Part shown: positions 1-64,000 of the stretch, piece by piece
Numbering within the stretch: position 1 is the stretch's first letter
How the letters are laid out: every line of letters starts with the position of its first letter
Origin: Candidatus Woesearchaeota archaeon
Lineage (GTDB): Archaea; Nanobdellota; Nanobdellia; Woesearchaeales; UBA10216
Length of the DNA stretch: 64,000 nucleotides
Reading direction: 5' to 3'
Assembly: GCA_016185705.1 (NCBI GenBank)
Contig: JACPMZ010000007.1
Span: 1-64,000, forward strand
Notes under the pieces: model-generated
Database searches by the model: none
Told to the model about the DNA's origin: nothing
Seen by the model: the letters and a program-made list of their open reading frames with translations, nothing else
Translations under genes and position numbers: made by a program

Positions 1-4
1 TGAG

Positions 5-556
5 GTGGTAATGGTGGAATCAGAGGACTTCAAGATGCGGATAGGGGCGGCTGCTATTGACTTTAACCTGCCGGGAGTGGATGGAAACAATTATTCGCTG
101 GATTCTTTCAAGGATAAAGAAATTTTAGCGGTGGTGTTCACCTGCAACCACTGCCCCTATGCGCAGGCATACGAAAAAAGACTCTTTAAGCTGGCAAAGG
201 AATTTTCCGGAAAAGCGGCTTTTGCCGCAATAAATTCAAACGACGCTGAGAAATATCCTGATGATAGCTTTGAGAAGATGAAGGAACGATCTGCTGAAAA
301 AGGATTTCCATACCCTTACTTACATGATGAATCGCAGCAGATTGCAAGGGCTTACGGCGCATTGGTAACACCGCATGTCTTCGTGTTTGACGAATCAAGA
401 AAGCTAATCTATCAGGGCGGAGTTGACAACAGCTGGGAGAACGAAAAGGCAGCAACAGAGCATTACCTAAAAGATGCGCTGACACAAGCCACTTCCGGAA
501 AAGAAATAACGAGAAAAACCGCGCCTGTGATTGGATGTTCTGTGAAGTGGAAGTAA
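5..556 (+). CDS. Thioredoxin/peroxiredoxin-like (AhpC/TSA fold) family protein
   Basis: 183-aa ORF; 'AIDFNLPGVDGNNYSLDSFKDKEILAVVFTCNHCPYAQAYEKRL' is typical of the thioredoxin-like family with an NHCPY motif. Confidence 0.85.
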   Translation: MVMVESEDFKMRIGAAAIDFNLPGVDGNNYSLDSFKDKEILAVVFTCNHCPYAQAYEKRLFKLAKEFSGKAAFAAINSNDAEKYPDDSFEKMKERSAEKGFPYPYLHDESQQIARAYGALVTPHVFVFDESRKLIYQGGVDNSWENEKAATEHYLKDALTQATSGKEITRKTAPVIGCSVKWK

Positions 557-861
557 AAGCACTGCGACGCGGTTTAGATAAAGCCAGCGTTTCAACCTAT
601 CGTTATAGCAAATCACTTTAATAATCGGAATTTTGTTCCTAACGAATAAGTGCTTTGCTTATTAGGAAATAACCTTACAATCATTTCAAAACATACGAAA
701 ATCAAGGTTGTTTCCTATAAGTTATCGGGTGTTGCCATTTAAGCAGCGGATATTCAGCAGCAGCAGCAACGACTGCTACTACGCCAACCTGCTGTCTTCG
801 CTAACTGCCGCTGCCATTGTGAAAAGTCAAAAATAGACCGCCAGCAGACTGACTGCGTTTC

Positions 862-1001
862 CGGTGCTATTGTAAAAGTTCACTTTACCGCTGCTTTTAT
901 TCTGCCCGTGCTGATTTTCCCCTCCCTTGCTATTTAAGGGAGGGAAAAAGCAGGAAGGGAAGCCAGCAACAGAGCGAGGCTGCGTGAATTTTTCAATAAG
1001 G
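862..1001. mobile_element. MITE-like palindromic element, family 1 (E1)
   Basis: TIR-like ends (ggtgctattgtaaaagttcac / gtgaatttttcaataagg), central hairpin ttttcccctccctt..aagggagggaaaa, flanking 9-mers ctgcgtttc / ccgcgtttc (8/9 match). Confidence 0.6.
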
Positions 1002-1048
1002 CCGCGTTTCAATTAAATTTATAAGCCCGCTAAAACTGCGAATATGGC

Positions 1049-1750
1049 ATGGATGTTGCAATAATGTACTCAGGCGGAAAGGACAGCAATTATGCTGTAA
1101 AGCATGCGCTGGACAAAGGGTGGAGCATAAAGTATTTGCTTTCTGTGAAGCCCACAAGAACAGATTGTTTTCTTTTTCACTACGCAACTGTTGAGCACAC
1201 AAAGCTGCAGGCAGAAGCTCTCGGCTTAAAGCACTATCTGCTGAGCTGCAGCGTCGCACATCCCAAGAAGGAGGCAGAAATAGTAAGGCAGTTTGTGGCT
1301 GCAAACGAAAAGGTTGACGCAGTAATTCTGGGCGGAACAGGGCTGCAGGCAACGCAGATAAGAAGCATACAAGAAGCATTAAGACCGCATGGCGTGGAGG
1401 TGTTCGCTGCTCACTCCGGTGAAGACCATTTTGAGCTGCTGAAAAAGATGATTGATGACGGCTTTGAGATTATGATAACGCAGGTTGCATCCGAAGGGCT
1501 GCCGCAGTGGCTGGGAAAAACCATTACAAAAGATAACATTGGCCAACTGGAAGCAGATGCCAGCAAATACGGCTTCCATGTAGGAGGAGAGGGCGGCTAC
1601 TTTGACAGCTATGTGCTTGATGCTCCCACTTTCAGCAAAAGAATAGTGATTGAAGACTCAGAAAAAATCATGGAAGACCGGTATTCAGGGCATGTAGCCA
1701 TTAAAAAAGCGATGCTTGCTTCCAAGGCAGAAAAAGAAATAGTCAGGTAG
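1049..1750 (+). CDS. Diphthine--ammonia ligase-like PP-loop ATPase (Dph6 family)
   Basis: 'MDVAIMYSGGKDSNYAVKHAL' PP-loop; 'GGTGLQATQIRSIQEALRPHGVEVFA' family pattern. Confidence 0.85.
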   Translation: MDVAIMYSGGKDSNYAVKHALDKGWSIKYLLSVKPTRTDCFLFHYATVEHTKLQAEALGLKHYLLSCSVAHPKKEAEIVRQFVAANEKVDAVILGGTGLQATQIRSIQEALRPHGVEVFAAHSGEDHFELLKKMIDDGFEIMITQVASEGLPQWLGKTITKDNIGQLEADASKYGFHVGGEGGYFDSYVLDAPTFSKRIVIEDSEKIMEDRYSGHVAIKKAMLASKAEKEIVR

Positions 1751-1926
1751 GGCTTTTGCGTGTTCTGCAGCCCAGCCATTCCCCAGCACCCGGATTTCGG
1801 GCCCCGAGCCCTGTAATTTTAAGCATTTCAAGCCCTGAAACCCCTGTTTTTTAACGAAAACTATTTATAGATGCGCACCTTAATACCTGCTGGAATTTAC
1901 CGACGAGAAATTCTTCAGAGTTTAGA

Positions 1927-3825
1927 ATGGATGAACCAAAACAAGCGTATGGGGCAGGAAGCATAAAGGTCCTTGGCGGAATTGACGGCATACGCGCACG
2001 GCCAAGCATGTACATAGGAGATACTGCGCTGCGCGGCCTGCACCACCTGGTGTATGAAGTAGTGGACAACAGCATAGACGAGGCCCTTGCCGGCCACTGC
2101 ACCAGAATCATCGTAACAATAAATCCTGACGGCTCTGTAACAGCTGAGGACAACGGCCGCGGAATACCTGTGGACATAATGCCCCAGTTCGGAAAGCCGG
2201 CGCTGGAAATAGTCATGACAAAGCTGCACGCCGGCGGCAAATTTGACCACAAAACCTACAAGGTAAGCGGCGGACTGCACGGAGTGGGAATATCAGTTGT
2301 CAACGCGCTCTCCAAGAAGCTGACTGTCTATGTCCGGAGAGACGGAAAAATTCACATGCAGAGCTACAGCCGCGGACAGCCAAGCAGCGAACTGGAGGTT
2401 GTCGGAGAAGCCAGCGATACAGGAACAAAAATCACATTTACCCCGGACGAGGAAATTTTCAGCGAAAAAGAATTCAACTTTGAAATATTGTCAAGCAGGC
2501 TGCGAGAACTCGCATTCCTGAACCCGGGACTGGAAATTGCAATAAAAGACGAACGCACGCAAAAGGAGCACATGTTCAGGTATGACGGCGGCATAAAATC
2601 CTTTGTTGAATTCCTGAACCAAAACAAAACTGCGCTGCACCCGGTGATTTACATGAAAAAGGAAAACGACAGCGCACAGACTGAAATAGCCATACAGTAC
2701 AATGACGGCTACCTCGAGAACATTTTCAGCTTTGCAAACACCATAAACACTTCCGAAGGAGGAACACACCTCTCAGGCTTCAAAACAGCGCTTACGCGCA
2801 CATTAAACAGCTATGCAGAAGGCAAAGGACTCCTGAAGGAAGGCTTAAAAATATCAAGCAATGACACCCTTGAAGGGCTCGCAGCCGTAATATCAGTAAA
2901 GCTTCCAGACCCCCAGTTTGAAGGCCAAACCAAGCGCAAGCTCGGAAACTCAGAAACAAAAGGGCGCGTGGAGTCAATGATGACTGCAGAGTTCAGCGCA
3001 TACCTTGAAGAGAACCCGAAAATCGGCAGGCTGCTCGTGGACAAATGCGTGAATGCAGCTGAAGCAAGGCTGGCTGCGAAGCGGGCAAAAGAAATAACGC
3101 GCAGAAAAAGCGCCCTGAACTCAGGAAGCCTGCCCGGAAAATTAGCGGACTGCTCAAACACAAATCCGGAAGAATGCGAACTGTACGTGGTTGAGGGGGA
3201 CAGCGCAGGCGGAAGCAGCAAACAAGGGCGGAATAAGGAATTCCAGGCCATTCTTCCGCTAAAAGGCAAGATTCTCAATGTGGAAAAAGCAAGACTGCAC
3301 AAAATATTCAACAGCCGCGAAATAGTAACGCTGGCAACAGCCATCGGCACAGGCATAGGAAATGAGTTTGACATTAAGAAAGCAAGATATCACAAAATCA
3401 TCATTACCTGCGATGCAGACGTTGACGGCGCACACATACGGACGCTTCTGCTGACGTTCTTCTTCAGGTACATGAAGCAGTTGATAGAAGCGGGATACAT
3501 ATACATTGCCCAGCCGCCCCTGTACAGAGTCTATAAAAACAAGAATGAGCATTATGTTTACAACGAACAAAAACTCAAAGAGCTGCTCAGGGAAATCGGT
3601 GAAGACGGCATAACGCTGCAGCGCTACAAAGGTCTTGGAGAGATGAATCCATCACAGCTGTGGCAAACAACAATGAACCCTGAAACAAGAACGCTGGTGA
3701 AGGTCAAGGTGGAAGATGCCGTAGAGGCAGACGAAATCTTCTCGCTGCTGATGGGCGAAGAAGTAGAGCCGCGGCGCAAATTCATAGAGGAGCACGCCCT
3801 GGAAGTGAAGAATCTGGATGTTTAA
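1927..3825 (+). CDS. gyrB: DNA gyrase subunit B
   Basis: '[38 protein letters not shown]' GHKL ATPase; '[36 protein letters not shown]' TOPRIM; '[20 protein letters not shown]'. Confidence 0.97.
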
Positions 3826-3854
3826 GAATGGTAACTTTCCTCCGCCGCATTACT

Positions 3855-3910
3855 TTGCGCTGCTTTTTCCCCTCCCCTGAAAATTAAGGGGAGGGAAAAA
3901 AGCAGCGCAA
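3855..3910. repeat. Intergenic hairpin of the CTCCC/GGGAG family
   Basis: ttgcgctgctttttcccctcccct..aggggagggaaaaaagcagcgcaa, 24-nt arms with one mismatch. Confidence 0.8.
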
Positions 3911-4014
3911 GGAGGCAGTTCAGCGATTAAAATTGAGCAGGGCGCAGCGTATACTTGGAAAGCGGACTTAACACTTGCGATACATTTTTAAACCGCCCAA
4001 AATTCCGGATTCAC

Positions 4015-4803
4015 ATGGCAAAAGCACAGCCGCAGATAAAGGGCAAACTGATAAAGAAGCAGTGGCACAGCATAGTGGCTGGCAAGGACTTCAACTCTGC
4101 AGACCTGGGCGAAACTTTGGCTGCTGACCCATCCAGCATGATGCACAGGCAGCTGACTGTAAACCTGGCAAACCTCACAGGAGATATAAGGCAGCAGGGA
4201 ATCAGCCTGCAGTTCAAGGTTTCAGAAATCAGGGATGGAAAAGGCATCGCAGGCGTCACGGGCTACGAGGCGAGCGCCTCACAGCTTCACAGATTAGTGA
4301 GGCGGGGCGTTGAAAGGCTTGACGATTCCATAGAATGCATGACAAGCGACGGCGTAACCATTAAAATAAAACCTTTTGCCGTCACCAAATCAGCGGTAAG
4401 CAAATCAAAGCTGCGATTAATGCGTGCAAGGCTAAGGGAAGCGCTGAGAGCAGAAAGCGCAAAAACAACCTACTCTGATTTCATGCAAAGCGTCATCTCC
4501 CACAAGCTTCAAAGCCTGCTTAAGGACGCTACACGGAAAATATACCCGCTGCGCGCCATAGAAATACGGAAACTGGTGATTATTGGCGGAGAAAAGCAAA
4601 CTGAAGTGAAAAAGCAGCGAAAAGCAGCTGAAAAAGCCAAGCCTTCAGAGCCGGCAGATGAGCTTAAAGCAGACGAAAAAGCTGCACTGGCAACTGATGC
4701 AGCCGAAGAAGAAAAGCCGGCAAAAAGAGCTGAGCAGCCGGCGCCAAAAGCAGAAAAGGAATCCGCAGCAGAAGATAAAAAATCCAGTGAAGACGCACAG
4801 TAA
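4015..4803 (+). CDS. rps3ae: 30S ribosomal protein S3Ae (eS1)
   Basis: ORF start trimmed from 3955 to MAKAQPQIKGK; 'KQWHSIVAGKDFNSADLGETLAADPSSMMHRQLTVNLANLTGDIRQQ' typical eS1; Lys/Ala/Glu-rich C-terminal tail. Confidence 0.93.
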   Translation: MAKAQPQIKGKLIKKQWHSIVAGKDFNSADLGETLAADPSSMMHRQLTVNLANLTGDIRQQGISLQFKVSEIRDGKGIAGVTGYEASASQLHRLVRRGVERLDDSIECMTSDGVTIKIKPFAVTKSAVSKSKLRLMRARLREALRAESAKTTYSDFMQSVISHKLQSLLKDATRKIYPLRAIEIRKLVIIGGEKQTEVKKQRKAAEKAKPSEPADELKADEKAALATDAAEEEKPAKRAEQPAPKAEKESAAEDKKSSEDAQ

Positions 4804-4882
4804 TGTTTCTTATTCTCAAGTAGTTAAGAACTTTATTAAAGTATGCTGGCAAATCTTATCTTAATAGTTATAAGAATAAATT

Positions 4883-6682
4883 GTGAAAATGCCTGTAAAA
4901 CCCAAAAGAGTTACAACTGCTGCAGACGATCTGTATGAGATTGTAAGGCAGAAAAAGGAAATCGCCTTCAAAGATGCAGCACGCATCCTTAAAGTTCCTG
5001 TGCCAACAATAGAGGCATGGTCAACATTTCTTGAGGAGGACGGGCTGCTGTCAATCAAATACAAGTTCACAACGCCATACGTGACTCTTCCCTCCCCAAA
5101 AAAGCAGGCGAAGCAGGCAGACAGAATAAGGCCGCTCTTCCAGGAAAAGCTGGAAGAAGTTGAAATCAGAAGCGAAATGGAGAACGCCGAGGCGCTTCTC
5201 AAAAAATCAAGCCAGAAGCGGGCTCAGGGAGAATTTGGACTTCTGGAGCGCAACAGCAACGAACTTTTCGACAAAATGAGCAAGGTAGTGGAGTTCATAA
5301 GCTCCAGGGCTGACATAGCTCCACAGATTAAAGCCAGACTGGCAGACCAGCTGAAGGAGGTAAGCTCAAAAACCGCAGAGGCATCCAAGCTTGTCAGCGC
5401 CAGCAAATTTGACGAAGCCAGCACCGCATTCTCGCATGTGCAGGAAAGACTCCAGCAGCTGCTGGAAGAATCAAAGAAGCACTACGAAGACATTCAGCAG
5501 GAAAAAGGCGTGGATGAAAAGAGCATGGGCAAGCTGCTTGAATCAACATACGCACTCCTGGAAGAAGGCAAACTGGAGGAAGCGCAAGCCAACTACAGCA
5601 AAATAAAAAAGCTTTTCGCTATCTTCTCGCAGAAATTCGTTTCTGAAAAAAGCCAGATGCAGGGCAGCATTCTGAAACTGAACAGGGACCTTGCAGTTCA
5701 GTCAACAAAAATAAAGGAACAGAGAATCGCAGCAGGAAGCCAGGATATTGGCAGGATGCTCAGAATTACGAACAAAAAAATAAGCCAAAAAAGGTTCGCA
5801 GAAGCGGCAGCATACTACAACCAGATAAAAAACATCTACGCCGGGCTGCCTGACGGATTCATCCGGGAAAAGCACGCCCTCAAAGAGCAGATACTAAAGG
5901 TCTTTTCCAAGCTGGCAAATGAGAGGGAGCGCCGCCTCGCTGAAAAATTCAGCTCGCGCTCCAGGCAAATCTCCAAGCTCCTTGGGGAAGGGAACAAATA
6001 CGTCTTTGAAAACAGCATACCGCTGGCTGTGCAGACCTACAAGAGCGTGAGCGGACTGTTCTCAGAGCTGCCCCGCGGATTCCTGAGGCAGAAATCAGAA
6101 CTGCATGAACGCATAATCCTTTTCCATCAGGCCCTTGAACAGAAACTTGAAGCGTCAAAAGAGGAAGACATGCGCACCAAAAGCCAACAAATCCTAAGCA
6201 TGCTTAAAGAAATGCAGCAGCTCACAAACCAGGGCAGCTACGGACAAGCAGAGCAAACCTATTACAGAATCAACAGCGTATTCAGAAGCCTGCCCGCAGG
6301 GTTCCTGCACGGAAAAACCAAACTGCAGCAGGAAATCATCGCAAATTACGAAGCGCTGATGGCCAGCCAGGACAAAAAAACCTCAACAAGCTTCAGCTCG
6401 GACATAACTGAATTAGCTGCCATGGTTCAACGCGCCGATGAAAACGTCAAAGCAGGAAACTACGAGCAGGCAAATGCCCTTTACCAAAAAATAAAGGCCG
6501 CATACGTGAAGCTCAGGCCAGTGGATATGCGCCAGCGCGACGCAATCAGAAACAGGATACTGCTTCTGTACAAGCACATCCTGCAGTCAAAAGAGCCGGA
6601 CGTCCACCAGATGATAGAAGGGCTCAGAACAAAATCCAGGGCAAGGGTAAGAATGCCAGCACAGGTGCTAGGAAGTGGATGA
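4883..6682 (+). CDS. Winged-helix-like N-terminal domain plus helical TPR-like repeat protein, first gene of a type IV pilus-like locus
   Basis: 599 aa; N-term 'LYEIVRQKKEIAFKDAARILKVPVPTIEAWSTFLEEDGLL' wHTH-like; about five repeats of 'LLEEGKLEEAQANYSKIKKLF..LP.GFI.EK..L...I'; overlaps the downstream ATPase gene by 8 bp. Confidence 0.7.
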   Translation: MKMPVKPKRVTTAADDLYEIVRQKKEIAFKDAARILKVPVPTIEAWSTFLEEDGLLSIKYKFTTPYVTLPSPKKQAKQADRIRPLFQEKLEEVEIRSEMENAEALLKKSSQKRAQGEFGLLERNSNELFDKMSKVVEFISSRADIAPQIKARLADQLKEVSSKTAEASKLVSASKFDEASTAFSHVQERLQQLLEESKKHYEDIQQEKGVDEKSMGKLLESTYALLEEGKLEEAQANYSKIKKLFAIFSQKFVSEKSQMQGSILKLNRDLAVQSTKIKEQRIAAGSQDIGRMLRITNKKISQKRFAEAAAYYNQIKNIYAGLPDGFIREKHALKEQILKVFSKLANERERRLAEKFSSRSRQISKLLGEGNKYVFENSIPLAVQTYKSVSGLFSELPRGFLRQKSELHERIILFHQALEQKLEASKEEDMRTKSQQILSMLKEMQQLTNQGSYGQAEQTYYRINSVFRSLPAGFLHGKTKLQQEIIANYEALMASQDKKTSTSFSSDITELAAMVQRADENVKAGNYEQANALYQKIKAAYVKLRPVDMRQRDAIRNRILLLYKHILQSKEPDVHQMIEGLRTKSRARVRMPAQVLGSG

Positions 6683-8114
6683 ACCAAAAGTACTGGAAAC
6701 ATACAAGCTGAAACTTGGAGAAGTTCTCATAGACGTAAGCATATACACCGAGGAAGATGAGCCGGTTCCCATATACAACGTATCCATACTCAACATCAGC
6801 AAAACCACGCAGCGAATACTCGAAAAGCTGCGCGAAGAATTCATATCAAGGGTCAACCTGGGAGCGCTGCAGGAAACAGAGTCTGCAGACATCATAGAAA
6901 GGTTCAAGCAGGAAATCCGCGTTCTGATAAAAAAATACTTTCCGGGGCTGGATGATGACACCACAGAGCTTCTCGTAAACCACGTCATCCAGCAAAACGT
7001 CGGCCTCGGCCCGCTGGAAATACTCCTCAAGGATGCAAACCTTGAGGAAATAGTGGTAAACGATTCCAAGGAGCCGGTCTGGGTTTACCATCGCGCATAC
7101 GGCTGGCTGAAAACCAACGTATTCATAAAAAGCGAAGCAAGAATCAGGCACTACTCCACAACCATAGGAAGAGAGGTGGGCAAAGAAATAACGCTCCTCA
7201 AGCCGCTGATGGACGCCCACCTGACAACAGGCGACAGGGTTAACGCAACGCTGCAACCCATATCAACAAAAGGCAACACAATAACCATAAGAAAATTCGC
7301 AGAAAAACCGTGGAGCATTACAGACTTAATCAAGAAGAAAACAATGAACTACGAGGTTGCAGCCGTTATCTGGCAGGCGCTCCAGAATGAGCTGTCCATG
7401 ATTATCTCAGGCGGAACCGGCTCAGGGAAAACATCAACGCTGAACGCCATCGCCAACTTCTTCCCCCCAAACCAGCGCATCATATCCATAGAGGATACCA
7501 GGGAACTGACGCTGCCAAACACCCTCCACTGGGTGCCGATGGAGACCCGGCTCCCGAACCCTGAAGGCAAGGGCGAGATAACTATGCTCGACCTTGTGGT
7601 AAACAGCCTCAGAATGCGCCCTGACCGCATAATCATGGGCGAAGTAAGGAGGCAGCGGGAGGCAGAGGTGCTGTTCGAGGCAATGCACACAGGCCACAGC
7701 GTCTATGCAACGCTTCACGCCAACAACGCAGTGGAAACCATTGTCAGACTGACGACACCGCCGATTAACATGCCAAAAGCAGTGCTGAGTTCACTATCCC
7801 TGCTGCTGGTGCAAAACAGAAACCGGCGCACAGGAAAAAGGAGAACGCTGCAGGTAGCAGAAATCACGCCGGACGGAGACGCAGAAGTAGTGATACAGCT
7901 GGATGTTTTAAAGGATTCGCTCATAAGAACGAGCGAAGCCAAACGCACCCTTGACACGCTGTACCTGTACACCGGCCTCAGGCCGGCAGAAATTGAGAAA
8001 GACATAAAATCAAAAATGGCTGCGCTAAAATGGCTTGTTCACCAGGACATAACCGATGTCCACGAAATAGGGCTGATAATGTCAAAATACTATGCCGGAA
8101 CACTGCACGTCTGA
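6675..8114 (+). CDS. Type II/IV secretion system ATPase (FlaI/TadA/VirB11-like)
   Basis: Walker A 'IISGGTGSGKTSTLNAIANFFPPNQRIISIEDTRELTLP', 'RMRPDRIIMGEVRRQREAEVLFEAMHTGHSVYATLHAN'. Confidence 0.95.
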   Translation: MDEPKVLETYKLKLGEVLIDVSIYTEEDEPVPIYNVSILNISKTTQRILEKLREEFISRVNLGALQETESADIIERFKQEIRVLIKKYFPGLDDDTTELLVNHVIQQNVGLGPLEILLKDANLEEIVVNDSKEPVWVYHRAYGWLKTNVFIKSEARIRHYSTTIGREVGKEITLLKPLMDAHLTTGDRVNATLQPISTKGNTITIRKFAEKPWSITDLIKKKTMNYEVAAVIWQALQNELSMIISGGTGSGKTSTLNAIANFFPPNQRIISIEDTRELTLPNTLHWVPMETRLPNPEGKGEITMLDLVVNSLRMRPDRIIMGEVRRQREAEVLFEAMHTGHSVYATLHANNAVETIVRLTTPPINMPKAVLSSLSLLLVQNRNRRTGKRRTLQVAEITPDGDAEVVIQLDVLKDSLIRTSEAKRTLDTLYLYTGLRPAEIEKDIKSKMAALKWLVHQDITDVHEIGLIMSKYYAGTLHV

Positions 8115-8117
8115 GAG

Positions 8118-8948
8118 GTGGTGCCAATAATAGACTTCGCAAATATAATAATAAGGATAGCGCCGTCAGTAAAGACAAACCTGCGCATAGCACACAACAG
8201 AACACCCCCAACAAAGTTTGTGCAGAAATCCATGAAGCTGGCGCTGTACACATCAGTAACAGTGTCAGCAGTAATCTTCTTCCTGCTGGCAAGAACAGTA
8301 TCCATAGTAAAACTCATACCCATCATGCTTCTGGTGGCAGCAACGAGCTATGCGCTTATGTTCATCTTCATCCTGCAGTCGCCAAAGGCAGAAATCAGAA
8401 AAAGGCAGAGGGAAATAGACAGGGAGGTTCTCTTTGCAGGCAGATACCTCCTCATAAAGCTTGAGTCAGGCACACCGCTCGTTAACACAATTGAAGACGC
8501 ATCAAAGGGCTTTGGAATAAGCGCCAAGTACTTCAAGGAAATAATTGACGACATAGACACAGGCATGCCGCTGGAGAAGGCGCTGGAGGACGCACGCAGC
8601 TTCAACGCATCCAAAAAATTCAAGAGAATACTGTGGCAGCTTGTCACAGTGCTCAAAACCGGCTCAGAAGTGACAGACGTTCTCCGGGCAACGCTCAGAA
8701 GCATAGCAACAGAGCAAATCCTTGAAATCAAAAGGTACTCTAAAAAGCTTAACTCGCTGATGCTCTTCTACATGGTCCTGGGAAGCGTTGTGCCGTCATT
8801 AGGGCTGACTATGCTCATAATAATGTCCGGCTTCCTGAACCTTCAGCTGGAAAACACGCTGCTGTTCAGCCTGCTGTTCCTGCTGACAGTAATCCAGCTG
8901 GCTTTCCTCATCATGGTCAGGGCAGCACGCCCGCTGGTGGACATATGA
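8118..8948 (+). CDS. Type II secretion system F/TadC-like membrane protein (first copy)
   Basis: 276 aa, GTG start; 'AGRYLLIKLESGTPLVNTIEDASKGFG...GMPLEKALEDA' T2SSF pattern; multiple TM segments. Confidence 0.85.
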   Translation: MVPIIDFANIIIRIAPSVKTNLRIAHNRTPPTKFVQKSMKLALYTSVTVSAVIFFLLARTVSIVKLIPIMLLVAATSYALMFIFILQSPKAEIRKRQREIDREVLFAGRYLLIKLESGTPLVNTIEDASKGFGISAKYFKEIIDDIDTGMPLEKALEDARSFNASKKFKRILWQLVTVLKTGSEVTDVLRATLRSIATEQILEIKRYSKKLNSLMLFYMVLGSVVPSLGLTMLIIMSGFLNLQLENTLLFSLLFLLTVIQLAFLIMVRAARPLVDI

Positions 8949-9973
8949 TAAACATAAACAAACTGACCGAAGGCGTGGGAAAGGCATTTGTCTTCGATAA
9001 AATACGGCCGCATCTCAGAAGCTACCTTCTCAAAGCAGCAATTACAGAAGTCCCTTACACAGCATTCGGCTGGCTGTTCTGGGCGAGCATACTGCCTGTA
9101 GCCCTGCTGTTCATATTCTACGGCTGGGGATTCATACTCTCGCTGGAGCAGAACATCATCATAGAATTCCTCCTGGCCCTGGCACTCTGGACAGCAGTTC
9201 ACCTGACAGCAGTCGCAGCAATAATACTGGCAGTATACTTTTACCTGGACCTGAAAATATTCAACCGCACCCAAAAAATGGAGGAAGTGCTTCCTGACTT
9301 CCTCCGCATGGTGTCCGAAAACCTGAAGGGAGGCATGCCTTTTGAAAAAGCGCTGTGGAGCTCAATGAAGCCGGAATTCGGAATACTCAGCAACGAAATC
9401 CTCCTTTCTGCAAAGAAAGTGATGACCGGCCAGGACGTGGAAGAAGCGCTGCAGGCATTCACTGAAAAATACAACTCGCCCACACTGCGCAGGTCATTCG
9501 ACCTCATAACAGAAGGGATTAAAGGGGGCGGACGGACAGTTGACGTAATAGACAGGGTTGTGGAAAACATAGAGGAAACCCACGAACTCAAGGCAGAAAT
9601 GGCAGCCACAAACCTCAGCTACGTAATATTTGTGTCCATAATCGTGCTGTTCGTAACTCCGGGACTGTTCACGCTCTCATTCCAGTTCCTCACAGTGCTT
9701 GAAGGCATTTCCGAAAGAATAGACAGCTCAACAAGCCAAAGCACGCTGCCCATAAACATAGGAAAAGTGTCCATAGAGCCGGAAGTCTTCAAAGCATTCA
9801 GCATAAACGCCCTCCTCATAATATCATTCTTCGCAGCCATAATGATAAGCATAATACTGAATGGAAGCATAAAAGCGGGCATAAAATACATTCCGATAAT
9901 GATGATAGCCAGCCACCTCATTTTCAGACTGCTCATGATTGTGGCTTCAAATGTATTCTCAGGAATTATATGA
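8945..9973 (+). CDS. Type II secretion system F/TadC/FlaJ-like membrane protein (second copy)
   Basis: ATGA overlap with upstream gene; 'VLPDFLRMVSENLKGGMPFEKALWSSMKPEFGILSNEI'; C-terminal TM helices. Confidence 0.85.
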   Translation: MININKLTEGVGKAFVFDKIRPHLRSYLLKAAITEVPYTAFGWLFWASILPVALLFIFYGWGFILSLEQNIIIEFLLALALWTAVHLTAVAAIILAVYFYLDLKIFNRTQKMEEVLPDFLRMVSENLKGGMPFEKALWSSMKPEFGILSNEILLSAKKVMTGQDVEEALQAFTEKYNSPTLRRSFDLITEGIKGGGRTVDVIDRVVENIEETHELKAEMAATNLSYVIFVSIIVLFVTPGLFTLSFQFLTVLEGISERIDSSTSQSTLPINIGKVSIEPEVFKAFSINALLIISFFAAIMISIILNGSIKAGIKYIPIMMIASHLIFRLLMIVASNVFSGII

Positions 9974-10161
9974 TGCAGCGCCGGGCATCGCTGCGTTCGC
10001 AAGTGCAATGCGCTGTGCATCGCTTAAAATTGAGCATGCTCAAGAACCGCCCTATGCAACTGCCTGCAGCATCCCGCTGTCCAGGGAAAACAACAAATTA
10101 TATAAAGCATCAGAAAATCGCATCTGTCAAATCGATTCTGTATTTATCGGGGGTGCTGTCA

Positions 10162-10350
10162 ATGACAGAAAAAACTGAGCAAGAGATAAAGGAACGAATA
10201 AGGGACATAGACAAACGGCTCATGACAATGGAGTGGGACAAGGAGCACAATCAGCTCAACGCAGGAATGGAAACAGTGTACAACGAGCTGAAGGAAGAGC
10301 AGAGCAAATTAGCAGAAAAAATCAGCCCTAAACCATCTTCAGATGCTTAG
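10162..10350 (+). CDS. Small coiled-coil hypothetical protein
   Basis: 62 aa from ATG 10162 (MTEKTEQEIKERIRDIDKRLM), better than the 9970 start; preceded by TATA-like 'aaattatataaag'. Confidence 0.6.
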   Translation: MTEKTEQEIKERIRDIDKRLMTMEWDKEHNQLNAGMETVYNELKEEQSKLAEKISPKPSSDA

Positions 10351-10669
10351 TCAAAGCATCAACCTTTTTTTCTTCATCCGGGCCAATGCCGAGGCACGTG
10401 ACTGTTCCGGGCTGGACTGTTGTTCTGCCGGCATCGGTGATTAACGCTGACTTCAGATTTTCATCATCAGCCAATTTCTTAAACTCCAGCAGCTCCTTTT
10501 TGTCAGCAACCTTCAGCACAACCTTTTTGCCGGCGTCATTAATCCAGCGGTCCACCATGCGGCGGTCGCTCTTAAGAACGCAGTCAACAGCAGCATGGCT
10601 GCACTGAGCTGCCAGCTTGCCCTTAGGCAGCTTCAAATCCTGCCTGACCAAAATGACGAGTTTGTACAT
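10328..10669 (-). CDS. pth2: Peptidyl-tRNA hydrolase Pth2
   Basis: Start trimmed to MYKLVILVRQDLKLPKGKLAAQCSHAAVD; 'TTVQPGTVTCLGIGPDEEKKVDALTKHLKM'. Confidence 0.95.
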   Translation of the reverse strand: MYKLVILVRQDLKLPKGKLAAQCSHAAVDCVLKSDRRMVDRWINDAGKKVVLKVADKKELLEFKKLADDENLKSALITDAGRTTVQPGTVTCLGIGPDEEKKVDALTKHLKMV

Positions 10670-10712
10670 GCCACATTTATCTGCGGTGAATGTTATAAAG
10701 TTTACTGATTTT

Positions 10713-10788
10713 GGTGAAGTTAAGCGCCAAAACCGTGCGCAGAATGCAGGCAAGCTCAGGATTGCAGGACACACAACTTGACATTACC
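10713..10788. mobile_element. Internally deleted copy of family-2 palindromic element
   Basis: 'gaagttaagcgccaaaaccgtgcgc' resembles the left end of the 34.95-kb element; 'ggcaagctcaggattgcaggacacacaacttgacattaccg' is identical to its right end; central hairpin missing. Confidence 0.6.
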
Positions 10789-10833
10789 GCCCAACAGCAA
10801 AAAATATAAACACTCTTTTTCCCTCAGCGCAGA

Positions 10834-11121
10834 ATGGCAGAGCCGGGCACAGTCTTTATCGGAACGAAGCCAATCATGAACTATGTAACAGCTGTTGTCA
10901 TGCAGTTTACCACCAAAGATGCGCAGTCAGTTGTAATCAAGGCGCGCGGAAAATTCATGAGCACAGCAATTGACGTGGCAGAGGTTGCCACCAAAAGGTT
11001 TCTCCAAGGCCAGGTAAATGTGCAGAGCATCAAAACAAATTCTGAGAACTTCACCAACCGCGAAGGGCGCAACGTCCGCGTGTCAACGATAGAACTGGAA
11101 CTGACTAGGAAAGCAGACTGA
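10834..11121 (+). CDS. albA: DNA/RNA-binding protein Alba
   Basis: 'TVFIGTKPIMNYVTAVVMQFTTKDAQSVVIKARGKFMSTAIDVAEVATKRFL'. Confidence 0.95.
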   Translation: MAEPGTVFIGTKPIMNYVTAVVMQFTTKDAQSVVIKARGKFMSTAIDVAEVATKRFLQGQVNVQSIKTNSENFTNREGRNVRVSTIELELTRKAD

Positions 11122-11680
11122 ATATGTAAGGCGCTACAAAGACAAATATCCAGATGTTAAACAATATGTGCGTAGCAGCAAAAAGCAAGCTTCTCCAGAC
11201 GCTGCTGCCAAGCAAAATATATCCGGGCAGGATTACAGCGTCATAAAGCACAGTCATCCAGATGCCAACCCAAGTAATGCTTAAATTGAGCGAGGGCGCA
11301 ACCATTGTAACTGCCAATACCCCCAAAAAAGAAACTGAAGTGGAATAAGTAAACCTGTCAGTAATCATTTCAGCCAAAAAAAGAGCAAGCGCTCCAACAA
11401 TAAAGCCCGGAAGCCTGCCGTAAAGGACAGAAGTAAGAACCATGCCCAGCATAATAAGCTCAAAGCCGAGCGAAACCTTAATCCAGCGGTTGTAAATCAT
11501 GGAAAAAATTCCTATGACGATAAACGCTGCCATGACCGCAATTGCCTGAAAAAAATCTTTGAACAGAAAAACCAGCAATAAGGCAGCGATTGCCAACGCA
11601 ATAGAGATGCGCTTCTCAATCAGGAAAGGAAACTTAGACTTAGCCCACGCCTTAATAATTCTCCTGTCATATTTAAGCAT
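11105..11680 (-). CDS. Multi-TM membrane protein (paralogous family, member 1)
   Basis: 191 aa hydrophobic; alignable with the two downstream ORFs ('YNRWIKVSLGFELIMLGMVLTSVLYG'). Confidence 0.65.
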   Translation of the reverse strand: MLKYDRRIIKAWAKSKFPFLIEKRISIALAIAALLLVFLFKDFFQAIAVMAAFIVIGIFSMIYNRWIKVSLGFELIMLGMVLTSVLYGRLPGFIVGALALFLAEMITDRFTYSTSVSFLGVLAVTMVAPSLNLSITWVGIWMTVLYDAVILPGYILLGSSVWRSLLFAATHILFNIWIFVFVAPYIFSLLS

Positions 11681-11784
11681 TGAAAAATAACAACGCTGCG
11701 ATATTTTTAATACTTTGTTTTTTACCCGCTGCGGCTACAGAATAACAAATATTTAAAAACATTCAGTCAACCTCATATATCAAC

Positions 11785-11856
11785 GGGCCCGTGATGTAAC
11801 GGACAGCATAAACGGCTTCGGACCGTTTTGTTCGGGTTCGAATCCCGACGGGCTCG
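11785..11856 (+). tRNA. tRNA-Arg (anticodon TCG)
   Basis: acceptor gggcccg/cgggctc, anticodon stem aacgg-cttcgga-ccgtt, T-arm cgggttcgaatcccg. Confidence 0.92.
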
Positions 11857-11866
11857 CTTTTTAATT

Positions 11867-12487
11867 CTAAAGTATCGCTTCCAGCAGCTGGTAAAGAGGC
11901 ACTCCGAGAAACCTGAAAATCAGGATGTTGATGGGGATATTAAGCGCGATGAAATACAATGCTTTCAGCCGCTGCTCAGTGTCTGTAAGGAACATGAAAA
12001 CCGGCTGCTGGACAAAGTTGAACACTATGACGCTCCAGATGCCCAGAGCAACTACGCCCAAATCCGTTGTGCCGGAAGCAATCCATATGAACAGCACCTG
12101 AACCGTGCGGGAAGGAATGTAAGTAAGCGTCATGACATCAGGATAGCCGGAGAACACTTCTGAAGCAAGATTAACCGTGATTGTATAAATTATTCCAACA
12201 ATCGGCCCGAAAAACAGCGTGACCATTGCTGTAGTTATGCTAATGAGCTCCAGCACAGGAGGCATCCTGACAAAGCGCTTGTAAACAGTAATCGTGCTGG
12301 ATGCAATTGCAAAAACCAAAACAACCAGGAAAGCGGTAACCTGCTCAGTGAAAATAACAAACAAACTGAACAGAAGCAATCCCGCAAACAAATAACGCTT
12401 ATGCGAGGCAAACCATTCATAGATTCCCTGAAGCTTAGGGTGCTTAATGCCCCTGCCCAAGTTTTCAATTCGCGGTTTCACAGCCAA
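11867..12487 (-). CDS. Multi-TM membrane protein (paralogous family, member 2)
   Basis: 206 aa; 'YKRFVRMPPVLELISITTAMVTLFFGPIVGIIYTITVNLASEV' parallels member 3. Confidence 0.7.
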   Translation of the reverse strand: MAVKPRIENLGRGIKHPKLQGIYEWFASHKRYLFAGLLLFSLFVIFTEQVTAFLVVLVFAIASSTITVYKRFVRMPPVLELISITTAMVTLFFGPIVGIIYTITVNLASEVFSGYPDVMTLTYIPSRTVQVLFIWIASGTTDLGVVALGIWSVIVFNFVQQPVFMFLTDTEQRLKALYFIALNIPINILIFRFLGVPLYQLLEAIL

Positions 12488-12662
12488 ATCATCCCGCGCG
12501 CAAGTATTAATATTTTGCTTTTTAACGGTAATATCAAGCTAAGTGTGTTTATTCTCGCTTCTTGTGTCTGCTCTCACAAATGCTTTGCGTGGTAACAACT
12601 GCGCCCTGTTTCCTCCCCTTAACATGCAACATCCCTGCATGTGCACAATCTTGTCTTCTCCC

Positions 12663-12715
12663 AAGCTTCCTTTTTCCCTCCCTTCGCAAAGGCGAGGGAG
12701 GGAAAAAGGAAGCTT
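12663..12715. repeat. Intergenic hairpin of the CTCCC/GGGAG family
   Basis: 21-bp perfect arms aagcttcctttttccctccct / agggagggaaaaaggaagctt. Confidence 0.85.
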
Positions 12716-12781
12716 TTGGCAGGCTGCTGCGGAGATATTGAACTTGTGAATGGGGAGTAAATAGAGCGCGGACCCCTTACG

Positions 12782-13372
12782 TTAAACAAGCCCCAGCAAC
12801 CCCGCAGCTAAATTCCCGAAAAGCCAGAATATGATGAAATTGCCGCAGAAATTAACTACAGCAAAATAAACTGCTTTCAGCCGCATCTGAACATCAGCCA
12901 TGAGAAGGTACGGGGGCTGCGTGATAGCCAGATAAAGCAGCAGGCATGCAACACCTGTGGGCAGCATGCTGCCGCCAAAAGCAGAAAAAAAGAATCCGGC
13001 TGCAAATGACATTACAATCCTGCCGGGAACAAACGTCAGAATCCAGACGTCAAGCTGGTTGCTCACAATCTCAGAAGCAACGCTGACTATGGTTGTGTAA
13101 ATGACAGCTACAATCGGCCCGTAAAGCAAGCTGACGAGAATAGTTGTAAAGGTCATCAGCTCAACAGCAGGCGGAATCCTGATGATGCGCTTGTAAAACG
13201 TGGAAAAAATCGCAGCCAGCCCCATGATTCCAATAGTAATCGCAGGAACAATCAAATCGGCAAAAACCGCAAGCAGCAGCACAGCCAGGAAAGCCAAAAA
13301 CACCTTGCCCTTATTCCTGCCGAGCCAGCCCAATGCAGTCCTGCCGTATTCCCTGAACCTGTCCTTAACCAT
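12782..13372 (-). CDS. Multi-TM membrane protein (paralogous family, member 3)
   Basis: 'YKRIIRIPPAVELMTFTTILVSLLYGPIVAVIYTTIVSVASEI'; start trimmed to MVKDRFREYG. Confidence 0.7.
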   Translation of the reverse strand: MVKDRFREYGRTALGWLGRNKGKVFLAFLAVLLLAVFADLIVPAITIGIMGLAAIFSTFYKRIIRIPPAVELMTFTTILVSLLYGPIVAVIYTTIVSVASEIVSNQLDVWILTFVPGRIVMSFAAGFFFSAFGGSMLPTGVACLLLYLAITQPPYLLMADVQMRLKAVYFAVVNFCGNFIIFWLFGNLAAGLLGLV

Positions 13373-13453
13373 AGCAGCAGGATAACCGCAAGCCATTTAT
13401 AAACCTTCGCGCCAGATTCATTGCTGTAACAGGGCGAAGTTTACGCCTTACCC

Positions 13454-13503
13454 CGCTGCTTTTTTTCCTCCCTCTGAATCTCAGGGAAGGAAAAAAAGCA
13501 GCG
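13454..13503. repeat. Intergenic hairpin of the CTCCC/GGGAG family
   Basis: cgctgctttttttcctccct..agggaaggaaaaaaagcagcg. Confidence 0.8.
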
Positions 13504-13612
13504 TCGCAGAACCAGAAAATGAATGCAGTCTGGCCGGAAAAAAGCAGATGGCGGGATGCCTGCACCGCCAATAGAGAAAGTAATATAAAGCATAAAACCG
13601 CTGAAAGCGCTG

Positions 13613-15802
13613 GTGTTGAAGTTGCACAATAAAGCGCAGGCAGCGATGGAATTCCTGCTCAATTACGGCTGGGCAATAATGGTGGTTGTGATAGTGATTT
13701 CTGCTTCGGCTTATTTCGGCTTTTTGAGCCCGAGCAATTTTGCTCCTGAAAGGTGCGCTGTAACGCTTCCGTTCAATTGCGATGGCGGCACAGCAGGGGA
13801 AGACGTGGCAGGAATAGCGCTTGAAAACGTTGGAGGCAGGGATTTGACAGTTAAGAGCGTGACATTTACTTCCGAGGCGCTGCTGGGAGAATGCACTGCC
13901 AATGTGAACATTCAGATAAAAAACGGGGAGGAGCAGACAATATATGCAGATGACCCTGTTGGATGCAGCCATGTTGGGGGGAAGGGCAAGAACAAGTACG
14001 CAGTTAAAATAACTTATTTTTATGCCGGCTCAGGCATTGACCAGCAGATGGTTGGGGAAATGGTTGCCAAGTTTGGCGGGGCAGTCAGCGGAGGCGTTGG
14101 CGGCGGCGTGACAGGCGCAGTTGCTCACTGGGCTTTTGACGATCTGGACAAAGGAACTCAGGTTATTGACTATTCTGGAAATGGGAATGACGGAACATTT
14201 GTGGGGGCTGTTTATGGCGGGACAGTGCAGGGAGCTGCCGCAGTTCCCGGCAAATACGGGGATGCTCTGTCGTTTGATGGCGCTGATGATTATGCAAGCA
14301 CAGCTGATGCGAATTCTCTGGACATGGGAACAGGCGACTTCACCGTAGAGGCGTGGGTGAATAAAGACAGCGACGGATATAACGTGATTGCAAACAAAAG
14401 AAAGCATAATTATGCCAAAAGAAGCGAGGCTTTTGATGACGCTGTTGTGTGGATTAATTACTGCAATCTAGGCACGATGACTGCAAACGATCCGGCAGTG
14501 GCAGCTCCAGACGGAACTTTCACGGCAGAAAAGCTGGTTGCGGGCGGTGCGAACTGTGCTGGTACAACAGGCCGCATACAAACTATCAGCCTGACAGCCG
14601 GCCAGACCTATACTGTAAGCATATGGGCTAGAAGGCTAAGCGGAGGAACAGACTTTAAGCTTGGATTTAATGATGGCAACACTTGCGGTTTAACTCTTAC
14701 TGACAGCTGGACGCGATATACGTGCACAAAAACCATTTCAGGTGATACAAGCAGGGGCATGCAGTGGTATACTGGAGGGGGAAACACAGTATATGTATGG
14801 GGCGCGCAGTTTGAGCGCTCGCCAAAAGCCACGGTGTATGCAAAAACAGACGGCACAGCATTTACAGATTCCGGCTATTCCCTGTGGCTGGAGGATTCCA
14901 GAGTTAAAGCTGCAGCCAGCAGCACGGCAAATACAAAAGCTGTAACAGTTGAATACGATGGCGTGGGCGCAGGATGGCACCATGTTGCAGTTGTTTTTAA
15001 CAGAGGCAGCAACTTGCAGCTGTATCTTGATGGCGCAGAAGCAGCAGCAGCTTCTTTGGCAGACGTGTCCGGCCAGGATATCAGCAATGCCAACAGCCTG
15101 ACCATAGGCGGCACAGGCACGGAAATAATAAACGCATTTGACGGGCTGGCAGACGAAGTCAGGATTTACAAAAAAGCGCTGACACCAGCAGAAATAACCG
15201 AATCAATGAACTCGCGCTACCCGGTGAAAGGCGCAGCAGCTTCATATTCATTTGAGAATCCTTCAAGCAGAGGCAGCGACACGCACTTCATTGTTCAGGG
15301 GCAGAAAGGCGGTGCGCTGCATCTTGATGGCGTCAGCGAGTCTGTGCTGTGCGGCAACCCGCTCACCACGGAACTTCAGTTTTCAGTTTCCGCATGGTTT
15401 AACACAGACGACGCTGCAGCAGCAGAAGACCATATAGTTGACCTGGGCGATGACGGTTTCAATCCCAGGAATTTCCTTGTCTGGAGAGGCAGCCTTGTAA
15501 ACTGGTTTGCAGCTGATGCGGAAAACGACCTGCTTAGCGTGCCTGGCACCGCCGGCAATGCCCCCCTTGGTCTATGGAACCATGCAGTTATAACAAGAAA
15601 CGGTGATACGGCCAATCTTTATGTTAACGGAAATCCTGACAGCAGCAATACGAATGCCGCAGCCGGCAATGTTATAGGCACTTCGCAATGCGAGATCGGG
15701 TCAAATGCCGATGATGACAGGTGGTTTGACGGCCTAATAGACGATGTAGTAATCTACGACCGCGCACTGACAGATGCGGAAGCGCAGGCGCTTGGCAGCT
15801 GA
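13613..15802 (+). CDS. Class III signal-peptide pilin-like protein with LamG (concanavalin-like) domains, copy A
   Basis: 'HNKAQAAMEFLLNYGWAIMVVVIVISASAYFG' class III leader; 'AHWAFDDL...GDALSFDGADDYA...FTVEAWVN', 'WHHVAVVFNRGSNLQLYLDG', 'DEVRIYKKALTPAEI' LamG signatures; start (GTG 13613 or nearby TTG) uncertain. Confidence 0.85.
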   Translation: MLKLHNKAQAAMEFLLNYGWAIMVVVIVISASAYFGFLSPSNFAPERCAVTLPFNCDGGTAGEDVAGIALENVGGRDLTVKSVTFTSEALLGECTANVNIQIKNGEEQTIYADDPVGCSHVGGKGKNKYAVKITYFYAGSGIDQQMVGEMVAKFGGAVSGGVGGGVTGAVAHWAFDDLDKGTQVIDYSGNGNDGTFVGAVYGGTVQGAAAVPGKYGDALSFDGADDYASTADANSLDMGTGDFTVEAWVNKDSDGYNVIANKRKHNYAKRSEAFDDAVVWINYCNLGTMTANDPAVAAPDGTFTAEKLVAGGANCAGTTGRIQTISLTAGQTYTVSIWARRLSGGTDFKLGFNDGNTCGLTLTDSWTRYTCTKTISGDTSRGMQWYTGGGNTVYVWGAQFERSPKATVYAKTDGTAFTDSGYSLWLEDSRVKAAASSTANTKAVTVEYDGVGAGWHHVAVVFNRGSNLQLYLDGAEAAAASLADVSGQDISNANSLTIGGTGTEIINAFDGLADEVRIYKKALTPAEITESMNSRYPVKGAAASYSFENPSSRGSDTHFIVQGQKGGALHLDGVSESVLCGNPLTTELQFSVSAWFNTDDAAAAEDHIVDLGDDGFNPRNFLVWRGSLVNWFAADAENDLLSVPGTAGNAPLGLWNHAVITRNGDTANLYVNGNPDSSNTNAAAGNVIGTSQCEIGSNADDDRWFDGLIDDVVIYDRALTDAEAQALGS

Positions 15803-15821
15803 AATTACTACCGTACCGCCA

Positions 15822-15969
15822 CGGCGTCCCTATTGAAAAGCTGCATTCACCCAACCTTGTTGTCAGTCCAGTTTCCCAACTTTCACTCTCCCTTATCCTG
15901 ATAGGGAGGGTGAAAGTTGGGAAAGGCGATGCGCAAAGGAGAAAATAAGCGGACATTTCAATGGCGCCG
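15822..15969. mobile_element. MITE-like palindromic element, family 1 (E2), at 3' end of copy A
   Basis: ggcgtccctattgaaaag ... catttcaatggcgcc ends; hairpin tttcccaactttcactctccct..agggagggtgaaagttgggaaa. Confidence 0.65.
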
Positions 15970-16012
15970 ATTTAGAACAATATTTAAATAACCAACCACA
16001 GCAACGCATGCT

Positions 16013-17437
16013 ATGAAAGAAGAGCAGACCCTCGGAATAACCGCAAAGAAGGATGAGGATTTCTCGGAATGGTACACGCAGGTGATTGTCAAGTCGGAAT
16101 TAGTGGACTACACTTCTGTGTCCGGCTGCTTTGCATTTCGCCCTTACGGGTATGCCATCTGGGAAAAGATAGTTGCAGAAGTTGACATGCGCTTAAAGAA
16201 GATGGGCGTGCAGAACGTTTACTTTCCCCTTTTTATTCCTGAGAAACTGTTCAAGAAAGAAGCAGAGCACGTGGCAGGATTTGCCCCTGAAGTAGCATGG
16301 GTAACGCATGGCGGCGACACAAAGCTTGATGAACGCTTGGCAGTAAGGCCGACATCAGAAACAATAATGTACGAGTCGTATGCAAAATGGATACGCAGCT
16401 GGAGAGATTTGCCAATCAAGTACAACCAGTGGAACAACGTTGTTCGCTGGGAGTTCAGGCACCCCACGCCGCTTATAAGAACGCGGGAATTTCTGTGGAA
16501 CGAAGGGCACTCTGCCTTTGCATCCAGGCAGGAGGCAGAGCAGGAGATCAAAGACATAATGGCTTTGTGGAAGGAAATAACCGAGAATTATCTGGCTGTC
16601 AGCGGATTAGCAGGCAAAAAAAGCGAGGCAGAAAAATTTGCAGGAGCAGAAGCAAGCTACAGCATAGAGTTTTTGCTGCCGAACGGCAGAACTGCGCAGG
16701 GCCCGGATGCGCATTTTGACGGGCAGGGATTTGCGAAGGCGTTTGGAATAAGGTTCCTGAATGAGGAGGGAAAGCATGAATATGCGTGGCAGAATACTTA
16801 TGCAATCACCACCAGAATGATAGGCATCATGGCAATGATTCACGGCGATGACCGCGGCCTGGTTCTGCCGCCAAACATTGCGCCTGTGCAGATAGTAATA
16901 GTTCCGATTGTATTTGACAAAGGCAGCAAAGAAATACTGGCAGCTGCCAAAAAATTGCAAACACAGCTTAGCAGCAGCAGAACGAAATTGGATGACAGGG
17001 ACGAAATCACTCCCGGACGCAAATTTAATGAATGGGAGCTGAAAGGCGTTCCCTTAAGAATAGAAATCGGCCCGAAAGATTTGGCAAAAAATCAGGCGGT
17101 AATTGTGAGGCGCGATACAAAGGAAAAGAAAGCAGTCAAAATAAGCAGCATCGCCAGGGAAGCGGAAAAAACACTGGCAGACATGCAACAGCAGCTGCTG
17201 AAAAAATCCGAAAAATTCCTGAACAGCAGCATAGCAGTTGCAACTGGCATTAAAGGCATAATGGAAGCAGTGAAAGGCAAAAAAATAGGCAAAGCCATTT
17301 TCTGCGGCAGCAAAAAATGCGAAGAAAAGGTCAAAGAAACAGAAGCAAAATCACTGTGCATAACCGCAGGGAAGCAAGGAAAATGCATTGTCTGCGGAAA
17401 GCCGGGGCAGACTGCGTATTTCGGAAAAAGCTACTGA
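16013..17437 (+). CDS. proS: Prolyl-tRNA synthetase (archaeal/eukaryotic type)
   Basis: 'DFSEWYTQVIVKSELVDYTSVSGCFAFRPYGYAIWEKI', 'RPTSETIMYESYAKWIRSWRDLPIKYNQWNNVVRWE'. Confidence 0.97.
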   Translation: MKEEQTLGITAKKDEDFSEWYTQVIVKSELVDYTSVSGCFAFRPYGYAIWEKIVAEVDMRLKKMGVQNVYFPLFIPEKLFKKEAEHVAGFAPEVAWVTHGGDTKLDERLAVRPTSETIMYESYAKWIRSWRDLPIKYNQWNNVVRWEFRHPTPLIRTREFLWNEGHSAFASRQEAEQEIKDIMALWKEITENYLAVSGLAGKKSEAEKFAGAEASYSIEFLLPNGRTAQGPDAHFDGQGFAKAFGIRFLNEEGKHEYAWQNTYAITTRMIGIMAMIHGDDRGLVLPPNIAPVQIVIVPIVFDKGSKEILAAAKKLQTQLSSSRTKLDDRDEITPGRKFNEWELKGVPLRIEIGPKDLAKNQAVIVRRDTKEKKAVKISSIAREAEKTLADMQQQLLKKSEKFLNSSIAVATGIKGIMEAVKGKKIGKAIFCGSKKCEEKVKETEAKSLCITAGKQGKCIVCGKPGQTAYFGKSY

Positions 17438-17440
17438 ACG

Positions 17441-17500
17441 TTTATATAGCTTTCGGGAATTATCGAAAGCTTTATAAATAACACTATTTTCTATCGAAAC
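17441..17500 (+). promoter_or_regulatory. Promoter with palindromic putative operator
   Basis: tttatata (17441), perfect 8-bp inverted repeat agctttcg-N8-cgaaagct (17448-17471), second TATA-like tttataaata, half-site tatcgaaac immediately before the ATG. Confidence 0.55.
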
Positions 17501-18085
17501 ATGAAAAAAGCTGAATTCGTGTACAGGGAAATTCTGTACAGTGCGATTGAAAAGAAAAACAGAAACCTTACGCAGTCGTATTTAGCTGCGGCTCTGAAAA
17601 TATCCCTGAGCACAGTAAATTTGGCGTTGAAGCCATTGGTCAGGATGAACGCTGTAAGAATCAGGAAAATGGGTTTCGATGCAATAGACCCAAAAAAAAT
17701 CCTTTATTACTGGGCGTCCATAAGAAACATTGAGAAGGACATAATATTTTCAACAAGAGTTGCGGAGCCAGTTAAAAGCATAGAAAAGCAGATGCCTGAT
17801 GACGCAGTTTTTACAGCATTTTCTGCCTACAAGTTTAAATACAGAGACGTGCCTGCAGATTACTCGGAAGTTTACGTTTATGGCTCTGACAGCATTAGGA
17901 AAAGATGGCCGCAAAACAGCAATGCTCCCAACCTGTTTGTGCTGAAAAAAGACAGCAGCATAGACAAATACGGCAAAACAGCTACAACAGCCAACCTGTT
18001 TGTGGATTTGTGGAATCTGCGTCAGTGGTATGCCAAAGATTTTCTAAACGCATTGGAGGCAAAAATTGGCAGAATTCTGGAATAG
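17501..18085 (+). CDS. Winged-helix DNA-binding protein (AbiEi-like antitoxin/regulator candidate)
   Basis: 'LTQSYLAAALKISLSTVNLALKPLVRMNAVRIRKMGFDAIDPKKILYYWA'; overlaps the downstream nucleotidyltransferase. Confidence 0.65.
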   Translation: MKKAEFVYREILYSAIEKKNRNLTQSYLAAALKISLSTVNLALKPLVRMNAVRIRKMGFDAIDPKKILYYWASIRNIEKDIIFSTRVAEPVKSIEKQMPDDAVFTAFSAYKFKYRDVPADYSEVYVYGSDSIRKRWPQNSNAPNLFVLKKDSSIDKYGKTATTANLFVDLWNLRQWYAKDFLNALEAKIGRILE

Positions 18086-18689
18086 CTTGCTGACTGAGAA
18101 AAGCTGGAACATACTGACTGATTTAGCCAGGGAGCCCTTTGACTTTATCCTGATAGGCGGCTGGGCGGCATACATGTGGACAAAGCTGCACAAGAGCAAG
18201 GACATAGACATTGCCCTGACCGACATTAAAGCCCTGGAATATCTGAAACAGAGGCACAACCTGAAAAAGAATGACCGGCTCAACAAATATGAAATAGCAT
18301 TTGATGAAATTGACGTTGACATTTACGTTTCCCATTACTCCAAGCTATCGCTGCCCGTAGAGGATTTAAAATCGCTTTCCATACGCAAGGAAGGAATGTC
18401 CGTAATCATTCCAGAAGCGCTGCTCATATTAAAACAAGGCGCAGAACTGGACAGAAAGGATTCAGTAAGGGGCACAAAGGACAGAATAGACATAGCAGCC
18501 CTTCTGTGCTTTACAGCAATCAACTGGAAACTTTATTCATCGCTGCTCAAAAACTACAAGCTTGACCATTTCCGTGCCAGATTAAAAACCATAGTTGGCA
18601 GTTTTCAAGACTATGGGTATCTGGACCTAAATCCCAGAGAATACAAGCTGAAAAAGCAGAAAATTCTTGAACGAATCTCCGCAATATAA
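18066..18689 (+). CDS. Nucleotidyltransferase-fold protein (AbiEii/MNT-like toxin candidate)
   Basis: 'PFDFILIGGWAAYMWTKLHKSKDIDIAL' GG...(D/E)hD pattern; 'EIDVDIYVSHYSKLSLP'. Confidence 0.7.
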   Translation: MAEFWNSLLTEKSWNILTDLAREPFDFILIGGWAAYMWTKLHKSKDIDIALTDIKALEYLKQRHNLKKNDRLNKYEIAFDEIDVDIYVSHYSKLSLPVEDLKSLSIRKEGMSVIIPEALLILKQGAELDRKDSVRGTKDRIDIAALLCFTAINWKLYSSLLKNYKLDHFRARLKTIVGSFQDYGYLDLNPREYKLKKQKILERISAI

Positions 18690-18897
18690 CAGCACAGTTG
18701 CGGATATTACTGCCTGCAGAGCTGCATGTTCCCCGGTTCCTTAGCACAATCTGTTATTTGCGCTTTCTTTTCCCCTGGCTTCGCAAAGTTGAGGGAGGGA
18801 CAAAAAGGAAGCTCGCGAAAACAGGAGAAGGGTAAGCCGAGCCGCACGCAACTATGCTTTCCACCACCGAAATCTATATAAACATCTTCTTGCGCTA

Positions 18898-19035
18898 ATG
18901 GCAGGATTCGGGGTGGTAACAATGAAGGAAAAAATGGAGCTAATTGAAGACCTAAAGTCAAGAATCATGGCCTACGGCCACATACAAGACGAGCAGATAG
19001 CCATGGACATAGCAAGAAAGTGGGCTGCTGCTTAG
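18898..19035 (+). CDS. Small (45-aa) acidic protein, uncharacterised
   Basis: ATG 18898, translates MAGFGVVTMKEKMELIEDLKSRIMAYGHIQDEQIAMDIARKWAAA; TATA-like 'ctatataaac' about 25 nt upstream; absent from the supplied ORF track. Confidence 0.45.
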   Translation: MAGFGVVTMKEKMELIEDLKSRIMAYGHIQDEQIAMDIARKWAAA

Positions 19036-19097
19036 TTTTTTGATTTTTCTTTTGCAAATTTTTCTGCTGCATAAACATAATTAAATCAGTCTTAAAT

Positions 19098-19190
19098 AAT
19101 GGAAGACATAAGCAACGCATATGAAATGCCATGCCTTCCAAACTTTAGCTGAGGAAAATGAATATGCGAAAATATTGTCCTCAACTAAAA
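19098..19190 (+). repeat. Dispersed repeat (copy 1; partner at about 45068-45160) containing a possible micro-ORF
   Basis: 'aaataatggaagacataagcaacgca...atgccttccaaactttagctgaggaaaatgaatatgcgaaaatattgtcctcaact' closely matches the copy at 45 kb. Confidence 0.6.
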
Positions 19191-19240
19191 AAAGAAAACA
19201 ATATATAGTAGTGAATTAAGAAAACAGCTTGGTAATGATA

Positions 19241-19744
19241 ATGTCCCGCAAAGCCCAGGCAGCAATGGAATTCTTAATGACATACGGCTGGGCTATAATG
19301 GTTGTTCTGATTGTCATCGGTGCGCTGGCATATTTTGGAGTATTGAATCCGAGTTCATTGGTTCCTGAGAGGTGCTCATTAACCATACCATTTGACTGCC
19401 GGGCAGCGTCAGCTACTGATGCCGGATTCGGCGCAGCAGATGATATAATAGCGCTGTCAGTCTACAATGTCGGGACAAGGGATTTGACAGTAACACAGGC
19501 AACTTTCTCATCAGACCTTCTAAGCGCAGACTGCGTACACATTCCAGCAACGCCATACAACATCAATTCCGGCTCCACTGATCAGGAAACAATTGCCTCG
19601 GTAGCTACTGACAACTGCGAGTTCAATAACAACGCCATCGGAAGGAAAGCCAAGATTGCGGTTGAAATACTATACAATTACAACGATGCTCCAGGCATAA
19701 TAAACGCCATGAACGGCGAAATCGTAGCAGCCGTGCAGGGTTAA
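19241..19744 (+). CDS. Class III signal-peptide type IV pilin-like protein
   Basis: 'MSRKAQAAMEFLMTYGWAIMVVLIVIGALAYFGVLNPSSLVPERCSLTIPFDC'; start trimmed from TTG 19229. Confidence 0.9.
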   Translation: MSRKAQAAMEFLMTYGWAIMVVLIVIGALAYFGVLNPSSLVPERCSLTIPFDCRAASATDAGFGAADDIIALSVYNVGTRDLTVTQATFSSDLLSADCVHIPATPYNINSGSTDQETIASVATDNCEFNNNAIGRKAKIAVEILYNYNDAPGIINAMNGEIVAAVQG

Positions 19745-19800
19745 GGTTTCAAACAAATGACGCATGATAGTCTATACCAGTATCCAAAAATTACCGAAAA

Positions 19801-19873
19801 GTTTATATACTACCCTCACCAAAATCACTGTAAGCAATACTAATTAATAAAAAATAAAAAAGGTGGTGTTTAA
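19801..19873 (+). promoter_or_regulatory. Promoter and Shine-Dalgarno region of pilin gene
   Basis: TATA-like 'gtttatatactacc' and 'aaaggtggtg' just upstream of ATG 19874. Confidence 0.6.
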
Positions 19874-20371
19874 ATGTTCAAGAAAGCTCAGGCAGCAATG
19901 GAATTCTTAATGACGTATGGATGGGCCATACTCGTAGTTCTGGTTGTTATCGGTGCGCTTGCATACTTCGGCGTATTGAACCCAAGCTCATTAGTGCCTG
20001 AAAGATGCGCATTGACGCTGCCATTTGACTGCAGAGGGGCCAATGCGGTGATTGATGCTGCTGGTGATGATGCGATCACCTTAGCAGTCAACAATGTAGG
20101 AACAAGGGACATTACAGTATACGATGTTACGTTTTCATCAACAGCTTTGACAGCTGACTGCACATATTATGGTCCGGTTGGTGTGGCAGCAAATACTGTT
20201 ACGCCTGTTAGTTTGAACACAATCGGTAATCTATCATCAAACTGTGAATTCGCAGCAAATACAGCCGGAGACAAAACCAAACTGTCCGCATCAATACGTT
20301 ATGTCTACGATGATGCAGCTACAATAACCAACCAAATGGTTGGCGAAGTAGTAACCACAGTACAGGGCTAA
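19874..20371 (+). CDS. Class III signal-peptide type IV pilin-like protein (paralogue of the preceding gene)
   Basis: 'MFKKAQAAMEFLMTYGWAILVVLVVIGALAYFGVLNPSSLVPERCALTLPFDCRGA'. Confidence 0.92.
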   Translation: MFKKAQAAMEFLMTYGWAILVVLVVIGALAYFGVLNPSSLVPERCALTLPFDCRGANAVIDAAGDDAITLAVNNVGTRDITVYDVTFSSTALTADCTYYGPVGVAANTVTPVSLNTIGNLSSNCEFAANTAGDKTKLSASIRYVYDDAATITNQMVGEVVTTVQG

Positions 20372-20372
20372 A

Positions 20373-20412
20373 CTCAGCAACAGCTGAGTAATTTTTTCTT
20401 TTTTACTTCTTT
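20373..20412 (+). terminator. Hairpin plus T-run terminator after pilin gene
   Basis: ctcagcaacagctgag followed by attttttcttttttacttctttttt. Confidence 0.6.
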
Positions 20413-20615
20413 TTTCTAACTTATTTTAAACCGCTGTTAAGTTTTTCGGGTCTTTGTTTTATCAGTAGTTTCCGCAGCAGCAGTGGTTGCTTTTACGACA
20501 AAAAACAAGGCGCTTTTGCTGCTACTGCACTTTACCGTATAACGCTAAAGTTCCGCAGATTCAGCAAAGCCTTAAACCAACACCTTTAAATATGCCTCTT
20601 GCCCGTTACTCTTTT

Positions 20616-23600
20616 ATGAAATCCGGGCAGGCATCCACCGAGTATGCGCTGATTGTTCTGGTGGGGCTTGCTTTGATTTTGCCTGCGGTGTTTGTTTTTT
20701 ACCAGAATGCCGGAGAGTCTTCTGAGAAGATAGACCAGGCGCAGATAGAGGCATTTGGCACCAAACTGGTTCAGAACGCTGAGCGCGTCTACGCTTTAGG
20801 GCCGCCTACAAGGATAAAGTTTGAGGAGAAGCTGCCACCGCACGTGAGCGGCATAAGCGTTTCTGAGCAGGATGGGCTGTACGTTCTTAAAATCACAACA
20901 GACACAGGGACTGTCACGAACGAATTTGCCTTTCCAACAGAAGTGCCTCTCGCAGGGGACATCCTGCCTTCGCAGCTCAGCCCCGGGCTGAAGAAAATAA
21001 CCCTTGCTGCTGCGCCTGTAATCGCAGGAAAATCCTTGGTAACTATGAATTTGAAGGAAGATGCTGCCTGCTCTGACGGGACAGCGCAGAACCAGTGCTC
21101 TACAGCCACAAATCCGGGAGCAGGGAAACAAATCGGGCTCTGCTTCAACAACGTGCTCATAGAAAACTGCCTGCAGTGCGGCTGCCAGGAAATAATAACT
21201 GGAACGCCAATACTGTGCAAGTCAGACAACACATGCAGAATCCCGAAAATAAGCTCAGTAATTCCGTTCACCGGCTCAAAAGATACAATAGTAACAATCA
21301 CAGGCACTGACTTTCTTCCTGGAGCTGCCGTAAAATTCGGCAGCGCATCAGCTGCGGTAACAAGCATTGAGGAAAATGAAATTACAGTCGTAGTTCCTGA
21401 GAAGCCATCAGGCAGCAGCATAGTGGACGTTACCGTAACAAACCCTGACGGCGGCTTCGGCACGATGGCAGCAGGATTTACATATGTGCTCAGCCCCCAC
21501 ATAACAAGCATATACCTGACCTCTGACCCCTTAGCTGCGCTGGAAGGGCCGGCAACAGGAGGAACGTCCATCACAATAACAGGTCTCCGCTTTGACCCAG
21601 CCATAACAGTAAAAGTGGGCGACAACTTTGCAACCAATGTTGTGGTTGGCTTTTTCGGGGAAGGGCAATCATCATTAACAGCAACAACGCCGGCAGGGCC
21701 TGAAGGGCAAGCTGTTATAAAATTAACAAACCCTGACGGCGGCACCACAAGCTCATCAGACTACCCAACCCGGGTATTCACAACCCAAAGCAGCTACAAC
21801 GGAAACCTTATCGCAGCAGCCCAGCTCATTGACCCCGGCTTTACCGGAACAGGCCTGGAAGCAGCAGACCTGCTGTGCAGGAACGAGGCGGGCTCAGGAA
21901 AATGGACAGCATGGCTCTCAAGCAGCAGCACCGCAGCCAAGAACAGAATAGCCGACGACAAATACATGCTGGCTTCCGGCACACTAATCGCCAGCAACAA
22001 GGCGCAGCTGCTAAATGCTGAAAGCGTCCCATTAAAATCGCCGATAATAGAAGACCGCAACGGCGAGCAATTTGTTACAGCAAGGCAGGTGTGGACAGGA
22101 ACATACCCAAACGGCTTACCAACCAAATATCATTGCAACAACTGGCAGTCAGGAACCGGCAGCTACGCCGCATTCTACGGCAACAACTTCCAGTCAAATG
22201 CAAAATGGACATATAATTTTGATCCTGCAGCAGACTCATATCCAGACAGCTGCGACAAGCTTAAGCACCTGTACTGCATTGAAAATCGTGAGGAATTTAC
22301 ATACGCAGTAATACCCTCCATAACCCAGACCATACCTGCAACAGCGCTTGAACTGGGCGGGCAGAGCATAACAATCAGGGGCAGCAGCTTTGCTGATACG
22401 CCTGCGGTAACATTCGGAGGAACGCCGGCAGCCGCAACATTTGTTGACAGCACTGAGATAACAGCAGTCGTGCCGGCAGGAACAGGGACAGTAGACCTTA
22501 CAGTAACGAATCCAAACGGCAAATCAGCCACCGCAGCATTCACATACAACAAGCACCGCATATTCGTAACATCGCAGGCATTCAGCGGAGACTTAATAAC
22601 AGAAGCAGCAGCCTTCGGATACTCAGGAACAAATCCGCTGGCAGCTGCTGACAAAATATGCCAGGGACTGGCAGACAATGCACAGCTCAGCAGCAGATGG
22701 GCAGCGTGGCTGTCAGACAGCGAAGCAGATGCCAAAGACCGCGTTCTCGACGTAGAGTACACGCAGCTTCCGGGAGCGCCTGTCGCAGCAAGCAAAGCAG
22801 CGCTGCTGAACACCATAGCAGTGTCGCTGGAAAATCCGATAAACATAGACGAGACAGGAAATCCAACGACAGACTTTGTGTGGACAGGAACATTCCACAC
22901 CGGCAGCGCAGACACAACCGTATGCGGCGACTGGGCTTCACTGGCGCTTACAGGCACAACAGGATACAGCTTCAACGAAAACCCTGCATGGACTGATGCA
23001 GCAGACGCAGCATGCTCAGCAGACAAGCGCATCTACTGCGCTGAAAGAAGCCAAAGCATAAGCACGCCAACCATAACTGCTGTCAACCCTGCAAACGTCC
23101 AGCAGAGCGGCGGTGAAGAAATCACAATAACAGGCACAGGATTTGTCAACGAGCCAACTGTAAAGATTGGCGGCGTGCAGCTTGATCCGGCTGCGGTAAC
23201 ATTTGTCAGCAGCACGAAGCTTACTGCTATAACGCCGCCGCACGCAGGCGGACAGGTTGATGTAGTGGCAAGGAATCCTGACTCAGGATATGCAAAGCTT
23301 GCTGAAGGACTTAACTACATAATACTGCCTGCAATCAGCAGCATAAGCCCGGGCGGCGGCTACCTGTACGAGGCAACGCCTGTAACCATAACAGGCACAG
23401 GATTCAGCAGCCCGACGGTAAAGTTCAGGCACCCCAACGGAGTAACCGCATCAGGAACGGTAAATGACTACAGCAGCACCCAGATACACGCAACAACGCC
23501 GAGGTGGATAGACGAAACCAAATCAAAGCAAATACAGCAGGCAACATTCCAGGCGGACGTAATAATAACCAACGCTGACACCGGCCAGGCAATCCTGGAA

Positions 23601-23669
23601 AACGGATTCACGTTCCAATACGACAAGCAGGTGTGCGAACAGGTCTTTGGCGTCGGCAGCTGCCCGTAA
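20616..23669 (+). CDS. Class III signal-peptide surface adhesin with IPT/TIG and two DUF1554-like domains
   Basis: Start trimmed to MKSGQASTEYALIVLVGLALILPAVFVFY; repeated 'I..I.P..G...GG..ITITG..F' IPT/TIG; two 'FVTSQ.F.GDL...CQ..A...WAAWLSDS...DRV...VWTGT...C..W...YC.E' modules. Confidence 0.85.
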   Translation: MKSGQASTEYALIVLVGLALILPAVFVFYQNAGESSEKIDQAQIEAFGTKLVQNAERVYALGPPTRIKFEEKLPPHVSGISVSEQDGLYVLKITTDTGTVTNEFAFPTEVPLAGDILPSQLSPGLKKITLAAAPVIAGKSLVTMNLKEDAACSDGTAQNQCSTATNPGAGKQIGLCFNNVLIENCLQCGCQEIITGTPILCKSDNTCRIPKISSVIPFTGSKDTIVTITGTDFLPGAAVKFGSASAAVTSIEENEITVVVPEKPSGSSIVDVTVTNPDGGFGTMAAGFTYVLSPHITSIYLTSDPLAALEGPATGGTSITITGLRFDPAITVKVGDNFATNVVVGFFGEGQSSLTATTPAGPEGQAVIKLTNPDGGTTSSSDYPTRVFTTQSSYNGNLIAAAQLIDPGFTGTGLEAADLLCRNEAGSGKWTAWLSSSSTAAKNRIADDKYMLASGTLIASNKAQLLNAESVPLKSPIIEDRNGEQFVTARQVWTGTYPNGLPTKYHCNNWQSGTGSYAAFYGNNFQSNAKWTYNFDPAADSYPDSCDKLKHLYCIENREEFTYAVIPSITQTIPATALELGGQSITIRGSSFADTPAVTFGGTPAAATFVDSTEITAVVPAGTGTVDLTVTNPNGKSATAAFTYNKHRIFVTSQAFSGDLITEAAAFGYSGTNPLAAADKICQGLADNAQLSSRWAAWLSDSEADAKDRVLDVEYTQLPGAPVAASKAALLNTIAVSLENPINIDETGNPTTDFVWTGTFHTGSADTTVCGDWASLALTGTTGYSFNENPAWTDAADAACSADKRIYCAERSQSISTPTITAVNPANVQQSGGEEITITGTGFVNEPTVKIGGVQLDPAAVTFVSSTKLTAITPPHAGGQVDVVARNPDSGYAKLAEGLNYIILPAISSISPGGGYLYEATPVTITGTGFSSPTVKFRHPNGVTASGTVNDYSSTQIHATTPRWIDETKSKQIQQATFQADVIITNADTGQAILENGFTFQYDKQVCEQVFGVGSCP

Positions 23670-23746
23670 GCATTGCCTGCTTTTTATTGCATCCAACTGC
23701 ATTCCATCTGCTGCGCTCTGCTTTCTTCCCTAACGTAATTACTTTG

Positions 23747-23793
23747 CACTGCTTTTTCCCTCCCCCTTAAGTTTAAGGGGAAAAAAAGCAGCG
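23747..23793. repeat. Intergenic hairpin of the CTCCC/GGGAG family
   Basis: gcactgctttttccctcccccttaa..ttaaggggaaaaaaagcagc; flanks share 'attactttgc(a/g)ctgctttttccc' with the 3855-3910 copy. Confidence 0.75.
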
Positions 23794-23893
23794 TATTGTA
23801 TTGAAAAGGGAAACATAGCGCAGCAGCACCGCACCAGCGGCAATCGGCGAGAGCCACCAACAACCTTAAATACTAAAAAATCTGCAGATTATC

Positions 23894-26800
23894 ATGCCAA
23901 AAAGAGGGCAGGCAGCGATGGAGTATTTCATTATCACGGCAGTTCTGACTGCAATAATAATTCCGACAACCGTGCTCTTCTACAACTATGCGAGCGAAAT
24001 ATCGGAAGGAATTGACAAATCCAAGATAGAAAAATTCGGGAATGACATAATTAACGCGGCAGAAACAGTATATTATCTTGGGCCGCCGTCAAGGATAGTG
24101 CTGCAGCTGGAGCTGCCTGACAGGGTGCAGTCAATCACCGTGGAAGAAGACAGCGGCGTGCACATTCTGAAAATATCAGCAGCCGGCTCATCCGGCATCT
24201 CGGATTTCACATTCCCCACAGATGTAACCATCCAGGGCAACTTTGAGGGTTACCTGAGCAAAGGAACCAAGAGAGCAAGGGTAGAGGCAGTCTCTCTGGC
24301 AGGAGGAAGAAAGCTTGTAACCGTAAACATGGCCAGCTCACAGCAATGCATTGACGACACGCCGCATGACAGCTGCTCAACAGCTCCGAATTACTGCTTC
24401 AACGGCATCCTTATAGAGCACTGCATCCAGTGCGGATGCCCCGGCGGCCTGACATGCAAGCCGGACAGCACCTGCCTCATACCGGAAATTGACACAATAA
24501 CGCCGGCAATCGGCACACGGCTGGGCGGAACAGAAGTGAGCATAACAGGCGAAGACTTCCTGGCAGGAATAGCTGTTAAGTTTGGAACGCAGGAAGCAGC
24601 AGCATCTCTCAGCGGCAACACCATAACTGCAACAGCGCCGCCGTCAGTTGGCGGCGCATTAGGAGCGGTTGACATAACCGTCACCAACACAGACGGCGGC
24701 TCAGGCACAGCAGCAGGTGGGTATACGTATGTAACCGCTCCGAGAATTGACGATGTTGAGATTACAGGAGACCCTGCTGCTCCTGTTGAAGGCACAAGCG
24801 CAGGCGGCACATCAATAACAATAACCGGCGAGGATTTCATGGCTGGAGCGCAGGTAAAGGTAGGGGGAAATCCGGCAGCAGGCGTAACAGTCAGCGGCAA
24901 CACCATCACAGCAACCACGCCGCAAGGGCCTGCCGGGCTTCAGGACATAGAAGTAATAAACCCTGACGGCGGCTCATCAATGGAAGCCGCAGCAGCCGTG
25001 TTCATAACTTCACAGCAATATTCAGGCGATTTGGTGACAGCTGCCAAAGCAATAGACCCGCAGTTTGCCGGAAACGGCCTGGCAGCAGGCAGCTTAATCT
25101 GCCAGAATGAAGCAGGTGCAGAAAACATAGGCGGCAGGTGGGCAGCGTGGCTGTCAGACAGCTTTGTTAGCGCAAAGGACAGAATCAGCAGCAGGCCATA
25201 CCACAAAATGGACGCTGCTACAACCAAAGTAGCTGACAATCTCAACGACCTTACTGACGGCGCAATCAGCAGCGAAATAGATTATCATGCCAACGGCGAA
25301 ATCGCGCTTGGAACAATAAATGCATTCACAGCAACAGAAGGCAGCGGAACCGCAAATTCAAACAACTGCAACGACTGGATAGACAGCACAGCATCCTATT
25401 CAGGAGTGTACGGCATTCTTTCAACAACAGAATCCTGGACAAACAGCGCAGCAGGAACATGCGATACTGCAAGACGGCTTTACTGCTTCCAGAACTCAAG
25501 GGCAGCGTTCAGGTATATTGGGACAACGCCGACAGTAACAGGAATAAACCCGAACATAGGCCCAAGCAACGGCGGAACTTCTGTAACGATAACAGGAACT
25601 GAGTTCCTGGCAAGCCCTGCTCCGCAGGTAATGATAGGAACAGGACAGGCAACCAACGTGGTTGTTCAGGATGCCAATACGCTGCAGGCAGTCACAGGCG
25701 CTGCAACACCAGGGCTTGTTGACGTAGCAGTAACCAACGGCGACGGCGGCTCAGCGACGCTCATTGACGGATTTACGTACACTTATCCGCCGAGCGTAAC
25801 CACTGTGATTCCAGACAACGGGCAGGCAAGCGGCGGCACTGACATATCAATAACCGGAGACAACTTTGTAACAGGAGCAACCGTAAAAATAGGGCAGCTT
25901 GGAGAGTCATGGAGCGAATCAGTAACAATACCTGAGCTTGCCAAGCGCTCATTCCCCGGCATAGCAGTTTACAACGCAAAACTGTGGATACTCGGCGGGC
26001 ACATAGGATACTTTGCCAGCGACGTATGGAGCTCAACCGACGGGAAAACGTGGCAGAAGGAAACTGCAGCAGCCCAATGGCAGGGCAGGGATTTTCCTGC
26101 AGCTGTGGTTCACAACAACAAAATATGGGTTATGGGCGGAAGGACCAATAACCTGCTGCTGAATGACGTGTGGAGCAGCGCTGACGGCATAACGTGGCAG
26201 CAGGAAACTGCAACAGCGCAATGGAAGAAAAGGTATGGGCATGCAGCCGTAACATTTGGCGGAAAGATGTGGGTTATGGGCGGAATAGACCAGAACAGCC
26301 AGCGGCTGAACGACGTGTGGAGCAGCGCTGACGGCATAACATGGAAGCAGGAAACTGCAGCAGCGCAATGGAAGGGAAGGCATGCGCCTGCAGCAGCATT
26401 TGCCGGAAAGATGTGGATACTCGGCGGACAGGACAACAACGGCAATTCATTAAAGGATGTTTACAGCAGCTCTGACGGCATTGCGTGGACAAAAGAAAAA
26501 GATGCTGCGTGGGCTGCGCGGTTCGCGCACACTGCTGCTGTATTTGACAGCAAATTATGGGTTACAGCAGGATTCAGCACCGATGGCTGGGAAAGCGATG
26601 TGTGGTACAGCGAAGACGGCACAAACTGGGCGGAAGCAGCGAATACTGCAGCGTGGCCCAAGCGCATTGGGCACGCATCAGCAGCTTTTGACAACAAGCT
26701 CTGGGTTATAAACGGCTTCGCCTTCCCCAAGTTAAGGGATGTGTGGTATACAACTTACGGCGTTGCAGCAACCGATGCGGCTGTAACAAGCCCGAATGCA

Positions 26801-29800
26801 ATAGGCGCAACAACCGCTGCAGGGCATCAGGGCAGCATGCCTGTTTTGGTGACAAATCCTGACGGGCAGACAGGCAAATTAAGCAACGGCTTTACGTACA
26901 ATCCGGGGCCAACCATAGTTAAAATATCCCCAAGCAGCGGCTTTGAAACAGTGGCAACGCCTGTAACCATAACCGGACGCAACTTTGCTGACCCGGTAAC
27001 AATAAAATTCGGCGGAATCAATGCAGCAGACATAGTATTTCAGGACAGCACCACAGTCTACGCAACTGCGCCGCCCGGAACCGGAACAGTGGCTGTTGAA
27101 GCGACAAATCCTGACGGGCAAAAAGGGGTGAGCAGCTTCACTTACTACACGCCCAGAGTATTTGTCACGTCAGACACCTTTACAGGCGACTTAATCAGCG
27201 AAGTGCTGGCAGAGTATCAGCTCTTCCAGGGAGACGGACTGGGAGCAGGCGACTACATGTGCAGAAAAGCAGCGATAAACGCAGGATTAGGCGGAACAGG
27301 CATTTGGGCAGCGTGGCTTAGCAACGATATTGTTGATGCAAAGAACAGGGTGGTTGACATAAAATACAATAGGGTGGATGGAGCGCCTGTTGCAGCCAGC
27401 AAGGCAGCGCTGCTGAATACAGAGTCTGTGCCGCTGCAAAACCCCATACTCCTGACAGAAGACTCAGCTGGAGCAGGCACTCCTGTGTGGACAGGAACAG
27501 ACCCGAAAGGAATTGCAAAGCCAGCGCTGTGCAGCAGCTGGAGCACAACATCAGCCACCGGCGCATACGGGCTCAGCTGGGTGGAAACCATGGAGTGGAC
27601 TGACATAGGCACCGAACCATGCAATTCCCAATTATCAATATACTGCTTTGAGCGAAACACCCACATAAGCACGCCAAGAATAACTTCAATAACGCTGCCT
27701 GAAGGCATAAAGGAAGGCGGGGTTGAAGTAACAATCAGCGGCAGCGGCTTCTCCACTGCACCTGCCGTGCATTTTGGAACAGCAGAAGCAACCAACGTAG
27801 CGGCAGTGGACAGCAGCACAATAACTGCTGTAACTCCTGCAAGCCCAATCGGAGCAGGAACGCTGGATGTAAAGGTAACAAACCCTGACGGCGGTGTTAA
27901 TGTGCTGCCGAACGGCTACACTTACTACACTGCGCGCGCCTTCATAACACAAACCCAGCTTTCAGCAGACATGGTAGCAGCTGCAGGCCTGCTGCCGAAT
28001 CCATACACCGGAAACAACGGGCTGGCAGCAGCAGATGCTGTCTGCCAGAACCTCGCAGACATAGCAGGGCTGGGAGGAAGATGGGCAGCGTGGCTCTCTG
28101 ACAGCAATGTGGATGCAAAGGAGCGCGTTGAAGATTTGGAATATGCAAAGATTAACGGAGTTATAGTTGCCAACAGCAAAAACGATTTGCTCACAGCAGA
28201 CCCCCAGAACCTGGACAGCCCAATAGACTTCACTGAAAGCGGCGCAACACAGGCAAACTCGTGGGTTTGGACTGCCACAAAGCAGGACGGCTTAAAAAGC
28301 GGGAATTACTGCGGCGACTGGACTGACGGAGCCAGCGCAAATCCAGTGGTGTTCGGCTCGTCATTTACGGATTACAGGTGGACAGAGCACACGTCAGGGC
28401 CGCCTCACTGCACCTCAGTCCTGCACCTCTACTGCTTTGAGCGCAGGAAAAGCATTGGAACGCCGGAGATAACAGACATCAGCCCCCCATCCGGGGCTGA
28501 GGCAGGCGGCACTGCCATAACAATAACAGGAACCGGCTTTGACAGCGCTGCGCAGGTAATTATCGGAGGCGCGCCTGCTTCAAATGTTGCGGTTGCGGAC
28601 AGCACTACAATCACTGCAGCCACGCCCGCAGGCACTGGAACAGCATCAGCAGTAGTCAAAAACCCTGACAGCGGCTACGCAGCGTTTCCATTCACATTCA
28701 ACCCCCTGCCTGTAATAACAGCCATTACCCCAAACGAGGGCTATAGTGTAGGCGGAATGGACATAACAATCACCGGAAGCAAATTTGTCGCCACACCAAG
28801 GGTCTTAATAGGAAATTCAGACGCCACAAACATCGTGCTTGTGGACAGCAGCACCATCACAGCAAATGCGCCTGCAGGCGAAGGCATTGCAGACGTCGCT
28901 GTCATCAATCCTGACGGAGGCACCGGAGTCCTGCCAGCCGGCTACGGCTACTATGCCACAGTTGGCAGGGCGTTTGCACACTCAAAGACAGGAACAGGAG
29001 CGCTTAATGGGCTGTACGGCGCAGACCAGAAATGCAAAGCAGCAGCAGCAAGCGCAGGGCTTGGAGGAGACTGGGCAGCTTGGCTTTCAGACATTAACCA
29101 GGACGCAAAAGACAGGGTGCATGACAGGGTGTATGTGAAGACTGATTTTAATCTGCTTGCAAATAACAAGGATGGCCTCACTAGCCCTTCCGGACTCATT
29201 TGGACGAGCTTCAATGTGGACGAAATGGTCTCTTATACTGTGCCGCCATACGTATGGACAGGGACGTCGTGGTCAGGCACTGCGCTGCCAGACACATGCA
29301 ACAGCTGGACATCAAGCAGCGGCCTCGGCCGCAGCGGCAGCACACGCGACTCATCAGCGCAGTGGACTGATGACCACACTGCTGACTGCAGCAATGCATA
29401 TTCCCTGTACTGCTTTGAACGCGACATACAAATAAAGTACAAGCCAACCGTGACAGCAATAAGCCCTAATCAGGGGTATGTCGGCGGTGGAGGCAGCATA
29501 ACAATAAAGGGCGCAAACTTTGTAGGCACGCCTGCAGTAACATTCGGCGGCTCGCCTGCTGCGGTCACCCAGTACAGCACAGCAAGCATAACTGTAACAG
29601 TGCCCGCAGGAACAGGAACAGTGGACTTAGCAGTAACCAACGGCGACGGAAACACGCATACCATTGCAGGCGGCTACACATACATAGAAGGCCCAGCCAT
29701 AACCCAGGTAATACCCTCATCAGGGCCCCAGAGCGGCGGAACCCTGATAACAATAAACGGCAACAACTTTGCAGAAGGCGCGACAGTAAAAATCGGCAGC

Positions 29801-32272
29801 AGCTTTGCAACAGCCGTGAGCGTGGCAGGAGACGGGCTGTCATTAATCGCAACTACGCCAGCAGGAACAAAAGGAGCGGAAGACGTGACAGTAACAAACG
29901 CTGATACAGGCAGCGCAACGCTCACAGACGGCTACACTTACACCGCAGCAAGGGTGTTTGCAACCTCAGCGTTTTACAACTCAGATTTAATAAGGTTAGT
30001 GCAGGAAATTGACCCAAGCTTTAACAGCAACGGGCCTGCAGCAGGAGATTTCATCTGCCAGAACGCAGCAGACATAGCAGCGCTGGGAGGAAGATGGGCA
30101 GCGTGGCTCTCAGACAGCACCGTGAATGCAAAGGAAAGAGTGCAGGACACCCCTTACCAGCTGATGGGAGGCAAACTCATAGTTGCAAACAGCCTTGCAG
30201 ACCTGACAGACGGCAGCATAAACTACGACATTTCTGTTGACGAAAACATAAATTATGCATTCGGAAACACCTGGACAGGAACGCTTGCTTCAGGGCTGAA
30301 ATCAGCAAACCACTGCGCCGGCTGGACATCAACAGCTGCAAACGGACTGATTGGAACTACAACAACCTCATTCAGCGGCTGGACAGAAACATCAAATGAC
30401 GCATGCACAGCCATCCACAGGATTTACTGCTTTGAGCGCGGCAGCACAATAAGCAGGCCAACAATAACAAGCATAAATCCAAACACAGGCAATGTAAACG
30501 GCGGAACCGCAGTTGCCATTACAGGAACAAACTTTAAGCCGGGAGTAACTGTAAAAATAGGCGGAGTAAGCGCTTACGTTGACCCAACATCAATAACAGC
30601 CACATCACTAATTGCTGTAATGCCGGCAGGCACCGGAACAAAAGACATCTTCATGCAAAACGCGGACAGCGGCTACGCAACATTGGCAGCAGCGTACACA
30701 TACGCAGCAGCGCCTGCTGTTACAGCCATCAGCCCAAAAAGCGGGGAGAGCGGGACATCTGTAACGATAACAGGCAGCGGCTTCGTGGACAAGCCATCTG
30801 TAAAGTTCGGAACGCTGATAGTTGATCCGGCTGACGTAACCTTTGTCAGCAGCACGCAGCTGACAGTAACTGCGCCGCTATACCTGAACAACGGCAAGCT
30901 CGCTGTAGAAATAATAAACCCCAACGGAGTAAGCAACAAAGCAAGCCAGAGAAAAGTATTCCTGACATCGCTGGAGTACAGCGGGGACTTGGCAGCTGAA
31001 GCGCAGCTCCTGGACCCTGCCTTTACCGGCAGCGGAGCTGCAGCAGGAGACTTAATATGTCAGCAGCACGCAGACGCAGCGCTTCCGCAACTCAAAGGCG
31101 AATGGAAAGCATGGCTCTCAGACAGCACGCTTGCAGCCAAAAACCGCGTTAAAGACGCTGTTTATTACCTGCACGGAACGCAGCAGCCGATAGCAGCAGG
31201 CACAAATGACTTAACTGACAGCACGCTGCAAACAGCAATCAATTACAACGAAAACGGCCAGCAGCAGACCGACGCAACCCCATTCGCCTGGACAAGCACC
31301 AATTCAGACGGAACCGCTGACTTAACCAACAAGTGCAATGAGTGGACAGACAGCAGCGCTGCAATCCCTCCGCTAATAGGAGACTTCAGCAAGACTGACC
31401 TGAAATGGACGCAGTACGGATTCGGCTCGTGCGAGCAAACACACCGCTTATACTGCTTTGAACAGCTGCTCACATTTGAGTTCATCCTGCCGCCGCCGAG
31501 CATCACCAGCATAACTCCGTCAAGCATACCGGACAGCGGAGGAGTTACAGTAACAATCAGCGGCACGGACTTTATAGACAAGCCAGCTGTAAAATTCGGC
31601 AGCACCGCTGCAAATCCAGACGATGTAACATTTGTCAGCAGCAGCCAGCTAAATGTGATTGCTCCGGCAGGCACAGGACCAGTGAACGTTGAAGTCATAA
31701 ATCCGGACGGCAAGTCAGATTTAAGCAGCTTTAACTACCATGCTTACGGCAGAATATTTGCAACTGCCGACACGTTTAACGGAAATTTAGTGGCTGCAGC
31801 AGCAAGCCTCGGATACGGAGGCAGCAACGGCCTGGAAGCAGGCGACTACATCTGCCTGAACAAGGCAAATGCCGCAGGGCTTGGCAGCAGCGCATGGACA
31901 GCGTGGCTTTCAGCCAGCACAGCAAATGCAATTGACAGGATTTACGACCAGGAATACAGGAGAATGGACAGCAGCACTGTCATAGCAAACAGCCGCAGCG
32001 ACATAACAGCCCAGGACCCGGACTACCTTGATAATTCTGTCATGTACGATGAAAACATCCAGAGCGTGGGAAGCGGCACATCCTGGACAGGCACAACAGC
32101 AGCAGGCACAGTTGCTTTTGCAACCTGCAGCTCGTGGAGCACAGGAGCATGGGACGGAACAGATGCCACGAGGGGCAGATACGGCGCAGCAGACAAAACC
32201 ACATCTGAATGGACAGCATTCGGGGCGCCGCCGTGCAACTTCCCCAGCAGAATCTACTGCTTTGAGCAGTGA
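23894..32272 (+). CDS. Giant (2792 aa) class III signal-peptide adhesin: about 13 IPT/TIG domains, 7 DUF1554-like domains, one nested kelch propeller
   Basis: 'MPKRGQAAMEYFIITAVLTAIIIPTTVLFY' leader; seven modules ending in [RSH](L/I)YCF(E/Q), the last being the C-terminus; kelch repeats 'KLWILGG...SDVWSSTDG.TW..E' x6. Confidence 0.88.
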   Translation: MPKRGQAAMEYFIITAVLTAIIIPTTVLFYNYASEISEGIDKSKIEKFGNDIINAAETVYYLGPPSRIVLQLELPDRVQSITVEEDSGVHILKISAAGSSGISDFTFPTDVTIQGNFEGYLSKGTKRARVEAVSLAGGRKLVTVNMASSQQCIDDTPHDSCSTAPNYCFNGILIEHCIQCGCPGGLTCKPDSTCLIPEIDTITPAIGTRLGGTEVSITGEDFLAGIAVKFGTQEAAASLSGNTITATAPPSVGGALGAVDITVTNTDGGSGTAAGGYTYVTAPRIDDVEITGDPAAPVEGTSAGGTSITITGEDFMAGAQVKVGGNPAAGVTVSGNTITATTPQGPAGLQDIEVINPDGGSSMEAAAAVFITSQQYSGDLVTAAKAIDPQFAGNGLAAGSLICQNEAGAENIGGRWAAWLSDSFVSAKDRISSRPYHKMDAATTKVADNLNDLTDGAISSEIDYHANGEIALGTINAFTATEGSGTANSNNCNDWIDSTASYSGVYGILSTTESWTNSAAGTCDTARRLYCFQNSRAAFRYIGTTPTVTGINPNIGPSNGGTSVTITGTEFLASPAPQVMIGTGQATNVVVQDANTLQAVTGAATPGLVDVAVTNGDGGSATLIDGFTYTYPPSVTTVIPDNGQASGGTDISITGDNFVTGATVKIGQLGESWSESVTIPELAKRSFPGIAVYNAKLWILGGHIGYFASDVWSSTDGKTWQKETAAAQWQGRDFPAAVVHNNKIWVMGGRTNNLLLNDVWSSADGITWQQETATAQWKKRYGHAAVTFGGKMWVMGGIDQNSQRLNDVWSSADGITWKQETAAAQWKGRHAPAAAFAGKMWILGGQDNNGNSLKDVYSSSDGIAWTKEKDAAWAARFAHTAAVFDSKLWVTAGFSTDGWESDVWYSEDGTNWAEAANTAAWPKRIGHASAAFDNKLWVINGFAFPKLRDVWYTTYGVAATDAAVTSPNAIGATTAAGHQGSMPVLVTNPDGQTGKLSNGFTYNPGPTIVKISPSSGFETVATPVTITGRNFADPVTIKFGGINAADIVFQDSTTVYATAPPGTGTVAVEATNPDGQKGVSSFTYYTPRVFVTSDTFTGDLISEVLAEYQLFQGDGLGAGDYMCRKAAINAGLGGTGIWAAWLSNDIVDAKNRVVDIKYNRVDGAPVAASKAALLNTESVPLQNPILLTEDSAGAGTPVWTGTDPKGIAKPALCSSWSTTSATGAYGLSWVETMEWTDIGTEPCNSQLSIYCFERNTHISTPRITSITLPEGIKEGGVEVTISGSGFSTAPAVHFGTAEATNVAAVDSSTITAVTPASPIGAGTLDVKVTNPDGGVNVLPNGYTYYTARAFITQTQLSADMVAAAGLLPNPYTGNNGLAAADAVCQNLADIAGLGGRWAAWLSDSNVDAKERVEDLEYAKINGVIVANSKNDLLTADPQNLDSPIDFTESGATQANSWVWTATKQDGLKSGNYCGDWTDGASANPVVFGSSFTDYRWTEHTSGPPHCTSVLHLYCFERRKSIGTPEITDISPPSGAEAGGTAITITGTGFDSAAQVIIGGAPASNVAVADSTTITAATPAGTGTASAVVKNPDSGYAAFPFTFNPLPVITAITPNEGYSVGGMDITITGSKFVATPRVLIGNSDATNIVLVDSSTITANAPAGEGIADVAVINPDGGTGVLPAGYGYYATVGRAFAHSKTGTGALNGLYGADQKCKAAAASAGLGGDWAAWLSDINQDAKDRVHDRVYVKTDFNLLANNKDGLTSPSGLIWTSFNVDEMVSYTVPPYVWTGTSWSGTALPDTCNSWTSSSGLGRSGSTRDSSAQWTDDHTADCSNAYSLYCFERDIQIKYKPTVTAISPNQGYVGGGGSITIKGANFVGTPAVTFGGSPAAVTQYSTASITVTVPAGTGTVDLAVTNGDGNTHTIAGGYTYIEGPAITQVIPSSGPQSGGTLITINGNNFAEGATVKIGSSFATAVSVAGDGLSLIATTPAGTKGAEDVTVTNADTGSATLTDGYTYTAARVFATSAFYNSDLIRLVQEIDPSFNSNGPAAGDFICQNAADIAALGGRWAAWLSDSTVNAKERVQDTPYQLMGGKLIVANSLADLTDGSINYDISVDENINYAFGNTWTGTLASGLKSANHCAGWTSTAANGLIGTTTTSFSGWTETSNDACTAIHRIYCFERGSTISRPTITSINPNTGNVNGGTAVAITGTNFKPGVTVKIGGVSAYVDPTSITATSLIAVMPAGTGTKDIFMQNADSGYATLAAAYTYAAAPAVTAISPKSGESGTSVTITGSGFVDKPSVKFGTLIVDPADVTFVSSTQLTVTAPLYLNNGKLAVEIINPNGVSNKASQRKVFLTSLEYSGDLAAEAQLLDPAFTGSGAAAGDLICQQHADAALPQLKGEWKAWLSDSTLAAKNRVKDAVYYLHGTQQPIAAGTNDLTDSTLQTAINYNENGQQQTDATPFAWTSTNSDGTADLTNKCNEWTDSSAAIPPLIGDFSKTDLKWTQYGFGSCEQTHRLYCFEQLLTFEFILPPPSITSITPSSIPDSGGVTVTISGTDFIDKPAVKFGSTAANPDDVTFVSSSQLNVIAPAGTGPVNVEVINPDGKSDLSSFNYHAYGRIFATADTFNGNLVAAAASLGYGGSNGLEAGDYICLNKANAAGLGSSAWTAWLSASTANAIDRIYDQEYRRMDSSTVIANSRSDITAQDPDYLDNSVMYDENIQSVGSGTSWTGTTAAGTVAFATCSSWSTGAWDGTDATRGRYGAADKTTSEWTAFGAPPCNFPSRIYCFEQ
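25897..26773 (+). other. Kelch-type six-repeat domain encoded within the giant adhesin, nested in an IPT/TIG domain
   Basis: 'KIWVMGGRTNNLLLNDVWSSADGITWQQETATAQWKKRYGHAAVTFG' and siblings; IPT 'ATVKIG' precedes and 'GVAATDAAVTSPNAIGATTAAG..' follows. Confidence 0.75.
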
Positions 32273-32453
32273 TGAGGTTTGAGCTGTAAGGTCTGCAGGA
32301 TATGGAATCGAGGTAGCGGTATCTCTGAAATTTCAATAAAAACCCTTTCAGAAGGTTGACAAACGAGGGGCGTCACTTCTTGAAAAGTGAATCTATTAAA
32401 AAACGGAAAGAATTAAATAGGTTTGAAATGAATATATTGGAGAGGCGTTAAAA

Positions 32454-32657
32454 ATGAAAATAATAGAAGTTAACGAAAATGATGTGGAAAATGTTTTTGA
32501 AATATTAGTGAATAACGGCAGTTTTACACAATTATCTCAAACACGTTTTAGAATAGACGAAAATGTTGAAAAAACTATAAAGAAAATCAGGAATTCTGGG
32601 ATAGAAATAAGAGTAATTGATGGTGTTGATGACCGGACAGTACAGAATGAAACATGA
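32454..32657 (+). CDS. Small hypothetical protein (67 aa)
   Basis: 'MKIIEVNENDVENVFEILVNNGSFTQLSQTRFRIDENVEKTIKKIRNSGIEIRVIDG'; ATGA overlap with next ORF; 'gaggcg' upstream. Confidence 0.65.
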   Translation: MKIIEVNENDVENVFEILVNNGSFTQLSQTRFRIDENVEKTIKKIRNSGIEIRVIDGVDDRTVQNET

Positions 32658-32980
32658 AAATCTACAAAATATTTTTACCAAAAAATGACAACAGCGGTAA
32701 ACCTATCCCGATACAAAAAATCCATTCTATAACAGAAAGAATACGTGAAAAATTTGGTGCTTATTCCTTTAATCCCTTTGCAAAACTACCTGTTATCTCA
32801 GGAGTCTGGACTGATAGCAAAAGCAGAAATTACAGCGAACCTATGCAGGTGATAGAACTGTTTGTTGAGGACACTTTTAATAATAAAAAGTGGATAACTG
32901 CATTTAAAGAGATGGTAAGGCAAGAACTTCAACAAGACGAATTATTTATAATGATGCAGGATGCCGAAATATTGCTTTAG
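32654..32980 (+). CDS. Hypothetical protein (108 aa) coupled to the preceding ORF
   Basis: ATGA overlap with 32454-32657; AT-rich local composition. Confidence 0.65.
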   Translation: MKIYKIFLPKNDNSGKPIPIQKIHSITERIREKFGAYSFNPFAKLPVISGVWTDSKSRNYSEPMQVIELFVEDTFNNKKWITAFKEMVRQELQQDELFIMMQDAEILL

Positions 32981-33008
32981 TTTTTTTATATCCGAAAGAC
33001 TTAACAGC

Positions 33009-34136
33009 TCAATTTTTTAAAAGCCTTAAAAGTCCAATCATTTCGGCAGCTTTCGCATCTGTCCTTATGCCGCTCCCGCTGAAATGGGTTCTTGACGCTT
33101 TATGCTTTTTCCGCAATTCTGCGATAATCGTTTCCAGCTTAGGCGGATGCATTTTCAGCTTTTTGCTGATGACATGGGTGTCGTAGAAGCCGATGCAATC
33201 AATTTTGGATTCTGCGGCAACTGTTTTAAGGAAACTGCTGTTTTTATCATCGCTGTTATTCTTATAAACGGCAGCAGCGATTTTGGGATCAAACAATCTG
33301 CCAGTCCACACAGGGCCGGCAACTGACACTTTATCATTTTTGCAGGCGCTGCAAACATTTTTTTTGCTGATATCAGCGACAACATCTGCAGAGAAACAAT
33401 TGCTGCAGAAGGAAACGCAGCTGTGCTGCTTCAGAACTTTACTGATGTCCCTCTTTTTGCCGCTTACCCTAAGAAACACCCTCATGTAATGAAGCAGTGA
33501 ATAGCTGTAAACAGGCGTCAGCGCCCTTTCACTGGCAGTAGCAGCCAGCTGAATCCGCCTTATCAGTATCCGCAGCCCGAATTCGTGCATTAAATAATTC
33601 CTGAGCGGAAAAGCCCAGTACTTTCTTAAGCACGCTTCCGGAGCGCTTCCAGCCAAAGCAGCGGTGTCAGTGGCAGTAACCGCAAGAATTCCGCCATTGC
33701 GCAGACTCTTGATTGCAGCATCCAGAAAGCTGACGGGGGTGCCGAAAGGGTCAATGTCAACGTAGTCAAACGGCCTGTTCTTCAGCAAAAAGACGCTGGC
33801 ATCCTCATTCGCCACTTTTATTTTTTTATTTTTACTTAATTTATTAAGCTGCAAATTTTTTTTGATATTATCGGCGGCAGCGGCTGAAGCGTCGTTAATG
33901 AAAACTTTCCTAATTTTTGACTTATTCATTTCCAGCAGCATCCTTATGCCCCTGATGCCGGAAGCAGCCAATGGATCAGCGATTCTCATGCCAGTATTTT
34001 TGACTGACTTAAGCAGCAAAACACTGATGTCGCGGTTAAGCTTCATGCCAGGGTTGTAAAAAACAGGAAGCTTCCTGCTGATTTTGCCTTCGCTAATCTT
34101 AATGCGGGCTTTGCCTTCTGTAATAGTTTTTTGCAT
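33009..34136 (-). CDS. trm1: tRNA (guanine(26)-N(2))-dimethyltransferase
   Basis: 'EGKARIKISEGKISRKLPVFYNPGMKLNRDISVLLL', 'DPLAASGIRGIRMLLE', 'FDYVDIDPFGTPVSFLDAAIKSLRNGGILAVTATDTAALAGS'. Confidence 0.95.
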   Translation of the reverse strand: MQKTITEGKARIKISEGKISRKLPVFYNPGMKLNRDISVLLLKSVKNTGMRIADPLAASGIRGIRMLLEMNKSKIRKVFINDASAAAADNIKKNLQLNKLSKNKKIKVANEDASVFLLKNRPFDYVDIDPFGTPVSFLDAAIKSLRNGGILAVTATDTAALAGSAPEACLRKYWAFPLRNYLMHEFGLRILIRRIQLAATASERALTPVYSYSLLHYMRVFLRVSGKKRDISKVLKQHSCVSFCSNCFSADVVADISKKNVCSACKNDKVSVAGPVWTGRLFDPKIAAAVYKNNSDDKNSSFLKTVAAESKIDCIGFYDTHVISKKLKMHPPKLETIIAELRKKHKASRTHFSGSGIRTDAKAAEMIGLLRLLKN

Positions 34137-34204
34137 TGCAGGAAAACAGCAGGGTGAGGTTTAAATAGTTTTGGACGCTAATAACCGCTTTTGACAATGC
34201 CGCG

Positions 34205-34274
34205 TACGCTGCGCTTCCTCTTTTTCCATCCCCCTGAAATTTACAGGGAGCGAAAAAGAGGAAAGTGGCAGCGT
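34205..34274. repeat. Intergenic hairpin of the CTCCC/GGGAG family
   Basis: tacgctgcgcttcctctttttccatccccct..agggagcgaaaaagaggaaagtggcagcgta imperfect palindrome. Confidence 0.7.
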
Positions 34275-34342
34275 ATCGGCGCGAACTGAGATTCCCGCAC
34301 CAATCAGAAAACTTCTTAAACACCCGAATTAGCAGCTAATGC

Positions 34343-34741
34343 ATGAAGCGAATAATGAAGCACGCTTTGCTCGTCATAAAAAACAACAAAATACTTCTTA
34401 ATGTGGAGAAAAAGCAAAAACTCCTGCTGCTTCCGGGCGGTAAGCCAATTAAGGGCGAGAATTACCTGCAATGCCTGAAGCGGGAAATCAAAGAGGAGCT
34501 GAATGCAGAAATAAGCACTGCGACGCTTAAACCGCTCGGCAGGTTTGAGGACATAGCAGCAGACAACGAGAGCATAATCACTGTTTACCTTTATCTTGGC
34601 GAGCTGAAAACAAAGCCGAAGCCCTGCAACGAAGTCAAAAGGATTGTATGGTTTGGAGCAAAGAACGACCCTTACCGGCTCAGTCCGGTCATAAGGAACA
34701 AGATAATGCCTTACCTGAAGGCAGTCAGGCTGATTAAGTGA
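34343..34741 (+). CDS. NUDIX hydrolase
   Basis: Nudix box 'GGKPIKGENYLQCLKREIKEELNAEI'. Confidence 0.9.
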   Translation: MKRIMKHALLVIKNNKILLNVEKKQKLLLLPGGKPIKGENYLQCLKREIKEELNAEISTATLKPLGRFEDIAADNESIITVYLYLGELKTKPKPCNEVKRIVWFGAKNDPYRLSPVIRNKIMPYLKAVRLIK

Positions 34742-34789
34742 ATAACATGCCCTGTTGGCCCTGCGTAATTCCCCTTAAGCGCTGCTGCC

Positions 34790-34824
34790 TTTAATCTCCC
34801 CCGAAAATTAAGGGGGGATGAAAA
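34790..34824. repeat. Intergenic hairpin of the CTCCC/GGGAG family, abutting the hicA remnant
   Basis: tttaatctcccccgaaaattaaggggggatgaaa. Confidence 0.65.
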
Positions 34825-34940
34825 ATCCGCCACACAGAAGACTTACAGTCCCTAATCACAAAGAAATAGCAAAAGGCACATTACTGGCAATTATCCGGCA
34901 AGCTGGCTATACGAAAGAAGAATTTCCGGAACAGCTTTAG
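34818..34940 (+). pseudogene. Truncated HicA-family toxin (C-terminal fragment)
   Basis: Reading frame MKNPPHRRLTVPNHKEIAKGTLLAIIRQAGYTKEEFPEQL* matches the HicA C-terminal pattern (..RRxTVPxHxxkEIxkGTLxxIIrqAGxtxEEF); the N-terminal half is missing and the break is at the hairpin. Confidence 0.75.
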
Positions 34941-35101
34941 GAGCAGGAGGGTAATTTCAAGTTAAGTGGCAAAACCGTCGCATCCTTCCCTGATTTTTTT
35001 CTCCCCCCCTTAAACAATAAGGGGGGAGAAAAAAATCAGCCAAGCAGGCATCGGCAAGCTCAGGATTGCAGGACACACAACTTGACATTACCGAGCAGGA
35101 G
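34941..35101. mobile_element. Family-2 MITE-like element with perfect 9-bp target-site duplication
   Basis: Flanks gagcaggag (34941-34949) and gagcaggag (35093-35101); TIR ggtaatttcaagtt / aacttgacattacc; central palindrome ctgatttttttctcccccc..ggggggagaaaaaaatcag. Confidence 0.85.
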
Positions 35102-35136
35102 CAAAGTTTAAAAGCCCCTATCGGCTTCTTTTTGTC

Positions 35137-36870
35137 ATGATAAGAACTCCAATCATTGCCTTTCTGGGGCATGTGGATTCGGGAAAGACTACGCTGCAGG
35201 ACTTTATCAGAAAAACTGCCGTCGTGAAGTCAGAGCCGGGGCAGATAACGCAGTCAATCGGCGCTTCACTGGTGCCTGCCGCGACCATTCACGAATTGTG
35301 CAGCGAGCTGCTGCAGCAGCTTAAGATAGAGCTGAAGATTCCAGGGCTGCTTATGATAGACACGCCCGGGCATGCAGCGTTTGTCAGCTTAAGAAAAAGG
35401 GGAGGCACGCTTGCAGATTTGGCAATACTCGTAGTTGACGTCAATGCAGGGCTTCAGGCGCAGACGCTGGAAGCCATTGAGATTCTGAAGAAATTCAAAA
35501 CCCCTTTTTTGGTTGCTGCAAACAAGATTGACAACATCAGCGGGTGGCGAAAGCTCAGCAATAACCTGCTTGAGAACATTTCCCAGCAGCGAAAGGAAGT
35601 GCAGGACAAGCTCGACACTTTGGTTTATGGCATTGTTACCAAGCTTTCTGAACGCGGATTGAACTCAGACAGGTATGACCGCGTAGACGATTACACAAAA
35701 TCAATAGCAGTCATTCCGTGCTCAGCAAAGACAGGCGAAGGAGTGCCTGAGCTGCTTGTGATGACCGCCGGATTATCACAAAAATTTTTGGGCAGGCGCC
35801 TGGAGTACAGCGAGGACGCAGCTGCCAGAGGGACTATACTTGAAGTCAAGCAGGAAAAAGGGCTGGGCATAACGCTGGACGTAATAATCTATGACGGCAT
35901 CCTGAAAAAAGGAGACCTGATAGTCATAGCCGGGCTGCATTCGCCAATTGCAACAAAAGTGAAAGCGCTGCTTGAGCCGAAGCCGCTGTCAGAGCTCAAG
36001 AGCGGCAAGTTCAGGCAGGTCAGCAGAGCAGTCGCTGCCACCGGCGTTAAAATTTCTGCCCTGGGCATAGATGAAGCAGCAGCAGGAATGCCTCTCCTTG
36101 GAGTGAAGGATAATCTGGAGGAAGCCAAAAAAACAGTGCAAAAAGAAATAGCAGACATCTCAATCAAGCTTGACGACACAGGCATAGTCGCGAAAGCAGA
36201 TACCTTAGGCAGCCTGGAAGCGCTGACAACGCTGCTGAAAGAAGGCGGCATAAAAGTAAAGAAAGCAACCATAGGCGGCATAACAAGCAAGGACGTAAGC
36301 GATGCAGCAGCGTCAGAAAAGCTGGATGCAGCAATCCTCGGCTTCAACGTAAGCATGCCGTCAATAACCACTGTGGGCGTGCAGATAATAACAGGCGACA
36401 TAATTTACACGCTGATCGAAAGACTGCAGGAATGGCAGGCAAAAGAGCGGAAGAAGCTTGAGAGCAGGGCAATAAAGAAAATAACGAAGCCGGCAAAAAT
36501 CATGCTGATGAAAGGATATGTTTTCAGGCAGAGCAACCCTGCAATTGTGGGAACAGAAGTGCTTGCAGGGACGCTGCAGGCAGGCGCTGAAATAATGAAA
36601 GACGGCAAAGCCATTACAGCTGTCAAGCAAATTCAGGAAGAAAAGGAGAGCATAACAGAAGCAAGAAAAGGCAAGCAGGTAGCAGTTGAATACGAACGCG
36701 TAACCATAGGAAGGCAGCTAAACGAAGGCGATATACTCTATACGGCTGTTTCTGATCAGGATTACCGGAAAATGAAGGAGCTAAAGCAATACCTGACAGA
36801 CGATGAAAAAGAAGCGCTGCGGGAAATCGGCGCGATAATGAGAAAACAGAATCCGCTGTGGGGCATATGA
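35137..36870 (+). CDS. infB: Translation initiation factor aIF5B (IF-2)
   Basis: 'MIRTPIIAFLGHVDSGKTTLQDFIRKTAV', 'IDTPGHAAFVSLRKRGGTLADLAILVVDVNAG', 'VAANKID'. Confidence 0.97.
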   Translation: MIRTPIIAFLGHVDSGKTTLQDFIRKTAVVKSEPGQITQSIGASLVPAATIHELCSELLQQLKIELKIPGLLMIDTPGHAAFVSLRKRGGTLADLAILVVDVNAGLQAQTLEAIEILKKFKTPFLVAANKIDNISGWRKLSNNLLENISQQRKEVQDKLDTLVYGIVTKLSERGLNSDRYDRVDDYTKSIAVIPCSAKTGEGVPELLVMTAGLSQKFLGRRLEYSEDAAARGTILEVKQEKGLGITLDVIIYDGILKKGDLIVIAGLHSPIATKVKALLEPKPLSELKSGKFRQVSRAVAATGVKISALGIDEAAAGMPLLGVKDNLEEAKKTVQKEIADISIKLDDTGIVAKADTLGSLEALTTLLKEGGIKVKKATIGGITSKDVSDAAASEKLDAAILGFNVSMPSITTVGVQIITGDIIYTLIERLQEWQAKERKKLESRAIKKITKPAKIMLMKGYVFRQSNPAIVGTEVLAGTLQAGAEIMKDGKAITAVKQIQEEKESITEARKGKQVAVEYERVTIGRQLNEGDILYTAVSDQDYRKMKELKQYLTDDEKEALREIGAIMRKQNPLWGI

Positions 36871-37442
36871 TAATAGCAAACGCGGAAGTTCTGAACAGCA
36901 AACGAATAAAGGAAATAGCCCGGATGCTTCAGGAGCAGTGGGGCTATACAGATGCAATAGAATCAGGATTCCTGCAAAAAGACAACGATGTTTTCCTGAT
37001 TACAAAAGACATCGGCGCAATTGATTTGCGGAAGCTGAACATCAACACTCTCGGCCTTTATTTTGCAGAGCTGCGGCACAATGCGCTGCGATTAAGCATA
37101 GAAGGCAGCCAAATTATCGGGCCAAAAGCAGCAAAAAACGTTGCTGAATTAAACGACGAACAAATAAAGCAGTGGCTGAAAGGAGAAGACATTGAGCTAA
37201 TCGCTGCTGCCGCTGCCGATAAGATTATTAATGCTGCCAAAAAAGAAAATAATGGAATAAAAGATGATGGAAAACTTAAAGACAGCAGCAGCGAAATAAA
37301 TAATGATGGCAGCAACAGCAGCCACGAAAACAAAAACTTCGCAATAATCAAGCACAACAACGATTTCTTCGGCTGCGGAAGAATAAAAGAAGGAAAACTG
37401 CTTAACTTTGTGCCGAAAGCGAGGAGGTTATCCAATGGCTGA
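36867..37442 (+). CDS. PUA-like domain protein (similar to C-terminal region of RNA m5C methyltransferases)
   Basis: ATGA overlap with infB; 'RKLNINTLGLYFAELRHNALRLSIEGSQIIGPKA' and terminal 'GCGRIKEGKLLNFVPKARRLSNG'. Confidence 0.6.
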   Translation: MIIANAEVLNSKRIKEIARMLQEQWGYTDAIESGFLQKDNDVFLITKDIGAIDLRKLNINTLGLYFAELRHNALRLSIEGSQIIGPKAAKNVAELNDEQIKQWLKGEDIELIAAAAADKIINAAKKENNGIKDDGKLKDSSSEINNDGSNSSHENKNFAIIKHNNDFFGCGRIKEGKLLNFVPKARRLSNG

Positions 37443-37452
37443 GTTACAGGCT

Positions 37453-37854
37453 TTACCTTCCCCTAAATCTTTCCATAATATGCTCTATTGACTCTCTCCC
37501 CTTTAAATCTAACAGCGGTTTTCCATTACCAGAGCTTACGCTTTCCCCTTTAAATGAACAGTAAACTGCACTTTCAAAACCAGGCACTGTTGTCCTTACA
37601 GGAAAGCCATTAATTCCTACATCACCCACTTCTCTGGTACTTTCAACAGCGTACTTGCAGGTAATAACAGGAACGCCGTAATTTTGGTGAACGCCGCATA
37701 CAGCACCATACGCCCCATCATCGCCAAGCGACTCCCTCATTTTACCGCCCTGCTCAACACACAGATTAACAAGAGCGCTTGCAGTTTCTTTAACAAGAGC
37801 GCTTACAGTTTCTTCATGTGCTTCAATCAAGTCATCTGCACCCATTCCAACCAC
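37453..37854 (-). CDS. Hypothetical protein (133 aa)
   Basis: Intact ORF with an AT-rich TATA-like region 'ttatataatttatataac' immediately upstream on the minus strand. Confidence 0.55.
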   Translation of the reverse strand: MVGMGADDLIEAHEETVSALVKETASALVNLCVEQGGKMRESLGDDGAYGAVCGVHQNYGVPVITCKYAVESTREVGDVGINGFPVRTTVPGFESAVYCSFKGESVSSGNGKPLLDLKGRESIEHIMERFRGR

Positions 37855-37915
37855 TCCAGTTTTATATAATTTATATAACTGTCCATGATGTGTTTAAAAG
37901 TTTTGCTATATACTG

Positions 37916-38320
37916 CTATATACCTGATAGGGTTACAGCCGCCTGCCTTCCTTTTCTCAGCAGATTCACCAAATCCCTGCTGAGGTGTTTGGCAGCTTTG
38001 TCTGCCCTTACTGCAAAGGTTCTTTCAGACGTGAAATCGCCGACTCTTATCACCATCTCTTTGTTGTCGTCAAAGTTTTTGTTGGGTGTCGCGGTAATAG
38101 TTTCAGAAATGCTGTCAACAGCTATTATTATTCTTACTTTATCTGCTGACAAGAATTGCCGTAACTTATACAAATCAAAATCCGCCTTTATGCCGAGAAT
38201 GCAGTCGCCGTTTGCCGTTAAGCTGCGGTCCTTTGTGAATTCAATGGTGTTTTTGTGCGTGGCTAAAATGTTTTTGTGGCCGAAGACTGGAAATGAATAA
38301 CTTTCTGCTATTTTGTCCAT
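37916..38320 (-). CDS. DUF371 family archaeal protein
   Basis: 'FGHKNILATHKNTIEFTKDRSLTANGDCILGIKADFDLYKLRQFL' typical of DUF371. Confidence 0.8.
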   Translation of the reverse strand: MDKIAESYSFPVFGHKNILATHKNTIEFTKDRSLTANGDCILGIKADFDLYKLRQFLSADKVRIIIAVDSISETITATPNKNFDDNKEMVIRVGDFTSERTFAVRADKAAKHLSRDLVNLLRKGRQAAVTLSGI

Positions 38321-38345
38321 AGCCCTGCCTCAGCGAAGCGGTAAA

Positions 38346-38585
38346 TTAAAGCAACTCATCAATCGGCGGCTTCTTGGCAGGCTGAGCTTTTGCTTTCTCA
38401 ACTTCCTGAGAGAGGTCAACGCCCAAATCCTTAAGCTCAGTTAAATGCATCTGCATTAGCTGCTCAACAATGGCGAGAATGCGCTGCATCTCCTGCCGCT
38501 CCTTTGCCAAAACCGAAAGCGAGCCCTTATGGAAGCCAATCTTCTCCTCATCGCCCCCAGCAGGCGCTTTTTTCGACTTTGCCAT
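38346..38585 (-). CDS. Hypothetical coiled-coil protein (79 aa)
   Basis: 'LSVLAKERQEMQRILAIVEQLMQMHLTELKDLG'. Confidence 0.55.
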   Translation of the reverse strand: MAKSKKAPAGGDEEKIGFHKGSLSVLAKERQEMQRILAIVEQLMQMHLTELKDLGVDLSQEVEKAKAQPAKKPPIDELL

Positions 38586-38638
38586 AGCTCAGTGAGTTGA
38601 ATGCTCATATTTAAATATTTCCTGATGACAGCCAATTC

Positions 38639-39523
38639 ATGGCAGAACTGGCTAAAATAACAAAAGGCGGGAAACTGGTCAGCAGGCGCAGCTGGGAAAA
38701 GCACATTGCATCGCTTTCCGCTGCCGCTGATTTTAAAGCCAGCAAAAGGCAATTAAAAGAAACTTTAAAAGAAAAAATATCAGAAGCAGTTGAAAAACGC
38801 ATTCCAAACAAAAAATTTGGAATAATGTTTTCCGGCGGAGTGGACAGCAGCACGATTGCGCTGCTTGCGAAGCAGCTTAAGGCAAAATTCATCTGCTACA
38901 GCGTGGGCATGGAAAACTCCAAAGACGTGGCAGAAGCAAAGAAAGCTGCGAAAAAGCTGAATTTCAAGCTGCGGTGCAAAACATTTACCTTGCCGGAAGC
39001 GGAAAAGCTCATCAAAAAAGCCGTCAAAATAACAGGAGAGCCAAATGTTGTGAACGCAGGAGTGGCAGCAGTTGAGATAGCAGCAATAGACTTAGCCGGA
39101 AAAGACGGCATTAACGCTTTTTTCGGCGGGCTCGGCAGCGAAGAAATATTCGCAGGATACAGGCGCCATGAAACCGCTGACGTAAACAAAGAGTGCTGGC
39201 GCGGCCTAAAGCAGATGTGGAGCAGGGATTTGCTAAGGGACAGCAAAGTAGCAGCAGCAGCGAAAGCTGTTTTTTTGGTCCCGTTCCTTGACCCGGAACT
39301 GATAACTGCAGCCATGAAAATTCCCGGCAAATACAAAATTAACGGCAATGGCAAGAAAATCATATTAAGGGAAGCGGCTGCCGAACTTGGCCTGCCGAAG
39401 CAATTTGCATACAGAAAAAAGATAGCTGCGCAGTACGGCAGCGGATTTGACAGGGCGATTGAAAAGCTTGCGAAGGCAAACGGCTATAAATACAAAAAAG
39501 ACTATCTTGCTTCGGTGCTGTAA
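38639..39523 (+). CDS. Asparagine synthase-like PP-loop protein
   Basis: 'KKFGIMFSGGVDSSTIALLAKQLKAKFICYSVGMENSKDVAEAKKAAKKLNFK', 'FFGGLGSEEIFAGYRRHE'. Confidence 0.88.
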   Translation: MAELAKITKGGKLVSRRSWEKHIASLSAAADFKASKRQLKETLKEKISEAVEKRIPNKKFGIMFSGGVDSSTIALLAKQLKAKFICYSVGMENSKDVAEAKKAAKKLNFKLRCKTFTLPEAEKLIKKAVKITGEPNVVNAGVAAVEIAAIDLAGKDGINAFFGGLGSEEIFAGYRRHETADVNKECWRGLKQMWSRDLLRDSKVAAAAKAVFLVPFLDPELITAAMKIPGKYKINGNGKKIILREAAAELGLPKQFAYRKKIAAQYGSGFDRAIEKLAKANGYKYKKDYLASVL

Positions 39524-39625
39524 CTTTTTTACTACTTGTCCAGACAATAAGCATCGCAGAAAGCATGCTGCAAAACTAAAAACTTTATATATTGGCAATT
39601 CTGCTTCCGACACTATATTTTTACA

Positions 39626-39976
39626 GTGATGTTAATGAAAGCGCTTTTGACATCTATACCATTGGCAGCGGCAAGCGCAGCATCAGCAGGCGCCCAGCCC
39701 GACTACCTCAGCACAGCAGTAAGCGGATTCGCAGAGGTGCTGGGCATTGTCCGTTCAAACATTCTGGCACAAATAGCCATAGGGCTGTTTGCCTTCATAG
39801 CTGCCATAATGCTTTATCTCAGGATGCGCAGCACAGCTGCAAACAACATGCGGCGGGCAAGGAATGCGCATGGGAAAGCAGTGGAGCTGCATGAATCAGG
39901 GAATGAAGAAGAAGCGTTGAAGCATTACGAAAAAGCCAACGAATTCAGGGAAAAGGCGCAAAATGAACTGGCATGA
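39626..39976 (+). CDS. Small membrane protein with signal peptide/TM and TPR-like C-terminus
   Basis: TM 'ILAQIAIGLFAFIAAIMLYL'; 'AHGKAVELHESGNEEEALKHYEKANEFREKA'; overlaps next gene. Confidence 0.65.
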   Translation: MMLMKALLTSIPLAAASAASAGAQPDYLSTAVSGFAEVLGIVRSNILAQIAIGLFAFIAAIMLYLRMRSTAANNMRRARNAHGKAVELHESGNEEEALKHYEKANEFREKAQNELA

Positions 39977-40652
39977 GGAACACGGATTCATTGAGGATCC
40001 TTTCGGCACGGGCAAAGGAGCATTCGTGCAGCAGGCGGTCAACCTCAACCAGCCCGCAGAAGAACTTATCTACAACATTGAGGCAGGCAACATGGTCCTG
40101 ATTCAGGGAAGCAAAGGAACAGGAAAAACAACCCTTGTGTTTGCAGCCGTAGACAAATTCAGGGGAGAGCGCAAAGTAATATACTTTGACTGCGAAAAAG
40201 ACCAGGTTGACATAAAAAAACTCATGCAAAACAAGTACGGCATTATTGGCAAGGTATTCAACCTGCTGCCAAAAGGCATGGTGCTGATGCTGGACAACTT
40301 CAAATCGCTGAGCAAACGCGACATCCAGCTGGCCAAATACTACTACGACAACAACTACCTGCGCTCAATAGTATTCTCGGGAAACGGCATTGAGCTGCCG
40401 GAAAACATTAAGGACAGAATAGGCAGCAGAATAATAAAACTCAAACAGCTGACAGCAAAAGACGCTGTTGAGCTTGTCAAAAACAGGGTTGGCTCGCTTG
40501 AATTTTTGCCTGAAAAAATCATCAAAAAAATACACGCAAAATCAAAAGACACCGCAGAATTCCTCAAAAACTGCAGCAGCGCCTGCCAGAAAGCAGCAGA
40601 CGAAGGCGCAGCGCAGGTAAGCGAAAAGCATCTAAGTGGTAAAAATGAGTGA
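39963..40652 (+). CDS. AAA ATPase (ExeA-like), first of tandem pair
   Basis: 'MNWHEEHGFIEDPFGTG', Walker A 'IQGSKGTGKTTLVFAAV', Walker B 'MVLMLDNF'. Confidence 0.75.
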   Translation: MNWHEEHGFIEDPFGTGKGAFVQQAVNLNQPAEELIYNIEAGNMVLIQGSKGTGKTTLVFAAVDKFRGERKVIYFDCEKDQVDIKKLMQNKYGIIGKVFNLLPKGMVLMLDNFKSLSKRDIQLAKYYYDNNYLRSIVFSGNGIELPENIKDRIGSRIIKLKQLTAKDAVELVKNRVGSLEFLPEKIIKKIHAKSKDTAEFLKNCSSACQKAADEGAAQVSEKHLSGKNE

Positions 40653-41538
40653 AACGTGGTATGAAAGCTTAGGATTCTCAACAAACCCATTTACAATAAA
40701 GCCGGCTGCGCTCAACAACGACATCTTCGGCATACAGAGTCAGCCCATAATAGAAAAAATAGGGAACGGCGAGACGCAGTTTGTAGAAGCTCCATTAGGC
40801 ATGGGAAAAACAACGCTGCTGAAAAGCATCATAGCCAAATTTGGCGGCAAACGCAAACTTGTCTATGCAAACTGCATCAAAAACGAATGCCTGGAAGTCC
40901 GCGAGCTGCTAAAAAACGCAACGCTCAAAGGCAAACTCTTCGGCACAATGCCACGCGAGATGATAATGATGATAGACGAGGCCCAAAGCATCAGCCAGGA
41001 GGACGCCCAGGAAATAACAGACTACATGCAGGACGGCCGCATCAAATCCGTGGTGTTCTTCGGAACGCAGTACAAAAAGAAGCAGCTGACAGACCAGCTC
41101 AACAAGTCTCTCAACGGGAACATAATAACCATTCCGTACATGACGCCTGATGAAGCAGTGCAGCTCGTGAGGAAAAGAACCGGCAACCTGAAGCTGCTGC
41201 CTGACTACGTAATACGCGAACTTTACGGAAGAGCGGCAGGAAATCCGCGAAGACTGCTGCAGCACTGCGAAGACATATGCAGGAAAGCAGCCGAACTGTC
41301 AATCAAGGAACTGACGCTGACAGATATCGGAATACTGCTGAAAACACCGCAAACAGCTTTTAAAAAAACAAAAAGAGCTGCAGCCGAAACAGCGAAGAGA
41401 ACCAGGAGAAAAACAAACAAATCCAGTAAAAAGACAGCAAAGAGAAGCGGCGAGATATCAACAACAGTAACATACTCCGGCTACAACCTGGACGACATAC
41501 GAACTTATGAAGAAGAGCTGCCCAAGCGCGCCCAATAA
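40645..41538 (+). CDS. AAA ATPase (ExeA-like), second of tandem pair, Lys/Arg-rich C-terminal tail
   Basis: 'MSETWYESLGFSTNPFTIKP', 'EAPLGMGKTTLLKSI', 'EMIMMIDEAQSI', 'AAGNPRRLLQHCEDI'. Confidence 0.8.
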   Translation: MSETWYESLGFSTNPFTIKPAALNNDIFGIQSQPIIEKIGNGETQFVEAPLGMGKTTLLKSIIAKFGGKRKLVYANCIKNECLEVRELLKNATLKGKLFGTMPREMIMMIDEAQSISQEDAQEITDYMQDGRIKSVVFFGTQYKKKQLTDQLNKSLNGNIITIPYMTPDEAVQLVRKRTGNLKLLPDYVIRELYGRAAGNPRRLLQHCEDICRKAAELSIKELTLTDIGILLKTPQTAFKKTKRAAAETAKRTRRKTNKSSKKTAKRSGEISTTVTYSGYNLDDIRTYEEELPKRAQ

Positions 41539-41592
41539 TGAAGCGCTTTTTCTGATTTGCCCTCCGCCCTTCCGGCAAAGCCGACTGCAGCG

Positions 41593-42672
41593 CTACTTAA
41601 AATTTATCTGCACAACGTCCTTGTCCTGCAGAACATGCTTTTCGTGCAGCAACTGGCCGGGAAACCTGGCAGAGCGCCCCCAGACTTTGGCGCTTTTAAA
41701 CTTCCTGAGAAAATCCTTGTGAAGCCGGACGCAAACATCAGCAATAGTGCTGCCTTCCCTGGCAATAAGCGGAATTTCAGTATCCGCCTTTTTGCCAGCT
41801 TCCTTCAGATAAATTCTAATCAGCTTCAGGCCATCATAAATCGCCTTTTTAATCTTTTCAGGATTGTCATTAATGGCAGAAATCAAAAGCGCGCCAGGAT
41901 AAACCTTCCTGACAACGCTGAGCTGCTGCCTTCCTGCAGCATCGCACTTATTGACAACAATGAGCGAAGGAACATAAACGCAATTTCCCTGAATGGCATC
42001 AATAAGCTCGTCTGCTGTAATGTCCTGCCTGATGACAATTGCGGAGTTATCAAGGGAAAACTCCCGCAAAATGCCCTCTGCAGTCTTCCGGTCCATTTTG
42101 GAGAGCTTCACAGTGGCAGCAAAATCAATGCCCCCGCGCTCCCTGCGCCTTATCCTGACGTTGGGCGGCGTTTCGTCAAGGCGGAAACCTGCTTTGTAAA
42201 GCTCTGCCCCAAGAACTTCCACTTCCGCATATGTAACTGCAGTTGTGATAAAAACGATTAAATCTGCAGACCTGACGACAGACAAAACTTCCTTTCCCAT
42301 GCCCGCACCTGAAGCTGCGCCCTCTATAAGCCCCGGTATGTCCAGCACCTGAACCCTGGCATGGTTGTACTCCATCGTCCCCGGAATGACAGTAAGGGTG
42401 GTGAAGTCATAATCAGCAATCTTTGAATCAGCGTTAGTGATTTTATTAAGGATGGTTGATTTGCCCACAGAAGGAAAGCCAACCAGCACAACCGTGGCAT
42501 CACCGCTCTTGCGGACGCTGTAGCCGCTGCCCTTCCTGCCGCTGCCGGAAGAAGCTGTGCGCAGGCGCGCAAGCTTTGCCTTAAGCAAGCCGATGTGGTG
42601 CTGAGTTGCCTTGTTATACTTGGTAGTGCGGATTTCCTCCTCAATCTCTGCAATCTGCTCCTCGCGGGACAT
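41593..42672 (-). CDS. DRG/Rbg-type GTP-binding protein
   Basis: 'VVLVGFPSVGKSTILNKITNADSKIADYDFTTLTVIPGTMEYNHARVQVLDIPGLIEGAASGAGMGKEVLSVVRSADLI'; C-terminal TGS-like domain. Confidence 0.95.
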   Translation of the reverse strand: MSREEQIAEIEEEIRTTKYNKATQHHIGLLKAKLARLRTASSGSGRKGSGYSVRKSGDATVVLVGFPSVGKSTILNKITNADSKIADYDFTTLTVIPGTMEYNHARVQVLDIPGLIEGAASGAGMGKEVLSVVRSADLIVFITTAVTYAEVEVLGAELYKAGFRLDETPPNVRIRRRERGGIDFAATVKLSKMDRKTAEGILREFSLDNSAIVIRQDITADELIDAIQGNCVYVPSLIVVNKCDAAGRQQLSVVRKVYPGALLISAINDNPEKIKKAIYDGLKLIRIYLKEAGKKADTEIPLIAREGSTIADVCVRLHKDFLRKFKSAKVWGRSARFPGQLLHEKHVLQDKDVVQINFK

Positions 42673-42712
42673 ATGCCAAAGCAGTTAAGAATTAGTATAT
42701 TAATGTTATTTT

Positions 42713-42997
42713 TCAGCGATAAGCTGCATTAACCCCGTACTTATCAGCAACTTTCTGAATGGCAGCATCCGTAAGCGTGTATCCATCTTCTACTGAGCCG
42801 GCCAGAAATCCTGCATTAACCATTTCCTCTATTCCCCCGCGTTTGGGCCAGACTGCAATCCAGCTTCCCTTATCCTGCGAGGCAATAACAACGTCAGCTG
42901 CAATCCTGTCCCAATCGCGGTTTTCAAAACAGTTCGCAAGAGGCAGCAATTTGCCCAGCTGATTTTTAATATCACCTGGCTTTATACCGTTGTCCAT
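42713..42997 (-). CDS. Hypothetical protein (94 aa)
   Basis: Intact ORF between conserved genes. Confidence 0.55.
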   Translation of the reverse strand: MDNGIKPGDIKNQLGKLLPLANCFENRDWDRIAADVVIASQDKGSWIAVWPKRGGIEEMVNAGFLAGSVEDGYTLTDAAIQKVADKYGVNAAYR

Positions 42998-43031
42998 GCA
43001 ATCAGAAGTCCTGGCTCATTTAAAATGTTTT

Positions 43032-43289
43032 TCACAGTTTCTCAAGTATGCTTGCGATGCTCCACAGCTGGGTGCGCGCATAGGGCTCCAGGTTGGTGTC
43101 ATCAGATATTTCCTCCAGAGCGTGCCTCACCTTGTCCACCCTTATTGAAATCTCGCATTCTTCCTGCAGGGCAGAGGAGCAGAAAGTAAGCTTGTCCTTA
43201 ACATTCCTCGGAATAGCATTGTCTGACTGCAGTTCCTCAAGAACACCGAGCATGCTAGTTATCTGTTCGCTTACTATCTTTGTCATCAT
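43032..43289 (-). CDS. UPF0147 family protein
   Basis: 'MLGVLEELQSDNAIPRNVKDKLTFCSSALQEECEISIRVDKVRHALEEISDDTNLEPYARTQLWSIASILE'. Confidence 0.85.
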   Translation of the reverse strand: MMTKIVSEQITSMLGVLEELQSDNAIPRNVKDKLTFCSSALQEECEISIRVDKVRHALEEISDDTNLEPYARTQLWSIASILEKL

Positions 43290-43602
43290 TTTTCATCGCC
43301 TCTAAAACTTCTTTCTGCAGAATCTCGGCTTTTTCCTGCGCAGCAGATTCCTGCTTTTCAATGGACTTAATGCGCAGATTTGCCATTTCCTTTTTATCTG
43401 CAAGGTCCTTAACCAGCTCCGGCTTTTTGGAGAGCACCATAACATTTCCAACAATCTTATATGCCTCGTCAGCATTTTCAAGCTCGTTCAACGCAGAGTC
43501 TATTTCCATCAGCTGCATCTGCAATGCCTGCTTCTGTGCAAGAAGCGCCTGCATACCCTGCTCAGTCAGCTGCAACTGCCTGATTTTCTCCTCATTGCTC
43601 AT
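43255..43602 (-). CDS. pfdB: Prefoldin beta subunit
   Basis: 'LTEQGMQALLAQKQALQMQLMEIDSALNELENADEAYKIVGNVMVLSKKPELVKDLADKKEMANLRIKSIEKQE'. Confidence 0.9.
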   Translation of the reverse strand: MSNEEKIRQLQLTEQGMQALLAQKQALQMQLMEIDSALNELENADEAYKIVGNVMVLSKKPELVKDLADKKEMANLRIKSIEKQESAAQEKAEILQKEVLEAMKNDDKDSKRTDN

Positions 43603-43820
43603 CTTATGCCTTTTGTTTTCTCGATAACAGTAAGCATTTTGGTAATGGAATTCAATACAGTGCGCAGCCCTGATGAATCTGCTGCCGATATTTCAAACAC
43701 CAAATTTTCATTACCCCGAAGCGTGTAATGTGCCCTGCCTTTAATGTCCTTGTCTTCTGCGGCAAAGCACTTCCTGATTATTCCGGATACGTCATGCACT
43801 GCGATTGTAGCCCTGTACAT
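43599..43820 (-). CDS. pcc1: KEOPS complex subunit Pcc1
   Basis: 73 aa; 'LVFEISAADSSGLRTVLNSITKMLTVIEK'; conserved position next to rpoP. Confidence 0.75.
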   Translation of the reverse strand: MYRATIAVHDVSGIIRKCFAAEDKDIKGRAHYTLRGNENLVFEISAADSSGLRTVLNSITKMLTVIEKTKGIR

Positions 43821-43957
43821 TATCTGGCCTTTACCTTGGTGGATGTCCTGCGCGGCTTAAACAGCACCTTGCTGCCGCAATAAGGACAGCGAACCTTTTT
43901 CCTTATATAATCTGCGGCAACTTTCTTGTTGCAATCAAAACACTTGTACTCAGCCAT
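43820..43957 (-). CDS. rpoP: DNA-directed RNA polymerase subunit P
   Basis: 'MAEYKCFDCNKKVAADYIRKKVRCPYCGSKVLFKPR'; start trimmed. Confidence 0.9.
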   Translation of the reverse strand: MAEYKCFDCNKKVAADYIRKKVRCPYCGSKVLFKPRRTSTKVKAR

Positions 43958-43958
43958 C

Positions 43959-44189
43959 TTACGCCTCAACTTCCACAATCTTTGAACCAATGCTGTACGC
44001 GCGCCCTGTGAATTTAGCTCCGCACTTGTTGCAATGCCAAATTCCGGCAGCAACCCTGCCTATCTGCCTGAAATGGCAATACGGACAAACATTAGAACGC
44101 CTTTCCCTGTCTATCTTGCCAACCTTATCCCTGAGCTTGCGGCCATAACGAACACCAAACCGTTTAGCAGAAACATTTTCTTCAGCCAT
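43959..44189 (-). CDS. rpl37ae: 50S ribosomal protein L37Ae (eL43)
   Basis: 'RFGVRYGRKLRDKVGKIDRERRSNVCPYCHFRQIGRVAAGIWHCNKCGAKFTGRAY'. Confidence 0.92.
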   Translation of the reverse strand: MAEENVSAKRFGVRYGRKLRDKVGKIDRERRSNVCPYCHFRQIGRVAAGIWHCNKCGAKFTGRAYSIGSKIVEVEA

Positions 44190-44377
44190 TTTAACACCCA
44201 CACCACAGCACTAAGGATTTGCGCACTGGTTTAAAAACGTTATGGTTTTGTAACAGCAATGTGTTATCCCGAAACTATTTCCCTACGGTGAGTTTCTTGG
44301 GAGTATGAAACTCACAAAAGGAGAATTACTGGAAACAATAAGACGAAAGAAACTTGCTAACAGAACCGCTCAGCTGT

Positions 44378-44908
44378 TCAACTCGGCAAATCCGACTGGC
44401 TGTCTTCCCTATTTGTAAAATGCCTGCGGTATAGCTCTTCAGTAAGAAGATGCAGGGTAGTTACGTCGCTGGCTTCAAGAACCAATGGGCCTTCCATCTC
44501 ACTGTTAAAGGGATGGCCGAGATAATACGGGCTTAATATCAGACGCTCACTTGTAACTCTCCTGAGCACGCCTGCAAACTCCCGCCCTGAATTTGTGGGC
44601 GCTAAAACATAGCAACCGACAAACTCTGTCCATGGGTGAGGTTCTTGCAGCTTACCATACATTTCAGCTGTTACCGGCTCAACAACTGAAATTTCGCCTG
44701 CGCGAAATTCCAACGGGATGCCAGTTTCTGCCAAATGCCCTGAAGTAGGGTCATACATTAGTCTTGGCTTCAGCCGCAGCCTATCCGGAGAAACATCCGC
44801 CAGAACGCCATAAAAACAGCCAGGCCCTGCATACACACGCACCATCTTGCCAATGCTGTTTCTGAATATCTGGTCCTTATCCTCCAGCTTCATCGGACCC
44901 TTTGACAT
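44378..44908 (-). CDS. Hypothetical protein with two internally similar Sm-like segments
   Basis: 'KMVRVYAGPGCFYGVLADVSPDRLRLKPRL..EISVVEP' and 'CYVLAPTNSGREFAGVLRRVTSERLILSPYY..DVTTLHL'. Confidence 0.6.
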   Translation of the reverse strand: MSKGPMKLEDKDQIFRNSIGKMVRVYAGPGCFYGVLADVSPDRLRLKPRLMYDPTSGHLAETGIPLEFRAGEISVVEPVTAEMYGKLQEPHPWTEFVGCYVLAPTNSGREFAGVLRRVTSERLILSPYYLGHPFNSEMEGPLVLEASDVTTLHLLTEELYRRHFTNREDSQSDLPS

Positions 44909-44947
44909 GATAAAAGTGAATCTGCCGCTCTTTAAATGTGTATTGCA

Positions 44948-45021
44948 TGGGGCTACCCGGATTTGAACCGGGGTCGTCTGGTCCCAAACCAGAAATGTTA
45001 GCCAAGCTGCACCATAGCCCC
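44948..45021 (-). tRNA. tRNA-Pro (anticodon TGG)
   Basis: Reverse complement ggggctatggtgcagcttggctaacatttctggtttgggaccagacgaccccggttcaaatccgggtagcccc. Confidence 0.92.
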
Positions 45022-45067
45022 GTAGCTGCTAATGATTCGCTGCTGGTTTTTAAATGTATTGCGAAAT

Positions 45068-45160
45068 AATGGAAGCATAAGCAATGCACAGGAACTGTTA
45101 TGCCTTCCAAACTTTAATTGAGGAGAATAAATATGCGAAACTATTGCCCTCAACTATGGC
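45068..45160 (+). repeat. Dispersed repeat (copy 2; partner at 19098-19190)
   Basis: 'aataatggaagcataagcaatgca..tatgccttccaaactttaattgaggagaataaatatgcgaaactattgccctcaact'. Confidence 0.6.
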
Positions 45161-45436
45161 GGAAGACACAGGCAACTATGCAAAAACAGGGCAATGTCAG
45201 GTAATGTGTGTTGCGATAATTAGCTGTGGCGGTAGCGGCTACTGCTACGAATACAAAACTATTGCAACTATTCCCGCCGCTGATACTTTCCCGATTAAAT
45301 TGAAATCGCCGTCTTCTGCAAACCTTTAAATACTGCACATATCCCTATTACTGTTATGAGAATGAAAATTCGCAGCGGAAATGAAAACTTCACTTCTTCT
45401 CCAATAGCCCCGGCTATATCTGAATAGACTGTAAAA

Positions 45437-46540
45437 ATGGTAACTAAGCTTACTGCCAAACAACAGCATGACCTGAAGAAATTCGTCAAGGAGCTGGAGC
45501 AGTACAAGGGCAGGCATACAGAGCTCGTAACTGTTTATGTTCCTGCAGGATATGACATGAACAAGATAATCCAGCAGCTGCAGCAGGAGCAGGGAACAGC
45601 AAGCAACATCAAGTCCGCATCAACGCGCAAGAATGTCATTGACGCGCTTGAGAGAATGGTACAGCACTTAAGACTGTTCAAGCAGACTCCTGAGCACGGG
45701 CTGGCTGTTTTCTCAGGCAACATAGCGCCTGAAGGAAAGCAGGACTTCAAGGTGTGGAGTCTGGAGCCGCCAATACCAATCCAGATGAAAGTTTACCGGT
45801 GCGACAAAACTTTTCTGCTTGACCTGCTGATTGAAATGCTGCAGGCAAAGGAAGTGTACGGGCTTATGCTGATTGACAGGCGCGAAGGCGTAATCGCAGC
45901 CCTCAGGGGCAAGGCAATAACAATCCTTTCAAAGCACACTTCAAACGTTCCTGGAAAAATGCGCGCCGGAGGCCAGTCAAGCGCAAGGTTTGGCAGAATA
46001 CGGGAAAACGCTGCAAAGGAATTTTATGACAGAATGGGCGAACACCTGAAGGAGGCATTTTTCGGCAACAAGGACTTAAAAGGCATAATAATCGGGGGGC
46101 CCGGGCCGACAAAACACGAGTTTATTGACGGAGACTTCATAACCGCTGAGCTTAAGAAAAAAATCATAGCTGTCAAGGACATAACATACACTGACGAGTT
46201 TGGCCTGCAGGAGCTGCTGGATGCCAGCCAGGATGTGCTCGCAAATGAAGAGCTGGCTGAGGAAAAAAAGCTGATGGCGAGGTTCTTTGATTACCTGGCG
46301 AAGAATGACCGCATGGTAAGCTACGGCGAGGACGATATAAGAAAAAAGCTGGAGCTTGGCGCTGTGGACATACTGATACTTTCCGAGTCGCTAAGCGATA
46401 ACATGATGGCAGATTTTGAGGCATTAGCGTCAAAGTACGGAACAAACGTGCAGATAATCTCCACAGAAACCAGGGAAGGCATACAGCTGAAGGAATTCGG
46501 CGGAATAGCAGCCATCCTGAGGTATGAAGTCTATGAATAA
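45437..46540 (+). CDS. prf1: Archaeal peptide chain release factor aRF1
   Basis: 'KMRAGGQSSARFGRIRENAAKEFYDRMGEHLKEAF' (GGQ), 'IIIGGPGPTKHEFIDGDF'. Confidence 0.96.
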   Translation: MVTKLTAKQQHDLKKFVKELEQYKGRHTELVTVYVPAGYDMNKIIQQLQQEQGTASNIKSASTRKNVIDALERMVQHLRLFKQTPEHGLAVFSGNIAPEGKQDFKVWSLEPPIPIQMKVYRCDKTFLLDLLIEMLQAKEVYGLMLIDRREGVIAALRGKAITILSKHTSNVPGKMRAGGQSSARFGRIRENAAKEFYDRMGEHLKEAFFGNKDLKGIIIGGPGPTKHEFIDGDFITAELKKKIIAVKDITYTDEFGLQELLDASQDVLANEELAEEKKLMARFFDYLAKNDRMVSYGEDDIRKKLELGAVDILILSESLSDNMMADFEALASKYGTNVQIISTETREGIQLKEFGGIAAILRYEVYE

Positions 46541-47201
46541 GCTCGTGGCAGAAGCTTTTGCCAGACTTTTTCAGGCAGCAGATTTCCAATATCATGCAAA
46601 GACAAGGTTCTCAAGAAAATTCAGCCCATACAACGCCAATGTCAAAAAATTCGGAAACACCTTAACATTCAGCTTCAGCCCTGAATGGAGAAAAGTAAGC
46701 AGCGAGATAACCATCGGCCTGATTCAGGAACTGCTGCTCCGAATCCTCAGAAAAAAAGGCACGACAACAAACATTGAGCTGTACAACAGCTTCATAAAAA
46801 ATCTGCATATCTCAGCGAAAAAAACAGAGACAGACGAGATTCTTGCGCAAATATTTGGCAGAGTGAACGAAAAATATTTTAACAGCGCAGTTGACATGCC
46901 AAACTTAAGGTGGGGGCAGAACTCCGCCAGAAAACTCGCAGCCTACGATTACCACACAGACACCATAACAGTAAGCAGCGCCTTCAGGAATGCTGAGCCG
47001 GAGCTCATAGCATACCTGCTCTACCACGAAATGCTGCACAAGCAGCTCAAATTCAGCAGCGCAGGCAGCAGGACAATTCACCACAGCAGGAAGTTCAGGC
47101 AGATGGAAAAACAGTTTGAAAACAGCCAGCAGCTGGAAAAGCAGCTAAACAGCCGCGCGGGGAAAAACAGGCGCATCGGGTGGCTGATGGGCTGGATTTA
47201 A
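46524..47201 (+). CDS. SprT-like zinc metalloprotease family protein
   Basis: 'LIAYLLYHEMLHKQLKFSSAGSRTIHHSRKFRQMEKQFE' HExxH + distal H. Confidence 0.7.
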   Translation: MKSMNKLVAEAFARLFQAADFQYHAKTRFSRKFSPYNANVKKFGNTLTFSFSPEWRKVSSEITIGLIQELLLRILRKKGTTTNIELYNSFIKNLHISAKKTETDEILAQIFGRVNEKYFNSAVDMPNLRWGQNSARKLAAYDYHTDTITVSSAFRNAEPELIAYLLYHEMLHKQLKFSSAGSRTIHHSRKFRQMEKQFENSQQLEKQLNSRAGKNRRIGWLMGWI

Positions 47202-47256
47202 TTTCTTCAGCTCCCACTTCAGAAACATTTATAAATCTTCAAAAGAAGAAAAGGGC

Positions 47257-47634
47257 ATGGCGAAATCCAAGAGCCGCGGAATTCCGGATAACTTAACTGT
47301 CCTGCTCTTTCTGGTGGTTGTGATACTGATAGTGGCATTTGTCGGCACGGCAACTGAAGTGCAGACCAGGAATGACCAGCAGATACTTCTCAGCAGGCTT
47401 GTAACAACCAACGAGCGCGTGGAGCTGCCGGCAGTAGTGGTGGATGGGACTGTGGAAGTTGAAACTCTTAAAAGTTTGGCTAAAGCTGATTACGCCCAGG
47501 TCAAATCCATGATAGGCATACGGTCAGACTTCATAATACACTTTGAAGACGAGAACGGAAACCTTATAGAGATTGAAAACATTCCGTGCATAGGAAGCGG
47601 GTACGCGCAGGTGTCTGGCCATACGTGTGAGTGA
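47257..47634 (+). CDS. Single-TM pilin-like/secreted protein
   Basis: TM 'LTVLLFLVVVILIVAFVGTATEVQ'; 'VKSMIGIRSDFIIHFEDENGNLIEIENIPCIGSG' shared with next gene. Confidence 0.65.
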   Translation: MAKSKSRGIPDNLTVLLFLVVVILIVAFVGTATEVQTRNDQQILLSRLVTTNERVELPAVVVDGTVEVETLKSLAKADYAQVKSMIGIRSDFIIHFEDENGNLIEIENIPCIGSGYAQVSGHTCE

Positions 47635-48155
47635 TTGAGGTGAAAACCAGAGCGCAAACAATCTCAACTGACGCATTAGTGGCGATGGCATTATTTCTTG
47701 GAGTGGTCATCTTTTTTTTTATAGTCGGCGATAAAGGCTCTGATGATAGAAAAATCGAAAAGCTTGAAACAGAAGCTTCAAAGCTTGTGGCAGCAGTTTC
47801 CGGGCAGAGAAACGCAACATCATCCCTTATTGCCGGAGCAAAAATAGACGTGGCAACGCTTGAAAAACTTGCAGCGCTGGACTACAACAAACTCAGAGAT
47901 GCAGTAGGAGTGGACGCAGACTTCTGCATCCACTTTGAGGATAAAGGCGGAAACCTCATTGAGATAATGCCCGGCTTTGCAGGGCTTGGCAGCTACAACG
48001 TAAGAATAGGAAACACAATCTGCGGAAAAAGCCTCAATGAAGGCGAAATAATAATATGCGAGGAAGCAGAAAATACCGGAGAGTGCGACCGCCTCGGAGA
48101 ATTCGGCATGTCAGAAAAGCTGTGCTGCGCAGCAACAAGGAAGTGCTGCGCATGA
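47631..48155 (+). CDS. Single-TM pilin-like/secreted protein, Cys-rich C-terminus
   Basis: 'LRDAVGVDADFCIHFEDKGGNLIEIMPGFAGLGSYNVRIGNTIC'; ATGA-type overlaps on both sides. Confidence 0.65.
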   Translation: MIEVKTRAQTISTDALVAMALFLGVVIFFFIVGDKGSDDRKIEKLETEASKLVAAVSGQRNATSSLIAGAKIDVATLEKLAALDYNKLRDAVGVDADFCIHFEDKGGNLIEIMPGFAGLGSYNVRIGNTICGKSLNEGEIIICEEAENTGECDRLGEFGMSEKLCCAATRKCCA

Positions 48156-48550
48156 AACTCAGGCAAATTGTTATAATGCTCGCAATTTTCTCGGTTGTGG
48201 CGGCAGCGGCAGCAGCATATCCCAGAACAGAGCTGCAAGGGCTGCTGCAGTTCAGCATCAACAACTACGATAAAATCAAGGCAGCAGGAATACTGGCAGA
48301 TGACTTCAGAATCTTAGTGAACGCTTATTTCCTCACGCCAGTTACTGAGCCGAATGTTATAACAAGCGCGGAGCAGGACCAAACCATCGCAGCAATTGGA
48401 CAGCTGCGCAACTGCAATGATGGAACGCAGCATGCATCCTGCTCCCTGACAAAGCCGAAATACTGCTATGATGCAGAACTAAGCGATAACTGCATAACCT
48501 GCGGCTGCCCTGGCTCCCAAACCTGCACTGATTGGGTGTGCACCGGATAA
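48152..48550 (+). CDS. Secreted protein with conserved Cys-rich module
   Basis: Start trimmed to MKLRQIVIMLAIFSVVAAAAAAYP; 'CNDGTQHASCSLTKPKYCYDAELSDNCITCGCPGSQTCTDWVC' also found in the two DUF1554-like adhesins. Confidence 0.7.
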   Translation: MKLRQIVIMLAIFSVVAAAAAAYPRTELQGLLQFSINNYDKIKAAGILADDFRILVNAYFLTPVTEPNVITSAEQDQTIAAIGQLRNCNDGTQHASCSLTKPKYCYDAELSDNCITCGCPGSQTCTDWVCTG

Positions 48551-48782
48551 TCTGCACCGGGAAGCCGCATCAAAGCAGAGCTGCTGCCAGAATTGCGGTA
48601 TTTCAGAGGATAAGCGCAGAATGTGGGTTGGAGGGTGGTGCAACGGAGAAATGATCGTATTGAGGTTACTCAGCAGTTAACTACCCTGCGGCATAACTTG
48701 TTCTGGCTGCACTAAAGGAATTTTGTCCCACACCCCCCAAAATACACATAGTTTTAAATATTAAAACGCTTAATGGCATCCT

Positions 48783-49334
48783 ATGGCAGACTTATCGGCA
48801 TGGATAAGGCAGCAGCTGAAAGACGGCTACACAAAGCAGGAAATAAAGAATGCCATGATGAAGCGCGGCTATTCCAAGGAGGATATAGCTGCGGTGGACC
48901 ACGTTTCCAAGCGCAAAATGCCTTTAGTACCGGCGGCGGTTGCGCTTGCGGTGGTGGCGGTAGCTGCAGCATTCATAATGGCGCTGCCAAACAGCACTTC
49001 AGAGCCCCAAATCACTAACTCAGTCCAGCAGGAAATGAAGCCGGTATACATCTACAATAATTACGCAATAGACGGAGTGGCAAAGCACAGGGTGGAATTG
49101 TATTCAGGCACGATAAGCGCAGTTTCACTGGAAAGCATAACGCTGACAAAGGGGAATGCCAGGAAAACATTTACAATATCAGAAACAAAGCCCGTCCAGT
49201 ACATAGACGCTGAAACCCGCACCAAATACCCGCCGCGGCCGGTGAAAGCAGGCGACGAAGTGACGCAGCTGTTCTACGTTGTAACGACAGAAGTTCCGTA
49301 TGCCCTGCTGGCGTTTGTGAATGTTGTTGGTTAA
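48783..49334 (+). CDS. Single-TM membrane protein
   Basis: 'MADLSAWIRQQLKDGYTKQEIKNAMMKRGYSKEDI' followed by TM 'LVPAAVALAVVAVAAAFIMAL'. Confidence 0.65.
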   Translation: MADLSAWIRQQLKDGYTKQEIKNAMMKRGYSKEDIAAVDHVSKRKMPLVPAAVALAVVAVAAAFIMALPNSTSEPQITNSVQQEMKPVYIYNNYAIDGVAKHRVELYSGTISAVSLESITLTKGNARKTFTISETKPVQYIDAETRTKYPPRPVKAGDEVTQLFYVVTTEVPYALLAFVNVVG

Positions 49335-49571
49335 GCAGCCCTTATTTCATATCCCTGCAGGTATTACGGCGGAAAATCCCGGGCAGCACGAAAAAGATAT
49401 TCTGCCTGACAACACCCTGTTTATTTTTGTGAGAAGCTGAAACGCAGGAAAGGCAGCGGATGGATTCAGGCAAAAGCCATTTCGGCTTTTCCAGCCATTA
49501 TGAAGCGCAGCAAGGTTCTTCGCCAGACTGTTTCGGATAGTTTTATATATGACATGCGCCAATAAACATTT

Positions 49572-49823
49572 ATGAAACCAAAAATAAGTCATTTATACCT
49601 GCTTGCCCGGGAGAGAACCCTTTTTGCAAACGAAAGAACCATGCTTGCGCATGTCCGCACTGCTTTTGCTTCGTTTTTGTTCGGGATAGCAATCATAAAA
49701 CTTTTTGAGCAGTTCGCGCTGTCCCTTTATCTCGGATCTGCAGCAATAATCGCCGGGCTTATATTCCTGGTTTTCGGGCTGGTTTACTATCCCATCAGAA
49801 ACAGAAGGATTAGGAAATACTAA
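49572..49823 (+). CDS. DUF202 family small membrane protein
   Basis: 'LLARERTLFANERTMLAHVRTAFASFLFGIAIIKLF'. Confidence 0.8.
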   Translation: MKPKISHLYLLARERTLFANERTMLAHVRTAFASFLFGIAIIKLFEQFALSLYLGSAAIIAGLIFLVFGLVYYPIRNRRIRKY

Positions 49824-49894
49824 ACGTCAGCACTGCGCCATGCTGCGCACTCCGCCCTGGGTATTTCCGCAAACTGCTTCTTTATCCAGCAATT

Positions 49895-49946
49895 GCGCTT
49901 CATTTCCACCTCCCTTAAATTTCGAAGGGAGGTGGAAATGAAGCGC
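49895..49946. repeat. Intergenic hairpin, core of a palindromic element
   Basis: 22-bp perfect arms gcgcttcatttccacctccctt / aagggaggtggaaatgaagcgc. Confidence 0.85.
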
Positions 49947-49960
49947 GAAGGAAAGAACAG

Positions 49961-50018
49961 AGCAGGGAAAAAAATCAGGGAAGGATGCGACGGTTTTGCC
50001 ACTTAACCTGATATTACC
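49961..50018 (-). repeat. Family-2 element terminus
   Basis: gggaaaaaaatcagggaaggatgcgacggttttgccacttaacctgatattacc = reverse complement of the left end of the 34.95-kb element with few mismatches. Confidence 0.75.
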
Positions 50019-50061
50019 CTGTGCTGCAAAACTTTAAATAACCAGTTTCCACAAATGAGCC

Positions 50062-50616
50062 ATGGCAAAAAGAGGTCAGTACTTTACCATTGATGCTTTC
50101 GTAGCCATGCTGGTTGTCGCCACAGGACTGGTTCTGGTGCTTGCGCTCAACACCTACCAGCCCAGCACTGCGCAGCCGGAAGTGCTTTCCCAGGAGTTCG
50201 TCAACACACTTGCCCAGGTAAAGATTAAGGAAATGAACAATCCTTTCGTGGCGCAGCAGCTGAAGGGCGGAAACATCACCAATCCTGACAACACCCTGCT
50301 GCAGCAGGTGTATGAATACTATTCCTATTTTGACTCATTTCTTACAGGATGCAGTCCAAGCAACCCGTGCCACGGATTTGACCCGGTAACTTACACAAAC
50401 ATGTCAGCAGAGCTGCTTGCAAGCGTGGCGAAGGATTTGGTGCCTGCGCAATACAGCTATGAAATTTTGGTGGATGGGGTTCCGCTTAACAGCCGGGGCA
50501 CAGGGCAGCAGGAAGCAAAAGTGCTGATATCAAGCAAAAGAATAATTTTTGGCATTGTAAATAAGTCGGTGGAGTTCTGGGGGCCCATAGTCGTGGAGGT
50601 CAGAATATGGCAATAA
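50062..50616 (+). CDS. Type IV pilin-like membrane-anchored protein
   Basis: 'MAKRGQYFTIDAFVAMLVVATGLVLVLAL' N-terminal TM; overlaps next gene. Confidence 0.7.
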   Translation: MAKRGQYFTIDAFVAMLVVATGLVLVLALNTYQPSTAQPEVLSQEFVNTLAQVKIKEMNNPFVAQQLKGGNITNPDNTLLQQVYEYYSYFDSFLTGCSPSNPCHGFDPVTYTNMSAELLASVAKDLVPAQYSYEILVDGVPLNSRGTGQQEAKVLISSKRIIFGIVNKSVEFWGPIVVEVRIWQ

Positions 50617-51806
50617 GCAAGAAGGGCTTTTACTTCACCATCCTCGGCATACTGATAGTAACAGTGCTGTTTGTGGCATTTGTTCCTTTATCAGGCAATC
50701 TCAAAGACAAAACGCCTTCTGTGCGGAGCAGGGTTACAGTGGCAGATGACTTTGTGGAAACATTAAAGACTTCCTACGTGCCAATGGCTTTGCGAACATC
50801 AAGCTACAACGCACTCAACGGGCTGTCAGAGCTTGCCAAAGTAAACAAACAGCTGTTTGCCGACTCAGCTGAGCTGCAGGCAATTTTTGCCGATGCCATG
50901 ATGACAGGTTCAGTAACATGCCCTGACGGCGGAGGAATAAAGGAACTGGAAACATGCATCTGCGACATAGACCCGGGATGCGCTGACCCAAACACCATTA
51001 CTTTTATGCGCGGCAGGGATTTCAAGTCAAGGATGGCAGACATAGAAACAACTGCAGAACAGCATTTGCAGCTCACAACAGAAATCGGGGACAGCAGCTG
51101 GCAGGTAAGCGACTGGAATGTCAAACTATACCAAAACAGCGACACAGGCGCGTTTCAGGCGGGAGTCAACATAACACTGAAGTTTGCTGTCGCCGGAGGA
51201 ATCTCGCGGTGGGACGACACAGTTGAAATACAGGAAATCTTCAGCTTTGAAGGAATTGAAGACCCGCTGTACTCAGTAAAGACGCAGCAGCCACCCATAG
51301 ACTCGCTGTACACCAACAAATTCAGGGCAGCCAACCTGACACACTGGAACCTGACAAACACATGGCTCGCCATTAACGGCCAGAACTACAGCTATAACGC
51401 AAAAGGAGCAAGCTTCCTGGCAAGATTCACCGAAGCTGATGAGCCAAGCGAGTGCTGCGGAATTGAAAGCCTGATTAATGCAGATGCCATGCCTTTGCCT
51501 CCCATAACTGAAGGCGTTATGGATGCCACTTATTCAGACTGGTGCTATTTCGGCAGCAGGTGCCCGCCGGATACTGATGGAGAATTGTGGTATTTAACCT
51601 GCATTTCGCGGCAAACAGGCAAGTTTAAGGGATTCGCATTTGACACAGCGCATCTCAGCAGCTACAACCTTTCCCGTCCAGATCAGGAAGGACGCACACT
51701 CTTCTACCAAGGCATGTACGCAGACGACCCCAACGACGACGCGCAATGCGCAAACATGATGCAAATCATATGCAATGAGGCCGGAGCGCCGTACCCGTGC
51801 AGCTGA
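50607..51806 (+). CDS. Membrane-anchored pilus-associated protein (399 aa)
   Basis: 'MAISKKGFYFTILGILIVTVLFVAFVPLSG' N-terminal anchor; coupled to upstream pilin-like gene. Confidence 0.65.
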   Translation: MAISKKGFYFTILGILIVTVLFVAFVPLSGNLKDKTPSVRSRVTVADDFVETLKTSYVPMALRTSSYNALNGLSELAKVNKQLFADSAELQAIFADAMMTGSVTCPDGGGIKELETCICDIDPGCADPNTITFMRGRDFKSRMADIETTAEQHLQLTTEIGDSSWQVSDWNVKLYQNSDTGAFQAGVNITLKFAVAGGISRWDDTVEIQEIFSFEGIEDPLYSVKTQQPPIDSLYTNKFRAANLTHWNLTNTWLAINGQNYSYNAKGASFLARFTEADEPSECCGIESLINADAMPLPPITEGVMDATYSDWCYFGSRCPPDTDGELWYLTCISRQTGKFKGFAFDTAHLSSYNLSRPDQEGRTLFYQGMYADDPNDDAQCANMMQIICNEAGAPYPCS

Positions 51807-51949
51807 CTAAAGAAATGCTGCTGGATTTTTGGATTCTTATTTCAGTTGATGCACTTTGCCCACAATAAACGCCTGATATTCAGCAACTACTTAACCTGCA
51901 GGCATTCACAAGAGAAATCATTATATAGTATTAGTATAACTGCAGACTT

Positions 51950-52354
51950 ATGAACATCCAGGACGTGCAGAAAGTAAACAAATTAAGCAAATTACTGGTA
52001 GCGCACAACATTGCTGCAAGCCCTGAAGATGCGCAGCAGCAGGCAGAGGGCATGGTTAAGCAGAGCATGAGGATGCCTGTGCAAAGCCACGAAGAGAAAA
52101 TGGAGCAAATGATGCGCTCGCTTTCTGCTGAACTGCAAAATATTTCCAACAGACTCAGCAGAATAGACAAAAATTACGCGCAGCTGCAGGAAAAATTAGA
52201 GTCTTTCAAGCCAGCGGAGCCAAGCATGAACAGAATTATAAGCGAAAATGCATCCCCGGAAAGCAGCAGCACTATTAATAGCAATGAAAGCAAAGAAACA
52301 GCTCCTGAACAAAGCGTTGACCTTGAAAAGATATTCTACTACGGGAAAAAATGA
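51950..52354 (+). CDS. Small coiled-coil protein with UBA-like N-terminus
   Basis: 'VQKVNKLSKLLVAHNIAASPEDAQQQAEGMVKQ'. Confidence 0.6.
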   Translation: MNIQDVQKVNKLSKLLVAHNIAASPEDAQQQAEGMVKQSMRMPVQSHEEKMEQMMRSLSAELQNISNRLSRIDKNYAQLQEKLESFKPAEPSMNRIISENASPESSSTINSNESKETAPEQSVDLEKIFYYGKK

Positions 52355-52593
52355 ATCAGGTTGACAAACTGGCAAAAACTCTTGTGAGCACCGGCCTGGC
52401 AATGAACTACGCTGAAGCGCTTTCCAAAGCCAGGGAAATGCTGAAGGTAAAAGAGCAAGCAGATGACATTACCAAGCTTCCAAAGATAGAGGAAATTGCA
52501 GAAGCAGGCGAAATGGAAAAAACGCTCAAAGAACTTGTGGAAGAAGACGCTGAAAAAATTTATAATAAAAAACCAACTTCTAACTCCAGATAA
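52351..52593 (+). CDS. Small helical protein with similar N-terminal motif to upstream gene
   Basis: 'VDKLAKTLVSTGLAMNYAEALSKAREMLKVKEQ'; ATGA overlap. Confidence 0.6.
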   Translation: MNQVDKLAKTLVSTGLAMNYAEALSKAREMLKVKEQADDITKLPKIEEIAEAGEMEKTLKELVEEDAEKIYNKKPTSNSR

Positions 52594-52711
52594 GGCGCAA
52601 GTTGCCACGCCGTCGGCACTCGCAGCCCTAAACGAAAGATTTATATACTACTTGAGAGAAACAAAATTAAATAGTAACTTTCAAATAATAAATAACAAAT
52701 CGGGGGTAGGC

Positions 52712-54532
52712 ATGATGAAAATAATCAGGTTCGCAGCAGTATTCTTGTTAATGGCAGTAGGGCTTGCACTCACTGCTTATGCGCAGGCAGCGCAGCCGGT
52801 TCTGAATGACATTTCTCCCAAGACAGTTGCTGAGGGCCAGAAGCTGGCATTTACAATTTCTTCAAACGAAGCTGACTTTCCTGATGCAGCAGCTCCAGTT
52901 AATTTTAAAATGTGTGATGAAACTTCAACCACTGGTTGCGTTCCGCAGGCATCGCCTCTGACTATCGGCTCCACCCAGGCAACCCTGGTTAACACAACCA
53001 AGACAACTGCCAATTTTGAGTGGACTCCGGGAGCAACCCAGGCAGGCGTGTACAAGATAAGGTTCAGTGCGCAGGACGGGAATAGTATTGATTTCAAGAT
53101 AGTAACCATAACTGTTAATGACGCTGTTCCTGCAATTGAATCTGCCGGAACAATCAGCTTAGGAAGCGCCAGCCAGGCAAGAAGCAACCCGAACCACGAT
53201 GACGAGCGCGACAGGGAAGTCAACGACACTGAAAAGATAAAGATAAAGAATGCAGGGATTGAAAAAATAACAGGCATTACAGTCACAGTAACCCCAAGGA
53301 CAGGATTCTCAGCCAGCGACTTCAAAAACAGGGTTACAGTTGCAGGCGGCCTAACTGAGCTTGAGCCAGGCCAGGAGGTTGATGTTGAGCTTGAAATGAG
53401 AATTCCGCAGTCACTTGACGCAGTGGATGAAAACGGCAACCCGACAGCATTCCTTGTTGCAGACATGACAATCACTGCATTCAGGACAGAATCCGGAAAG
53501 ACAACTGAGCAGGTATCAAAAACAATACAGGTAACCATGCAGGCCGAAAACCAGCTTGAAATCAAGGATGCAAGAATAAGGTTTAACGGCGACTCAGAAG
53601 GACTGAAGGATGATGACAATGTGAAGGATGTAAGGCCCGGCCACGAAGTAGTCATGGAATTTGAAGTTGAAAGCCAATTCAAGGACAAGGAAGATGTTCA
53701 AATAGAAAACATAGAGCTCAGAGTGGAGAGCGACAACGACCTGAATGTTGACGAAGACGTTGACGTAAACGACCTTGACCCTGAGGACACAGACACAGTA
53801 GAGATTGAGTTTGACATTGACGATGATGTGGACAAGGGGGATGAGGGCCTGACAATCACTCTTATGGGCGAAGACGAGTTCGGCGCAAGGCACGGCGAAT
53901 CATGGGCGGTCATTCTCGAGATAGAGAGGGAAGACCACGAAATTGACATAAGAAGCATAGCCCTGACGCCTGAAACTGTCTCATGCGAAACAGATGCAGA
54001 GCTTTCTGTCGAGATAAGAAACACAGGAAGAAGGGATGAAAGGGAAACATTCATCAGGGTGAACAGCCCGGACCTCCAGTACGGCAGGATAAGCGATGAG
54101 ATAGAGCTTGATGAGGACGATGAGGTTACGAGAACATTCGTTGTTCCGGTGCCAGAAGGGCTGGCTCCAGGAAATTACAGAATCCAGGTTGAAACATACT
54201 ACAACACAAACAGCAAGAGCATGTCAGACGGCCTATTGCTTAAGAAAGCTGCATGCGGCACAGATGTTGCTGAAGTGCCGGAGCAGCCGCCTGAGCCGCC
54301 TGCACCTGCAGATGAAGTAGTAGTAATAACCACGCCTCCAACTACACCTCCAGCAGCAGGCATACAGCCGCCTCCTGTTACGGATATTACGGGCGGGGCT
54401 GTAACAGCACCACCAATAACAGAGCAGAAGAGCTTCCTGGAAAGCAACGGACTGATATTGCTGCTGGCGCTTGCCTACATAGTTGTATTGGGCGGCGGGG
54501 CAATAGTTGCCGCAAAACTGCTCAGGAAATAA
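52712..54532 (+). CDS. Secreted surface protein with Ig/CARDB-like segments and C-terminal TM anchor
   Basis: Start trimmed to MMKIIRFAAVFLLMAVGLALTAYAQA; Asp/Glu-rich; C-term 'SNGLILLLALAYIVVLGGGAIVAAKLLRK'; TATA 'tttatatactac' at about 52640. Confidence 0.75.
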   Translation: MMKIIRFAAVFLLMAVGLALTAYAQAAQPVLNDISPKTVAEGQKLAFTISSNEADFPDAAAPVNFKMCDETSTTGCVPQASPLTIGSTQATLVNTTKTTANFEWTPGATQAGVYKIRFSAQDGNSIDFKIVTITVNDAVPAIESAGTISLGSASQARSNPNHDDERDREVNDTEKIKIKNAGIEKITGITVTVTPRTGFSASDFKNRVTVAGGLTELEPGQEVDVELEMRIPQSLDAVDENGNPTAFLVADMTITAFRTESGKTTEQVSKTIQVTMQAENQLEIKDARIRFNGDSEGLKDDDNVKDVRPGHEVVMEFEVESQFKDKEDVQIENIELRVESDNDLNVDEDVDVNDLDPEDTDTVEIEFDIDDDVDKGDEGLTITLMGEDEFGARHGESWAVILEIEREDHEIDIRSIALTPETVSCETDAELSVEIRNTGRRDERETFIRVNSPDLQYGRISDEIELDEDDEVTRTFVVPVPEGLAPGNYRIQVETYYNTNSKSMSDGLLLKKAACGTDVAEVPEQPPEPPAPADEVVVITTPPTTPPAAGIQPPPVTDITGGAVTAPPITEQKSFLESNGLILLLALAYIVVLGGGAIVAAKLLRK

Positions 54533-54579
54533 GCAGTTTTCTTTGTTTTTTTTATCTTCATGTTTTTTTAGGATGCGCA

Positions 54580-54828
54580 ATGATAAAAGACTATGTTTTT
54601 GCAGAAGCTCAGGCAAGGGCCGGAGAAGCTGGAAAAGAATTACAGGGACTTCAAACAAGGGTTGAAGCGCTTCAGGCAGAAATAGATACTGGTTTTTTAT
54701 TTGTACAACACAAAGAGCAGCAGCAGGCTTTTATTGACGGAAAAAAGGAGGAGTTGCGTGAACTTCAGAAAAGCTTAAAGCAATTGCTGGATTCTCAGGA
54801 CGAGGGGAAGCCGGGCAAATATAACTGA
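54580..54828 (+). CDS. Small coiled-coil hypothetical protein
   Basis: 82 aa, 'LQGLQTRVEALQAEIDTGFLFVQHKEQQQAFIDGKKEELRELQKSLKQLL'. Confidence 0.55.
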   Translation: MIKDYVFAEAQARAGEAGKELQGLQTRVEALQAEIDTGFLFVQHKEQQQAFIDGKKEELRELQKSLKQLLDSQDEGKPGKYN

Positions 54829-54833
54829 CTGCC

Positions 54834-55637
54834 TCACTTCTTATTGATGAACTCATCCATCTTGCTTACAAATGCCTGCGCATCCTTCAGGTAAAGGTCA
54901 TAGTGCTTTCCGGGAATGTCCCTTATCTGCCTGTAAAGAATCTGCTTCTGCAAGTTGTAGAATTTCCTCATGATGTCTGAGTACCTCTTCTCAATGTGCC
55001 TCGGCCTGACAAGCTTTTCGTCAAGAATATCGGCAACCTTTTCCGGGCTTGGCGGCACCTCGCCAATCTTCATCAGCGCAGCATGCGCAGAATCTATGAC
55101 AGCCCAGTACAGGTCAATGACTGCCTGCATGACATGCCACCTTGAGTTGTGGATGGTGCGGGGAGCCCTTGCAAAATAAGTCCAGACAGACTCAGGGCTT
55201 GGCCTTATTCTGCCCCGGACAAGCAGGGCATGCAGGGGATCAAAAAAACCAGTGTCAAGCAGGGCAGTGCCATCCCGCAAAATGTTCATGCCAACAGGGT
55301 CGCCTGCCCGGATATATTCCCAGAAAGTCGTGAGCTTGATTGTGGTGACGTGCAGCCGCGTGCTTATCCTGGAAATAAGCTGCTCTATGATGATGCGGTA
55401 GGTGCTGACGATTTCCTGAGTCAGCGTAATTGTGATGTCATCGAAAACAATCAGTATGTCAATATCACCCTTCCCTGAGCTTTCCCTTCTTGCAGCGCTT
55501 CCGAACAGGATAAGCGCCTTGACCATATCCCCGAATTCGCCATGCACATTCTTCGCAAAATCATACGCCAGGGAGAGCTCATCCTTGCTGTAATTCCTGA
55601 TATTAGGATTAGCCCTCTTTTCAATATTAAACTCCAT
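54834..55637 (-). CDS. Nucleotidyltransferase-domain protein with C-terminal helical (HEPN-like) region
   Basis: 'VKALILFGSAARRESSGKGDIDILIVFDD' MNT motif; C-terminal helical extension. Confidence 0.75.
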   Translation of the reverse strand: MEFNIEKRANPNIRNYSKDELSLAYDFAKNVHGEFGDMVKALILFGSAARRESSGKGDIDILIVFDDITITLTQEIVSTYRIIIEQLISRISTRLHVTTIKLTTFWEYIRAGDPVGMNILRDGTALLDTGFFDPLHALLVRGRIRPSPESVWTYFARAPRTIHNSRWHVMQAVIDLYWAVIDSAHAALMKIGEVPPSPEKVADILDEKLVRPRHIEKRYSDIMRKFYNLQKQILYRQIRDIPGKHYDLYLKDAQAFVSKMDEFINKK

Positions 55638-55692
55638 CCTCTTTCGCCCCTTCTACTGTTGATAGCGGTATTTAAAAAAGTATCGCTGAGGC

Positions 55693-55838
55693 GGCGCCAT
55701 TGAAATGTCCGCTTATTTTCTCCTTTGCGCATCGCCTTTCCCAACTTTCACTCTCCCTTATCCTGATAGGGAGAGTGAAAGTCGGGAAACCGGACTGACA
55801 ACAAGGTTGGGTGAATGCAGCTTTTCAATAGGGCCGCC
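55693..55838. mobile_element. MITE-like palindromic element, family 1 (E3), at 3' end of copy B
   Basis: ggcgccattgaaatgtccgc ... gctgcattcacc-equivalent end gcagcttttcaatagggcc; central hairpin with loop inverted relative to E2. Confidence 0.65.
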
Positions 55839-55858
55839 GTGGCGGTACGGTAGTAATT

Positions 55859-58159
55859 TCAGCTGCCCAGCGCCTGCGCTTCCGCATCTGTCAGTGCGCG
55901 GTCGTAGATTACTACCTCATCTATCAGGCCGCTGAAATATGTTGAGGCTGACCTTCCTATCCGCAGAGACGCTGAAGTGTCTTCCATGCTGCCTGTGGAT
56001 GGACCAGCTGCTTCCTGATTCCCATTTATAAAAAGCCTGATGTTATTCGCATCATACGTTCCTATTGCGCTTGCCCATACGCCTGCTGTCGCAGCTGTTA
56101 CAGAGTCTTTTCCTGTCCCCGCGCCACCAGCCCACCTCTCAAACCTGTATTTGGTTGCATCATTAGACAGCAGCACAGCATAGCCGTCCCTGACAGCTGC
56201 CTCATCATCTTTAGCAAGCAATCTTGCATAGCTCGGGTTGCCCGAGCTTGGATTTGCCCACAGCGACAGCGAATAAGGACTTGTGCCCGGAAAATCCAGA
56301 ACATCCCCAAGCATTACATACTCGCTGTTCGCACTTTTGAGCTGCAGCGCACCGCCTTTCTGACCCTGCACGATGAATCTTGTATCAGTTGCCTTCGTCG
56401 GCCCTGTTCCTGACAGGTGTTCAAATGAGTATGACGCTACAACGTCTTTCAGCGGGTATTTGTTCATGTCCTGCTGCACCTGAGACTGGCTTAATGCAGT
56501 GCCATAAACGCGGAACTCATCTATCTCGCCCGGGAAATGGCTGAAGCCGCCTGTTACTGGAATAGCGTATTTTGCACCAACGTAAGATTCCACAGCGCGC
56601 CTTTCTGAATCAGATAGCAATTTATTGTATATTGCAATTTCAGCTATATGACCTGTCCAGAAATGAGACCAATCATCTCTGGACCCTACATATAGAGTGT
56701 TGGGTTTGGTCGGTTCTGTTAGTGCTGCATCTGTTGCTACACTGACTGCATCAACATACAGTCTTATTTCACCGTCATCTCCTGCTGATACGTAATCATC
56801 CACTTTTCCGGTAAATATGTGCCAATTAGTATTTACAGAATTATCGGGTGCAAACGCATCTCCTCCTACACCATACGCCCGAACAGCCCATTTGTTACCA
56901 TTGTTCCAGCGGTAAAGTGCCCAGCCGTCAATGGGATCGTCTGGATCTGTTGACAACATTGCCCTGTCAGGGCCGCTTGCGCTCTTCGCTACTACTATTA
57001 TCGTCTTGTCCCCTGCAGGGAAGTTTACCGAACTCCAGAGGTGATCATTACCATCAAAGTATATTGCGGGTTTTCCATTGACGTAGTTGTCAACCCAGAG
57101 CGGCTCAGCGCCCACATTTGGCGGTGCAACATCATAGGTGCCGGCAGTTGTTTGATCCTCCCATAAAGTTACTCTGTTTACGCCGGTTTTTGTTATACCT
57201 GCGTCAGCCCTCAGCCACAACTGCAAACCGCTTACATCATCAGGCTCCAAAATCGGACCTCCTATCGCTACATCATTCCCATTTACCATGTAATGCACAT
57301 TTGTGTACGCCTGAGGATTTCCGTTTACGTACTGCGTGGCGCCTGCGGTTGCATAATGCTTCCATCCGCTGCCGTCATCTGCCCTGTAAGCGTAAGTTGT
57401 TTTTGTGCCTGCAATAGTTGCGCGGACAGCGTCATTCACTCCGTCAAAGCTCAGAGCGTTTCCATAACCTGCCTGGCCTGCCAGTGACGCCGGGCAGCTT
57501 CCTGCCCCTGCTGCGCATGTTCCGTCGCCAAGCGTGGCATCCAGGTTCACGCTGCTAAAAAATGTTCCGTCGTAGCTTCCGGCAGAATCTATTATAATGC
57601 GGCCATTGGACAGGTCGTCAAAAGCCCAGTGAGCAACTGCGCCTGTCACGCCGCCGCCAACGCCTCCGCTGACTGCCCCGCCAAACTTGGCAACCATTTC
57701 CCCAACCATCTGCTGGTCAATGCCTGAACCGGCATAAAAATAAGTTATTTTAACTGCATACTTGTTCTTGCCCTTCCCCCCAACATGGCTGCACCCAACA
57801 GGGTCATCAGCATATATTGTCTGCTCCTCCCCGTTTTTTATCTGAATGTTCACATTGGCAGTGCATTCTCCCAGCAGCGCCTCGGAAGTAAATGTCACGC
57901 TCTTAACTGTCAAATCCCTGCCGCCAACGTTTTCAAGCGCAATGCCTGCCACGTCTTCCCCTGCTGTGCCGCCGTCGCAATTGAAAGGAAGCGTTACAGC
58001 GCACCTTTCAGGAGCAAAATTGCTCGGGCTCAAAAAGCCGAAATAAGCCGAAGCAGAAATCACTATCACCACCACCATTATTGCCCAGCCGTAATTGAGC
58101 AGGAATTCCATCGCTGCCTGCGCTTTATTGTGCATATTGTGCAAGTTCGACACCAGCAC
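55859..58159 (-). CDS. Class III signal-peptide pilin-like protein with LamG domains, copy B
   Basis: N-terminal ~170 aa identical to 13613-15802; C-term 'LIDEVVIYDRALTDAEAQALGS'; different centre. Confidence 0.87.
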   Translation of the reverse strand: MLVSNLHNMHNKAQAAMEFLLNYGWAIMVVVIVISASAYFGFLSPSNFAPERCAVTLPFNCDGGTAGEDVAGIALENVGGRDLTVKSVTFTSEALLGECTANVNIQIKNGEEQTIYADDPVGCSHVGGKGKNKYAVKITYFYAGSGIDQQMVGEMVAKFGGAVSGGVGGGVTGAVAHWAFDDLSNGRIIIDSAGSYDGTFFSSVNLDATLGDGTCAAGAGSCPASLAGQAGYGNALSFDGVNDAVRATIAGTKTTYAYRADDGSGWKHYATAGATQYVNGNPQAYTNVHYMVNGNDVAIGGPILEPDDVSGLQLWLRADAGITKTGVNRVTLWEDQTTAGTYDVAPPNVGAEPLWVDNYVNGKPAIYFDGNDHLWSSVNFPAGDKTIIVVAKSASGPDRAMLSTDPDDPIDGWALYRWNNGNKWAVRAYGVGGDAFAPDNSVNTNWHIFTGKVDDYVSAGDDGEIRLYVDAVSVATDAALTEPTKPNTLYVGSRDDWSHFWTGHIAEIAIYNKLLSDSERRAVESYVGAKYAIPVTGGFSHFPGEIDEFRVYGTALSQSQVQQDMNKYPLKDVVASYSFEHLSGTGPTKATDTRFIVQGQKGGALQLKSANSEYVMLGDVLDFPGTSPYSLSLWANPSSGNPSYARLLAKDDEAAVRDGYAVLLSNDATKYRFERWAGGAGTGKDSVTAATAGVWASAIGTYDANNIRLFINGNQEAAGPSTGSMEDTSASLRIGRSASTYFSGLIDEVVIYDRALTDAEAQALGS

Positions 58160-58506
58160 TTTTAGCGGTTTTTTGCTTTATATTACTTTCTGTTATCGTG
58201 CTTATTGTTCAATCCGGGCGGGTACTGTTCGGCGTTTGACAGCAGCGGCAGTGCTGGCAGCGCAGATGCAGCAGCTTAGCGCCGCAGCAGTCGCAGCCGC
58301 TACTGCTGCGTATTATCGTTTGCTTAAAGTATTCAGCAGCAGCCGGAAACTTAACAACACGCAGAAGAGTCCACATTGATAAATCATTTGTTTTGGCATT
58401 AATAGATTGATGAACAGAATAAAGTCATTACACTGTCAGACTATGACCATCACAACAAGAACAAAATATGAAAGTATTTTAAACAGACGCATGCACTTGA
58501 ATTGCT

Positions 58507-59541
58507 ATGTATTCAGCTATTGGCAGCGGCTATAGCAGCCATGTGCCATACGGAAGCTTGGAAAACATAGTGATGTATTCCGCAGAGCCGCAGCCGCACA
58601 TAGCTGGGCAGCCGCGGCTTTACAGCACATGCGCGTATGATTCCTATAAAACAGTGGCGGACGAGCAGCCTACTGCATTCTTAAACCCGCAGCGTCCCGC
58701 CACTCCGCTGGTAGGGCAGTCATCCGAGCTAATGGAGCCAATAAGAGAAGCGTTCCAGCTTACAACAGGGCAGCAGCTGCCGGAGGGCATCATAATAACA
58801 ATAGCTGCACGGGAAGAATTAGTGCAGAAGCACATTGCCTTCCTAAGCAGCTCAGTAGTCGGACTGTCAATTCCGGAAACGCAGGAAGTCTTTGCCGCAG
58901 CCGGAAACATGGACGAAGTAATGCTTACAATCGGCCACGAGCTTGGCCACGTAATAAGGAAGCAGGCGAGGACTGCCCAGGAGGAGGAAGCAAAGGCGTT
59001 TGCGTTTGAAGCAGCATGGGCAAAAGCCATATTTGAGCACGACATAGCAGGGCTGCGCAACAGCATAAACGCAGCAGCGCTGAGCCCGGCAAAAAACGGA
59101 CTGCACGACACTGCCTTTAACTTTGTAAAAAACAACGCAGGCATTGAGCCGATGCAGCTGTTTAATTCCATCAGCGACGGCAGCATAACTGCAGCACAGG
59201 TAGCAGAAGGGATGCAGCTGCCATTCTATTCAATCCGCAGGCAAAACAGGACAAAGCTGTACGGCGGCTACCTCAACAAAAGCCGCGTGCAGAATTTTCC
59301 GCCGCCGCACAGCTTCTTCTGGGCAGACCTTGGCAGGGGAATATACGGGATGTACGTTCCCTCCACCGCGATAACTACACTGAACGAGCAGCTGCTCAGA
59401 AAGGACATTGAGCAGCTCCACAAAACAATGGGGCACGAATACAGCCTGCACCATGTCATGGGGCTGCCAGACGGGTATGTTGCTGAGGCGCTGGAAGAAG
59501 CGATGTTCTGGACGTCTGATGATGAAGGGCATTCAAAATGA
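58507..59541 (+). CDS. Putative zinc metallopeptidase (HExxH), uncharacterised family
   Basis: 'MLTIGHELGHVIRKQARTAQEEEAKAFAFEAAWA'. Confidence 0.65.
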   Translation: MYSAIGSGYSSHVPYGSLENIVMYSAEPQPHIAGQPRLYSTCAYDSYKTVADEQPTAFLNPQRPATPLVGQSSELMEPIREAFQLTTGQQLPEGIIITIAAREELVQKHIAFLSSSVVGLSIPETQEVFAAAGNMDEVMLTIGHELGHVIRKQARTAQEEEAKAFAFEAAWAKAIFEHDIAGLRNSINAAALSPAKNGLHDTAFNFVKNNAGIEPMQLFNSISDGSITAAQVAEGMQLPFYSIRRQNRTKLYGGYLNKSRVQNFPPPHSFFWADLGRGIYGMYVPSTAITTLNEQLLRKDIEQLHKTMGHEYSLHHVMGLPDGYVAEALEEAMFWTSDDEGHSK

Positions 59542-60203
59542 TAAAAGCAGTGCTGTTTGATTTGGACAACACGCTTATAGATTTCATGCGCATCAAAAAA
59601 GCGTCTGTAAATGCGGCGATAAACGCCATGCTCAAGGCAGGCCTTAAGATGAGCAGGAAAGAAGCGCACAGAAAGCTGTACGAGATGTACTGGCGCATCG
59701 GCATTGAGCACCAAAAAATATTCCAGAATTTCCTCACTAAAATGCTCGGAAGGATTGACTACAGGATTCTGGCAGCAGGCATAGTCGCATACAGAAAAGC
59801 CCAGTCAGAAGTGCTGAAGCCCTACACCAATGTCGTGCCAACACTGAAAAATCTGAAAAGGCAGGGAATAAAGCTGGCCATAATCTCAGATGCGCCGCGG
59901 CTGAAAGCGTGGATTCGGCTGACTGAGATTGAGCTGCAGGACTATTTTGACGTGGTTGTAGCATACGACGACACCAAACAATACAAGCCGCATAAAGCGC
60001 CGTTCCTGGCAGCGCTGAAACAGCTCAAAATTGCGCCTGAAAACTGCCTGATGGTTGGCGACAGGCCTGAACGCGACATACAGGGCGCAAAAGAGCTTGG
60101 AATGAAAACAGCTTTTGCAAAGTACGGCGCTGCAAAAGACTTAAAAAGCCAGGCAGACTATGAGCTGGGCAGCATAGAAGAGGTGCTTATCGTAGTAAAA
60201 TGA
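59538..60203 (+). CDS. HAD-superfamily hydrolase
   Basis: 'IKAVLFDLDNTLIDFMRIKK', 'LAIISDAPRLKAWIRL', 'CLMVGDRPERDIQGAKELGMKTAFAKYG'. Confidence 0.93.
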   Translation: MIKAVLFDLDNTLIDFMRIKKASVNAAINAMLKAGLKMSRKEAHRKLYEMYWRIGIEHQKIFQNFLTKMLGRIDYRILAAGIVAYRKAQSEVLKPYTNVVPTLKNLKRQGIKLAIISDAPRLKAWIRLTEIELQDYFDVVVAYDDTKQYKPHKAPFLAALKQLKIAPENCLMVGDRPERDIQGAKELGMKTAFAKYGAAKDLKSQADYELGSIEEVLIVVK

Positions 60204-60988
60204 AACTGCTCATATATCTGCTGCTCACAGCAGCTCTGGCAACTGCGGCAAGCGCAGACCTGTCCCAGTACCCATTTACGTTTCTGGACGAAGGAAACTT
60301 CACAGGGCAGATAATTGTGGGGTATTCTGCACCATCCCTTGATGCGGTAGTTGCGACAGAGCTCGCATTATCACTGCAGCAAAAGGCAAACGTGCAGATA
60401 ACTGCCTACACCGACGAGCTTTTTGACCCGAATCTTGACGCCATCATCATAGGCCAGCCCTGCCTCAACACAGCGCTCGCAGAAATACTTGAGACAAATG
60501 CATGCAACATCGGCTTAAGCCCCGGAGAAGGGCTGATAAAGTTTGTTGAGAGGCACGGATTCCAATACATAATAGTGACGGGCGCATCAAAGGAAGACAC
60601 CAGAAAGGCAGGCCGCTACCTGGCTGAGCATGAACGGGGCCTCATGGGAAGCGAAGCGCGAATAGGCGGCACATTAGACAACCCTGTCATAATAGACGCG
60701 CCTCCGCTGGCAATAAAAAAAGTAAAGGTGGAGTGCGAGACCGACAGCGACTGCAGGGATGACCAAAGCTGCGTGGCAACAAACTGCTTAGACCTCAACT
60801 GCGTCCCAGGCACAGCAGCAAAATCCCATGAATGCATGGAAAGCAACGAAACAGCCCCTGCAAAAGCGCTCACGCCCCAGGACGTAAAAGCCGTGGTAAA
60901 AGACACAGTGCAGGATAAAAAAATCGTGGAGCCGAAGATAGGATTCTTTGAGCGGCTGATAGGAATTATACTTTCTGTTTTTCAATGA
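60200..60988 (+). CDS. Secreted S-layer-like protein with Cys-rich segment
   Basis: Signal peptide 'MKLLIYLLLTAALATAASA'; 'GQIIVGYSAPSLDAVVATELALSLQ'; 'CETDSDCRDDQSCVATNCLDLNCVPG'. Confidence 0.65.
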   Translation: MKLLIYLLLTAALATAASADLSQYPFTFLDEGNFTGQIIVGYSAPSLDAVVATELALSLQQKANVQITAYTDELFDPNLDAIIIGQPCLNTALAEILETNACNIGLSPGEGLIKFVERHGFQYIIVTGASKEDTRKAGRYLAEHERGLMGSEARIGGTLDNPVIIDAPPLAIKKVKVECETDSDCRDDQSCVATNCLDLNCVPGTAAKSHECMESNETAPAKALTPQDVKAVVKDTVQDKKIVEPKIGFFERLIGIILSVFQ

Positions 60989-61015
60989 CTTTCAGCCCGT
61001 CCGCAAATACAGGTC

Positions 61016-61157
61016 GGTGCTATTGAAAAGTTGCGCCCGCTCTGCCATTTTCAAGCCCTGCTTCCAAATTTTCACCCTCCCTTAACTTAATAGGGAGGGT
61101 GAAAATCGGGAAGGGCGATGTGCAACGGATAAAATCAGAGGACTTTTCAATGACGCC
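61016..61157. mobile_element. MITE-like palindromic element, family 1 (E4)
   Basis: ggtgctattgaaaagttgc ... acttttcaatgacgcc TIRs; hairpin ttttcaccctccctta..tagggagggtgaaaa. Confidence 0.65.
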
Positions 61158-61200
61158 AGCCGCACAAAGCATTTATAAAAGCATCAACGCTTCTCCGTCC

Positions 61201-62055
61201 ATGATTGTAACATCATTTTACAAATACTGCAAAATTGCAAGCCCTGAAAAGTTTCGGCTGCGGCACCAAAAATATTGCGATGCTCTCGGCATAAAAGGCA
61301 AGGTTCTCGTCGGAACAGAGGGCATAAATGCCTCGGTTTCCGGAACTGGGAAGCAGATAGCTGCCTACAAAAAGAAAATTTCAAGCGAATTCAAAAAAAT
61401 CAGCTTCAAAGACACCGCAGCAGATTCGCATCCGTTCAAGAAAATGATTGTGCGCATACGACCTGAGATAGTCACGTTCGGCAGCAAGGTTGATTTAAGG
61501 AATGCTGCCAGGCACATCTCTCCTGGAACGCTTAAGCGCTGGATGGAGAATGAGAACATTGTACTGCTTGATGCCCGCAACGATTACGAAAGCAGGATAG
61601 GAAAATTCAGAGGCGCCATTGCCCCTGACATCTCAACATTCAGCGAATTCCCGAAAATACTCAGCAAACTCAACGAATACAGAGGCAAAAAAATAGTCAC
61701 TTACTGCACAGGCGGCATACGCTGCGAGAAAGCATCAGCCCTTTTGAAAGAAAGAGGGTTTGAAAATGTTTATCAGCTGCAGGGCGGCGTACTGAATTTT
61801 ATCCAGCAATACCCCGACAGCCATTTTGAAGGAAGATGCTTCGTGTTTGACTCGCGGCTTTCCGTGCCTGCGGGGAAGGGCAACAAGGCAATAACGACCT
61901 GCGACGTATGCACAATCAATTGCGATCGCTACATCAACTGCAAAAATGAAAAGTGCGACAAGATGTTTGTCTGCTGCGATGAATGCCAACGAAAACTGAA
62001 AGGCGCATGCTCCAAAAAGTGCAGGAACATCATTCCATCCCCGCATGGCAGGTAG
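61201..62055 (+). CDS. trhO: Rhodanese-domain tRNA uridine hydroxylase (TrhO/YceA, UPF0176)
   Basis: '[21 protein letters not shown]', '[36 protein letters not shown]'; TATA 'tttataaa' at 61171 supports start at 61201. Confidence 0.85.
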
Positions 62056-62503
62056 CCAAGCCGCGCTTCTCCAGATACTGCTGGTGGTATTCCTCTGCTT
62101 CAAAGAATTTTTCAGCTTTCCTTATCTCGGTAACAATTTTTGCTTTGTACTTTTTCTGCTCATCATCCAGCGAGGCAGCGGCTGCTTTCTTTTGCGCAGC
62201 ATTATGATAAAAGATAGCGCTCCTGTACTGCGAGCCGGCATCAGGGCCCTGCCGGTTAAGCTGCGTAGGGTCAAGGCTGCTCCAGAACACCTTAAGCAGC
62301 TCATCATAGCTTACTTTTTTCGGGTCAAAAGCAACTTCAACCGCCTCGGCATGGCCTGTTTTGCCAGAGCACACATCCCTGTAGCCGGGATTCTCATAGC
62401 TGCCGCCAGTGTAGCCAACGCGGGTGCTGACTACGCCTTTGACTTTACGGAACGCTGCCTCAACGTGCCAGAAGCAGCCGGCTGCGAAAGTGGCTAACTC
62501 CAT
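62030..62503 (-). CDS. msrA: Peptide methionine sulfoxide reductase MsrA
   Basis: '[31 protein letters not shown]', '[23 protein letters not shown]'. Confidence 0.95.
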
Positions 62504-62590
62504 GGCGTTTTGATTGATTTGGTGCTTAATAAAACTTTATAAATCCCATCCGGCTTCTTTTCCGTAAGGAATTTCCGGATTGGGGCAAAA

Positions 62591-62929
62591 ATGCGGCGAA
62601 AGACGCTAATTATTTCTGTTAAGGTAGTTGGCTATTCCATAATCGCAGCAAGCTTACTGTACGCAGCAGGCGCGGTGTGTACTGTTACAAACAGCGAAGC
62701 TTTCAAACAAGGGTCTGCAATAAACGCTGAAACATATGGAGCTCCTGCTAATAGAAGAGCCCTGTTGCCGAGCTACTTTTTGCCGCATCCTGCAGCGTCT
62801 GTTGACAGGCAGCGTCTTGAAGATGTGGTTTCCGGATACGGTACTGTTACCAATGGCGGCGGGTACAGCCGGATGAATTACGGTGTCAGCGAATCAGCAT
62901 GTTCTGCACGATATAATCATTTTTTTTGA
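62591..62929 (+). CDS. Hypothetical small secreted/membrane protein
   Basis: N-terminal hydrophobic segment 'VVGYSIIAASLLYAAGAV'. Confidence 0.5.
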   Translation: MRRKTLIISVKVVGYSIIAASLLYAAGAVCTVTNSEAFKQGSAINAETYGAPANRRALLPSYFLPHPAASVDRQRLEDVVSGYGTVTNGGGYSRMNYGVSESACSARYNHFF

Positions 62930-62955
62930 CATAATGCCAAAAAACATGAGCTGTT

Positions 62956-63032
62956 AGGTTAGCGTTTTGTAAACTCACAAAAAAAAATCAGGGTAGGGTG
63001 CGCACGGTTTTGCCACTTAACTTGAAATTACC
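62956..63032 (-). mobile_element. Truncated family-2 palindromic element
   Basis: aaaaaatcagggtagggtgcgcacggttttgccacttaacttgaaattacc = family-2 end; flanking 9-mers tgagctgtt / tgcgctgtt (8/9 match). Confidence 0.55.
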
Positions 63033-63058
63033 TGCGCTGTTGAGGTAGAATGAAAATA

Positions 63059-63256
63059 CTACTGCGCATCAAGCATCTCGTTCATCTTCTGAACCATGCT
63101 TTGCTTGACTTCCTCAGACATGCCCTCAAGCTTATCCTTGTGGGCTTCAGCAGCGTGAGCAAACATCTGCTCAACAACTTCCTCATTCGTCTCGCCGGAA
63201 GCCTCAAACTCGCAGCCATCCTCAGAACCCAAATCAGAACATTTTAAAGTTTTCAT
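63059..63256 (-). CDS. DUF1059 family small protein
   Basis: 'MKTLKCSDLGSEDGCEFEASGETNEEVVEQMFAHAAEAH'. Confidence 0.8.
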   Translation of the reverse strand: MKTLKCSDLGSEDGCEFEASGETNEEVVEQMFAHAAEAHKDKLEGMSEEVKQSMVQKMNEMLDAQ

Positions 63257-63379
63257 TGTATCACCGATGAAGCGGGAGTTAGCGATGATATAAGAAAGTT
63301 TCGGCTGCCTCCTTAATTTGAATTCAGCGCCTGCAAAAAAGAATTCATATTAGCATAAAGCATTTATAGCTGACTGTTT

Positions 63380-63802
63380 ATGGTCGCTAAAATGATTGCC
63401 GCTCACAAAATCCCATACCGCTCTCGCATTCCTGGAGATCCACTGCGGCCACTTATTCCCGTAGAAATTGACAATGTAGGAACAGTTTTGTGCATTCTTG
63501 ACTCTGGAGCTGACATGACAACTATGCCAATGGCAATTGGAGAACGAGCTGGCTTGAATGTGAAAAAGTTGGGCATACCAAGAGTATCTGAATGCGCACA
63601 TGGGCATGAAGGAGAAAGTTATGAAGTTCCTATGAAACTAATCGTTTTTAATGAATCATTCTTTCTGCCTGTTAATCTTGTCAAGGACAGCAAAGAAAGC
63701 GACCCTGCCCTGCTTGGCAGAAGAGGATTCTTTGATAAGTTTCAGATAGTTTTCAATGAAGCAGAAAATGAGGTTGTTCTTAAAAGGAACACTAATACAT
63801 AG
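63380..63802 (+). CDS. Retropepsin-like aspartic protease-domain protein
   Basis: 'IDNVGTVLCILDSGADMTTMPMAIGERAGL' DSGA active-site motif; 'ALLGRRGFFDKFQIVFNEAENEVVL'. Confidence 0.75.
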   Translation: MVAKMIAAHKIPYRSRIPGDPLRPLIPVEIDNVGTVLCILDSGADMTTMPMAIGERAGLNVKKLGIPRVSECAHGHEGESYEVPMKLIVFNESFFLPVNLVKDSKESDPALLGRRGFFDKFQIVFNEAENEVVLKRNTNT

Positions 63803-63998
63803 CTATTTCGCCGCCGCTTATCCTTAAGAACTCTGGCTTTTTGCCTTTATAATGCTCCCTTGTAGCGTCAATAACTTTACCCACATCCCTGTTATGAGCT
63901 ACAATCTTTTCATCAATAATGGCAATCCACTGCCCTTTAAAATTGCGCGCATGCGCTTCAGAAACCTTAATAGGGTTTGTCAATTTACCGGACTTCAA
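63792..63998 (-). CDS. DUF5678-like small protein (may extend past window edge)
   Basis: 'HARNFKGQWIAIIDEKIVAHNRDVGKVIDATREHYKGKKPEFLRI'. Confidence 0.65.
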   Translation of the reverse strand: MKSGKLTNPIKVSEAHARNFKGQWIAIIDEKIVAHNRDVGKVIDATREHYKGKKPEFLRISGGEIAMY

Positions 63999-64000
63999 TG

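Follow-up and report, generated by a model that had tools for sequence, protein, structure and literature searches.

The window analyzed here is a stretch of 64,000 nucleotides at the start of contig JACPMZ010000007.1 of a Candidatus Woesearchaeota archaeon. It contains two long genes, A and B, that lie in opposite orientation with about 40 kb between them. Gene A (13613-15802, + strand) encodes 729 aa and gene B (55859-58159, - strand) encodes 766 aa. Both join a pilin to a first LamG domain (LamG1), a linker and a second LamG domain (LamG2). Each LamG1 holds a nested module, which in B is itself a LamG domain. The Laminin_G_3 match of A has E 3.6e-49. The two genes score 167.2 (A) and 145.5 bits (B) against Laminin_G_3 (PF13385, gathering score 27.6). 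The start in B that is equivalent to the GTG of A (13613) is a GTG at 58153.

The two genes share both of their ends. The 5' constant block (13575-14146, + strand in A; 57611-58191, - strand in B) is 95.9% identical over 581 columns by blastn. In A it runs from an archaeal-looking core promoter (AGAAAGTAATATAAAGC) through the GTG start and the pilin domain to codon 178, within the first residues of LamG1. An earlier note on this DNA, made from the letters alone, had pointed to common promoter-proximal sequence and to a protein-identical pilin segment of about 170 aa with about eight synonymous differences. The shared promoter and the identity of the protein, a run of 174 aa, are confirmed, and the differences are indeed synonymous, but there are 11 of them, with 0 non-synonymous. 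The 3' constant block (15730-15969, + strand in A; 55692-55931, - strand in B; 240 bp) is 95.0% identical over 241 columns by blastn and comprises the last codons, the stop codon and 167 bp of 3' sequence with a palindromic element at its end. The identical C-terminus and common 3' element described earlier are thus also present; the last 19 aa are the same in A and B, as are 23/25 of the last 25. We rejected the idea that the 3' likeness is a mere dispersed repeat, because it extends into the coding sequence and reaches 95% identity, as against 77-84% in the longest other copies of the element. No target-site duplications were seen by eye at the borders of the two units. This is a metagenome-assembled draft in 14 contigs with two similar copies, as a chimeric joining of strain variants might require, but such an artefact is highly improbable, since the longest exact match between A and B is 113 bp, which makes collapse of the copies unlikely, the differences are spread through the blocks, and each copy sits in a distinct, conserved neighborhood.

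The palindromic 3' element of A (15822-15969, + strand, about 148 bp) has a predicted RNA fold of -67.2 kcal/mol (z=-6.6). A related copy lies at 61020-61157 (139 bp matched, 77%), and partial copies occur at various other places in the genome. In B the hairpin loop (55737-55789) is inverted relative to its flank and to A. Gene A and the other genomic copies that we inspected have one orientation, so the loop in B is the derived state. A loop inversion of this kind can arise within the palindrome and needs no 40-kb event.

Between the constant blocks the two proteins diverge. The variable region covers about residues 179-704 of A and is broken by a linker of 34 residues that is 71% identical to that of B (YPVKG..FIVQGQKGGAL; 15218-15319, + strand in A; 56345-56458, - strand in B). 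Aligned protein identity is 38% in the N-terminal half of LamG1, 23% in its C-terminal half and 28% in the LamG2 core (15320-15724, + strand in A; 55937-56344, - strand in B). The centers had been described as differing completely over some 350 aa. They do differ, but over a larger region, and not completely, as the linker, the residual LamG identities and the common order LamG1-linker-LamG2 attest. With BLAST at E 0.01 the two LamG2 cores do not find one another, and both find their best matches in LamG domains of other genomes. A tree of LamG2 cores separates A from B (delta lnL 10.2). Sisterhood is nevertheless not rejected by the AU test (p=0.35), so the cores could descend from one gene.

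The nested modules are different in kind. In A, residues ~264-419 (14402-14869, + strand) match the phage/GTA head-spike-fiber family NF048003 of NCBIfam (75.8 bits, cut-off 36) over residues 265-418 and are also CBM_4_9-like, with a match below cut-off. NF048003 is rare in the order, with matches in 19/359 genomes, 6 of them above cut-off. A further match of the insert is to one virion protein of a cyanophage (36%, E 3e-9). In B the module is a LamG domain (residues 306-535; 56555-57244, - strand; Laminin_G_3 3.4e-11), and a search for phage matches to the B LamG1 composite found none. Codon usage is atypical in both modules (z=-2.5 in A, z=-4.6 in B) and native in the pilin and the LamG1 frame (z -0.2 to -0.8). 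Atypical usage is also seen in the resident pilins (z -2.1 and -3.6), and codon usage is therefore suggestive of transfer of the modules, but no proof of it. The LamG/spike-fiber composite is not unique to A, since a giant protein in a genome from another genus of the family (G007), read by eye, appears to have a LamG domain split by a spike-fiber-like module. AlphaFold2 run without an alignment on the LamG1 composites returned pLDDT values of 40.3 and 32.4, too low for a usable model.

Each protein starts with a prepilin signal of class-III type (KA↓QAAMEFL..YGWAI; E at +5), which can be aligned to pilins from other Woesearchaeota. The motif KA↓QAAMEFLLNYGWAIMVVVIVISASAYFG comprises a short N-terminus, cleavage before Q, E at +5 and then a hydrophobic stretch, and has invariant columns across 16 Woesearchaeota pilins. 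No curated Pfam pilin family was reached above cut-off (PF07790 Pilin_N, E 0.0033, 18.7 bits, cut-off 25.2). Genes for pilus assembly are found 3.6 kb upstream of A (6675-9973, + strand). They encode a PilB-type ATPase (T2SSE 4.8e-39) and two T2SSF membrane proteins of PilC/TadC type (1.9e-13 and 6.1e-11). Two resident pilin paralogs follow A at 19229-19744 and 19874-20371 (both + strand), with 48 and 45% aa identity to the A pilin. A contig scan with a single pilin sequence gave no match; in an alignment-based scan the named relatives were mostly Candidatus Woesearchaeota groundwater genomes, which places the window in this group. Woesearchaeota-like pilins also occur on contigs labeled Omnitrophota, Aminicenantes or PVC bacteria (L076, L099, L102, L107), which are perhaps mis-binned. 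Other genomes in the family and order have pilin-LamG fusions as single genes. Among the matches listed in an order-wide pilin search, only this genome has two long fusions with a like N-terminal part. Judging from their domain families, the heads of A and B may act as lectins or binding domains in attachment to host or neighbor cells. The RcGTA head spike fiber binds capsular polysaccharide (PMC10218006), and DPANN SPEARE proteins contain laminin-G domains proposed for host interaction (PMC6642349).

We compared the two loci with a genome of the same genus (G001, two contigs) and with G007. G001 has neither gene at these sites: 124 bp separate hyp204m from ProRS at the A site and 161 bp separate the NTase from hyp344 at the B site, and no gene lies in either gap. 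All else tested in G001 is collinear; it lies on two contigs, each of which stops within a pilin gene. Order and orientation are likewise conserved in G007, where the equivalent gaps contain neither A nor B. The 3' block of A stops shortly before the conserved ProRS promoter, and that of B shortly before the conserved NTase promoter. By parsimony both genes were gained in this lineage; their absence in the relatives could be loss. The hyp204m gene adjoining ProRS is single in the window and a tandem double match in the same-genus genome (L259, 2048-3253, G001:C14). ProRS of G001 has a pilin after it, at the end of a contig. The contigs there break inside pilin genes (L017/L019; start of G001:C14 and end of G001:C8) that have a near-identical stretch of about 90 bp in common, and repetition of pilin 5' ends may fragment assemblies and so conceal genes of this kind.

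The question of how two genes came to have constant ends and variable middles was addressed with codon identity, i.e., use of the same codon, counted solely at residues that are identical in A and B. It is 176/191 (0.92) in the ends (pilin 157/168, C-terminus 19/23), 15/24 (0.62) in the linker and 32/87 (0.37) in the middle, LamG1 plus LamG2 core. The ends differ from the middle at p=6e-22 and from the linker at p=3e-4. Had an old gene simply been duplicated, with exposed domains diverging fast and purifying selection holding the ends, one would find the order LamG1-linker-LamG2 common to both copies, as we do, and pilin N-termini are indeed under assembly constraint. However, synonymous and non-coding positions are near-identical in the ends, and synonymous positions are saturated in the middle. 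Selection on the protein cannot explain this pattern, which refutes duplication in its pure form and leaves that account extremely unlikely. Recombination therefore took part, and the comparison shows, at the level of DNA sequence, that the constant ends and variable middle of A and B were built with it and not by ordinary duplication. The earlier note had proposed recombination between copies with conserved ends and named simple old duplication as what would speak against it; the codon comparison bears out a part for recombination and excludes simple duplication. Conversion of the ends and replacement of the centers leave the same pattern.

The earlier note had gone further and suggested antigenic diversification or cassette exchange, and a possible inversion of the intervening 40 kb. 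The constant-variable-constant layout, the inverted orientation of A and B and the inverted loop in the 3' palindrome of B would all suit programmed antigenic or phase variation, whether by silent cassettes, by an invertase or by flipping of the 40-kb segment. The search for further cassettes elsewhere, suggested at the time, has been run, and no other LamG gene, cassette or pilin-LamG match was found in the 1.23-Mb genome (95.6% complete). A silent reservoir of partial copies, as in a pilE/pilS-type system, is thus not found in this genome. The genome has 0 matches to the reverse transcriptase PF00078, and a diversity-generating retroelement was rejected on that ground. No integrase or recombinase family had a Pfam match among the window ORFs scanned, and a shufflon-type switch would lack a dedicated site-specific recombinase there. 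Matches to the integrase family PF00589 occur only outside the window, at C8:164539, the nearest, about 100 kb beyond it, and on C5 and C3. With respect to the flanks, the genes of the 16-55.7 kb segment are ordered and oriented as they are in G001 and G007, and the segment shows no inversion relative to these two genomes. Both ends of A and B encode the same protein, and a crossover there therefore swaps promoters or inverts the segment, but yields no new variants. New centers must come from outside the A/B pair. Programmed variation at this locus is thus very unlikely.

End-restricted similarity is not confined to A and B. Among pilin pairs of Woesearchaeota and relatives, codon identity was significantly higher over residues 1-48 than over the remainder (p<0.01) in 9/58 within-genome pairs vs 13/2501 between-genome pairs; many of the pairs are tandem pairs of one locus and not all are independent. 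The difference between the N-terminal part and the rest is larger within genomes (Mann-Whitney p=2e-9, with the same non-independence of tandem pairs). An N-part codon identity above 0.8 was found in 8.6% of within-genome pairs and 0% of between-genome pairs. In several pairs, 5' stretches that are 86-97% identical by blastn end within the gene. One tandem pilin pair (L063; JACPIG010000107, 437-1058 region) resembles A and B on a small scale, with a 5' part at 90%, a 3' part at 96.7% and a diverged center. As far as codons and alignments can tell, end-restricted homogenization is recurrent, and A and B are its most extended case among the pairs here. No account of gene conversion among DPANN pilins turned up in the papers searched, though this does not prove that none exists.

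What is directly observed for A and B is the mosaic structure, the empty sites, the collinearity, the module difference and the atypical codon usage of the inserts. We consider it probable that the two genes are lineage-specific pilus-borne lectin adhesins whose shells recombine and whose LamG heads were replaced or diverged. Each unit would consist of a core promoter, a probably leaderless GTG start, a class-III-type pilin, two LamG domains, a nested binding module and the palindromic 3' element, and the pilins would be assembled by the PilB/PilC machinery encoded just upstream of A. Both units would have entered the lineage after its split from the sister species, where both sites are empty, either through inverted duplication of a single ancestral pilin-LamG unit or through two acquisitions of its allelic versions. 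The shells (promoter, pilin, C-terminus and 3' element) would then have been kept near-identical by recombination, most likely gene conversion between the copies; we infer conversion as the homogenizing step. The LamG heads would have been replaced or have diverged, and each gene would have acquired a nested binding module of its own, with horizontal transfer as the probable route. The outcome would be two adhesins of different specificity on one pilus system.

A possible alternative, to which we give less credence, dispenses with conversion between A and B. In it the whole gene was recently duplicated, or a second allele came from a neighboring strain, and a diverged allelic center was imported by homologous recombination anchored in the conserved ends. 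Divergence is similarly low (4-5%) throughout the ends, non-coding 3' DNA included, as a single recent event would give. The atypical codon usage of the inserts and the best matches of the LamG2 cores in other genomes also fit such an import, and the VARTIG proteins of Thermococcales have been explained in this way (PMC8416519). However, the donor allele was not seen in 359 genomes of the order, the divergence of the linker is intermediate, and the recurrent within-genome homogenization of pilin ends elsewhere fits conversion. We therefore favor shells kept by conversion, with import of a diverged center close behind.

Several known systems resemble A and B in part. VARTIG (Makarova et al., 2021, PMC8416519) is the closest in principle: an archaeal surface protein with a conserved part and a hypervariable binding domain, whose variability is attributed to recombination between strains, not within the genome (PMC8416519). 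It differs in having Ig domains (arCOG07710), C-terminal variability and multigene islands, whereas A and B are fusions of a pilin to LamG domains that are constant at either end and form no island. We rejected membership of A and B in VARTIG, because their domains are LamG and not Ig, the relatives found are Woesearchaeota and the organization differs. The pilE/pilS system of Neisseria likewise involves a type IV pilin with a constant N-terminus, a variable C-terminal part and recombination. Unlike it, A and B have no silent cassettes, exist only as two full-length copies, are constant at both ends and vary in whole lectin modules. The PilA adhesion pilins of Haloferax volcanii (PMC4371748) also occur as several in one archaeon and conserve a hydrophobic N-terminal H-domain for assembly, but lack the LamG heads of A and B, in which homogenization extends to synonymous and non-coding DNA. 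SPEARE (PMC6642349) are, like A and B, DPANN surface proteins with laminin-G domains and a proposed role in host attachment, but they are giant and not pilin fusions. The nested module of A matches the NCBIfam family of the RcGTA head spike fiber Rcc01080 (PMC10218006, PMC7296036). Unlike Rcc01080, it sits inside an archaeal LamG domain on a pilin.

Cultivated DPANN archaea need contact with host cells, and the evolution of their specificity is little known. The same pilus anchor with different heads, together with homogenization of pilin 5' ends across Woesearchaeota, would give a testable route by which the assembly part is preserved by recombination while binding heads change. More tentatively, and with considerable doubt, the fixed shell of promoter, pilin, C-terminus and palindrome might serve Woesearchaeota as a cassette format. 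Loci and strains would exchange lectin heads within it, some of which resemble receptor-binding modules of phages, such that the adhesion specificity of the pilus would evolve by head swapping.

The window contains further repeats. Intergenic palindromes of about 50 bp with T-rich/CCTCCC arms, some of them related, occur at 3855-3910, 12663-12715, 13454-13503, 23738-23793, 34990-35039 and 49895-49946. They are separate from the 3' element of A and B and are possibly terminators or a dispersed palindrome family. A dispersed repeat of 52-60 bp is found in three places and two orientations (34948-35001, 49967-50020 and 62981-63039), and an exact 41-bp direct repeat at 10749-10789 and 35053-35093. 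Between A and B lie two genes for very large repeat surface proteins (20487-23669 and 23894-32272), both with TIG domains. The one of 2792 aa also carries Kelch, DUF1554 and CoaZ repeats. The internal repeats of the large surface proteins are up to 86% identical at the nucleotide level (e.g., 28015-28122 vs 30028-30135).
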